DNA of 38,287 nt, taken from Thermoanaerobaculia bacterium. GTDB taxonomy: Bacteria; Acidobacteriota; Thermoanaerobaculia; Multivoradales; JAHEKO01. The notes beneath the pieces are model-generated. The model saw only the letters and a program-made list of their open reading frames with translations. It searched no databases and had not been told where the DNA came from. Positions 1 to 38,287 of this stretch are shown here, piece after piece. Position 1 is the first letter of the stretch. The number at the start of each line of letters is the position of its first letter. A program made the position numbers and the translations under genes. Location: the NCBI GenBank assembly GCA_945787575.1, contig CALZKB010000030.1, positions 1-38,287 of the forward strand. Reading direction: 5' to 3'.

Positions 1-10
1 GCTGGCAGGC

Positions 11-3000
11 GTGCTGCTAGGCGTTGCCCTGATGCTGGTGGCTGCACCCGTCGTGGCCCAGCCGGGGGAGACCATAACGACACCATCAGTCGTCCCAGAG
101 CTTCCGATTGAAGTCGAAACGGAGGTCGGGCCGGCCGGGTCTCTGAAGATCGTCCCGCTGTGGAAGGAGACCCTCGAGCTGCTGGAAGACCCGCACGCCT
201 ACACCTGCCCACCGGACGACCCGCTGACGTTGCATTTTGACGAGAGCAGCGAGTGCGTCGCCACGACCAAGCGCCGTCCGTTCTTCAATCCCGTGACGGG
301 AGCAGAGGGAGACACGATGCCTCCTCTCAGGGTCTTCAATGCGTGCTTCAACGTGCTCACGGGCCAACCTCTGCGCATGCGCCCGGACGAGGAGATCGAC
401 TGGAACCAGCCCGGTTTCCTGTTCGATCCCGACGAGGTCGTGCCGGTTACGCCAGCCTCTCAAACAGGTGGCATCGAGAGCAACATCCCCACCCAGCTGC
501 GGACACCCATCGGCGCGCTGGTGGCCTGCCCGGCACCAGGGTTGGTCGCGGATCCGTGCTCAGGCGCTGACGACGGGTCGCTTGTCGTCAACAATCCACC
601 CGATGCCGTGGATCGAGCTTTCTACGGGTTCGGAGGCGCCATTTCGGATAATCGCATCCCGCCGCATGGGACCGTGATTGCCGAACCGGCCTGCAACGAA
701 TTCGGAGAGCTGCTCGAAGACGGCGTCGTCGTCGAGGAGCTCGAACAGCCGGTCAACGAAACCCATTTCATCAAGGACAGGCTTGCCGCGGAGACCTTGG
801 GCAAAGCCCTATTCTGGGACATGCAGGTGGGGAGCGATGGCGTCCAGGCCTGCGGCTCGTGCCACTTCCACGCCGGCGCCGACAGCCGGACCCGGAACCA
901 GCTCAACCCCAATACCCTGGGAGGTGATCTGGCACTGGAGGTCAGGGGAGCTCTCACTCCCCAGAATACGAATGACATCGATGTGGTGGCCGCGGACTTC
1001 CCCTTCCACAAGAGGGTGAACCCGGACTTCGTCGGCGACGGCTTCGATCCAGCGATTCTCGTGAGCGACTCCAACGACGTCATGTCCTCCATGGGCGTCA
1101 GCAGATTCGCGCAGTTCGTTGACGTGGTCGTCGGGGGTCCGGCCTTCGGTCCGGCCGTCATGGGGGTGGCCCCCCTACTGCCGGATGCGGGTGCGCCTCT
1201 TCCCGATCCGATTCCGGTCATGCAGGGCAACCGGAGGATCGAGCCCCGCAACACGCCGACCATGCACGCAGCAGCGTTCAATTTCGACAATTTCTGGGAC
1301 GGGCGCGCCCGCCACGATTTCAACGGCGGTAGCGTCTTTGGCGCGTCGGACCCGTTCTTCCATGTCTGGGTGAGTTGTGTGGGACAGGGGGGGGCCAGGC
1401 TCCGCGAGCTGGCGGCGCCACTGGAGGCGGAGCTCGAGCCGGGTCCCAGGCCGCTCTGCGACTGGACCGAGGAGGGCGGCAACTACCTGGGAGTCAACGA
1501 GGGTGAGGAGCCGGTACCGGTGAGAATCCGCTTCTCGAGCCTGGCTTCCCAGGCGGTGGGGCCGCCCCTGAGCGATTTCGAGATGGCCTTCGCCGGGCGC
1601 AACTGGCCGAAGATCGGCAAGAAACTGTTGCAGGGCGGCGTGGTGCCGCTAGCCAACCAGCTGGTGGATCCCACCGACAGCCGGCTCGGACCCTGGTCCA
1701 ACCAGGGTGGGTCGAATTGTGCAACTGCGGATGCAATTGCCGCATTCGGGGCGCCGGCGGTTGGCAAGCCGGGCCTCTGCACCAGATACACGTCTCTGAT
1801 CCGCTCGGCCTTCAGAAACGAGCTCTGGAACAACTCCAACCGGCATCTCAATGGCATATCGGTGCCGATGAACAACAACTGCGATCCGGGTGACGAGATC
1901 CATGAACTGGGGATCACAGCCACGTGCGACCCGTTCGATGGCTATGTCCTCGACAGAGACGTGGCCAACGGTCCGGCGACTCCGTCGGACACCAACAAGT
2001 TTCGGCAGATCGCGGCCAACTTCGCCCTGTTCTTCGGACTGTCGGTACAGGCCTACGAGCAGCTGCTGATCCCCGACGACACGCCGTGGGACAAGTTCAA
2101 TGATCTGTATCCGATGCTGGGCAACGGCGTCGCCCAGCCCGGCGAGCAGGGGACTCTGCATCCGAGCGAAGTCCGCGCGGGCGTCACCGGGAGCCCCACC
2201 GAGTCTCTCGATGTGTCGTTGGTCGAGGGAATCGATGACGATGTCATTTTCGGATTCGACATTTTCGCCGGGGGCAACCTGACGGCCGCACTGCCGATCA
2301 CTAGCGCGAGGAATCCGCCCACGGATCAATTCCCGCTCGGCGTCGGCTCGAATCCCTTCTTGCGGAGCGCGCGCTGCATGCTCTGCCACCTCGGGCCCGA
2401 GCAGTCGGACCACACCAACAACGTGAACGCCGGGCTGCTGCAGTCCGGTACCGAACAGGAGTTTCCATTCCCGCAAGGAGCCCCTGAGCCCACCGGCGTG
2501 CTGCGACTCGTCACGGGCTTCAGCCTCGCCGAAGAGCTTGAGGAGAATGCCCAGGACGGCGTCGAAGTCGAGAATCGGAATTTCAATATCTTCGTTGACG
2601 ACCCCATCATCCCTATCCCGGCAGGCTGCACGCCAGAGCCCGGGTTCCCCAATGGCACGGATTGCCAGGCGCCTCAACACGCGGCCATCGCCCGGAACAG
2701 CGGCACCGCCTTCCAGGACAATGGCATCTACAACATCGGTCTTCGACCCACGACCGATGATGAGCTGCGCGGCGGAGATGATCCCTTCGGCTTCCCGCTG
2801 GCACTCTCGGCCCTGGCCCTGAAGAACCTGGGTGGGGAGGCTTTCGAGCCCTGTGACACCGAGACCGAGGCGCTGGCGGACCCGGCGAGCTGCAATCTGC
2901 CCAACTTCGATCCGGCTCTGGGCGTTGGCGGCGGGCTGTATGAGATGGTCGGCGATTGCCTCAATTGTGACTTCGAGGGTACGGGCTACTTCCAGGAGTC

Positions 3001-4033
3001 GATCAACCCGGGTCTGCAATTGGAGCCGGCCGACCCACAGCTGCCCGAGTACCTGGCGGAGTGGGCCAACAACCTGCCGGCCGGCGAGGCAAATCCGCTC
3101 ATCGACGAGCTGGCTTTCGCGCCCAACACCATCACTCCGACCGGGGTGAACGAGTACACTGAGATCCTGTTCGGCGCCGACATCCACTGTGGCGTTTTCG
3201 ATCCCGGTACGTTCGGTGCGGGACCGCCCAACTTCGGCTGGGGGCCGCTCTGTCCGAACAGCCAGACGGGTGTGCCGACCAACATGGGGCTGGGCAGCGG
3301 GCCATATGTTCCGGGCAGCCTGGTGGCGCCGCCCAATGGCACATGGGGCACGACACCGTTCCCCAACCGCGTGGCCAGAAACGGCGCCGCGAAGGTACCG
3401 CAGCTGCGCAACGTGGAGCTTACGGGCCCCTACTTCCACACCGGCAGCTATCTGACGCTGCGCCAGGTCGTCGACTTCTACGTTCGCGGCGGCGACTTCC
3501 CCGTGACGAACCAGGAGGACCGGGATCCGAATCTGACCAATCTGACCGTGCAGGCATTCAGCTTCGGCTCGACCACCCAGCTCGTGGATCTGTTCCTGGA
3601 TGGCATTCCGGATACCGTTTCACAGTATGGCCCATTCCCGGACACCTTCCCGCCCGGTTGTGAGGGAGCCGCTCCGAATTGCACAGCGGAACCTGCAGTT
3701 GGTGGTCGAGAGGATGCCTTGGAGGATGCCAAAGCATCGCTTGTGAAGTTTCTGCTCGCCTTGACCGACGAGCGGGTGGCGCACCGCTCCGCGCCCTTCG
3801 ACCAGCCCGAGATCTTCGTGCCCATCGATGGCACAGCGCCGGAGAACACCGGCGGCCGCGCGCAGCTGGTTACTCTGTCCAGTACCCAATGCTCGGCTGC
3901 TGCACCTGTCTGCTTCCAGCAGATCCCGCCGACCGGCGCCACGGGCCAGGCGACTCGGTTGCCCGCCTTCTTGGGAGTCACCGATAACCCCGCGGCCGAC
4001 TGCGCCACTGAGATGAGTCAGTTCTGTCGCTGA
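11..4033 (+). CDS. very large MauG / di-haem cytochrome c peroxidase-like protein (5' end uncertain)
   Basis: Predicted exported di-haem c protein of the MauG/bacterial cytochrome c peroxidase superfamily. Two CXXCH haem motifs are visible: CGSCH at residues 281-285 and CMLCH at 789-793. An FWDGRA segment lies near residue 428, and a C-terminal LRNVELTGPYFHTGS-type block (about 1130-1165) is typical of the family, where it precedes the last helix. The family reduces peroxide or oxidises protein partners in the periplasm; the substrate here is unknown. At 1340 residues it is far longer than classical members (about 320-470), with long Cys-containing insertions between the haem motifs. A CXXC-Asp sequence (CLNCD, 983-987) looks like a haem motif lacking its His. 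The frame is open to base 2 and the GTG at 11 gives a signal-peptide core with no basic N-region, so the true start may lie upstream. GC looks lower than in the right part of the window. Confidence 0.85.
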   Translation: MLLGVALMLVAAPVVAQPGETITTPSVVPELPIEVETEVGPAGSLKIVPLWKETLELLEDPHAYTCPPDDPLTLHFDESSECVATTKRRPFFNPVTGAEGDTMPPLRVFNACFNVLTGQPLRMRPDEEIDWNQPGFLFDPDEVVPVTPASQTGGIESNIPTQLRTPIGALVACPAPGLVADPCSGADDGSLVVNNPPDAVDRAFYGFGGAISDNRIPPHGTVIAEPACNEFGELLEDGVVVEELEQPVNETHFIKDRLAAETLGKALFWDMQVGSDGVQACGSCHFHAGADSRTRNQLNPNTLGGDLALEVRGALTPQNTNDIDVVAADFPFHKRVNPDFVGDGFDPAILVSDSNDVMSSMGVSRFAQFVDVVVGGPAFGPAVMGVAPLLPDAGAPLPDPIPVMQGNRRIEPRNTPTMHAAAFNFDNFWDGRARHDFNGGSVFGASDPFFHVWVSCVGQGGARLRELAAPLEAELEPGPRPLCDWTEEGGNYLGVNEGEEPVPVRIRFSSLASQAVGPPLSDFEMAFAGRNWPKIGKKLLQGGVVPLANQLVDPTDSRLGPWSNQGGSNCATADAIAAFGAPAVGKPGLCTRYTSLIRSAFRNELWNNSNRHLNGISVPMNNNCDPGDEIHELGITATCDPFDGYVLDRDVANGPATPSDTNKFRQIAANFALFFGLSVQAYEQLLIPDDTPWDKFNDLYPMLGNGVAQPGEQGTLHPSEVRAGVTGSPTESLDVSLVEGIDDDVIFGFDIFAGGNLTAALPITSARNPPTDQFPLGVGSNPFLRSARCMLCHLGPEQSDHTNNVNAGLLQSGTEQEFPFPQGAPEPTGVLRLVTGFSLAEELEENAQDGVEVENRNFNIFVDDPIIPIPAGCTPEPGFPNGTDCQAPQHAAIARNSGTAFQDNGIYNIGLRPTTDDELRGGDDPFGFPLALSALALKNLGGEAFEPCDTETEALADPASCNLPNFDPALGVGGGLYEMVGDCLNCDFEGTGYFQESINPGLQLEPADPQLPEYLAEWANNLPAGEANPLIDELAFAPNTITPTGVNEYTEILFGADIHCGVFDPGTFGAGPPNFGWGPLCPNSQTGVPTNMGLGSGPYVPGSLVAPPNGTWGTTPFPNRVARNGAAKVPQLRNVELTGPYFHTGSYLTLRQVVDFYVRGGDFPVTNQEDRDPNLTNLTVQAFSFGSTTQLVDLFLDGIPDTVSQYGPFPDTFPPGCEGAAPNCTAEPAVGGREDALEDAKASLVKFLLALTDERVAHRSAPFDQPEIFVPIDGTAPENTGGRAQLVTLSSTQCSAAAPVCFQQIPPTGATGQATRLPAFLGVTDNPAADCATEMSQFCR

Positions 4034-4060
4034 TCCGAAAGCCTGCCCGCGCATCACGAC

Positions 4061-4087
4061 GCCCATCCCCTCGTCCTGGGGATGGGC
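4061..4087 (+). terminator. stem-loop after the MauG-like gene
   Basis: A perfect 10-bp stem (GCCCATCCCC at 4061-4070 with GGGGATGGGC at 4078-4087) closes a 7-nt loop. Outer CACGA/TCGTG arms flank it across a small internal loop. It lies 28 nt after the stop codon of the upstream gene. There is no U-tract, so it is either a weak intrinsic terminator or a 3'-end-protecting hairpin. Confidence 0.55.
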
Positions 4088-4160
4088 ATGCTCGTGACTC
4101 GGAGAACAAATGGGGGCTGAGCCCTTGAGAGAGCCGAGAACCACCGGCAATCTCGACCCA

Positions 4161-4733
4161 ATGCGCCGCCGGAAACACGCTTGCCAAGCCCTGACCTGTT
4201 CCTTCTTGATCCTGGTGCTGGCCGGTTGCTGCGCGTTGTCCGCGGATGGCGGGGTCGTCCCGGCCGCCGAGAGCGAAGAGCCGGCCAAGGCCACCGGCGC
4301 TGAGCCGCAGGGGCCGGCGAGTCTCGCGAATCCGGCCGGCGCAGCTCTCGCCGGGATCAAGGTGTACTTCAAGCTGGATCCCGAGCTCACCCGCGGCCTC
4401 TACCTGGGGGATCGCTGGGTTTCGCCAAGGACCTATACCAGCGTTCTGCAGCCAGGAAAGCAGGCTACCGTAGAGGCCAGAACAGAGGGGCAGGATGCCC
4501 GGGGGAGGCGACTCATAAGGTACCTCAGCGCGGAATGGCTGCCTGCGGATCCCGACATGGTGACGGTCTCGCCCGGTCCAGGCAATGAGGTGAGGATCAT
4601 CGTTCATCACGCCGGCGAGTCTGCCGTGGAGGTCAAATCCGGAGAGATCTCCACAACACTCAGCATCAGAGCGACATACCGGGACCAGGCGAACAGGACG
4701 CAGGTCGCGATATCACGAGAAGATCGGCACTAG
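4161..4733 (+). CDS. putative lipoprotein of unknown function
   Basis: A 190-residue exported protein. I chose the ATG at 4161 because it gives a basic N-terminus (MRRRKH), a hydrophobic core and a lipobox LAGC with a second Cys following, which indicates a lipid-anchored protein. An in-frame upstream ATG at 4110 would add 17 hydrophilic residues before the signal peptide and is less likely. The mature part has a linker rich in Ala, Pro and Glu (to about residue 70). A beta-rich region follows with FKLDPELTR, YLGDRWVSP and PADPDMVTVSP segments and a closing LSIRATY strand, suggesting one Ig-like fold (bacterial Ig-like style). I recognise this only as a conserved hypothetical type and cannot assign a role. 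It follows the MauG-like gene on the same strand after a stem-loop, so co-transcription is uncertain. Confidence 0.65.
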   Translation: MRRRKHACQALTCSFLILVLAGCCALSADGGVVPAAESEEPAKATGAEPQGPASLANPAGAALAGIKVYFKLDPELTRGLYLGDRWVSPRTYTSVLQPGKQATVEARTEGQDARGRRLIRYLSAEWLPADPDMVTVSPGPGNEVRIIVHHAGESAVEVKSGEISTTLSIRATYRDQANRTQVAISREDRH

Positions 4734-4885
4734 CCTCCCGCGAATCTCTACTCGAGCTGCCGGCCCGGTCCTCAAGGCCCGCATCGCGATCCCGAAGCAG
4801 GTGGCGCGGTGTCGTTTCCCCAAGGGAATGCCTGCACGATCTGGCGAGCCGTCCACTCTCTGCCGTGGTGCTCAACTCCAGGGTT

Positions 4886-4916
4886 TTGGCGAAGGACAGC
4901 CCGGTTACGGTACGCT
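4886..4916 (+). promoter_or_regulatory. weak sigma-70-like promoter candidate
   Basis: TTGGCG (4886-4891) and TACGCT (4911-4916) are separated by 19 nt, upstream of the truncated gene at 4962. Both boxes are imperfect and the spacing is long, so this is tentative. The rest of the 228-nt stretch between 4734 and 4961 shows nothing recognisable. Confidence 0.25.
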
Positions 4917-4961
4917 GTCGGCGCTCGAGCTGATCGCGCCTCAGCGGAGTGGGAGAAGTCA

Positions 4962-5270
4962 GTGACCGCCAATCCGAAGCGACGATGGGTATTCGTGGCA
5001 ACCCTCGTAGGCGCTTGCGGTCTCGGTATCGGCTTCGCTGCCGAGATCGAGGTCTCGGTGGCCTTGCTCGGGGCTCGCGCTGCCGAAGGGCCGGCTGAGA
5101 TCACCCTCGTCGCCGAGCCGATGGAAAGCGACGCGCCGGCTGCGGTGGAATACCCGGTGAGTCGTGGCCTGTCGATGCTCGATCTCCCGCCGGACGGCCG
5201 CTGGCGGCTGCGAGCTCAGGCTCTCATTCTAATGGTGGAGCCGATCGGGATCGAACCGACGACCTCCTGA
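4962..5270 (+). pseudogene. N-terminal fragment of an exported carboxypeptidase-regulatory-like protein, cut at tRNA-Ala
   Basis: The GTG at 4962 follows a GGGAGAAG ribosome-binding sequence at a good distance. It starts a peptide with a basic N-region (NPKRRW), a hydrophobic segment and an FAAE cleavage-like site. About 60 residues follow (EIEVSVALLG... to DGRWRLRAQA) that resemble the first strands of the carboxypeptidase-regulatory/Ig-like exported proteins seen elsewhere in this window, such as the N-terminus of the 1362-aa protein at 15658. Such proteins normally continue for hundreds of residues. Here the reading frame runs directly into the opposite-strand tRNA-Ala gene, and its last residues (MVEPIGIEPTTS) are simply the antisense of the tRNA. 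I read it as a gene remnant truncated at the tRNA. It could instead be a spurious ORF, but the RBS plus signal peptide argue for a real 5' end. Confidence 0.5.
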
Positions 5271-5308
5271 ATGCCATTCAGGCGCTCTCCCAACTGAGCT
5301 ACGGCCCC
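5233..5308 (-). tRNA. tRNA-Ala (GGC anticodon)
   Basis: A 76-nt cloverleaf on the minus strand with an encoded CCA end (5233-5235). The acceptor stem GGGGCCG pairs with CGGCTCC and contains the G3:U70 wobble that is the classic alanine identity element. The D-arm (AGCTCAGTTGGGAGAGC), the anticodon stem-loop (CTGAATGGCATTCAG, anticodon GGC) and the T-arm containing GGTTCGATCCC are all present. It is preceded by its own promoter and a leader hairpin, and followed by a truncated reading frame on the other strand. Confidence 0.97.
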
Positions 5309-5312
5309 ATTT

Positions 5313-5328
5313 CCCCACTGGCGTGGGG
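5313..5328 (-). other. hairpin in the pre-tRNA-Ala 5' leader
   Basis: CCCCAC (5313-5318) and GTGGGG (5323-5328) form a 6-bp stem with a 4-nt loop. With the promoter at 5335-5364 the predicted transcript starts near 5328, so this hairpin would be almost the whole 5' leader ahead of the mature tRNA (first base 5308). It could influence RNase P processing or simply insulate the tRNA fold. There is no U-tract, so it is unlikely to be the hflX terminator. Confidence 0.4.
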
Positions 5329-5334
5329 ACCGGG

Positions 5335-5364
5335 AGTCTAGCCGTCGGCTTTTCAGCCTGTCAA
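5335..5364 (-). promoter_or_regulatory. sigma-70 promoter of tRNA-Ala
   Basis: On the minus strand a perfect -35 TTGACA (5364-5359) and a -10 TAGACT (5340-5335) are separated by 18 nt, a few bases before the tRNA. The hflX stop at 5380 lies just upstream, so the tRNA has its own promoter rather than depending on hflX transcription. Confidence 0.7.
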
Positions 5365-5379
5365 CAGCGGTGGAAGGTC

Positions 5380-6489
5380 TCAGCCGGCCGCTCGCTGGGC
5401 ATCGCCGGTCCTCGAAAAGCGCTCTTTGAGTGCCTCGTCGAGGGCGTCGAGGCCGGCGCCGGTGACGGCCGACAGCGGCAGGCCGTCGCTGGTCGGTAGG
5501 CCGTCGGGAAGGGCGTCGATCTTGTTGTAGACGACGAGGATCTGGCCATCGTCGACGCCGATGTCGGCGAGCACTTCGCGCCCGACTTCGAGGTGCTCGC
5601 GCCACTGCGGATGGCTGCGGTCCACGACGTGGAGGACGAGGTCGGCCTCGCGGATGCCGGCCAGGGTGCTGCGGAAGGAGGCGACGAGATGGTGCGGGAG
5701 CTTGCGGATGAAGCCGACGGTGTCGGCGTAGACGACCGGCGAGCCGTCGGAGAGCACGGTTCTCCGGAGGCGCGCGTCGAGGGTGGCGAACAGGCGGTCC
5801 TCGGCGAGCACCTTGGCCTTGGTGAGGCGGTTGAACAGCGTCGACTTGCCGGCGTTGGTGTAGCCCGCCAAGGCGATGACGGTGGCCTGGCGCCGGCGGC
5901 GGCTCTGTACCTTGCGGGTCTTCTCGATCTTCTTGAGCTCGCGCTCGAGTTGAGAGATCTGGCGACGCAGAATCCGGCGGTCGGCCTCGAGCTGGGTCTC
6001 ACCCTCTCCGCCACGGACCCCGATGCCGCCGACCTGGCGCGAAAGATGGGTCCACCGCCGGGTGAGCCGCGGCAGCAGGTACTGGAGCCGCGCGAGCTCG
6101 ACCTGGGTGCGGGCCTCGCGGCTCTCGGCGCGCTGCTGGAAGATCTCGAGAATCAGACCGCTGCGGTCGAGCACCTGACAGTCGACGATGTCTTCGAGCT
6201 TGCTCACCTGGCCGCCGGAAAGATCGTCGTCGAAGATCAGCAGATCCGCCTTGGCGGTGGAAGCGGCGGCGGCGAGCTCTTCCGCCTTGCCGGACCCGAT
6301 GAAGGTCCGGGGATGGGGCGCCTTGCGGCTCTGCACGGCGCGGGCGACGACCTCGACCCCGGCGCTGCGGGTGAGCTCCGCCAGCTCGTCGAGATGCTCT
6401 TCGACGACACCGGGCGGCTGGTCCGGCAGGCTCAAGCCGACCAGAAGCGCGCGCCGGGGAGCGGCGGCGGAATCAGAAGTGGAATGCAA
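5380..6489 (-). CDS. hflX: GTPase HflX, ribosome-associated
   Basis: HflX is a ribosome-binding GTPase that splits stalled or hibernating 70S/50S particles, notably after heat stress. Visible features in order: the N-terminal HflX domain with an RTFIGSGKAEEL block and FDDDLSG; a long basic coiled region (RRILRRQISQLERELKKIE type) after GVRGGEGETQLE; then the G domain with G1 GYTNAGKST (residues 209-217 from the chosen start), G3 DTVGF, G4 NKID and G5 SAVTG. The recognisable protein begins only after the stop region of the upstream barrel gene. The only start codon there is TTG at 6489 (LHSTSDSAAAPRR...), overlapping that gene by 17 nt. An ATG at 6600 would add a shadow of the upstream gene. 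The product is about 369 aa, within family range. The start is the least certain part. Confidence 0.93.
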   Translation of the reverse strand: MHSTSDSAAAPRRALLVGLSLPDQPPGVVEEHLDELAELTRSAGVEVVARAVQSRKAPHPRTFIGSGKAEELAAAASTAKADLLIFDDDLSGGQVSKLEDIVDCQVLDRSGLILEIFQQRAESREARTQVELARLQYLLPRLTRRWTHLSRQVGGIGVRGGEGETQLEADRRILRRQISQLERELKKIEKTRKVQSRRRRQATVIALAGYTNAGKSTLFNRLTKAKVLAEDRLFATLDARLRRTVLSDGSPVVYADTVGFIRKLPHHLVASFRSTLAGIREADLVLHVVDRSHPQWREHLEVGREVLADIGVDDGQILVVYNKIDALPDGLPTSDGLPLSAVTGAGLDALDEALKERFSRTGDAQRAAG

Positions 6490-7021
6490 GTCCGGCGTGG
6501 GCGGTCCCCAGGACGCGCATGTCGTCCGAGTCGAGAATGTGGCCGACGAGCTCGGCCATGAAGACGAAGTTGGGAGTGATCTTGAACTCACCGGTCGCAC
6601 CGATGACGAGGCCGAGCACCGATTCCGAGTCTCGGGGAGCGAGGAGTCCTTCGGCCAGGATCCGCCGGCTCTCGAGATCGTAGAAACCGAGGCCGAGAAA
6701 GACCCCCGAATCGTAGAAGCTCTCGGGAAACTGGTACTCGCCTCCGACGTTGACGTAGGTGATGGTGCCGTCGGTCACCGCCCCCGGGGCGGTGCCGGTC
6801 TCGAAGTCGAGTTGCCCGGCGTGCAGCCAGATATTCGCCTGCGGCTCGGACTGGACGCCAAAGCCGACCTGGAAGCCAGGCTCGGCGGCGCCGCTCTCAC
6901 TCAAGGCGGTGCCGATGCCGCCCATGAAACTGAGCGTCCAGGTGTAGTCCTGCGCCGCGGCGGGGTTCCCGGCGACGAGCGCCACGGCGAGGGTGGCGAG
7001 CAGAATCGAATTGCGCTTCAA
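6473..7021 (-). CDS. small outer-membrane beta-barrel protein
   Basis: A 182-aa predicted outer-membrane barrel. The TTG start at 7021 is chosen because an AGAGGAGG ribosome-binding site lies just upstream and it begins a clean signal peptide (KRNSILLATLAVALVAG, cleavage after PAAA). The mature part alternates short amphipathic strands with turns, has Gly-rich strand starts (SFMGGIG, NVGGEYQF, FLGLGFYDL) and ends in LAFHF, a C-terminal Phe typical of BAM substrates. The size suits an 8-stranded OmpW/OmpA-barrel-like fold. No specific function is recognised. It is first in a minus-strand pair with hflX, overlapping it by 17 nt, and has a TATACT -10 element 23-28 nt upstream of its start. The reading frame stays open for several hundred bases further upstream, but that part is antisense to comF and is not real. 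Confidence 0.75.
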   Translation of the reverse strand: MKRNSILLATLAVALVAGNPAAAQDYTWTLSFMGGIGTALSESGAAEPGFQVGFGVQSEPQANIWLHAGQLDFETGTAPGAVTDGTITYVNVGGEYQFPESFYDSGVFLGLGFYDLESRRILAEGLLAPRDSESVLGLVIGATGEFKITPNFVFMAELVGHILDSDDMRVLGTAHAGLAFHF

Positions 7022-7043
7022 GAATCCTCCTCTCACGGCCGCG

Positions 7044-7049
7044 AGTATA
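7044..7049 (-). promoter_or_regulatory. -10 element TATACT for the barrel-hflX pair
   Basis: The minus strand carries TATACT ending at 7044, predicting a transcript start near 7037 and a leader of about 16 nt with a strong RBS. No convincing -35 box sits at 16-18 nt spacing (only CAATAG/TCAATA), so the call rests on the -10 match and position. Confidence 0.4.
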
Positions 7050-7138
7050 GCGTCCGCGCTTGCGTCTATTGAGGCGTGGCCCGACGCCACTAAACGAACC
7101 TCCACAGTTCTTACACACCATTGGTACGGATCGGAGCG

Positions 7139-7912
7139 ATGGGCATCACACGCGGTTTGCTGAAGAGTGCACTCGACTGGCTGTTGCCACCTCTGTGCTT
7201 GGGCTGCCGGCGCTCCCCGAGCGACGGCATCGACCTCCTGAATCTGTGCCGGCGCTGCCGGGAGCGGTGCCGGCCGCTGGCCGGCCGGCGCTGCCCGGGC
7301 TGCTTGCTTCGGATCGAGGACGGTTCGGCCGGAGCCGGTTTTCCATGTGGAGCTTGCCGGCGGCGACCACCTAGCTACGAGCGGGTGCTTGCCGGTTGGG
7401 CCTACGAGGCTCCGTTCGAGGCGGTAGTCGTCGGGCTCAAGTTCCAGCGCCTCCTGCACCTGGGAGAGGCGCTCGGCGCCGAGCTCGCCGTCCGCTACCG
7501 GGCGGAGCTCGCTGGAATCACCACAATCGTGCCCGTGCCGCTGCATCCCTGGCGCTCGTTGCGCCGCGGCTACAACCAGGCCGGGGTGATCGCCGACGGG
7601 ATCGCTCGAGGGCTCGATCTGCCCGTGACTGCAGCTCTCGGGAGGTCCCGCAGTACGGCGCCGCAGACCGGCCTCGACCGCCGCCAACGCCGAGCCAACC
7701 TGCGGGGCGCCTTCAAGGCGCGCCGGCGCGCCGTCACCGCCCTGGCGCAGGGCGGCCCCGAGGTGCACTGGCTTGTCGTCGACGACGTATTCACGACCGG
7801 CGCTACCCTCGAGAGCGCCGCCGGTGCCTTGCGCCGTCTCGGCGTTCCGCGGATCTCGGCGTTGGTCGCCGCCTACCGTCCCCATCCGCGGCGGCCGCCG
7901 GTGCGTACGTAA
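7139..7912 (+). CDS. comF: ComF family phosphoribosyltransferase-like protein
   Basis: A ComF-type protein, related to competence ComF and GntX. The N-terminal zinc-binding region has four CxxC pairs (C20/C23, C37/C40, C52/C55, C70/C73 counted from the ATG at 7139). It is followed by a type I phosphoribosyltransferase fold with VPVPLHPWR, RRGYNQA, RSTAPQTGLDRRQRRAN and the PRPP-binding loop VVDDVFTTGAT near the C-terminus. In known competence systems ComF assists uptake or processing of transforming DNA; a role here is assumed by family only, since no other com gene is in view. The length (257 aa) is normal. An in-frame TTG at 7121 would add six residues; the ATG at 7139 has GGAG close upstream but with short spacing. 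It stands alone, divergent from the barrel gene. Confidence 0.88.
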   Translation: MGITRGLLKSALDWLLPPLCLGCRRSPSDGIDLLNLCRRCRERCRPLAGRRCPGCLLRIEDGSAGAGFPCGACRRRPPSYERVLAGWAYEAPFEAVVVGLKFQRLLHLGEALGAELAVRYRAELAGITTIVPVPLHPWRSLRRGYNQAGVIADGIARGLDLPVTAALGRSRSTAPQTGLDRRQRRANLRGAFKARRRAVTALAQGGPEVHWLVVDDVFTTGATLESAAGALRRLGVPRISALVAAYRPHPRRPPVRT

Positions 7913-8031
7913 GGGGCAGGAATACGGTCCCGGGAGCCGGGGTTGCAGTTAAAGAAGCGCTGCTCAGCTCTGGGGAATAGGGTAATCCAGAGGCTGGACT
8001 GGTCAGCGAGCTCTCCGCGATTGTGTGGTTT

Positions 8032-8061
8032 TTGACACCCGTCAACAGCGCGCCGTATACT
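8032..8061 (+). promoter_or_regulatory. strong sigma-70 promoter for the outer-membrane protein gene
   Basis: A perfect -35 TTGACA (8032-8037) and a near-perfect -10 TATACT (8056-8061) are separated by 18 nt. The predicted start near 8068 leaves only about 13 nt of leader, containing the AGGGGAG ribosome-binding site (8070-8076) before the ATG at 8081. It is the best promoter in the window and shares its 18-nt spacing with the tRNA-Ala promoter. Confidence 0.75.
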
Positions 8062-8080
8062 GCCAAGTTAGGGGAGTAGA

Positions 8081-9949
8081 ATGCGAAACCGTACCCTAAG
8101 GCTCCTGACCGGAGCTCTCGTCGCTGCGGTGATCGCCAGCGCTCCGCTGGCCGCCCACGAGAACGGGTTCGTCTCCGGCCAGGTGCGCGCCGAGTCGGCG
8201 CCGTTGCCTGACAGTCAGGTCTACGCCTATCAGCTGGCAGATCTCAGCCTGCGCAAGGTCGTGGCGGACGCCGAGGGCCGCTTTTCCTTCGCCAACCTGC
8301 CCGCCGGGCTGTACAAGATCGTCGCTTTCAAACCCGGCTTCATTCCGGGCGTCGCCCTGCTCACCCGCGCGAGCGCCCAGGCCGCCCAATTCCTCGAAGT
8401 GGAGCTCCGGACCAGCGCTGCGGACTCCGCTTCCGACTTTTGGTCGGTGCGCAAACAGGTCCCCACCGACGTCCTGCGCGACATCGACCTGATGATGGCG
8501 GAGCGCGAGGGGGGCGCCGCAACACCGAGGATCGACCGCCTCTCCGCGCGGATGAGAACGGTCACCGGCGTCGATTCGCTGGCCACCGCTCAGACGGCTC
8601 AACTCTCCGGTGGAGCGCTCGACGTGGCGGGCGAGATCGAGAATGTCAACGTCGACGTCCAGGGGCACTTCGTCTCGCTCGAGTCGAGCACCCCCGGGGT
8701 CGACGTGAGCGCCGAAGGGCACACTCAGGCGCTTTCGGTCGACGTCTCCGGGGTCGGCTCGAGCCGCATCCAGATGACCTCGATCGACAACCGGCTGCGG
8801 ACCGATCTGAGCCGGGACGGAAAGATCGGCCTCCAGAGTCATCGGCTCTCCTGGTCCCGCGACGTCGGCCGCGCCGGTGAGTCGAGTCTCGCCGCGCAGT
8901 ACACCGAAGAGGACAACTTCTACGCCGGCGTCGGTAGCGCCAGCCTCCTGGGGCTGCCGAGCGGCAGCCGGACGTGGAACCTCGAAGGCAACAACACGGC
9001 TCCGATCGGCGAGCGCTCGCGGGTTGAGGCTGGATTCCACTACCGCGACCGTGACGTCGATCTCGTCGATTCCGAGTGGGTCGAGTTCCTGCCGGCCGAG
9101 CGAGTCGAGATCTTCGGCCGCGCCGGAACCACCGTCCACCCATCGGTCCTCGTCGAGTACGGCGTCTACTCCACCATGCGCGACGGAACGGTTTCGCTCA
9201 TGCCGCAAGGTGGGGTCGTGCTGCAGCTCGGTGATGCGTGGCGGGCGGCGACCTCGGCCAGCCTCAAGGTCCACGACGACCCCCTCGAGGCGCGGCGTCT
9301 CAACGACTTCCATACCGGGTACTTCCGCGACTACGCCTCCTGCGAGAGGGCCGCGGCCGAGTGCTATCAGATGATCCTCTCCCGCTTCGACGAGAACGAG
9401 GAGAAGCTCTCGATCGGGGCGATCCACCGCCGCTTCGACGAGTCGCTCCGGCTGCACTTCGACGAGAACTTCTTCAATTACCGCGAGAATCTGCAGCTGG
9501 TTCATGGCGACGCCGTTCCCGAGCTGCAGTTTGCGATGTCGCAGCGGCTGACACCCAACGTCCGGACGAAGCTGCAGTCGAACCTGGGACAGGGGGGTGG
9601 CGGTACGCTGGTGCTGGCCGACGGCGACAGCCCCTACGAGAACCGAGTGAGGTATCTCGTGACCTCCGTCGACACTCAGTTCGAACAGTCCGCAACCGGA
9701 GTGTTCGTCGCCTTCCATCACCTGCGGCAGCGACTGGATCCACTCGAGGACCAGCCGCGCAAGGAGCTGATGGAGCTCGAACGGCTGCAGCTGATGTTGA
9801 CCCAGGATCTGGGCGTCTTGAGCACCCTGGCCTCGAACTGGGCCGTGCAGCTCAACATGGAGCTCTCACGCGGCTCGCTGCCGAGCGTCCAGATGGAGTT
9901 GGACGAGCTCCGCAGCCGGATAACCGGCGGCCTGGCCGTCAAGTTCTAG
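8081..9949 (+). CDS. outer-membrane protein with N-terminal carboxypeptidase-regulatory-like domain
   Basis: A 622-aa exported protein. The signal peptide spans residues 1-25 (RNRTLRLLTG... cleavage around LAAHE). It is followed by one carboxypeptidase-regulatory-like beta-sandwich (about 30-110: FVSGQVRAESAPLPDSQVYAY, then DAEGRFSFANLPAGLYKIVAFKPGF), the domain often found ahead of TonB-dependent receptor barrels. A linker with a DSLATAQTAQLSGG segment leads into a long region of alternating amphipathic strands, and the chain ends GGLAVKF with C-terminal Phe. This suggests an outer-membrane barrel of perhaps 14-18 strands, smaller than a full TonB-dependent receptor, and no clear plug domain or TonB box is visible. 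Substrate unknown. Monocistronic by context: its own strong promoter and a stem-loop-rich region downstream. Confidence 0.75.
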   Translation: MRNRTLRLLTGALVAAVIASAPLAAHENGFVSGQVRAESAPLPDSQVYAYQLADLSLRKVVADAEGRFSFANLPAGLYKIVAFKPGFIPGVALLTRASAQAAQFLEVELRTSAADSASDFWSVRKQVPTDVLRDIDLMMAEREGGAATPRIDRLSARMRTVTGVDSLATAQTAQLSGGALDVAGEIENVNVDVQGHFVSLESSTPGVDVSAEGHTQALSVDVSGVGSSRIQMTSIDNRLRTDLSRDGKIGLQSHRLSWSRDVGRAGESSLAAQYTEEDNFYAGVGSASLLGLPSGSRTWNLEGNNTAPIGERSRVEAGFHYRDRDVDLVDSEWVEFLPAERVEIFGRAGTTVHPSVLVEYGVYSTMRDGTVSLMPQGGVVLQLGDAWRAATSASLKVHDDPLEARRLNDFHTGYFRDYASCERAAAECYQMILSRFDENEEKLSIGAIHRRFDESLRLHFDENFFNYRENLQLVHGDAVPELQFAMSQRLTPNVRTKLQSNLGQGGGGTLVLADGDSPYENRVRYLVTSVDTQFEQSATGVFVAFHHLRQRLDPLEDQPRKELMELERLQLMLTQDLGVLSTLASNWAVQLNMELSRGSLPSVQMELDELRSRITGGLAVKF

Positions 9950-9994
9950 GGCTGACGGAAAGCCTCCCGCGACGGTCCGCTCTCTGAAGAAGAC

Positions 9995-10013
9995 GCCGGC
10001 TACAGGTGCCGGT
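9995..10013 (+). repeat. intergenic stem-loop, family A copy 1
   Basis: GCCGGC-TACAGGT-GCCGGT: a 6-bp stem (one G-U pair) with a 7-nt loop. It belongs to a set of three in this window with the pattern GCCGGC, 7-nt loop NACRSGT, GCCGG (others at 10102-10124 and 14494-14514). The flanks (AGACGCC... and GTGC) also resemble the 14491 copy. Confidence 0.5.
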
Positions 10014-10033
10014 GCTGCCCGTTAGCGGGCGAG

Positions 10034-10060
10034 GTAGGCGCGGGACCTGCGCCCGCGCGA
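10034..10060 (+). repeat. intergenic repeat, family B copy 1
   Basis: GTAGGCGCGGGACCTGCGCC followed by CGCGCGA: an imperfect palindrome with a central GACC. Similar sequences lie at 38156-38182 (plus) and 25581-25606 (minus), always between genes. Confidence 0.4.
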
Positions 10061-10101
10061 CGGTCCGCCAGGGAAGCGGGCCGTGGACGATCCTCCTACG
10101 C

Positions 10102-10124
10102 CCGCCGGCGACGCGTGCCGGCGG
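10102..10124 (+). terminator. 8-bp stem-loop, family A copy 2
   Basis: CCGCCGGC (10102-10109) pairs perfectly with GCCGGCGG (10117-10124) around the 7-nt loop GACGCGT. No U-tract. It could end transcription or protect the 3' end of the outer-membrane protein mRNA. Confidence 0.45.
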
Positions 10125-10177
10125 CACGCCGGTGATCCGGACATTCGACGGACCGTTGAATCCAATTGTCGAGAACT

Positions 10178-10195
10178 GATCCAATTTTCTGGATC
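10178..10195. promoter_or_regulatory. inverted repeat GATCCA-N6-TGGATC, possible operator
   Basis: A perfect 6-bp dyad with a 6-nt spacer lies about 100 nt before the kinase start. The left arm overlaps an ATCCAATT direct repeat whose other copy is at 10160-10167. The arrangement fits binding of a dimeric regulator, perhaps the NtrC-type protein encoded downstream, but no sigma-54 -24/-12 element was found. Confidence 0.4.
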
Positions 10196-10296
10196 TTCAT
10201 GCTAAATTGCAGTCATAACATGCCTTTTCCGGCCCTTCAAAGCGATGATTCGTGGCATGAAACGTGCGTGTTGGTCCAAGGGAGTCGAAACCGACG

Positions 10297-13041
10297 ATGT
10301 CCGCGAGCAATCGCCGCCAGCTGTTCCTGATCGCCGCCGTTCTCGCGGCGCTGTGGGTGGCGGTCCTGGGCGCGGCAAGCCTCTATCGCAACATCGACCG
10401 GTTCCAGACGATCGGTGTGGCCGCCGAAGCGATCGGCGGCACCTGGCTGGTCGGCTCGGTCGAGGCCGCCGAGACCGGGCTCGAGGCCGGCGATCGCCTC
10501 GTCCTCGTCAACGGCAGCGAGGCGGCGACCCATCGGGAGCTGCGCGAGGCGCTGAGGAGTCGGCCGCAGAGCGAGCTGCTCATCGAGCGCGGCGGCGTCC
10601 CCACCCAGGTGCTCTACGAACGGCCGGCACTGGCGATCGACTGGCACTACTTGATTCTGGCGGTCATCGGAATCGGCTACCTGTTCATCGGCTTCTACAC
10701 CCTGTTGCGCGATCGCCAGCGAGCGGGGCGGCTGTTCTACCTCTGGTGCCTGACCTCCGGGCTGGTTTACCTCGCCTCGGCCCAGCCGCCGTTCGACGCC
10801 ACCGGCCGACTGATCTACATCTTCGAGGAGCTCGCCCGAGTCCTCCTGGCACCGCTGACTTTGCATCTGTTCTTGATCTTCCCACGCCCGGTGGCGAGCC
10901 TGCGCCAGCGGATCGGCTGGATTCCTTTCCTCTATCTGCCCGCCGCCGCCCTCGTCCTCGCCCAGGCCGACCTGATCTTGCTCGACGGCCGGCTCTTGAG
11001 CGGCGGCAACCTCGCCGGCGCGACCCGGATGCTCGATCAGCTGGTCCTCTTCCAGCTCGTCGCCTTCGCGCTCGCTTCGGCCGCGGTGCTTTTCGGAAGG
11101 CTCCGAAAGGGCCGCGACTCCGAACCGCTGCGGCAGGCGGTCTGGATCGCCGTCGGGCTGCTCGGCGGCTACCTGCCGTTCTTGGCTTTCTACCTGGTGC
11201 CTAGCGCTCTCCAGCTCCAATGGCCCGCGTTCTTGACCACCGTCGCGATCGCCCCGCTCGCCCTCGTCCCGCTGACCTTCGCCTACTCGATTCTGCGTTA
11301 CAAGCTGTGGGACATCGGGATCGTCATCCGCGACACCCTGTCGCTGGCGACGACCGTCTTGATCGGCGTTCTCGGCTTCTCGCTCGTCAACCTGCTGGTC
11401 GAGCGGGCGGTTCCCGAGACCGTCTTGCTGGGCCGGACTCTCCTCTCGTTCACCTCCGGGCTGATGATCGCCGGCCTGATGATCCCCACCCGGCGCCGAA
11501 TCGGCGCGTCGCTCGAGCGCCTCCAGTACGGTGGCGCCTTCCGCCACCGCCGGGGCCTCGTCGAGTTCGGACGCGAGATGCTCGAAGAGCGTGACCTCGA
11601 CCGGCTGTCCGAAGCGCTGCTCGGCGAGCTGGCAGCAACTTTCGACCTCGGGCGCGCCAATCTCTACCTCGCCGCCGATCAAGCCCTCCGGGCACAGCGC
11701 GAGGAAACCGGAATCCCCGCTACCCTGCCGAAGCAGGCGTTCGACGACGACTTCTGGCAGAGCGACGTGCGCAGCCTCTCGGGCGTCGGCCTCGCGACCG
11801 AGCGGACGCCCGCTCTCGAGCTCTACTCGTCGGGCTACCGATACGCCTTTCCGCTGACCTCCCGCCAGCGTCCCATCGGCGTCCTAGTGATCGGTTACAA
11901 ACAGGGAGACGCGGCGCTATCGAGCGACGACATCGATCTCGTCCGCAACTTCTTGAACCAGGTCTCGCTCGCCATCGACAACGCTCGCCTGATCAACCAG
12001 GTCCGCGAGCAGCTCGAAGTCGTCTCCAACCTCCAGGAGACCACGGAGGAGATCCTCGAGTCCTCCCCCGCCGGAATCGCGCTGGTCGCCGGCGACGGCA
12101 CGATCCAACGCGCCAACGCGGCGGTGGCCGAGCTCTTCGAGACCACTCCCGAGACGTTGGTCGGCCGCTCCCTCGCCAAGCTCCTCGGCGAAAGCGCCCT
12201 GCCGCAGGCCAAAGAAGGTCTGCGCGAGGTGCGCTGGGAGAGGCCTGGCGGTGGCGTGCACTACCTGCAGCTCAGCGTCGCCCCGCTCGCCACCGACGTG
12301 GAAGGCGCCTCGGTGGTGCTGATCAACGACGTGACCGAGCGCATGGCGATCGAGAACGCGCTCAAGGAGCGGGAGCGCCTCGCTTCGCTCGGGATGCTAG
12401 CCGCGGGCGTCGCCCACGAGGTCAATACTCCGATCACCGGCATCTCGAGCTACGCTCAGATGCTGCTCCAGAACACGCCGGCGGACGATCCCCGCCACGA
12501 GCTGCTGCGCAAAGTCGAGCGCCAAACGTTCCGAGCCTCGCGAATCGTCAACAACCTCCTCGAGTTCTCGCGTGCGAGCCCCCGTGAGCTGGGCCCGGTG
12601 TCGCTGAGCTTTGTCGTCGCGGAGTGCCTCAACCTCTTGAAGGAGCGGCTGCGGGACCGCCGGATCGAGCTCGAGTTCACGCCGCCGAGCGAGGAGATCA
12701 CGGTCCGCGGCAACGACGGCGAGCTTCTTCAGGTTTTCACCAATCTCGTCGTCAACGCGACCGACGCGATGGAGGACGGCGGCATCCTGCGGGTCGCCCT
12801 CGAGCTGTCGGACGACTCCGTCGAGGTGAGCGTCGCGGACACCGGTGAGGGGATCCCCGCCGAACAGCTCGATCAGATCTTCCAACCCTTCTTCTCGACC
12901 AAGCTGAGCGAGGGCGGCACCGGGCTCGGACTGTCGATCAGCTACAACATCGTGCAGCGTCACGGCGGGCATCTGCGGGTGGCCAGCAGCCCGGGCGAAG
13001 GCAGCACGTTTTTCGTCGAACTTCCACGCCACCAAGGTTAG
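10297..13041 (+). CDS. membrane sensor histidine kinase (PDZ-like, multi-TM, GAF, PAS, HisKA, HATPase)
   Basis: A 914-aa hybrid-sensing kinase. Order from the chosen ATG: TM helix (about 10-30); a periplasmic PDZ-like segment (45-115; EAAETGLEAGDRLVLVNGSE with a typical PDZ carboxylate-loop/turn pattern); several TM helices (about 115-410); GAF (430-580; LGRANLYLAADQ); PAS (585-690; ILESSPAGIALVAGDGTI); HisKA with phospho-acceptor His707 in GVAHEVNTP; and HATPase_c with N-box NATDAMEDGG, DTGEGIP and GTGLGLSI. It should autophosphorylate and pass phosphate to the NtrC-type regulator 12 nt downstream. The ATG at 10297 has AAGGGAG at 10278-10284; an in-frame GTG at 10264 would add eleven polar residues before the first TM helix. 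The PDZ-like part may read misfolded envelope proteins, but this is inference. Confidence 0.9.
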   Translation: MSASNRRQLFLIAAVLAALWVAVLGAASLYRNIDRFQTIGVAAEAIGGTWLVGSVEAAETGLEAGDRLVLVNGSEAATHRELREALRSRPQSELLIERGGVPTQVLYERPALAIDWHYLILAVIGIGYLFIGFYTLLRDRQRAGRLFYLWCLTSGLVYLASAQPPFDATGRLIYIFEELARVLLAPLTLHLFLIFPRPVASLRQRIGWIPFLYLPAAALVLAQADLILLDGRLLSGGNLAGATRMLDQLVLFQLVAFALASAAVLFGRLRKGRDSEPLRQAVWIAVGLLGGYLPFLAFYLVPSALQLQWPAFLTTVAIAPLALVPLTFAYSILRYKLWDIGIVIRDTLSLATTVLIGVLGFSLVNLLVERAVPETVLLGRTLLSFTSGLMIAGLMIPTRRRIGASLERLQYGGAFRHRRGLVEFGREMLEERDLDRLSEALLGELAATFDLGRANLYLAADQALRAQREETGIPATLPKQAFDDDFWQSDVRSLSGVGLATERTPALELYSSGYRYAFPLTSRQRPIGVLVIGYKQGDAALSSDDIDLVRNFLNQVSLAIDNARLINQVREQLEVVSNLQETTEEILESSPAGIALVAGDGTIQRANAAVAELFETTPETLVGRSLAKLLGESALPQAKEGLREVRWERPGGGVHYLQLSVAPLATDVEGASVVLINDVTERMAIENALKERERLASLGMLAAGVAHEVNTPITGISSYAQMLLQNTPADDPRHELLRKVERQTFRASRIVNNLLEFSRASPRELGPVSLSFVVAECLNLLKERLRDRRIELEFTPPSEEITVRGNDGELLQVFTNLVVNATDAMEDGGILRVALELSDDSVEVSVADTGEGIPAEQLDQIFQPFFSTKLSEGGTGLGLSISYNIVQRHGGHLRVASSPGEGSTFFVELPRHQG

Positions 13042-13053
13042 ACGACGACCCCG

Positions 13054-14433
13054 ATGCGGATTCTCATCGTCGACGACGAGGAGGTACTGCAGGACGTCTT
13101 AACGTCGCTGCTTCGCCGGGAGGGCTACGAGACGGTCAGCGCGCGCTCCGGCGAAGAGGGGCTCGACCTGCTCCGGCAGGGGGACATTGACCTCGTCCTG
13201 CTCGACCTCATGCTTCCGGGGATGTCCGGCCAGGAGGTTCTGCGCCAGATCCGCAAAGAGGATCCCCACCAGGTCGTGGTGATGATCACCGCCTACTCGT
13301 CGGTCGAGAGCGCCATCGATGCGATGCGCCAAGGGGCGTTTCACTACATTCCGAAACCGTTCAAGAACGAGGAGGTTCTGCTGACCGTCCGTCAGGGCCT
13401 CGAGCAGCGACGGCTGAAGAAGGAGAACCTGACGCTGCGCGACCAGCTCCAGCAGCGCTACGCGTTCGACAACATCATCGGCAAGTCGAAGCCGATGCAG
13501 AAGGTCTTCGAGCTGATCCGGCTCGCCGCACCGGCGAAGAGCAACCTCCTGATCCTCGGCGAGAGCGGCACCGGCAAAGAGCTGGTGGCCAAGTCGATCC
13601 ACCTCAACTCGCGGCGCTCCGAAGGGCCGTTCGTGACCGTCAACTCCGGCTCGATGCCGGCAGATCTGCTCGAGAGTAACCTGTTCGGCCACGAGCGCGG
13701 CGCCTTCACCGGCGCGGTGACCGCCAAGAAGGGGCTGTTCGAGATCGCCGACGGCGGCTCGATCTTCTTCGACGAGATCGGCAACATTCCGATCGACACC
13801 CAATCGAAGCTGTTGCGGGTGATCCAGGAGAAGGAGTTCATGCGCCTCGGCGGGGTCGAGACGCTGACGTCGGACGTGCGGATCATTGCCGCCACCAACG
13901 TCGATCTCGAGGCGACGGTGGAAGAGGGACGATTCCGCGAGGATCTCTTCTACCGGCTCAACGTCATCACCGTCAGCCTGCCGCCCCTGCGGCAGCGGCC
14001 GGAGGACATTCCGCTGCTCGCTCGCGCGTTCCTCGAGACTTTCCGCGACGAGAACGAGAAGGAGCTCGACGGCATCACTTCGGAGGCGATGGAGCTGCTC
14101 ATCGACTACCACTGGCCGGGGAACGTTCGCGAGCTCGAGAATGTGATCGAGCGGGCGGTCGTCCTCTCGACCGGCAGCGTCATCGACGTCGACCTCTTGT
14201 CTCCGGCGGTCCGGCACAAGCGGCCGACCGCCGGTTTCGACGAGCCGCTCCCGCCTCAGGGTCTGCCCCTCAAGGAGGCGGTCGCCAACTACGAGCGCAA
14301 GCTCATCGTGCGCGCGCTGCAGGCCTCGGGCGGGGTCCAAAAGAAGGCCGCCGAGCTGCTCAAGGTCAAGCCGACGACGCTGCACGAGATGATGAAGCGG
14401 CTCTCGGTGACGGTCGACCAGATCGTCAGCTAG
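13054..14433 (+). CDS. NtrC-family sigma-54-dependent response regulator
   Basis: A 459-aa transcription activator. The receiver domain has acidic pair D7/D8, phospho-acceptor D51 (LVLLDLMLPG) and conserved K101 (PKPF). The AAA+ domain has Walker A GESGTGKE (169-176), the sigma-54 contact loop GAFTGA (216-221), Walker B FFDEIG (238-243) and the sensor/arginine-finger region NVDLE...GRFREDLFYRLNV. The C-terminal Fis-type helix-turn-helix covers GGVQKKAAELLKVKPTTLHEMMKRL-type residues, about 430-455. All catalytic elements are intact. It is the cognate partner of the kinase immediately upstream, with which it is almost certainly co-transcribed. Presence of GAFTGA implies the organism has RpoN. 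Target genes cannot be read from this window; the dyad at 10178 is one candidate site for autoregulation. Confidence 0.96.
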   Translation: MRILIVDDEEVLQDVLTSLLRREGYETVSARSGEEGLDLLRQGDIDLVLLDLMLPGMSGQEVLRQIRKEDPHQVVVMITAYSSVESAIDAMRQGAFHYIPKPFKNEEVLLTVRQGLEQRRLKKENLTLRDQLQQRYAFDNIIGKSKPMQKVFELIRLAAPAKSNLLILGESGTGKELVAKSIHLNSRRSEGPFVTVNSGSMPADLLESNLFGHERGAFTGAVTAKKGLFEIADGGSIFFDEIGNIPIDTQSKLLRVIQEKEFMRLGGVETLTSDVRIIAATNVDLEATVEEGRFREDLFYRLNVITVSLPPLRQRPEDIPLLARAFLETFRDENEKELDGITSEAMELLIDYHWPGNVRELENVIERAVVLSTGSVIDVDLLSPAVRHKRPTAGFDEPLPPQGLPLKEAVANYERKLIVRALQASGGVQKKAAELLKVKPTTLHEMMKRLSVTVDQIVS

Positions 14434-14493
14434 CCAGGAGCCCAGCCGCCCCGGGGTGGCCGGGCGACCTGTTCCCGGTTGCGGCAAAATAGA

Positions 14494-14514
14494 GGCCGGC
14501 CACGGGTGCCGGCC
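14494..14514 (+). repeat. intergenic stem-loop, family A copy 3
   Basis: GGCCGGC (14494-14500) pairs perfectly with GCCGGCC (14508-14514) around the 7-nt loop CACGGGT, in the 125-nt gap between the response regulator and prfA. By position it could end the two-component transcript. No U-tract follows. Confidence 0.5.
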
Positions 14515-14558
14515 CCACCGGGGCTGTCGCTTGACGGCTGCGGTATCGTTATCGGGTT

Positions 14559-15647
14559 ATGTTCGACCAACTTTCCGAGCTCGAGAAGAGCCACGCGGAG
14601 CTGACGGCGGCGCTCGCCGACCCCGCCACCCTGGCGGACATGGAAGCCTTCCGCCGCACCAGCAAGAAGCTGGCGCAGATCAGCAAGACCGTCGAGCTCT
14701 TCCGTGAGTTCCGGGAGGTCACCCGCCAGCTGGACGAGACCGCCGAGATGGTTCAGAGTCTCGACGCCGGCGACGAGCTCGCCGCCATGGCCCAGGAGGA
14801 GCTCGAGACGCTCGAGGCGCGGGCGAGTGAGCTCGAGTCGGCGCTCAAGGTCGAGCTCACCCCCAAGGACCCCAACGACGATCGCAACGTCGTGCTCGAG
14901 ATCCGGGCCGGCACCGGCGGAGACGAGGCGAGCCTGTTTGCGGCGGAGCTCTTCCGAATGTACAGCCGTTACGCGGAAACGAAAGGCTGGAGGGTGGAGA
15001 TCATCGACCTGTCGGAGTCCGGGATCCACGGGGTCAAGGAGGTTTCGGCGATCATCGAGGGCGAGGGAGCCTATAGCCGGCTCAAGTACGAGGCGGGCGT
15101 TCACCGGGTCCAGCGGGTTCCCGAGACCGAGGCATCGGGTCGTATCCACACCTCGGCGGTGACGGTCGCGGTGCTGCCCGAGGCCGAGGAGGTCGAAGTC
15201 GAGATCGCCGAAAAGGAGCTGCGGATCGACCGCTTCTGCTCCTCGGGGCCCGGTGGACAAGGGGTCAACACCACCTACTCAGCGGTGCGGATCACCCACC
15301 TGCCGACCGGGCTCGTCGTGTCGTGCCAGGACGAGCGCTCACAGATCAAGAACCGCGCCAAGGCGATGCGCGTCTTGAAGTCCCGGCTGCTCGAGATCGA
15401 GCGCGAGAAGGCCGACTCCGAGCTCGGAGCCGAGCGCCGCAAGATGGTCGGCTCGGGCGACCGGTCGGAGAAGATCCGGACCTACAACTTTCAGCAGAAC
15501 CGGGTCACCGACCATCGCATCTCGCTTACCCTTCACCGTCTTCCGGCGGTGCTCGAGGGAGATCTCGACGCGTTGATCGACCCGCTCACCACCCACTTTC
15601 AAGCCGAGCGCTTGCAGGAAGCGTCAAAGCTGGCGATCTCGAGCTGA
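14559..15647 (+). CDS. prfA: peptide chain release factor 1
   Basis: RF1 recognises UAA and UAG stop codons and triggers peptide release. The GGQ motif is at residues 232-234 within [12 protein letters not shown], and the anticodon-like PxT tripeptide is P188-E-T190 within [23 protein letters not shown] segment and the coiled N-terminal domain are present. At 362 aa the length is standard, and the ATG at 14559 gives the expected MFDQLSELE start. Gln234 would be methylated by PrmC, encoded 4 kb downstream in the same cluster; normally prmC follows prfA directly, but here a 4-kb gene lies between them. RF2 (prfB) is excluded by the PxT motif rather than SPF. Confidence 0.97.
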
Positions 15648-15657
15648 CGCCGTCCCC

Positions 15658-18600
15658 ATGCGAGCCGCCGCGCCCCTCTTGCTAGCGCTGTTCCTGGGTA
15701 GCGCGGCGCCGGTGCGGGCCGGGGGACCGGCGCTCAGCGGGCGGGTGGTCGACCGGGCGGGCGAAGCGGCGCCCGGCGTACGGATCGCGCTGCTTCCGGT
15801 CCTGCCGCCGCGCCAGCAAGCCGCGCTCGAGCTCGAGGGCCGGGCACTTCCCGATGCGGTCGCGACCACGACGACCGACGATCTCGGACGCTACACTCTC
15901 GAGGCACCCGCGGCGGGGTTCTGGCGACTGGTCGCCCGAGCCGCGGGGATCGCAGCGCGAGAGCTGAGTTTCGCGCGTGAGCCGCTTCTCGAAGCAACGG
16001 TGCTCCCGACTCTCGAGCTCTCCGCCACGCGGCTGCTGGAAGTCACCGTTCGCGATCCGGGTGGACCGCCCGCCTCGAGAGCCTGGGTTCTCGCCTCGGT
16101 CGAAGACGGCCCGCTACGGTGGCGTGGCGAGCCCCGTTGGGACTGGCATCTGCCGCCGGCCACTACCGACGCGCACGGGCGGCTGCTTCTCGCGGTTCCC
16201 GAGGAGGCCGAGATCGAGCTGCTCGCAACTCATCCCGAGCACGTCGCGAGCGCCGAGGTCCGAACTCGCGGCCGAGCGGCTCATCTGGCGCTCGCCGCGG
16301 GCGCCCCTCGGACGCTCCGCGTCTCGGATGCCGCCGGCAAACCGCTGCCCGGCGTCGCGCTGAAGATCGGCGGTGCGGTCCGGCCAGCCGCTACCACCAC
16401 CGACCGGAAAGGACGAGCGACCGTCACCGGCACCGTGGACGGGCTCGGGCTGCATCTCGTCCTCGCCGACGGACGAATCGTCCAGGTACGTCTCACCGAG
16501 AGCGAGGGCCTCGACGGGAAACCGTTTCGATTCGACGTGCCCGACGCCCTGACGCTCGCCGGCCGGGTCGTTGCCAGGGAAGGTCGCAGGCCGATCGCCG
16601 GCGCACTCGTCTACCCGCTGCACGCCCCCGGCCGTCACGTGAGCGCCGACCGTTCCGGCCGCTTCTCGCTCGCCGTCGAGAACCGGGCGGGCCTTGAAAT
16701 CGGCGGCGCCGCAGTCGGCTATCTCGCCGAATCCATCCGCCGCAGACCCGGCCAGGCCGAGCCGCTCCTCGTGCTGCAGCCGTGTGGCGACCTCCCGGGC
16801 TTCGTGGAGAATGGCCGAGGCGACCCTTTGGCCGGCGTCGAGATCATCGCCGAGCCCCACGCGGAAGGCCCGCGCGAGGTGGGCAACAGCCTGCGCTATC
16901 CGATCCGGCGAGCAGTCAGCGACGACGACGGCAACTTCCTGCTGCGCCGTCTGCCGACCGAGGTCAGCTATCTCGTCACGGGACGCCTGGCCGGCTTCGC
17001 GGCCGCCGAGGAGGCGGGCCACGATCTGTCGGCGAGCGCCGCGGCCGGTGGCGTCTTCCTGGCGCTCGGTTCCGGCACCACCGTGGCCGGAGTCGTGATC
17101 GACAGCCGATCGCGTCCGGTGGCCGGTGCGACGCTTCATCTCGGCCGTGAGTTCGATGAGACCAACCGGATCGCGATGGCGGCACGGTCGAGGGAATCGG
17201 ACGGCAGCTTCGATGGCACCACCGACGGCGAGGGGCGCTTCGAGCTCTCGTCGGTTCCGGCCGGCCGCTTTCAACTGGAGATCCGGGCGCCCGGGTTCGC
17301 TACCGAGATCGTCTCCGCCATCGAGATCGAGCCGGCCGAGAGCGTCGACCTCGGCCTGATCGAGCTGCCGGCGGGCTTCGAGCTGACGGGGACGGTCGTC
17401 GATCCCGACGGCGGTCCGATCGCCCGAGCCTCGGTGCGTTTTCAGGCGACGCCGACGGGCATCCGCCGCTCCTCCCCCGACGAGCTGCAGTTCACGACGA
17501 GCGACGGCCGTTTCGCGATCGCCGACCGCCGCGAGGGAGAGCTGCTCGACCTCTTGGTCGAGCGTGACGGCTTCGTCGACAAGCGAGTCCCCCGCGTCGC
17601 GGTACCGTCGGCGGAGGCTCTCGAGATCGAGCTCGAGCCCGCCGTCACCGTGCGCGGCACGGTGGAGGGAACGGACGGCGAGCCGATCCCCGGCGCCTAT
17701 GTCGCCGTCGCCCGCGAAGGGGGTAGCGGCACCCCCGGCCGCCCGTTCGTCATTCCGCTCGCCGCCGGGACGACGGACGAGGCGGGCCGGTTCGCGCTCG
17801 AAAACGTCGAGCCGACGGTGGTCAGGCTCTCCGCCGAAGCGGCCGGCTGGCTACCCACCGAGGTCGGCGGGATCGCGCTCGCGATCGGACAGGAGCAGGA
17901 GGAGTACGAACTCGAGCTCGAGAGGGGGGCGACGATCGAAGGCCGGGTGATCCGCTCCGACGGCACGCCCGCGATGGGTGCCGCCGTCGAAGTGAAGAGG
18001 GAGCGCGGCACCTCGCGTCTGAGCCCGACGTTGGGGAGGACGACGACGGGCGGCGACGGTGGTTACCGACTATCCGGGGTCGAGCCCGGAAACCGGCTGA
18101 TCAGCGCCTACTCCGAGAACGGCCAACGAGCTGCCGAGCAGCTCGACGTGAAGTCGGGAGTCAACAGGCTGGATTTCGTGATGCCGGCGGGGGTGGAGGT
18201 CTCGGGTCGAGTGCTCACCCGTGACGGTCAACCGGTCGCCGGTGCCCTGGTGTCGCTGCGAGCGAGGGGAGGCTACAGCCATTTCGAGCGCAGCAGAGAG
18301 GATGGCGCGTTCCGCATCGACGACGTCCAGCCGAACCAGCTGACGGTCACCGTCGAGCACTCCGACTACCCGACCACCTCCCTGCCCGAGCCGATCGAGG
18401 TGGCCGATTACCCAGTTCTCGGACTAGAGATCCGGCTCGGCGGCGGCAGCGATCTGGTCGGCCGGGTGACCGGCTTGGGGGAGACCGACCTGATCGGCCT
18501 GGGCGTCACCGCCTTCCAGCGGGCTTCTTCGATCTGGGAGAGAGGGATCGTCGATCGGGAGGGCGGCTACCGCGTCCGCGACCTGAGCGCCGGCCCCTGG

Positions 18601-19746
18601 GAGGTGTTTGCCCAGTCGGCGAGCGGCCAGAGCGTCACCGGTTCGATCGAGATCCTCCCGGGCGAGACCACGGCGGTACTCGATCTCGAGTTCGACGACG
18701 GTCTCGTCCTCACCGGCCGACTGCTGAAAAGGGGCTCTCCGGTCGGTGGCGCGCTGGTCTCGGCGGGCGGTCTCGACACCTCGTCGAACGGCTGGTCGGA
18801 GACCGACCATGAGGGCCGATTCAAGCTCAGTGGCCTGGAGGCGGGCCGTTATCGCCTGCGAGTGTCCGATTTCCGTACCGCTCTCTCCCACGCGGAGGAG
18901 ATCGCGCTCGAGCGCGACGACGACATCGTGATCGACCTCGACGGTCTGGCCGTGGGCGGAACAGTCACCAGCGAACGGGGAGGCGGGCCCCTGCCCGGGG
19001 CGGTCGTCTCGCTCGAAGAGCTCGCTTCGAACGCGGACCCGACCTGGCGGAGAGTGGGCAAGACCGCGACGAGCGACGCCAACGGACGCTACAGCCTGTC
19101 CGAAGTCCCGGAGGGGAGCTATCGGCTGCGCGTCTCGAAATCGGAGTTCGGAACGCGGACGCTGAGTGTGGAGGTCGGAGACGCCTTCGACCTCGAGAGC
19201 GTCGACGTCGCTCTCGCCCCCGTCGAGGGAGTCACCCTGCGGTTGTCCTCGGAAGCGGTTCCCGGCGTCACCGCCGTCACGTTTGCGGTGCTCGACGCGC
19301 TCGGCGGCGTCGTCGCGTCGGGACGAGAGCCGGCGACCTCGGACGGACTCGTTCGCTTGGCGTCGGTTCCGGACGGCGATTGGACCCTTGTCGTGCGCGG
19401 CGGCGCCAGCGCTACCAGGTCGCTGCCGGCCCGAGCCCCGGCGGAGGAGATCGCCGTCCGGCTGGACGCGGCGGCGCGGCTGACGGTGAGAGTGAGTGAG
19501 CTGGTCGAAGACGCCTCCACCGCCGCCACCTTGCGGCTGCGGACCCCCACGGGACAGGGCTTCAAGAGTGTCCGTTGGGGTGGCGGCTCGCCCACCGAGT
19601 CGTGGCGGCTGTTCCGCGGCGAGACGACCCTCGAAGATGTCCCCGTGGGACGTTGGATCGTAACCGTCGACGGCACCGACGGTCGTAGCTGGGAGCGCAC
19701 GGTCAACCTCGCGGCCGGCCTCAACGACCCCGTCACGTTCGACTAG
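15658..19746 (+). CDS. giant exported protein of tandem carboxypeptidase-regulatory-like domains
   Basis: A 1362-aa protein with a signal peptide (RAAAPLLLALFLGSAAPVRA) and at least eleven recurring beta-sandwich units. Each opens with a (V/L)xGxVxxxxGxPxxGAxV pattern followed by DxxGxFxLxxVPxGxxxLxV. Unit starts lie near residues 26, 300, 379, 476, 576, 665, 760, 848, 933, 1018 and 1099, so from 300 onward the spacing is 79-100 residues. These match the CarboxypepD_reg/SpaA-like prealbumin-fold families that build stalks on surface proteins. No enzyme domain, sorting signal, TM anchor or barrel is visible, so it is probably a periplasmic or surface stalk or adhesin-like structure. It sits 10 nt after prfA and 13 nt before prmC, in frame with no stop, so it looks expressed. 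Its role is unknown; a link to translation is not implied. Confidence 0.85.
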   Translation: MRAAAPLLLALFLGSAAPVRAGGPALSGRVVDRAGEAAPGVRIALLPVLPPRQQAALELEGRALPDAVATTTTDDLGRYTLEAPAAGFWRLVARAAGIAARELSFAREPLLEATVLPTLELSATRLLEVTVRDPGGPPASRAWVLASVEDGPLRWRGEPRWDWHLPPATTDAHGRLLLAVPEEAEIELLATHPEHVASAEVRTRGRAAHLALAAGAPRTLRVSDAAGKPLPGVALKIGGAVRPAATTTDRKGRATVTGTVDGLGLHLVLADGRIVQVRLTESEGLDGKPFRFDVPDALTLAGRVVAREGRRPIAGALVYPLHAPGRHVSADRSGRFSLAVENRAGLEIGGAAVGYLAESIRRRPGQAEPLLVLQPCGDLPGFVENGRGDPLAGVEIIAEPHAEGPREVGNSLRYPIRRAVSDDDGNFLLRRLPTEVSYLVTGRLAGFAAAEEAGHDLSASAAAGGVFLALGSGTTVAGVVIDSRSRPVAGATLHLGREFDETNRIAMAARSRESDGSFDGTTDGEGRFELSSVPAGRFQLEIRAPGFATEIVSAIEIEPAESVDLGLIELPAGFELTGTVVDPDGGPIARASVRFQATPTGIRRSSPDELQFTTSDGRFAIADRREGELLDLLVERDGFVDKRVPRVAVPSAEALEIELEPAVTVRGTVEGTDGEPIPGAYVAVAREGGSGTPGRPFVIPLAAGTTDEAGRFALENVEPTVVRLSAEAAGWLPTEVGGIALAIGQEQEEYELELERGATIEGRVIRSDGTPAMGAAVEVKRERGTSRLSPTLGRTTTGGDGGYRLSGVEPGNRLISAYSENGQRAAEQLDVKSGVNRLDFVMPAGVEVSGRVLTRDGQPVAGALVSLRARGGYSHFERSREDGAFRIDDVQPNQLTVTVEHSDYPTTSLPEPIEVADYPVLGLEIRLGGGSDLVGRVTGLGETDLIGLGVTAFQRASSIWERGIVDREGGYRVRDLSAGPWEVFAQSASGQSVTGSIEILPGETTAVLDLEFDDGLVLTGRLLKRGSPVGGALVSAGGLDTSSNGWSETDHEGRFKLSGLEAGRYRLRVSDFRTALSHAEEIALERDDDIVIDLDGLAVGGTVTSERGGGPLPGAVVSLEELASNADPTWRRVGKTATSDANGRYSLSEVPEGSYRLRVSKSEFGTRTLSVEVGDAFDLESVDVALAPVEGVTLRLSSEAVPGVTAVTFAVLDALGGVVASGREPATSDGLVRLASVPDGDWTLVVRGGASATRSLPARAPAEEIAVRLDAAARLTVRVSELVEDASTAATLRLRTPTGQGFKSVRWGGGSPTESWRLFRGETTLEDVPVGRWIVTVDGTDGRSWERTVNLAAGLNDPVTFD

Positions 19747-19759
19747 CTACACTGAGCGG

Positions 19760-20602
19760 ATGGGTTTGGTGATCGGTGATCTGCTGCGCGACGCCAGGCT
19801 CCGCTTGAGGGCGACGAGCCACGCTCCGGCCGCACGCGAGGCGGCGTTGATCCTCGCGCACGTCCTGGGGTGGACCGAGGCGCAGGTGATCGCTCGCGAC
19901 GATCGCTTCCTCGAAGAGGAAGCGGCGACCCGCTACGAGGCGCTGCTCGCGCGTCGCCTCGCGGGCGAGCCGTACGCCTACCTGGTAGGCGAGCGCGAGT
20001 TCTACGGCCGCGTGTTCGCTGTCGACTCGCGAGTCCTCATTCCGCGACCCGAGACCGAGCACCTCATCGAGACGTGCCTTGCTCTCGACCTCCCGCCGGA
20101 GCCGAGGATTCTCGACGTCGGAACCGGATCGGGCTGCATTGGGGTGACCCTCGCGCTCGAAATTCCGGGCAGCTCGATCCTCGCCGTCGATCGCTCTCTC
20201 GCCGCGGCGGTCGTCGCCAGGGCCAACGCTCGCCGCCTCGCGGCGGCAACCGTGCGCACCGCCGTCGCCGACCTCACGAGGGGACTCTCGCTGGCCGTTT
20301 TCGACCTCGTCGTCTCCAATCCGCCTTACGTCGCGCCTCGGCTCGCTCCCGAGCTGTCGCCCGAGATCACCGACCACGAGCCCCACTCGGCGCTCTTTGC
20401 CGGTGGCGAAGGGCTCGAGGTCTACCGCCGGCTCTACTCCGAGCTCGCGGGGCTCGCACCGGACACGCCCTTCGTCTGCGAGATCGGCGACGGCCAGGCG
20501 GAGTCGCTGCTCGACCTCGCTCGAAGCTACGCGCTCGAGCCGGTGGAAGCCGCCCGGGACTTCGCGGGCATTCCGAGGGTCGTGGTGATAAACAAGAACT
20601 GA
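19760..20602 (+). CDS. prmC: release factor glutamine methyltransferase
   Basis: PrmC N5-methylates the Gln of the GGQ motif of RF1 and RF2 using SAM. Visible: an N-terminal helical substrate-binding domain (to about residue 100), EREFYGRVFAVDSRVLIPRPETE, SAM motif I ILDVGTGSGCIG, and the catalytic NPPY at residues 187-190 (SNPPYVAP). At 280 aa it is full length. Its substrate RF1 is encoded upstream in the same cluster. Its stop overlaps the murA start by one base (TGATG), pointing to translational coupling. A TACACT hexamer ends 6 nt before the ATG but has no -35 partner. Confidence 0.96.
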   Translation: MGLVIGDLLRDARLRLRATSHAPAAREAALILAHVLGWTEAQVIARDDRFLEEEAATRYEALLARRLAGEPYAYLVGEREFYGRVFAVDSRVLIPRPETEHLIETCLALDLPPEPRILDVGTGSGCIGVTLALEIPGSSILAVDRSLAAAVVARANARRLAAATVRTAVADLTRGLSLAVFDLVVSNPPYVAPRLAPELSPEITDHEPHSALFAGGEGLEVYRRLYSELAGLAPDTPFVCEIGDGQAESLLDLARSYALEPVEAARDFAGIPRVVVINKN

Positions 20603-21858
20603 TGGATCGCTTCGAGATTACCGGTCCCACTCGCCTCGAGGGCACCGTGACGGCGGCCGGAGCCAAGAATGCGGCACTCCCGGCACTGGCGGCGTCGCTG
20701 CTTGCCGATGGCACCGTGACCCTCTCCGGCCTGCCGGTCGTCCAGGACATCCGAACGATGTCGCGCCTGCTGGAGCACCTCGGTACCGAGACTCGATGGG
20801 ACGGCGAGCGGTTGGCGCTCACACCGAGCGGGACGGCAGTCAAGGATGACGCCGACTACGACCTCGTCAAGACCATGCGGGCCTCGATCCTCGTCCTCGG
20901 ACCGTTGATCGCCCGCCTCGGCCACGCCAAGGTCTCGCTGCCGGGCGGGTGCGCCATCGGGGTGCGACCGATCGATCAACACCTTGCCGGCCTCGAGGCG
21001 CTCGGCGCCGAGGTCACTCTCGAGCACGGTTACGTCAGCGCCCGGGCGGACCGGCTCGTCGGCAACCGCTTTCGCTTCGCCGCGCGCACGGTGACCGGCA
21101 CCGAGAATCTGCTGATGGCGGCTTGCCTGGCGCGGGGAACGACGGTCCTCGAAAACTGCGCGTGCGAGCCGGAGGTCGTCGATCTCTCCCGCCTGCTCAC
21201 CTCAATGGGGGCACAGGTCCACGGCGCCGGCACCGAGCGCATCGAGATCCAGGGAGTCGACCGTCTCGGCAGCGCCGAGCATCGGGTGATCAGCGACCGG
21301 ATAGAGGGCGGAACCTACCTGATCGCCGCGGCGATCAGCGGCGGCGATGTTCGGCTCGCGGGAGCGCTGCCGGACGACCTCCGATCACTGCTGGACGTGC
21401 TCGAGGAGGTCGGCTGCCGGGTCGAGGCGGAGTGCTCCTCGATCCGGATCGCCGGCGGCGACGGCCTGCGGCCCTGCTCGATCGAGACCGCGCCGCATCC
21501 CGGTTTTCCCACCGATCTCCAGGCCCAGTACATGGCTCTCATGACCCAGGCCGAAGGGCGCTCCACCGTTCACGAGACGATCTTCGAGAACCGCTTCCAG
21601 CACGTTCCCGAGCTCAATCGCATGGGCGCCGCGATCCAGGTCGATGGCGGCCACGCTTGGATCGAGGGGCCGACGCCGCTGTCAGCCGCCAACGTGATGG
21701 CGACCGATCTGCGCGCATCGGCGAGTCTCGTTCTCGCCGGACTAGTGGCCGACGGCACCACCATAGTCGACCGCATCTATCACCTCGATCGCGGCTACGA
21801 GAGGATGGAAGAGAAGCTCAAGGCGCTGGGAGCCGACGTCGTGCGGGCGCAGGCATGA
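20602..21858 (+). CDS. murA: UDP-N-acetylglucosamine 1-carboxyvinyltransferase
   Basis: MurA transfers enolpyruvate from PEP to UDP-GlcNAc, the first committed step of peptidoglycan synthesis, in the cytoplasm. The start [16 protein letters not shown], with GAKNAALP containing the conserved Lys-Asn pair, is typical. The catalytic loop [13 protein letters not shown] carries Cys117 (E. coli Cys115), the residue alkylated by fosfomycin, so the enzyme is predicted fosfomycin-sensitive. At 418 aa the length is standard. The ATG at 20602 overlaps the prmC stop by one base and the gene overlaps the next one by four bases (ATGA), placing it in the middle of a coupled operon. The frame is open further upstream but that part is a shadow of prmC. 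Confidence 0.97.
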
Positions 21859-24122
21859 TCCCCTGGTTCGCGCTGCTGTCCCTGACCGCGCCAGCGGTCG
21901 ATGTCGCGCCCGATCCGCGCATCGAATGGGTGGAGCTCCAGCGGCAGGAACGATACGCCGAGGCTCAGAGCTCGATCGCGGGCTTCCTCGCGAGCGAGCC
22001 CGATTCGGCGAAAATCAACGCGAACTACCTGAACGGCCTCTTGCTGGCCAAGCTGGAGCGGCCGACCTCCGCCGCCGAGGCGCTGGCGGCGGCCGTCGAG
22101 GCCGAGCCCGAGATCGCCGGATGGGCTCGCTTCCGGCTGGCCGAGCTGGAGATCGGTCGCGGCCGCCCAGAGATCGCTGCCGGCCTGCTGGCGACCGCGC
22201 TCGGGAACCGACCGCCGGAGAGGCTCGCCGAGGCGGCGGCACGACTACTGACGCGCGCCCTCGAAGCGAGTGGCGATTGCCGGGTTCTGGCCGAGGCCGA
22301 CGACTGGCCGCTGGCCAAGTCCGAACGCCGCGCTCTCGCCCTCGCCCGCGCCGGCTGCCTGCGTGCCACCGATCCTGCCGCTGCGGACGTCGAGCTCCGC
22401 GCTCTGCTGGCGGCGGACAGCTCCGACGCGGTCGCCTACGACGCGGCGACGCGGCACGCCGGGTCCGATGGGCCACCCGACCTCGAGACCGCGCTGGCGA
22501 TGGCCGAGGCGTTCTTCGGCCAGCGGAGCTTCGAGCTTGCCCTCGACCACTTCGCCCTCGCGCTCGCCTCGATACCGGCCGACGAGCAGCCCGACTTCGA
22601 CCTCCTCTACTCCATCGCTCGCAGCCACTTCTGGCTCGGTGACTACGAGCGCGCGGCAGAGCGCTTCGGCGAGCTGGCCGCGATCACCGACGACCCGGAG
22701 AAGCAGGCCGACGCCTTTTATCAACAGGCTCGATCGCTCGAGCTCGGGGGCCGATCGGCCGCCGCGGAAGCGGCGCTCGAAGCGGTGCGACGCGTCGATC
22801 CCACCGATCACTGGGCGGCCTCGGCACTCGTCTCCGGCTTGAGACTGGCGTGGATCGACGACCGCGAGACCGAGGCCCTCGCTCTTTACGACGCCCTGAG
22901 CAGCCGGCGCCGCTGGCGGGGTCCTCGTGCCCGAGCAGCGCTCTTCCTGGCGGCGAGCGACCTCTCCCTCGGTCGCGCCGATCGAGCCAGCGCCTGGCTC
23001 GAGGCGGTCGAGGCCACGCCCGGAACCCACATGCCCGAGCTTCGCTATTGGCAGGGACGGCGGGCCGAGCTCGAGGACCGAGCCACCGGCGCAGTGCGCG
23101 CCTACCTCGCGGCGCTGGGTGAAGACCCCTACGATCCGTGGTCGCTCGGCGCGCGCCTGCGGCTGGCGACTGGCCCTCTTCGGGCCGAGGCCCAGCGACT
23201 GGCCGGCACTCTGCCGGCCGGCGGACGGATCTCCGACCTCCGTCAGGCGTGGCTTCTGGCGCGCCCTGGAGCGGCCCGCGAAGAGGCTCTCGCCGCCCTG
23301 AAGCAGCAGCTCGAAGGAGACTCGAAGGCGCGAGAGTTCATGGCGCTCACCCCGGTCTCTACCGCGGCCTGGCCGTTGTGGACGGTTCCTCTCTCGGCAC
23401 CGATCGACCGCCTGCTCGCGGTCGGCGACTGGCGATTCGGCCGCGACGCCGCGGTCAAGCACTTTCCATCGAGCTCCGACCGTCTGACCTTGACTCGAGT
23501 CCAACTCCTCTCCGAAGCGGGTCTGCAGCGCAGCGCCCTTCTGTCTGCCGAGCTCTTGATTCGCCGCGCCGCGGGCGAGGTTCCGCAGCCACTTTGGCCG
23601 GACGCCCTCCGTCAGGCGCTGTTCCCGCTCGCCTTCGGCGATCGGCTCGTCGTGGAGACGACCGATCGAGGCATCGACCCTCGTCTGCTGGCCGGGCTCA
23701 TCCGTGAGGAGAGCCGCTTCGACGCCGGTGCCGTCTCCCGTGCGGCGGCGCGCGGCCTCACCCAATTCGTGCTGCCCACCGCCCGTCGGATCGGCCGGGA
23801 TCTGGGCCTCGCTCCGATCGAGGCGGGCGACCTGTTCGATCCCGCTCTCGCAATCCGGCTCGGCGCCGCCTATCTGGATGAGCTCGGCCGACGCTTCGGT
23901 CCCCGCCCCCACCAGATTCTCGCCGCCTACAATGCGGGGGAAGCCCAGAGCGAGCTATGGCGCGGCTACTGCGTCAGCGACGATCCGGAGGAGTTTCTCA
24001 CCAAGATCGGCTTCCGTGAGACTCGCGGCTACGTGCGCAAGGTGCTGCGCTCGTATGCCGTCTACCGTGAGCTCTTCCCGGTGCTGCCGACGACGTTCTC
24101 GGGGATCGAACCCTCCACCTGA
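21855..24122 (+). CDS. exported lytic transglycosylase (SLT family) with helical repeats
   Basis: A 755-aa soluble lytic transglycosylase, which cleaves the MurNAc-GlcNAc bond of peptidoglycan to form 1,6-anhydro products. The N-terminus ([17 protein letters not shown]) is a short signal-like segment. Residues about 30-560 are a long alpha-helical, TPR-like superhelix, as in Slt70. The C-terminal catalytic domain carries the REESRFDAGAVSRAAARGL motif, with E619 the likely catalytic Glu, then GLTQFVLPTA, DPALAIRLGAAYLDEL and AAYNAGEAQ. Its ATG overlaps the murA stop, so peptidoglycan synthesis and remodelling genes are coupled. The last 61 bases overlap, on opposite strands, the 3' end of the SurA-like gene. 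Confidence 0.92.
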   Translation: MIPWFALLSLTAPAVDVAPDPRIEWVELQRQERYAEAQSSIAGFLASEPDSAKINANYLNGLLLAKLERPTSAAEALAAAVEAEPEIAGWARFRLAELEIGRGRPEIAAGLLATALGNRPPERLAEAAARLLTRALEASGDCRVLAEADDWPLAKSERRALALARAGCLRATDPAAADVELRALLAADSSDAVAYDAATRHAGSDGPPDLETALAMAEAFFGQRSFELALDHFALALASIPADEQPDFDLLYSIARSHFWLGDYERAAERFGELAAITDDPEKQADAFYQQARSLELGGRSAAAEAALEAVRRVDPTDHWAASALVSGLRLAWIDDRETEALALYDALSSRRRWRGPRARAALFLAASDLSLGRADRASAWLEAVEATPGTHMPELRYWQGRRAELEDRATGAVRAYLAALGEDPYDPWSLGARLRLATGPLRAEAQRLAGTLPAGGRISDLRQAWLLARPGAAREEALAALKQQLEGDSKAREFMALTPVSTAAWPLWTVPLSAPIDRLLAVGDWRFGRDAAVKHFPSSSDRLTLTRVQLLSEAGLQRSALLSAELLIRRAAGEVPQPLWPDALRQALFPLAFGDRLVVETTDRGIDPRLLAGLIREESRFDAGAVSRAAARGLTQFVLPTARRIGRDLGLAPIEAGDLFDPALAIRLGAAYLDELGRRFGPRPHQILAAYNAGEAQSELWRGYCVSDDPEEFLTKIGFRETRGYVRKVLRSYAVYRELFPVLPTTFSGIEPST

Positions 24123-24772
24123 TCGAAGTAGTCTTCGACGTCGGCATCGCGTCTCAGTTCCTGCGTCCAGAGCACGATCTCCTCGTTGAGCCTCTGCTCC
24201 TTGAGCAGCGAGCGGATGTCCTCGCGAACGTCTTGGAGCTGGGGCACCGCCGCGCCCCGGCGCTCGAGCTCCGGCACCAGCGTCTCCTCATAGTAGGCGC
24301 GGATGTCGTCGAGAGCGACGAAAACTCGGGGACCGAGCCGCTCGTTGACGTAGGACAGCACCATCAACTGGCGGGCGACGAGCTGGCGCAGGCTGTCGGC
24401 GTCGAGTCCCAGCTGCTCGAGCCGACTCTCGAAAGCCGCCTGCGAGGGGAACCGCTTTCGGATCGCGTCGAAGCCGGCCTCGACCCCCTCGGCGGGAAGC
24501 TCGACGAACCCGTAGTTGTCGATCTCGTGGAAGCGCAGGCGCTGTTCGACCAACTCGTCGACCGCTCGCCGACGGAGTTGGAGCTCGCCTTCGCCCGGTC
24601 GACTCTCGACGAGCCCGAGGGCGAGTACCTGCTCGACCTCCGACTGGAGGATCGGATCCTCGTCGACCACCGCCAACACGCGGTCGATAAGCTCGGGTTG
24701 GGCCGCGAGCGGCGCCGCGGCGAACAGAAAGGCCGCCACGACGGGGGCCGGGGAAAGGAGCCGAGTCGTCAT
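24062..24772 (-). CDS. SurA-N-like periplasmic chaperone without PPIase domain
   Basis: A 236-aa exported protein. Signal peptide: TTRLLSPAPVVAAFLFAAAPLAAQ. The mature N-terminus ELIDRVLAVVDEDPILQSEVEQ is the hallmark opening of SurA/PpiC-type chaperones. Helices follow with a VDELVEQRLRFHEID segment, ending in a charged helical tail. SurA proper continues into one or two parvulin PPIase domains; none is present here, so this is a chaperone-only or periplasmic-helper version. It should assist outer-membrane protein folding, but client and necessity are unknown. It is divergent from rsmI, with a possible -10 TAAGAT (24787-24782, minus) 10 nt before the ATG. Its 3' end overlaps the transglycosylase coding region by 61 nt. 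Confidence 0.8.
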   Translation of the reverse strand: MTTRLLSPAPVVAAFLFAAAPLAAQPELIDRVLAVVDEDPILQSEVEQVLALGLVESRPGEGELQLRRRAVDELVEQRLRFHEIDNYGFVELPAEGVEAGFDAIRKRFPSQAAFESRLEQLGLDADSLRQLVARQLMVLSYVNERLGPRVFVALDDIRAYYEETLVPELERRGAAVPQLQDVREDIRSLLKEQRLNEEIVLWTQELRRDADVEDYFDQVEGSIPENVVGSTGKSSR

Positions 24773-24838
24773 CGACGACGGATCTTAACAGCCTGCTAAC
24801 ATCCCTCGGCCTTCCCCCGCGACTCCCTTTCCGACCGC

Positions 24839-25534
24839 ATGTCCGGCACACTCTTCGTCGTTTCGACCCCGATCGGCAACGTCGCCGATCTCTCGCCGCG
24901 CGCCCGTGAGCTGCTCGCTCGAGCCGCCCTCATCGCCTGTGAGGACACCCGCCACACCGGGCGGCTGCTCGCCCGCTGCGGCATCGAAGCCCGGCTGTTG
25001 TCTCTCCACGAGCACAACGAGGCGGAGCGGGTGCCGGGACTCCTCGCCCGGCTCGAAGACGGTGACGACGTGGCGCTGGTGAGCGACGCCGGCACACCGT
25101 TGCTTGCCGACCCCGGCTTCCTGCTGGTCAGGGCGGCGGCCGCCGCCGGGATCGAGATCCAAGCGGTCCCCGGACCCTCGGCGATCCTCGCGGCGCTGGC
25201 GGTCTCCGGCCTGCCGCCGTATCCGTTCACCTTCGCGGGCTTCCCGCCGCGCAAACCGGGCAAGCGCGAGTCGTTCTTTCGGTGGCTCGGCGAGCTCGGT
25301 CACACCGCCGTCCTCTTCGAATCGCCTCATCGGCTCCCCGCGACCTTGGCGACCGCCGCGAAGGTCCTCGGTCCGAGGCCGGCGGTGCTCTGCCGGGAGC
25401 TCACCAAACTTCACGAGGAGACCCTCCGCGGCACCCTCCCCGAGATCGCGGCGGCGATCGGCGAACGAGCACGCGTCAAGGGGGAGCTGGTGTTGGTGAT
25501 CGGCAAGCCGGTCGAGACACCTTTCTTCGCCTGA
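24839..25534 (+). CDS. rsmI: 16S rRNA (cytidine-1402-2'-O)-methyltransferase
   Basis: RsmI methylates the ribose of C1402 in the decoding centre of 16S rRNA with SAM. The family signature is clear: TLFVVSTPIGNVADLSPRA at the N-terminus, CEDTRHTGRLL, SLHEHNE, LVSDAGTPLLADPGF, VPGPSAILAALAVSGL and FAGFPPRKPGKR, then CRELTKLHEET. At 231 aa it stops just after the catalytic core (GELVLVIG), shorter than E. coli RsmI (286 aa), lacking the small C-terminal domain; such short forms occur in the family. It is monocistronic by position and convergent with mnmA. Confidence 0.96.
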   Translation: MSGTLFVVSTPIGNVADLSPRARELLARAALIACEDTRHTGRLLARCGIEARLLSLHEHNEAERVPGLLARLEDGDDVALVSDAGTPLLADPGFLLVRAAAAAGIEIQAVPGPSAILAALAVSGLPPYPFTFAGFPPRKPGKRESFFRWLGELGHTAVLFESPHRLPATLATAAKVLGPRPAVLCRELTKLHEETLRGTLPEIAAAIGERARVKGELVLVIGKPVETPFFA

Positions 25535-25580
25535 ATCCGTCGGGCGCGGGCCGGCACGAGAACCAGTAACCATCCAACCG

Positions 25581-25606
25581 GGGGCACCGGTCTCCCGGCT
25601 ACACGG
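25581..25606 (-). repeat. intergenic repeat, family B copy 2
   Basis: Read on the minus strand it is GTAGCCGGGAGACCGGTGCC followed by CCCGG, with a CCGGG/CCCGG stem. It resembles the elements at 10034 and 38156. It lies between the convergent 3' ends of rsmI and mnmA, where a bidirectional terminator would be expected. Nothing else is seen in this 64-nt gap. Confidence 0.4.
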
Positions 25607-26653
25607 TGGCAGGCGAGGTTGCGCGCTCGATCCAGCAGCCCCCGAGCACGCGGCTGCCGTCGTAGAAGACGGCGGCCTGTCCCGGGGCGACGCCGCGTTG
25701 GGGCTCGGCGAAGTCGACCACGGTGCTTCCGTCATCGAGAGCGCCGACCGTCGCCCGCACCCCGCCGTGCCGCGATCGGATCTTGACCGTCGCCGCGAGC
25801 GGACCGTCCGGTGGAGGGCCGATCCAATGGGCGGCGCCGCCGACCAGGCCGGGGGCCAACAGCTCCTTCGCCTCGCCGACCGTCACCTGGTTGAGGTCCG
25901 GCTCGACCGACAGCACATAGAGCGGGCTGGTGCTGGTCAGTCCGAGGCCTCGACGCTGGCCGACCGTGTAGCGGTAGTACGGTTCGCCACGACCGAGCTC
26001 GGCGCCGCTGCGATCGACCAGCCGGCTGGGCTCACCGGGTCCCGGATTCCTCCCGCCACGAAGCACAGCTCCATGCTCTCCCCCTTCTCCGCCACCGACA
26101 GCTCCGCCGTCCGGGCCAGCTCGCGAATCTCGGCCTTGGTCCTGTCTCCGAGCGGGAAACGCGACACCGCGAGCTGCTCCTGAGTGAGCTCGAAGAGGTA
26201 GTAGCTCTGGTCCTTGTCGGCGTCCACCGCGGCGTGCAGCTCGAGGCCGACCGGCCCCTCGACGATTCGCGCGTAGTGACCGGTGGCGATCCGCTCAGCA
26301 CCGAGCTTGCGGGCGCGATCGACGAAGCGATCGAACTTGATGAAGGTGTTGCAGCGGGTACAGGGGATCGGGGTGCGCCCCGCCAGATAGCCGTCGACGA
26401 ACGGATCGACCACCTGGCGCCGGAAGTCCTCCTCCATCTCGATCGTGTAGTGCGCAATGCCGCACTGCTGCGCCACCCGCCGCGCGTCCCCGAGATCGAG
26501 GGCTCCGCAACAGCGCCCGTTGGCGCTCACCTCCGACTGATCCCAGAGCAGCATCGAGAGGCCGATCACCGTCGGGTCCTCTCGCGACAGCAGCCATGCC
26601 GCGACCGATGAGTCGAGGCCGCCGCTCATCGCCACCGCCAGGCGGCCGCTCAC
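25599..26653 (-). pseudogene. mnmA: tRNA-specific 2-thiouridylase MnmA, reading frame broken
   Basis: MnmA makes 2-thiouridine at position 34 of Lys, Glu and Gln tRNAs. The first part, from a GTG at 26653 that overlaps the desulfurase stop (GTGA), has the PP-loop AMSGGLDSSVAAW, the first catalytic Cys in PCTRCNTFIKF, GHYARI and KDQSYYLFELTQEQL, and the second Cys region ESMELCFVAGG. After plus-strand position about 26048 this frame turns to unrelated sequence and stops at 25937. The rest of MnmA (LVDRSGAELG, YRYTVGQRRGLGL, SPLYVLSVEPDLN and the C-terminal barrel) continues in the -1 frame from about 26035 to 25599. Compared with family spacing roughly nine residues are also missing at the join, consistent with a deletion of about 28 nt. 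The lesion may be a real mutation or an assembly error; the gene is normally single-copy. Confidence 0.85.
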
Positions 26654-27801
26654 GAACCCGATCCCGCCAAGCGCAGCCGGCGCAGCTCGCTCACCTCTTC
26701 GCCGACGGCCTCGAGCAGACGCCCGGCGACCTCCTGCGGCGTGTCCTTGCCGAAGCTGATTCGTAGCGACGCGAGGGCCTCGTCGTCGGAAACCCCCATC
26801 GTCCGCATCGTGGGACTGATCTCGACCTTGCCCGAAGAGCAGGCCGAGCCGGTCGACACGGCGAAGCCGCGCAGGTCGAGTCGCACCATCAACGCCTCGC
26901 CATCGGCACCCAAGAAGGCGGCGTTCGTGGTATTCGGCAGACGCGGCGCCGCGCTCGCGTGGATCTTGACGTCGGGGATCGCCCCGAGGCCGTCTTCGAA
27001 GCGGTCGCGCACCGCGGCCATCCGCGCGGCCCAATCCGGCAGCTCGTCGCGAGCCAAGCGGGCGGCAGCGCCGAAGCCGACGATCGCGGGCACGTTGACG
27101 GTGCTCGCTCGGCGACGGCGTTCCTGGCTTCCGCCGATCAGAAGCGGATGGAGGTCGGCTCCCCGCCTCACCCACAGCGCAGCCGCACCCAGGGGGCCGT
27201 AGAACTTGTGAGCACCGATCGTCAGGTAGTCGACCCCGAGGTCGACGACCGAGACCGGGATCTTGCCCACCGCCTGGACGGCGTCGCACAACACCCGGAC
27301 GCCGCGCTCGCGGGCGAGCGCCGCGACCTCGGCGACCGGTTGCAGGCTCCCGATCTCGTTGTTGGCGCGCATCAAACAGGCCAACCGCGTGTTGTCGCGC
27401 AACGCCTCTTCGAAGGCCGCGACCTCGATCACCCCCGAGACGGTCGATCGAACCCTGGTCACCTCGAAGCCGCGCCGCTCCAAACGCGCGGCGGCCTCGG
27501 TGACCGAGGGATGCTCGAAGCCCGCGATCGCGAGATGTCCACCGTCGTGGTTCGCGGCGATCGTCTCGAACACCGTGTTGTTGGCCTCGGTGCCGGAGGA
27601 GGTGAACACCAGCTCGGCGGGCGCGCCGCCGAGCAGTCGGGCGACCTCGTCGCGCGCCGCCTCGACCGCCTCCCGCGCCCGGCGTCCGAAGGCGTGAACC
27701 GAGGACGCGTTGCCGGTCGTCTCGAGCCACGGCATCATCGCCTCGCGCACCCTCGGTTCGAGAGGAGTCGTAGCGTTGTAGTCGAGATAGGTCCCGCTCA
27801 T
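26650..27801 (-). CDS. cysteine desulfurase (NifS/IscS family)
   Basis: A PLP enzyme that takes sulfur from cysteine as an enzyme-bound persulfide, for tRNA thiolation and/or Fe-S clusters. 383 aa. N-terminal YLDYNATTPLEP, His97 in GFEHPSV, CDAVQAVGK for cofactor binding, the Schiff-base Lys199 in GAHKFYGP, and the active-site Cys321 in STGSACSSG on a short loop. It directly precedes mnmA with a 4-nt overlap, so its likely main role here is to feed sulfur to MnmA; no iscU or other isc/suf gene is in the window. A TAGAAT hexamer (27816-27811, minus) lies 9 nt before the ATG but no -35 is apparent. I leave out a symbol because NifS, IscS and NifZ-like paralogues cannot be told apart here. Confidence 0.95.
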   Translation of the reverse strand: MSGTYLDYNATTPLEPRVREAMMPWLETTGNASSVHAFGRRAREAVEAARDEVARLLGGAPAELVFTSSGTEANNTVFETIAANHDGGHLAIAGFEHPSVTEAAARLERRGFEVTRVRSTVSGVIEVAAFEEALRDNTRLACLMRANNEIGSLQPVAEVAALARERGVRVLCDAVQAVGKIPVSVVDLGVDYLTIGAHKFYGPLGAAALWVRRGADLHPLLIGGSQERRRRASTVNVPAIVGFGAAARLARDELPDWAARMAAVRDRFEDGLGAIPDVKIHASAAPRLPNTTNAAFLGADGEALMVRLDLRGFAVSTGSACSSGKVEISPTMRTMGVSDDEALASLRISFGKDTPQEVAGRLLEAVGEEVSELRRLRLAGSGS

Positions 27802-27906
27802 GACGGGGGGATTCTATGCGCTGCAGGCTCGCAGAGCCGCGAAATAACTCGCGGGAGCCTGTCGTTATAGCCAACGGCTCCAACTCCCTTGCTAGGATCG
27901 CCTTCG

Positions 27907-30417
27907 ATGTCTCGTTCCCGTCTCCCGATCGTGGCCGCGCTGGTTCTGGCGCTGATGCTGCCGGCCTTCGCCGAGGCCAAGAAGCCCGAAACCGACCAAC
28001 TGCCCGAGCGGTACGAGGCATGGCTCGACTCGGTGAGGCTCATCATCTCCGACGAAGAGATCGATTCGTTCCTCGCGATCGAGGAGGACTACCAGCGCGA
28101 CGCCTTCATCGAGCGCTTCTGGCGGATACGCGACCCCTACCCCGACACCGCCCGCAACGAGTTTCGCGAGCGCTGGGAGCAGCGGGTCAGCGAGGCGCGG
28201 CTGCGCTTCGGGTCGACCGTCTCCGACCGGGCGCGAATCCTGCTTCTCAATGGCACGCCGGACGCCATCGTGCCCATCAACTGCTCCGATCTGTGGCCCG
28301 CCGAAGTCTGGTTCTACGCTCGCGCCGAGACCATCGGTACGGAGGTGCTTCTGCTGTTCACCAACCACTGGGGCTCGGGCAGATGGCGGCTGTGGCAGGC
28401 CGGAGCCCTCGGCGACCTCCTCCGCTTCGGCGGCGTTCGCTCGAGCGACGCCGAGCTCCTCCAGGCAGTACGAAACAGCTGCTCCTTCAACGAACAGGAG
28501 GCGATGTTCGCGGTATTCAACTTTGTCCGCAGAGCCGGCGGCCAGATGGGCTACGTGGGGCTCACCGCCGAGATGCAGGAGAGTCCCGAGACGCCGAGCG
28601 GCGAGTGGGTCGCGACCTTCCACGCTTACTCGACGCAGCTCGGGGAGACGATCGAGCGGTTCCCAGTCGAGCTGTCGGTCACTTTCCCCGGCCGCCGGCA
28701 GAGCCGCACCGTCACCCACGTGCTCGCCACGATTCCCAAGGCCGCGGTCGGTCAGGCCGACCTCGCCGGACACCGCTCCTACAACCTGCTGGCGACCGGC
28801 GAGATCCTGCGCGGCGACCGGCTGTTCGAAAACTTCCGGTACCGCTTCAATCTGAGCGACGCGGAACTGCCCGGCGAGCAGCTACCGCTGGTTCTCGAGC
28901 GGACCCTGAGGCCCGGTGACTACACGCTGATCGTCAAGTTCGAGGACCTCAACAGCGACAAGGCCCAGCGGATCGCCAGACAGATCACCGTGCCGGAGGT
29001 CGACAAGCTTCCGCCGCCCATCGAGGACGAGGCGACGCGGCTACTGTTCGAGGAGGCGAACCGCGTCATCTCGACGACCGACACCACCATCGCCCTGGTA
29101 GAGCCCTACGGGCAGCTCCACGCCGGGCTGCTGCGGATCGACGCCTTGACGACCGGATCGGACATCGATCACGTCACCTTCATGATGGAGACCAAACCGA
29201 TCCTCACCAAACGGCAGCCGCCGTTCAGCGTCGAGCTCGATCTCGGCGACATGCCCCGGATGCGCACCTTGAGCGCCGTCGCTTACGACGCGCTCGGCGA
29301 GGAGCTCGCCCGCGACCAGCTGATGCTGAACGCCAGCTCGCACCGCTTCGACATACGCTTGATCGAGCCTCGCCGCGGCGCCAAGTACGAGCGGAGCCTT
29401 CGCGCCGAGGCCCGAGTCGAGGTCCCCGAAGGAAGAGTCGTCGAGCGCGTCGAGTTCTATCTGAACGAGACCGAGATCGCGACGCTCTTCCAGCCGCCGT
29501 GGGTGCAGTCGATCCTTCTGCCTCCCGGGGAGGAGCTCGTCTACGTGCGGGCGGTCGCGTTCCAGCCGGATGGCAACTCCACCGAGGACCTCGTCTTCGT
29601 CAACGCGCCGGACTACCTGGAGGAGGTCGACATCCAGTTCGTCGAGCTCTACATCGCCGTGCTCGACCGCGACCGGCGGCCGGTCGACGGTCTCGCCGAG
29701 ACCGACTTCGCGGTCGAAGAGGACGGCGTCGAGCAGCAACCGATGCGCTTCGACAAGGTGTCGAACCTGGCGATCCACGCCGGCATTCTGCTCGACACGT
29801 CGGCCTCGATGGAGGAGAGTCTCGAAGACGCCAAGCTGGCGGCGCTCGCCTTCTTCGAGCAGAGCATCACGCGCAAGGATCGGGCGACGCTCGTCACCTT
29901 CAACGACGTCCCGTTCCTCGCCACCAAGTTCACCAACCGGATGCCCGACTTGGGCAAAGGGCTTGCGGGGCTCAAGGCGGAGCGCGGTACCTCGCTCTAC
30001 GACAGCCTGATCTTCGCCCTCCACTACTTCAACGGCATCAAGGGGCAGCGGGCGTTGATCGTCCTCTCCGACGGCCAGGACGAGAGCAGCCGCTTCAGCT
30101 TCGAGGACACTCGCGAGTATGCCCAACGGGCCGGCGTCGCGATCTACGCCATCGGCCTCAAGCTGCCGGCCAAGCTCCGTGACGCGCGCAAGAAGCTCAC
30201 CAAGATCGCCAAGGAGACCGGCGGCCGCTCGTTCTTCGTCGACGACTCCTCCGAGCTTCCGGCGATCTACGACGTCATCCAGCACGAGCTCCGCTCGCGC
30301 TACTACCTCGCCTACCAGTCGACCAACACGTCGCCGAGCGAGGAGTTCCGGTCGATCGAGGTCGAACTGTCGCAGCGCGATCTCGAGGCCAAGACGCTGC
30401 GCGGTTACTACCCTTGA
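27907..30417 (+). CDS. exported GWxTD-type / VWFA-related protein
   Basis: An 836-aa exported protein with two parts. After a signal peptide (SRSRLPIVAALVLALMLPAFAEA), the N-terminal half resembles the GWxTD domain: FIERFWRIRDPYPDT, NEFRERWEQRVSEARLRF, then ARILLLNGTPDAI. The GWxTD motif itself is replaced by STVSD. The C-terminal part is a von Willebrand A domain of the type described as VWFA-related in Acidobacteria: a DFAVEEDGVEQ lead-in, MIDAS D630-x-S632-x-S634 in LLDTSASME, then ALIVLSDGQDESS and the ending LRGYYP. The ATG at 27907 has AGGA ten bases upstream; an in-frame TTG at 27889 would precede it. Role unknown; such proteins are thought to bind partners through a metal ion outside the cytoplasm. 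It overlaps maf by 4 nt. Confidence 0.85.
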   Translation: MSRSRLPIVAALVLALMLPAFAEAKKPETDQLPERYEAWLDSVRLIISDEEIDSFLAIEEDYQRDAFIERFWRIRDPYPDTARNEFRERWEQRVSEARLRFGSTVSDRARILLLNGTPDAIVPINCSDLWPAEVWFYARAETIGTEVLLLFTNHWGSGRWRLWQAGALGDLLRFGGVRSSDAELLQAVRNSCSFNEQEAMFAVFNFVRRAGGQMGYVGLTAEMQESPETPSGEWVATFHAYSTQLGETIERFPVELSVTFPGRRQSRTVTHVLATIPKAAVGQADLAGHRSYNLLATGEILRGDRLFENFRYRFNLSDAELPGEQLPLVLERTLRPGDYTLIVKFEDLNSDKAQRIARQITVPEVDKLPPPIEDEATRLLFEEANRVISTTDTTIALVEPYGQLHAGLLRIDALTTGSDIDHVTFMMETKPILTKRQPPFSVELDLGDMPRMRTLSAVAYDALGEELARDQLMLNASSHRFDIRLIEPRRGAKYERSLRAEARVEVPEGRVVERVEFYLNETEIATLFQPPWVQSILLPPGEELVYVRAVAFQPDGNSTEDLVFVNAPDYLEEVDIQFVELYIAVLDRDRRPVDGLAETDFAVEEDGVEQQPMRFDKVSNLAIHAGILLDTSASMEESLEDAKLAALAFFEQSITRKDRATLVTFNDVPFLATKFTNRMPDLGKGLAGLKAERGTSLYDSLIFALHYFNGIKGQRALIVLSDGQDESSRFSFEDTREYAQRAGVAIYAIGLKLPAKLRDARKKLTKIAKETGGRSFFVDDSSELPAIYDVIQHELRSRYYLAYQSTNTSPSEEFRSIEVELSQRDLEAKTLRGYYP

Positions 30418-31007
30418 GCCAGCTGATCCTCGCCTCCGGATCGCCCCGGCGGCGCGAGATCCTCTCGAGGCTCGGTTTCGAGTTCGAGGTGCGCCCGGTC
30501 AACATCGACGAGCAACGGCTCGCCGGGGAGAGCGCGCTGGCCTACGTCGAACGCTTGGCGAGGGCTAAGGCGAGCGCCGACGTCCGCTCCGGAGAGCTCG
30601 TCCTCGCCGCCGACACCATCGTCGAGCTCGATGGCGAGCTTCTCGGCAAGCCGCGCGCCGCCGAGGAGGCAGCAGCCATGCTGCGGCGACTCTCGGGTCG
30701 CCGACACACCGTCTCGACCGGCGTCGCGGTCGCCGACGCCGATCGCGACACCCTGGCCCACGAGGTCGTAACTACCGCCGTCTCCTTCCGGCGGCTGAGC
30801 GACGACGAGATCGACTGGTACGTCGCCAGCGGCGAGCCTATGGACAAAGCCGGCGCCTACGCCATCCAGGGGCTCGGCAGCTTCTTCGTCGAGGGCATCG
30901 ACGGCAACTACTCGAACGTCGTGGGGCTCCCCGTCCCCGCCGTCCACGCACTCCTCACCCGCCTCGGCGCCGCCGAGCTGCTCCCGACCTCGACCTCGCG
31001 CGGCTAG
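30414..31007 (+). CDS. maf: Maf family nucleoside triphosphate pyrophosphatase
   Basis: Maf/YhdE-type enzymes hydrolyse dTTP, UTP or modified nucleotides to monophosphates, a house-cleaning role. Visible: LILASGSPRRREIL near the N-terminus, VLAADTIVELDGELLGKP in the active site, the RRHTVSTGVAV strand and MDKAGAYAIQGLGSFFVEGIDGNYSNVVGLP-type signature residues in the C-terminal half. 197 aa, normal size. The TTG start at 30414 overlaps the previous stop (TTGA), implying coupling with the VWFA gene. Its stop codon interlocks with the stop of the convergent 70-aa membrane protein gene (CTAG). Confidence 0.95.
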   Translation: MSQLILASGSPRRREILSRLGFEFEVRPVNIDEQRLAGESALAYVERLARAKASADVRSGELVLAADTIVELDGELLGKPRAAEEAAAMLRRLSGRRHTVSTGVAVADADRDTLAHEVVTTAVSFRRLSDDEIDWYVASGEPMDKAGAYAIQGLGSFFVEGIDGNYSNVVGLPVPAVHALLTRLGAAELLPTSTSRG

Positions 31008-31216
31008 CCCGCGTCCTTGCGCACCGCGACCTTGTGGGTGCGCACGTAGTAGAGCTGGTAGATGCCGAAGACGATCAGCACGGCGCCGATCACGTAGTGG
31101 ATCGGGCCCGAGAAGACCATCAGAAGTCCACCCGCGACGACATCGACGACCCCGGACGTGTTGATCAGAGCTCCAGTCGGCGGATCATGATCGCCGATGC
31201 TGACACCGTTACTCAT
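31004..31216 (-). CDS. small membrane protein, 70 aa
   Basis: A short protein with a polar N-terminus (SNGVSIGDHDPP), then two hydrophobic segments (about 22-35, VVDVVAGGLLMVFSG, and about 40-55, YVIGAVLIVFGIYQLYYV) and a basic tail (RTHKVAVRKDAG). This indicates a two-helix inner-membrane hairpin with the tail in the cytoplasm. A GGAGAG ribosome-binding site precedes the ATG. Not recognised as a named family. It lies on the same strand downstream of the TPR-CHAT gene, separated by 83 nt and a stem-loop, and its stop overlaps the maf stop in an opposite-strand CTAG. Confidence 0.65.
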   Translation of the reverse strand: MSNGVSIGDHDPPTGALINTSGVVDVVAGGLLMVFSGPIHYVIGAVLIVFGIYQLYYVRTHKVAVRKDAG

Positions 31217-31232
31217 GAGACTCTCCTCTCAT

Positions 31233-31255
31233 TGCCGGCGGGTGCTTCGCCGGCA
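31233..31255 (-). terminator. 8-bp stem-loop after the TPR-CHAT gene
   Basis: TGCCGGCG (31233-31240) and CGCCGGCA (31248-31255) form a perfect 8-bp stem with a 7-nt loop, between the end of the CHAT gene and the 70-aa gene. No U-tract on either strand, so termination strength is unclear. Same stem length and loop size as the hairpin at 10102. Confidence 0.45.
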
Positions 31256-31299
31256 GTCGCACCTGGTTGGCTTTCACGAATAGTACCCGAAGGCTCTCA

Positions 31300-34200
31300 T
31301 CAGGGCGAACCGACGAGAACGAACGGCGCCCAGTAGTATGGATGGGCCTGGACACCTGCCGCTATCTGCTCGAGCTTGGCCTGACGCAGCGCCTCCGCCA
31401 TGCCGGCTCCGGCACTCAGCCGCCGGTAGAAGCCCACCATCAGCTCAGCGGTCGAAGCGTCCTCCACCGCCCAAAGGCTGACCGCGACCGCGTCCGCACC
31501 GGCGTAGAGGAAGGCGCGGGTCATTCCCAGCAGCCCCTCACCGCGCACCTGGCGGCCGAGAGCCGTCTCGCACCCCGACAGCACGACCAGTTGGGCGTCC
31601 AGCTCCAGCTCGAAGATCTCGTGTGCCTGGAGCAGCCCGTCGTCGCCGGCGGTGTCCGCGGTCAGGAGAAGAGCGGAGAGTGCGGGCTCGTCGTTGTCGA
31701 TCACGGCGTGCGCCGCCAGGTGCACGTAGCGAGCGTCGCGCACCGCCGTTTCCTCACGGAACCGACGCTCGGTCGCCTCGGAGCCGAGGAACATCTTCAC
31801 CCGGGTGGCATCGAAGAGCTCGGCGATCGACTCGACCTCGGATCGAGCCCCGGCAAGTCTGCGCCACTGCCACGAGTCACGATCCCCGAGGCCCCTGAGG
31901 ATCGGCCCTTCGCCCACCGTCGTCTCGCGAGCCGCCGGTAGCGCGGGGTCGGCGAAAGCGGCGAGATCGAAGCTCGAAACATCCACCGACGACTCCCGCC
32001 TCTCGAGCACTCCGAGGGTCGTCGCCGAAGGGAGGTACGACACCGCCCATTTCGCCAGAAGATACTCTTCGGCACGCTCCCCGCCTGCCGGCAGCAGTAG
32101 TGCCTCGAACGGTAGGTAGTGGAGCAGCCCGTCCGGCGAGATCAGGAGATGGGAGCGGTCGACGAGGAGCCGCTCCACGGGAGCTAGCAGCTCGAGGTAG
32201 AGCTCGGCCGCCACCGCGCGGTAACGGCCCATCGCGCGACGCCCCGGGCGCTCGAGATGGGCGCGCACCTCTTCGATCAGCGGACGCAGCCTCTCTTCCG
32301 AAGCGATCCGTTCGAAGGCGAGCTGAGATGAGGTGACGACAAATACGTACGAGCCGCGCTCGCCGAGAACGAAACTGACGAACGCCTGCCCGGGCTCGAG
32401 GAGAGCTTGGGCTTCGGCGACGTCGAGCGGCTCGGGGTAGACCAACCGGTCCCATCGCGGATCGGACAACCGAATCTCCCTTTCGAGCGCCTGCCGCTCG
32501 CGGTTGAGCTCCCGCACGTCGCTCTTGAGCTCGTCGGTGCGCTCCGCATCGAGCTCCGCCTGGCTCAATGCTCGGGTCAACGACCGTTGGGCCGCGGACA
32601 GGCGGCCCGCAAGGTCGTTTCGACGGCTTCGCAGGTCGTCTGAGAGGTCCTGGATGAGGTCGGCCTCGGACTCGATCAACAGCTCGACGAGACTGCGGGC
32701 GCGCGAGCGCTCGGCGACGACGAACGCCTGCTCGGCATAACCTTGGCGGGGGAAGCGACGATCGAGAGTCTCCAGAATGTCGACGAGCAGAGTGAAGTCG
32801 CGCTGGCTGCGAGACATCAGGCCGGCTCGCAGATCGGGCTCGACCACGCCCCGCTTCAACGACTCGACCGTGGCCAGCGCGACGCTCACCTCTCGTTGGG
32901 CCGCTTCCGGATCACCGGAGTCGAGGAGAAACCGGGCGTGCCGTGCCCGCGCCGCGGCCTCCTGAAACGGGTCGCCGACCAGTCTCGCCAACGCCACGGC
33001 TTCGGCGAAGTGCTTCGAAGCGCGCTCGCTCCGACCGAGCTCGGCCAGGGCTCGTGCCAGCTCTCGATGGGCGGACAGCTGACCGGGTCTGTCCGACAGC
33101 TCCTCGAGCAGGGCCAGCGCCCTTGCGAGGAGCTCCGCGGCGGCCACGGCGTCCCCCTCGTCCTGGCGAAGGCGCCCTAGGCCATACGAGCTGTAGGCTT
33201 CGCCTGCCCTGTTCTCGGCCGCTTCACTTCGCTCTCGCGCCCGCCGGAAGAAGTCCTGCGCTTCGGGGTCCCCATCCTCCCTCAGCAGCTCGCCGATGGT
33301 GATCAGCGCCCAGATCTCGTCGGTGACGGAATCCGCGGCAATCGCCGCATCGAGCGCCTTCGCCAGATACTCGATCGCCCGGCGGCGGTGCCCCAGGATC
33401 CGATAGATCGCGCCGAGATTGCTACCGATGTTGGCCTGCCAACGGATGTCGCCCAGTCGCTCGGCGATCTCCAGCGCGGTCTGGTAGTCGTCGATCGCCG
33501 AACGCAGATCGCCCACTCCCTTGCGCAGAACGCCGCGGTTGTTCAGCACCCGCATCTCCTGATCGGTGTCCCCCAGGCGGCGGGCCAACGCCAGCGCTTC
33601 CTCGGAAAGCTCGAGTGCGTCCGAGTAGCGGCCGAGCGACCGGTAGACGGCTCCGAGATTGGACAGGGTGTTCGCTCGCTCGTCCAGGCGACCGGCACTC
33701 GCACCGATCGCGAGCGAGCGCTCGAACGCTTCGACGACGCGTTCCATGTCCCCCTCGTAGTAGTAGTAGCCGCCGAGGTTGTTCCAGCTCAGCGCCTCGA
33801 TTCTCAGGTCTCCGACCCGACGGGCGAGGTCCAACGCCTCCTGAAAGAGGGCGTGGGCGGCCGCTCGCTCTCCCCTACCGAGCAACAACCCGCCGTATCC
33901 GTCGAGAGACTCGGCCAGCTGCGCCTTGTGAGCCGTGAGGCGGAGTCGCGCGATCGACTCGCGATGGAGCTCCTCGGCAATCTCGTTCTCTCCCGTCCGC
34001 TCGTGACAGAAGGCGAGCTCGCGGAGCACGCGGCCGCCCCATTCGGGGGAGACGTCGGCGGTCAAAAGCTGGGCGGCGGCGGTCAGGAGATCGGCCGCCG
34101 CGGTGAGGTCCTCTTCGGTGCTCCCCTCCTTGAGGCGCAGCGCCTCGGCGCGGAGCGCCAACGCCTCGAGAAGCGCGCCGTCCTGCGGGCGAGCCCGACG

Positions 34201-34575
34201 CGAACGCCGGCCGGTCTCCACAAACCTGGTCGCCTGTGAAGAGAACGGCGTGATGCGCAGCTGATGGATTCCCTCGACGTCGGTGACGAGCGCGACGACC
34301 TCTCCGAGCCACGGTTTACCAGGAAGGTCACTCGATGCGACAACTCGCCCTCTCGGGTCGCTCACCTCGACAGAGACGTCCCCTTCGAGCTGCTCGATCT
34401 CGATCTCGAAATAGTGATTGGCCGGAAGATGAATGGACTCTCTCAGCGCTTTGCCGGCCGAGAGTTTCGTCGGCGGCGACGCCTCGGCCACGCGCCGCGT
34501 CGCGGGCACGGCCGAGCCTCCGACCCAGCCCGCGCAGAGCGCGATGACCAATCCCCTTTGCCAGTTGATTCGCAC
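31300..34575 (-). CDS. exported TPR-CHAT protein (caspase-like protease fold)
   Basis: About 1091 aa. A Sec signal (RINWQRGLVIALCAGWVGGS) is followed by a PPC-like beta domain (about 35-110: NHYFEIEIEQLEGDVSVEVSDPRGR). A long tetratricopeptide array follows (about 140-600, many ALxLARRLGDxxxE units), then a charged coiled-coil (about 625-715). The C-terminal CHAT domain contains His956 (HLAAHAVID) and Cys1002 (LSGCETALG), the caspase/separase-type dyad, and GLLGMTRAFLYAGADAV. The catalytic residues are intact. I prefer the GTG at 34575 because GGTGGGA lies just upstream; a GTG at 34587 would add four residues. TPR-CHAT proteins are known as proteases in Craspase and gasdermin systems, but this one is exported and has no Cas or gasdermin neighbour, so its target is unknown. 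Confidence 0.9.
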   Translation of the reverse strand: MRINWQRGLVIALCAGWVGGSAVPATRRVAEASPPTKLSAGKALRESIHLPANHYFEIEIEQLEGDVSVEVSDPRGRVVASSDLPGKPWLGEVVALVTDVEGIHQLRITPFSSQATRFVETGRRSRRARPQDGALLEALALRAEALRLKEGSTEEDLTAAADLLTAAAQLLTADVSPEWGGRVLRELAFCHERTGENEIAEELHRESIARLRLTAHKAQLAESLDGYGGLLLGRGERAAAHALFQEALDLARRVGDLRIEALSWNNLGGYYYYEGDMERVVEAFERSLAIGASAGRLDERANTLSNLGAVYRSLGRYSDALELSEEALALARRLGDTDQEMRVLNNRGVLRKGVGDLRSAIDDYQTALEIAERLGDIRWQANIGSNLGAIYRILGHRRRAIEYLAKALDAAIAADSVTDEIWALITIGELLREDGDPEAQDFFRRARERSEAAENRAGEAYSSYGLGRLRQDEGDAVAAAELLARALALLEELSDRPGQLSAHRELARALAELGRSERASKHFAEAVALARLVGDPFQEAAARARHARFLLDSGDPEAAQREVSVALATVESLKRGVVEPDLRAGLMSRSQRDFTLLVDILETLDRRFPRQGYAEQAFVVAERSRARSLVELLIESEADLIQDLSDDLRSRRNDLAGRLSAAQRSLTRALSQAELDAERTDELKSDVRELNRERQALEREIRLSDPRWDRLVYPEPLDVAEAQALLEPGQAFVSFVLGERGSYVFVVTSSQLAFERIASEERLRPLIEEVRAHLERPGRRAMGRYRAVAAELYLELLAPVERLLVDRSHLLISPDGLLHYLPFEALLLPAGGERAEEYLLAKWAVSYLPSATTLGVLERRESSVDVSSFDLAAFADPALPAARETTVGEGPILRGLGDRDSWQWRRLAGARSEVESIAELFDATRVKMFLGSEATERRFREETAVRDARYVHLAAHAVIDNDEPALSALLLTADTAGDDGLLQAHEIFELELDAQLVVLSGCETALGRQVRGEGLLGMTRAFLYAGADAVAVSLWAVEDASTAELMVGFYRRLSAGAGMAEALRQAKLEQIAAGVQAHPYYWAPFVLVGSP

Positions 34576-34646
34576 GGTTGTTCCCACCCGGCGGGATCGA
34601 TGCCGGACAGTAGGACAGGCGGCTCGTGAGCCCTTTTGTTACCGGC

Positions 34647-34952
34647 TCAATCGCCGTACTTGATCGGCTCGCCCAGCTCGTGCAGCGAAAAGTTGGCCAT
34701 GATCTGGTGACCGTTGAAGTCGAGGACGCGGATGTCTTCGACTCCCCGGAGGTCTGCACTGACGCTCTCGTAGGAGTCGGGGTAGCGGCTCGCGACCGCC
34801 GCGCGATCGACGGCGTAGGCGATGAACTTGTCGATCCCCTTGTAACGCAGCTTCGCCACGAGACGATCGTCGGTCACCTCGTCGTAGGTCGACAGGACGA
34901 GGATCGGGCCGGTACCGGTGAAGATCAAATAAGCGCGGGGGTCTGAGCTCAT
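34647..34952 (-). CDS. conserved hypothetical protein, 101 aa
   Basis: A small soluble protein (SSDPRAYLIFTGTGPILVLSTYDE at the start, about 40 residues of helices in the middle, then IRVLDFNGHQIMANFSLHELGEPI). I recognise it only as a conserved uncharacterised type, mixed alpha/beta, with no signal peptide or TM segment. It is divergent from the trmJ-like gene (42 nt between starts) and upstream of the TPR-CHAT gene on the same strand (about 70 nt), so it could be transcribed with it. No catalytic motif is evident. Confidence 0.7.
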   Translation of the reverse strand: MSSDPRAYLIFTGTGPILVLSTYDEVTDDRLVAKLRYKGIDKFIAYAVDRAAVASRYPDSYESVSADLRGVEDIRVLDFNGHQIMANFSLHELGEPIKYGD

Positions 34953-34994
34953 GGCCTGGCAATCTCCTCTGCCGGGAGCTTACCGGGTGGCGGT

Positions 34995-35777
34995 ATGCTG
35001 TCAAGGATGACGAGGGACGCGGTTGCCGATCCGACCGCGCGTGCCGAGGATCGACCGACAGTCGTTCTCGTCCGCACGCAGGAACAGGGCAACCTCGGCT
35101 CGACGGCGCGTGCGATGGCCAACATGGGGCTCTCCAAGCTCATCCTCGTCGCGCCGCGAGAGCCGATCGGCCCGACCGCCCGCGCCTTCGCGGTCGGCGC
35201 CGGCCACGTCCTCGACGGCGCGCGGCTCGTCGACGACCTGGAGAGCGCGCTCGCCCCGTTCCAGCGGGTGGTCGGGACCACCTCGACCCGAGGCCGCACC
35301 ATCGACGCTCCACCGATCTCCCCTCGGGAGCTGCCGCCGGTGCTCGCCGATGATCCGCCCTACACCTCGACGGCGCTGGTCTTCGGTCCCGAGGCGTCCG
35401 GACTCAAGCTCGAGGAGCTGAGCCTCTGCTCGCCGTTGGTGCGCATCCCCTGCTCGCCGGTCCAGCCGACCCTCAACTTGGCGCAGGCGGTCTTGATCCT
35501 CAGCTGGGAGCTGGCGATGGCCTCGCGCGCGGAGCCGGCCGACTCCGCGGCCCGATCCACGGTCCGCCCAGAACTCGCCGCCGCGCACGAGATCGAAGGC
35601 CTCTTCGATCAGCTTCGCCCCCTCCTCGCCGAAGTCGGGTTCGACCGCGACGGATCCTTCGAATCCGTCATGCGAGACTTGCGCTCGTTGGCGGCGCGCG
35701 CGTCGCTCACCGAGCGTGAGGTCCGCATCCTTCGCGGGATCTGCCGCAGGACCCGTGGGGCGCTCGATCACCGCTGA
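34995..35777 (+). CDS. trmJ: TrmJ-type tRNA/rRNA methyltransferase (SPOUT)
   Basis: A SPOUT-fold RNA 2'-O-methyltransferase, closest to TrmJ (Cm32/Um32 in tRNA). The knotted SAM site is visible: VVLVRTQEQGNLGSTARAM with the conserved N-x-G-x-x-A-R residues, LILVAPREP, ALVFGPEASGL, and IPCSPVQPTLNLAQAVLILSWEL, where the S-x-x-x-L-N motif is diagnostic. The C-terminal helical extension (FDQLRPLLAEVGF, LTEREVRILRGICRR) is typical of TrmJ rather than TrmL. 260 aa. ATG codons at 34995 and 35007 are both possible; neither has a strong ribosome-binding site. Confident on the family, less on the exact target base. Confidence 0.88.
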   Translation: MLSRMTRDAVADPTARAEDRPTVVLVRTQEQGNLGSTARAMANMGLSKLILVAPREPIGPTARAFAVGAGHVLDGARLVDDLESALAPFQRVVGTTSTRGRTIDAPPISPRELPPVLADDPPYTSTALVFGPEASGLKLEELSLCSPLVRIPCSPVQPTLNLAQAVLILSWELAMASRAEPADSAARSTVRPELAAAHEIEGLFDQLRPLLAEVGFDRDGSFESVMRDLRSLAARASLTEREVRILRGICRRTRGALDHR

Positions 35778-35837
35778 TTCGGACGAGGGCCCGGGACGCG
35801 TTCGACGGCGTCTCTGTTGATAAGCTGCCAACCTCTG

Positions 35838-36485
35838 ATGATCGCCGGCCAGACTACCTCCGCCGTCTCTTCGAGTCTCGCGCGCACGCCGGTCGTCGGC
35901 GTCGTCCGAACCGACTCGACCTCCGTGGCGCGCGAGCAAGCGTGCGCCCTGATCTCCGCCGAGCTCGAGCTCGTGGAGATCACCTTTACCGTACCCGACG
36001 CCGGCGAACTGGTGCGCGAGCTCCAGACCGTGAGAGGTGAGTCGGCTCCTCCCTGGATCGGCATGGGGAGCGTGACGACTCGCGCCCGCGCCGAGGAGGC
36101 GGTGGCCGCGGGGACCGACTTCATCGTGTCTCCCAACGCTTCGGCGGAGGTCGCGAGGGTCGCTCGCGAGGCGGGGTGCTACCTGGTCATCGGGGCGCTC
36201 ACGCCCACCGAGATCGTTGAGGCCCACGAGCTCGGAGCGGACCTCGTCAAGGTCTATCCGCTGCCGGCGGTCGGCGGCAGCAGCTATCTCCAGGTGGTCC
36301 GCGGTCCACTCTGGGACATCGAGATGCTCGCCGCGGGCGGCTTCGAGGTCGACGAGATTCCGGCTTATCGTGCAGCCGGCGCGCGGGCCTTCGGGATGGC
36401 CGCACCGCTTCTGCTCGACGGCGGCGGATCCCCGCGTGAATCGGTGGCGCGAGCGGTGGCTCTGGCACGAGGAGACGACGGATGA
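35838..36485 (+). CDS. eda: KDPG / 4-hydroxy-2-oxoglutarate aldolase
   Basis: A class I aldolase of the Entner-Doudoroff branch that splits 2-keto-3-deoxy-6-phosphogluconate into pyruvate and glyceraldehyde-3-phosphate. 215 aa from the ATG at 35838. Landmarks: VVGVVR with a conserved Arg, Glu47 in ELVEITF, IGMGSVTTRARAEEAVAAG, DFIVSPN, and the Schiff-base Lys138 in DLVKVYPLPAVGG. The C-terminal GARAFGMAAPLL is the phosphate-side region. It overlaps the next gene by 4 nt (ATGA), which in turn is 12 nt before a phosphoglycerate mutase, so this looks like a small lower-glycolysis/ED operon. An upstream TTG at 35817 would add seven residues. No edd gene is in the window. Confidence 0.9.
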   Translation: MIAGQTTSAVSSSLARTPVVGVVRTDSTSVAREQACALISAELELVEITFTVPDAGELVRELQTVRGESAPPWIGMGSVTTRARAEEAVAAGTDFIVSPNASAEVARVAREAGCYLVIGALTPTEIVEAHELGADLVKVYPLPAVGGSSYLQVVRGPLWDIEMLAAGGFEVDEIPAYRAAGARAFGMAAPLLLDGGGSPRESVARAVALARGDDG

Positions 36486-36901
36486 CACCCAGCAGCCCCC
36501 CGCGTCACATCGTTTTCGACAAGACTCCGGAGATCTTCGCCACCGACAGCGGCGGCGCTTTCTGGCTGCCGCTCCAGGTCGACAACCAGCCGCACATCGA
36601 GACCCACGCCTACGACGAGGTCCGGTTGATGGTCTCGCTCTGGTATCCGTCGCAGCAGCGCACGATCGACCTCGATCGCGCCTACGTCGAGCTGCGGGGC
36701 CTGATCGATCCCACCGATGATCACTGGTGCAAGCTCGCCGAGATCGAGCCGGTAGTCCCGGCCTACAAGGCAGGCGCCGCCTTCGACGGCTGGATCGTCC
36801 TTCCGATCTTTTCAACCCGCAGCGCCTTCGCGCTGGCGGGAAGCGGTTTTGCGACCCGCGCCCGCCTCCAGGCCCGCGCGAGCGCCTATTTCGTCTCCTA
36901 G
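36482..36901 (+). CDS. hypothetical protein, 139 aa, between eda and apgM
   Basis: I do not recognise this protein. The ATG overlaps the eda stop by four bases. It is soluble, with no signal peptide or TM segment, and looks beta-rich: HIVFDKTPEIFA, AFWLPLQVDN, EVRLMVSLWYP, RAYVELRGLI, FDGWIVLPIF, ending in a helical ARLQARASAYFVS. Three Trp and one Cys (W...HWCK) are present, with no catalytic signature. The tight coupling to eda and to the ApgM gene (12 nt) suggests a role near central carbon metabolism or simply shared regulation. Coding potential is supported by composition and by the overlap, not by a known family. Confidence 0.65.
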   Translation: MTPSSPPRHIVFDKTPEIFATDSGGAFWLPLQVDNQPHIETHAYDEVRLMVSLWYPSQQRTIDLDRAYVELRGLIDPTDDHWCKLAEIEPVVPAYKAGAAFDGWIVLPIFSTRSAFALAGSGFATRARLQARASAYFVS

Positions 36902-36913
36902 AGGAGCGACCCT

Positions 36914-38131
36914 TTGCGACATCTCCGGTTTCTCTCCGCGCTGGCGCGTGAGGCCGATACCAAGATCGTGCTGCTGGTGCTCGACGGCGTCGGTGACGTC
37001 CGCACCGCCGCCCAGCCCCAATCCGCCCTCGACCTCGCCACGACGCCGAATCTCGACGCTCTCGCGGTCGCCGGCGCGCTGGGCCGACTCACCCCGATCC
37101 TGCCGGGAGTCACTCCGGGCTCGGGCCCCGGCCATCTCGGCCTCTTCGGCTACGACGCCTCCGAGCCCGACTTCGACATTGGCCGCGGCGTGCTCGAGGC
37201 GCTCGGACTGGGCCTCGACTTCGGACCCGAAGCGCTCACCGCCCGCGGCAATTTCGCTACCGCCGACGACGACGGCAACTTGACCGATCGGCGAGCCGGC
37301 CGTATTCCCACCGAGGAATGCCGGCGGCTCTGCGCCAAGCTCGACGACGCAGTCGATCGGGTGGAGGGGGTCACCGTCCAAGTCGAGCCCGGCGAGAGCC
37401 ACCGTTTCGTGCTGATCCTGAGAGGCGAGGGTCTCAGCGCCGAGCTCACCGACACCGACCCCCAGCAGCTCGGCGTTCGACCTCTACCGGTTGCGGCGGC
37501 GAGCCTCAACGGCGAGGCGACGGCAGCCCGGGTCGCCGCCGTGATCGAGCGGCTGCACAAGGTGCTGGCGGACGAGCCGCGGGCCAACCGAGTGCTGATG
37601 CGCGGCTTCTCCAAGCTTCCGGACATCCCCCAGCTCGGCGACCTGTACCGAATGCGATTCGGCGCTTTCGCCGGCTACCCGCTCTATCGAGGCGTCGCCG
37701 CCGCGTGTGGGATGGAGGTCGTCGAATGTGGCAAGCATCTCGACGAGGTGGTCGACGCGGTGAGGCCTCGATGGCAGGACTTCGACTTCTTCTTCCTCCA
37801 CGTCAAGCAGACGGATGCCGCCGGGGAGGACGGCAACCTACGCGCCAAGGCGGACGTCGTGGAGGAGGTCGACCGTCACCTGCCGGGCCTGCTGGCGCTC
37901 GAACCGGACGTCCTGGCGGTCACCGGCGACCACTCGACGCCGGCGTTAATGAAGGCGCACTCCTGGCATCCGATCCCTCTCTTGATGCGCGGGCCGCTGG
38001 TCTTCGTCGACGACACGACGGCCTTCGACGAAGGGCAGGCGGTACGCGGACACCTCGGCCTGCTGCGCTCGCGCGAGCTGATGGGAATGCTACTCGCCCA
38101 TGGCGATCGACTCGCCAAGTTCGGCGCCTGA
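36914..38131 (+). CDS. apgM: 2,3-bisphosphoglycerate-independent phosphoglycerate mutase, ApgM type
   Basis: An alkaline-phosphatase-superfamily enzyme that interconverts 3- and 2-phosphoglycerate with two metal ions. Landmarks: LLVLDGVGD (metal-binding Asp), TPNLDALA, TPGSGPGHLGLFGYD with the likely nucleophile Ser70, ADDDGNLTDRRAGRI, FLHVKQTDAAGEDG and VTGDHSTP, the last two carrying the other metal ligands. Length 405 aa matches the archaeal-type ApgM (about 400) rather than GpmI (about 510). The TTG start at 36914 is set by GAGGAG at 36901-36906, seven bases away. It is last in an apparent eda-unknown-apgM operon. Confidence 0.94.
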   Translation: MRHLRFLSALAREADTKIVLLVLDGVGDVRTAAQPQSALDLATTPNLDALAVAGALGRLTPILPGVTPGSGPGHLGLFGYDASEPDFDIGRGVLEALGLGLDFGPEALTARGNFATADDDGNLTDRRAGRIPTEECRRLCAKLDDAVDRVEGVTVQVEPGESHRFVLILRGEGLSAELTDTDPQQLGVRPLPVAAASLNGEATAARVAAVIERLHKVLADEPRANRVLMRGFSKLPDIPQLGDLYRMRFGAFAGYPLYRGVAAACGMEVVECGKHLDEVVDAVRPRWQDFDFFFLHVKQTDAAGEDGNLRAKADVVEEVDRHLPGLLALEPDVLAVTGDHSTPALMKAHSWHPIPLLMRGPLVFVDDTTAFDEGQAVRGHLGLLRSRELMGMLLAHGDRLAKFGA

Positions 38132-38155
38132 GGAGAGACCGGAGCGAATCCTGCC

Positions 38156-38182
38156 GGTAAACGGGGGACCTTGCCCCCGGGG
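38156..38182 (+). repeat. intergenic repeat, family B copy 3
   Basis: GGTAAACGGGGGACCTTGCC followed by CCCGGGG: an imperfect palindrome with a central GACC, similar to 10034-10060. It sits between the convergent ends of apgM and the partial gene at 38186, where a terminator would be expected. Confidence 0.4.
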
Positions 38183-38185
38183 GAT

Positions 38186-38287
38186 CTAGCGGAAACCTCG
38201 TCGCAGCTCTTGCCGGAAGGTCGCGAACGCCTCTTCGCCGTAGAGACAGACGACCACCCGGTCGAGCTTGGTGCCGCCCTGGAGGTA
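38186..38287 (-). CDS. C-terminal end of a possible macro-domain protein (partial)
   Basis: The last 33 codons of a minus-strand gene entering from the right edge: GGTKLDRVVVCLYGEEAFATF followed by a basic tail and TAG. The pattern of a hydrophobic strand, then (L/Y)(S/G)EEAxxxF near the C-terminus, resembles macro-domain ADP-ribose-binding proteins such as O-acetyl-ADP-ribose deacetylases. The fragment is too short to be sure. It is convergent with apgM. Confidence 0.45.
   Translation of the reverse strand, partial: YLQGGTKLDRVVVCLYGEEAFATFRQELRRGFR

Follow-up and report, generated by a model that had tools for sequence, protein, structure and literature searches.

The window analysed here is a stretch of 38,287 nt that makes up the entire contig C30 of a draft assembly (G000) of a Thermoanaerobaculia bacterium; the assembly has 484 contigs and is estimated to be 97.54% complete with 1.66% contamination. 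The features around its tRNA-Ala(GGC) gene, from the first base to hflX, are as follows.

1..5219, no strand: left arm; dinucleotide signature atypical, synteny in relatives absent
11..4033, plus strand: di-haem MauG/cytochrome-c-peroxidase-like secreted protein, 1340 aa (CCP_MauG, two CxxCH)
4158..4733, plus strand: lipoprotein-like ORF, 191 aa (longer start at 4110; no confident family)
4962..5219, plus strand: 5′ portion (about 86 codons) of what is probably a secreted-protein gene, with no stop codon of its own; the frame stays open to 5270 in the tRNA
5210..5220, no strand: approximate junction of the probably broken ORF and the tRNA flank, placed from the end of homology to a G023 protein (residue 83) and the reach of the flank similarity (5215)
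5215..5232, minus strand: tRNA 3′ flank, 18 nt, resembling the attL-side flank of the GCAATCA-arm family (13/18, 13/18, 11/18 and 11/18)
5233..5308, minus strand: tRNA-Ala(GGC) (ARAGORN; CCA encoded), a target of integrative elements in relatives, where remnants are found
5380..6600, minus strand: hflX, the ancestral neighbour on the 5′ side of the tRNA (Pfam and relatives)

The tRNA, the single one that ARAGORN detects in the window, lies where the sequence-only reading of this DNA had placed a boundary. Of 30 genomes (G000 counted), 26 have an hflX match at E 1e-60 or better, and the order hflX, then tRNA-Ala(GGC), recurs in 12 relatives: at a distance of at most 1.5 kb in seven (G006, G011, G015, G020, G021, G023 and G025) and of 3–10 kb, on the same strand, in five more (G003, G008, G013, G018 and G028). 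Given this recurrence, we rejected the idea that the tRNA was inserted into a gene. The same-genus genome G001 has no tRNA within the 0.7 kb examined after its hflX, a point against the decayed integration boundary proposed below. In the five relatives with the longer distance, 3–10 kb of other genes separate hflX from the tRNA (L060 at G003:C197 6200-9444, L057, L058, L063 and L064), on the other side of the tRNA from the known integrase elements; the interval in G003 holds an S46 peptidase and a toxin-antitoxin-like pair.

To the left of the tRNA, the MauG-like gene starts right at the contig end (base 11). Of 59 genomes searched with it, the MauG-like gene matched, besides itself, one, with a partial match only. 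In a phylum sample of 396 genomes, with only two candidates scored per listed genome, the window's own protein was the sole match at E 1e-40.

The ORF that starts at GTG 4962 has GGGAGAAG just 5′ of the start and a signal-peptide-like N-terminus. Its start and its run into the antisense tRNA are as the sequence-only reading described them: no stop precedes the tRNA, and the frame terminates at 5270, within the antisense tRNA, as ...ALILMVEPIGIEPTTS followed by the stop. The C-terminal ‘MVEPIGIEPTTS’ is simply open frame reading into the antisense tRNA, and we propose no function for it. Between 4734 and 5232 this is the sole frame with a positive coding score and no stops. Pfam gave no match to the ORF; its closest relative is the N-terminus of a long CarboxypepD_reg-domain protein in G023 (35% over 68 aa), with homology that stops at residue 83. 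No full-length close homolog was found in the 59 relatives, where the matches outside the window were weak (best E 0.0037). The one candidate locus for a homolog on the contigs searched, L139, turned out to be a chance match inside a protein that we take, from its sequence, to be transporter-like. The ORF is likely, though not certainly, a broken gene; its assignment to a truncated carboxypeptidase-regulatory-type gene is only moderately supported, as the homology to the G023 protein is weak.

The reference for composition was 272 kb of the same assembly (20 contigs), and that for GC3 was 191 genes (192 were called and one with N was left out). The shift at the tRNA had been argued from four 60-nt lines with 35, 34, 44 and 47 G+C. 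These counts are correct, but they were selected from overlapping distributions: left lines have a mean of 38.7 (SD 3.2, n = 87) and right lines of 40.9 (SD 3.5, n = 550), with 33 right lines at 35 or below and six left lines at 44 or above. The GC content of the left arm, 64.5%, is as low in 9% of 344 reference 5.2-kb windows. A left/right step of this size is ordinary, since 18% of 190 adjacent 5.2-kb reference pairs differ as much; we dropped it as proof of insertion. The shift does hold in the dinucleotide signature: delta* of 1-5219 is 0.124, higher than in any of the 172 reference windows from this genome (mean 0.042, maximum 0.111), that of 5380-10600 is 0.042, and the profile is back at normal values near 5 kb. 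The three ORFs of the left arm have GC3 values of 0.74–0.79, at the 2nd–9th percentile of the 191 genes. One of the 21 long native genes tested has a delta* of 0.126 alone, and the single odd 4-kb gene that dominates the left arm could contribute to its signature. A second, smaller atypical peak (0.120 in 2 kb) occupies 21001-23000 of the window.

Gene order gives a similar division. Right-arm genes recur beside hflX in relatives (the gene at 8081-9949, for example, in G001, G005, G007, G008, G012, G013 and G028); left-arm genes were found near hflX or the tRNA in none of 32 loci of relatives. The left arm thus has both foreign composition and absent synteny, as a tRNA-integrated island would. 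The boundary in composition and gene order is real, and it coincides with a tRNA that serves as an integration hotspot in relatives.

The hotspot emerged from a search with the tRNA in 72 genomes of the order. Unambiguous copies of 43–49 nt of the tRNA-Ala(GGC) 3′ part are present in nine of them (G003, G006, G011, G020, G021, G028, G038, G044 and G046), a count that leaves out G030, whose copy sits at a contig edge. Four genomes have all three parts, tRNA, integrase and remnant, on a single contig, in elements of 4.1 kb (G003), 12.2 kb (G020), 30.1 kb (G011) and 30.5 kb (G021) that share the order tRNA, cargo, integrase (towards the tRNA), remnant; the displaced remnant in intact elements is the 48-nt tRNA 3′ end. 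The integrase beside the remnant in G003 (C197) has the Pfam domains Arm-DNA-bind_3, Phage_int_SAM_3 and Phage_integrase. Its relatives in the order have 60–70% identity, and the G020 integrase is a distant one (34%). A remnant adjoins five of the 12 loci of close relatives, the rest being without one or cut by contig ends (C303 and C229); among more distant loci, G046 has an integrase of the G003 family beside a remnant. Direct repeats GCAATCAGATAGCAATCAG lie ∼50 nt after the tRNA in G015, G021 and G028 and in shorter form in G003, and were seen near six of nine integrases examined; such arm repeats are at both ends of the elements in relatives. The tRNA-integrase-remnant anatomy with arm repeats is that of the usual tyrosine-integrase attachment site. 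The tRNA-Ala(GGC) is thus an integration hotspot of tyrosine-integrase elements in this order, and both a recurrent insertion site and the integrase family that goes with it are identified.

Loci of this kind are well known. Tycheposons likewise carry cargo, sit at tRNA genes and have a tyrosine recombinase. Genomic islands that tyrosine integrases insert into tRNA genes are known as the Islander type (PMC4383910). Such islands have the same target, the tRNA 3′ part, which is regenerated, and a displaced fragment with a tyrosine integrase at the far end, as in the relatives; the window differs from them in having only the tRNA-side boundary, with no integrase or displaced fragment, so that the island is not delimited. 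The full Arm-DNA-bind_3/Phage_int_SAM_3/Phage_integrase domain set stands by the remnant in G003 C197, whereas the window has no member of this family; the assembly has two copies, both on foreign-looking contigs. Two other observations concern the same tRNA in relatives. Serine recombinase genes (PF07508) lie near it at L077 (G010:C424, 67-1593) and L052 (G020:C2, 11097-12143), suggesting a second element type there. In G011 (L050, C154, 1396-10600) a 2873-aa GH94/glucoamylase-type protein takes up the 9 kb that separate the tRNA from the first of two remnants downstream, possibly a tandem array.

We then set the 18-nt flank of the window tRNA against 35 others, taken next to full tRNAs or remnants, in a comparison devised post hoc whose rows are not all independent. 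The four best flanks, G015, G028, G003 and G021 (13, 13, 11 and 11 of 18), are exactly those with GCAATCA arm repeats. Among the other 31 flanks of this short, post hoc comparison the next best scored 9/18 and the remainder at most 7/18; flanks with other arm repeats (G002, G020 and G038) scored 5–6/18. Random window positions attain the four-flank scores in 0–0.06% of cases. Arm repeats, which stand at +49 to +51 in the four matching relatives, were not found beside the window tRNA. We read the 18 nt as a putative residual attL flank that would have lost its arm sites on fusion of the broken gene.

The flank could also owe its likeness to chance or to a conserved tRNA trailer, the left arm being the outcome of ordinary lineage-specific rearrangement or gene turnover by the tRNA. 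The looseness of hflX-tRNA synteny (3–10 kb between the two in G003, G008, G013, G018 and G028) and the unremarkable GC step would fit such an origin. It leaves out of account, however, that the top four of 35 flanks are those with GCAATCA arm repeats and that the left-arm signature is extreme, and we consider it improbable.

Searches for the other parts of an element were made in the left arm and the assembly. No displaced tRNA 3′ end was found in 1-5225, and the 3′-end pattern has three matches only in the whole assembly, all of them full tRNAs. Pfam detected no integrase among the left-arm ORFs submitted to it, and the assembly's PF00589 matches are all off this contig; the earlier statement that the window holds neither an integrase nor a duplicated tRNA end was therefore correct. 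The leftward extension of the contig that had been proposed met with a contig cut at base 1, whose first 400 bases overlap nothing else in the assembly, and with no displaced tRNA end in the assembly. A full, regenerated-type tRNA is present at one end, and an untouched tRNA would look identical. The lack of an integrase within 5.2 kb is unsurprising because known elements are 4–30 kb long and have their integrase at the end away from the tRNA; together with the cut at base 1, this leaves room for an intact element whose tRNA-proximal cargo is the left arm and whose integrase and displaced tRNA end lie past base 1. Such an element should nevertheless have the arm repeats that the window lacks, its remnant is nowhere in the assembly, and a gene broken at an element end would be unusual. 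We regard an intact element as improbable.

Two contigs of the same bin, C303 (1-6434, L005) and C229 (1-5709, L006), each open just before a tRNA-Ala(GGC) and close inside an integrase of the same family. The tRNA leader of C303 has about 30 nt identical to G011 and that of C229 is identical over all 23 nt to G006, both of genus g5; both tRNAs carry the other anticodon-stem pair, as compared with the window. The signature of C303 is foreign and that of C229 is not (85th percentile). On these grounds we did not retain them as two complete elements of this genome: they are probably contaminant contigs mis-binned from the related genus g5, and because they look mis-binned they are weak evidence for elements here. 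Contigs on which tRNA ends are repeated can bring mis-binned DNA into an assembly.

C30 itself might be an assembly chimera in which two organisms were joined at the conserved tRNA, the left arm coming from another species. The 76-nt tRNA is 100% identical in six relatives (G010, G020, G023, G032, G038 and G048), and contigs of relatives end at tRNA-Ala (G006 C71, G032 C384 and G041 C74). The left-arm signature departs from the rest of G000, and, to judge by C303 and C229, tRNA-Ala contigs of foreign origin can enter this bin. The contig does, however, span the tRNA, the estimated contamination is low (1.66%), and an ORF broken at the tRNA would still require integration or deletion in the other organism. 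A chimera seems to us unlikely, if less so than an intact element or ordinary gene turnover.

The best reading, and one that we hold to be just on the probable side, is a decayed integration boundary, where a later deletion would have joined an attL flank of element type to a broken gene. In this order, the tRNA-Ala(GGC) that follows hflX is a recurrent site of tyrosine-integrase elements. In intact cases, seen in relatives, the element is flanked by the full tRNA on one side and a displaced copy of 48 nt on the other, with the integrase beside the copy and facing the tRNA. What is established about such integrases leads one to expect crossover inside the 48 nt and regeneration of the tRNA. 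The left arm probably consists of DNA that was acquired at the tRNA site, as its signature, absent synteny and element-type flank suggest. A later deletion or rearrangement may have taken out the arm-type sites, and the same event may have fused the broken secreted-protein gene to about 13–18 nt from the tRNA 3′ end.

Insertion of the left 5.2 kb at the tRNA, the central proposal of the sequence-only reading, is thus favoured by the hotspot in the order, the foreign signature, the absent synteny and the attL-like flank; it gains nothing from the GC step, and neither an integrase nor a displaced tRNA end nor an arm repeat was found in the window. An insertion by an element of this type explains the left arm best but is not demonstrated, and the extent of the insert is not delimited because the contig ends at base 1. 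So read, the locus offers a concrete case of how acquired DNA may get fixed beside a tRNA. More speculatively, and with a good deal less confidence, the order may have a dedicated family of tRNA-Ala(GGC) cargo islands, the small ones with genes for one or a few very large proteins that are secreted or belong to the envelope; loss of the attL arm sites by deletion would freeze the cargo in place, and the window would be one such frozen case.

Elsewhere in the window, 21 of 23 nt at 24855-24877, close to the start of an ORF at 24839, equal tRNA positions 47-69, a likeness that is probably due to chance.
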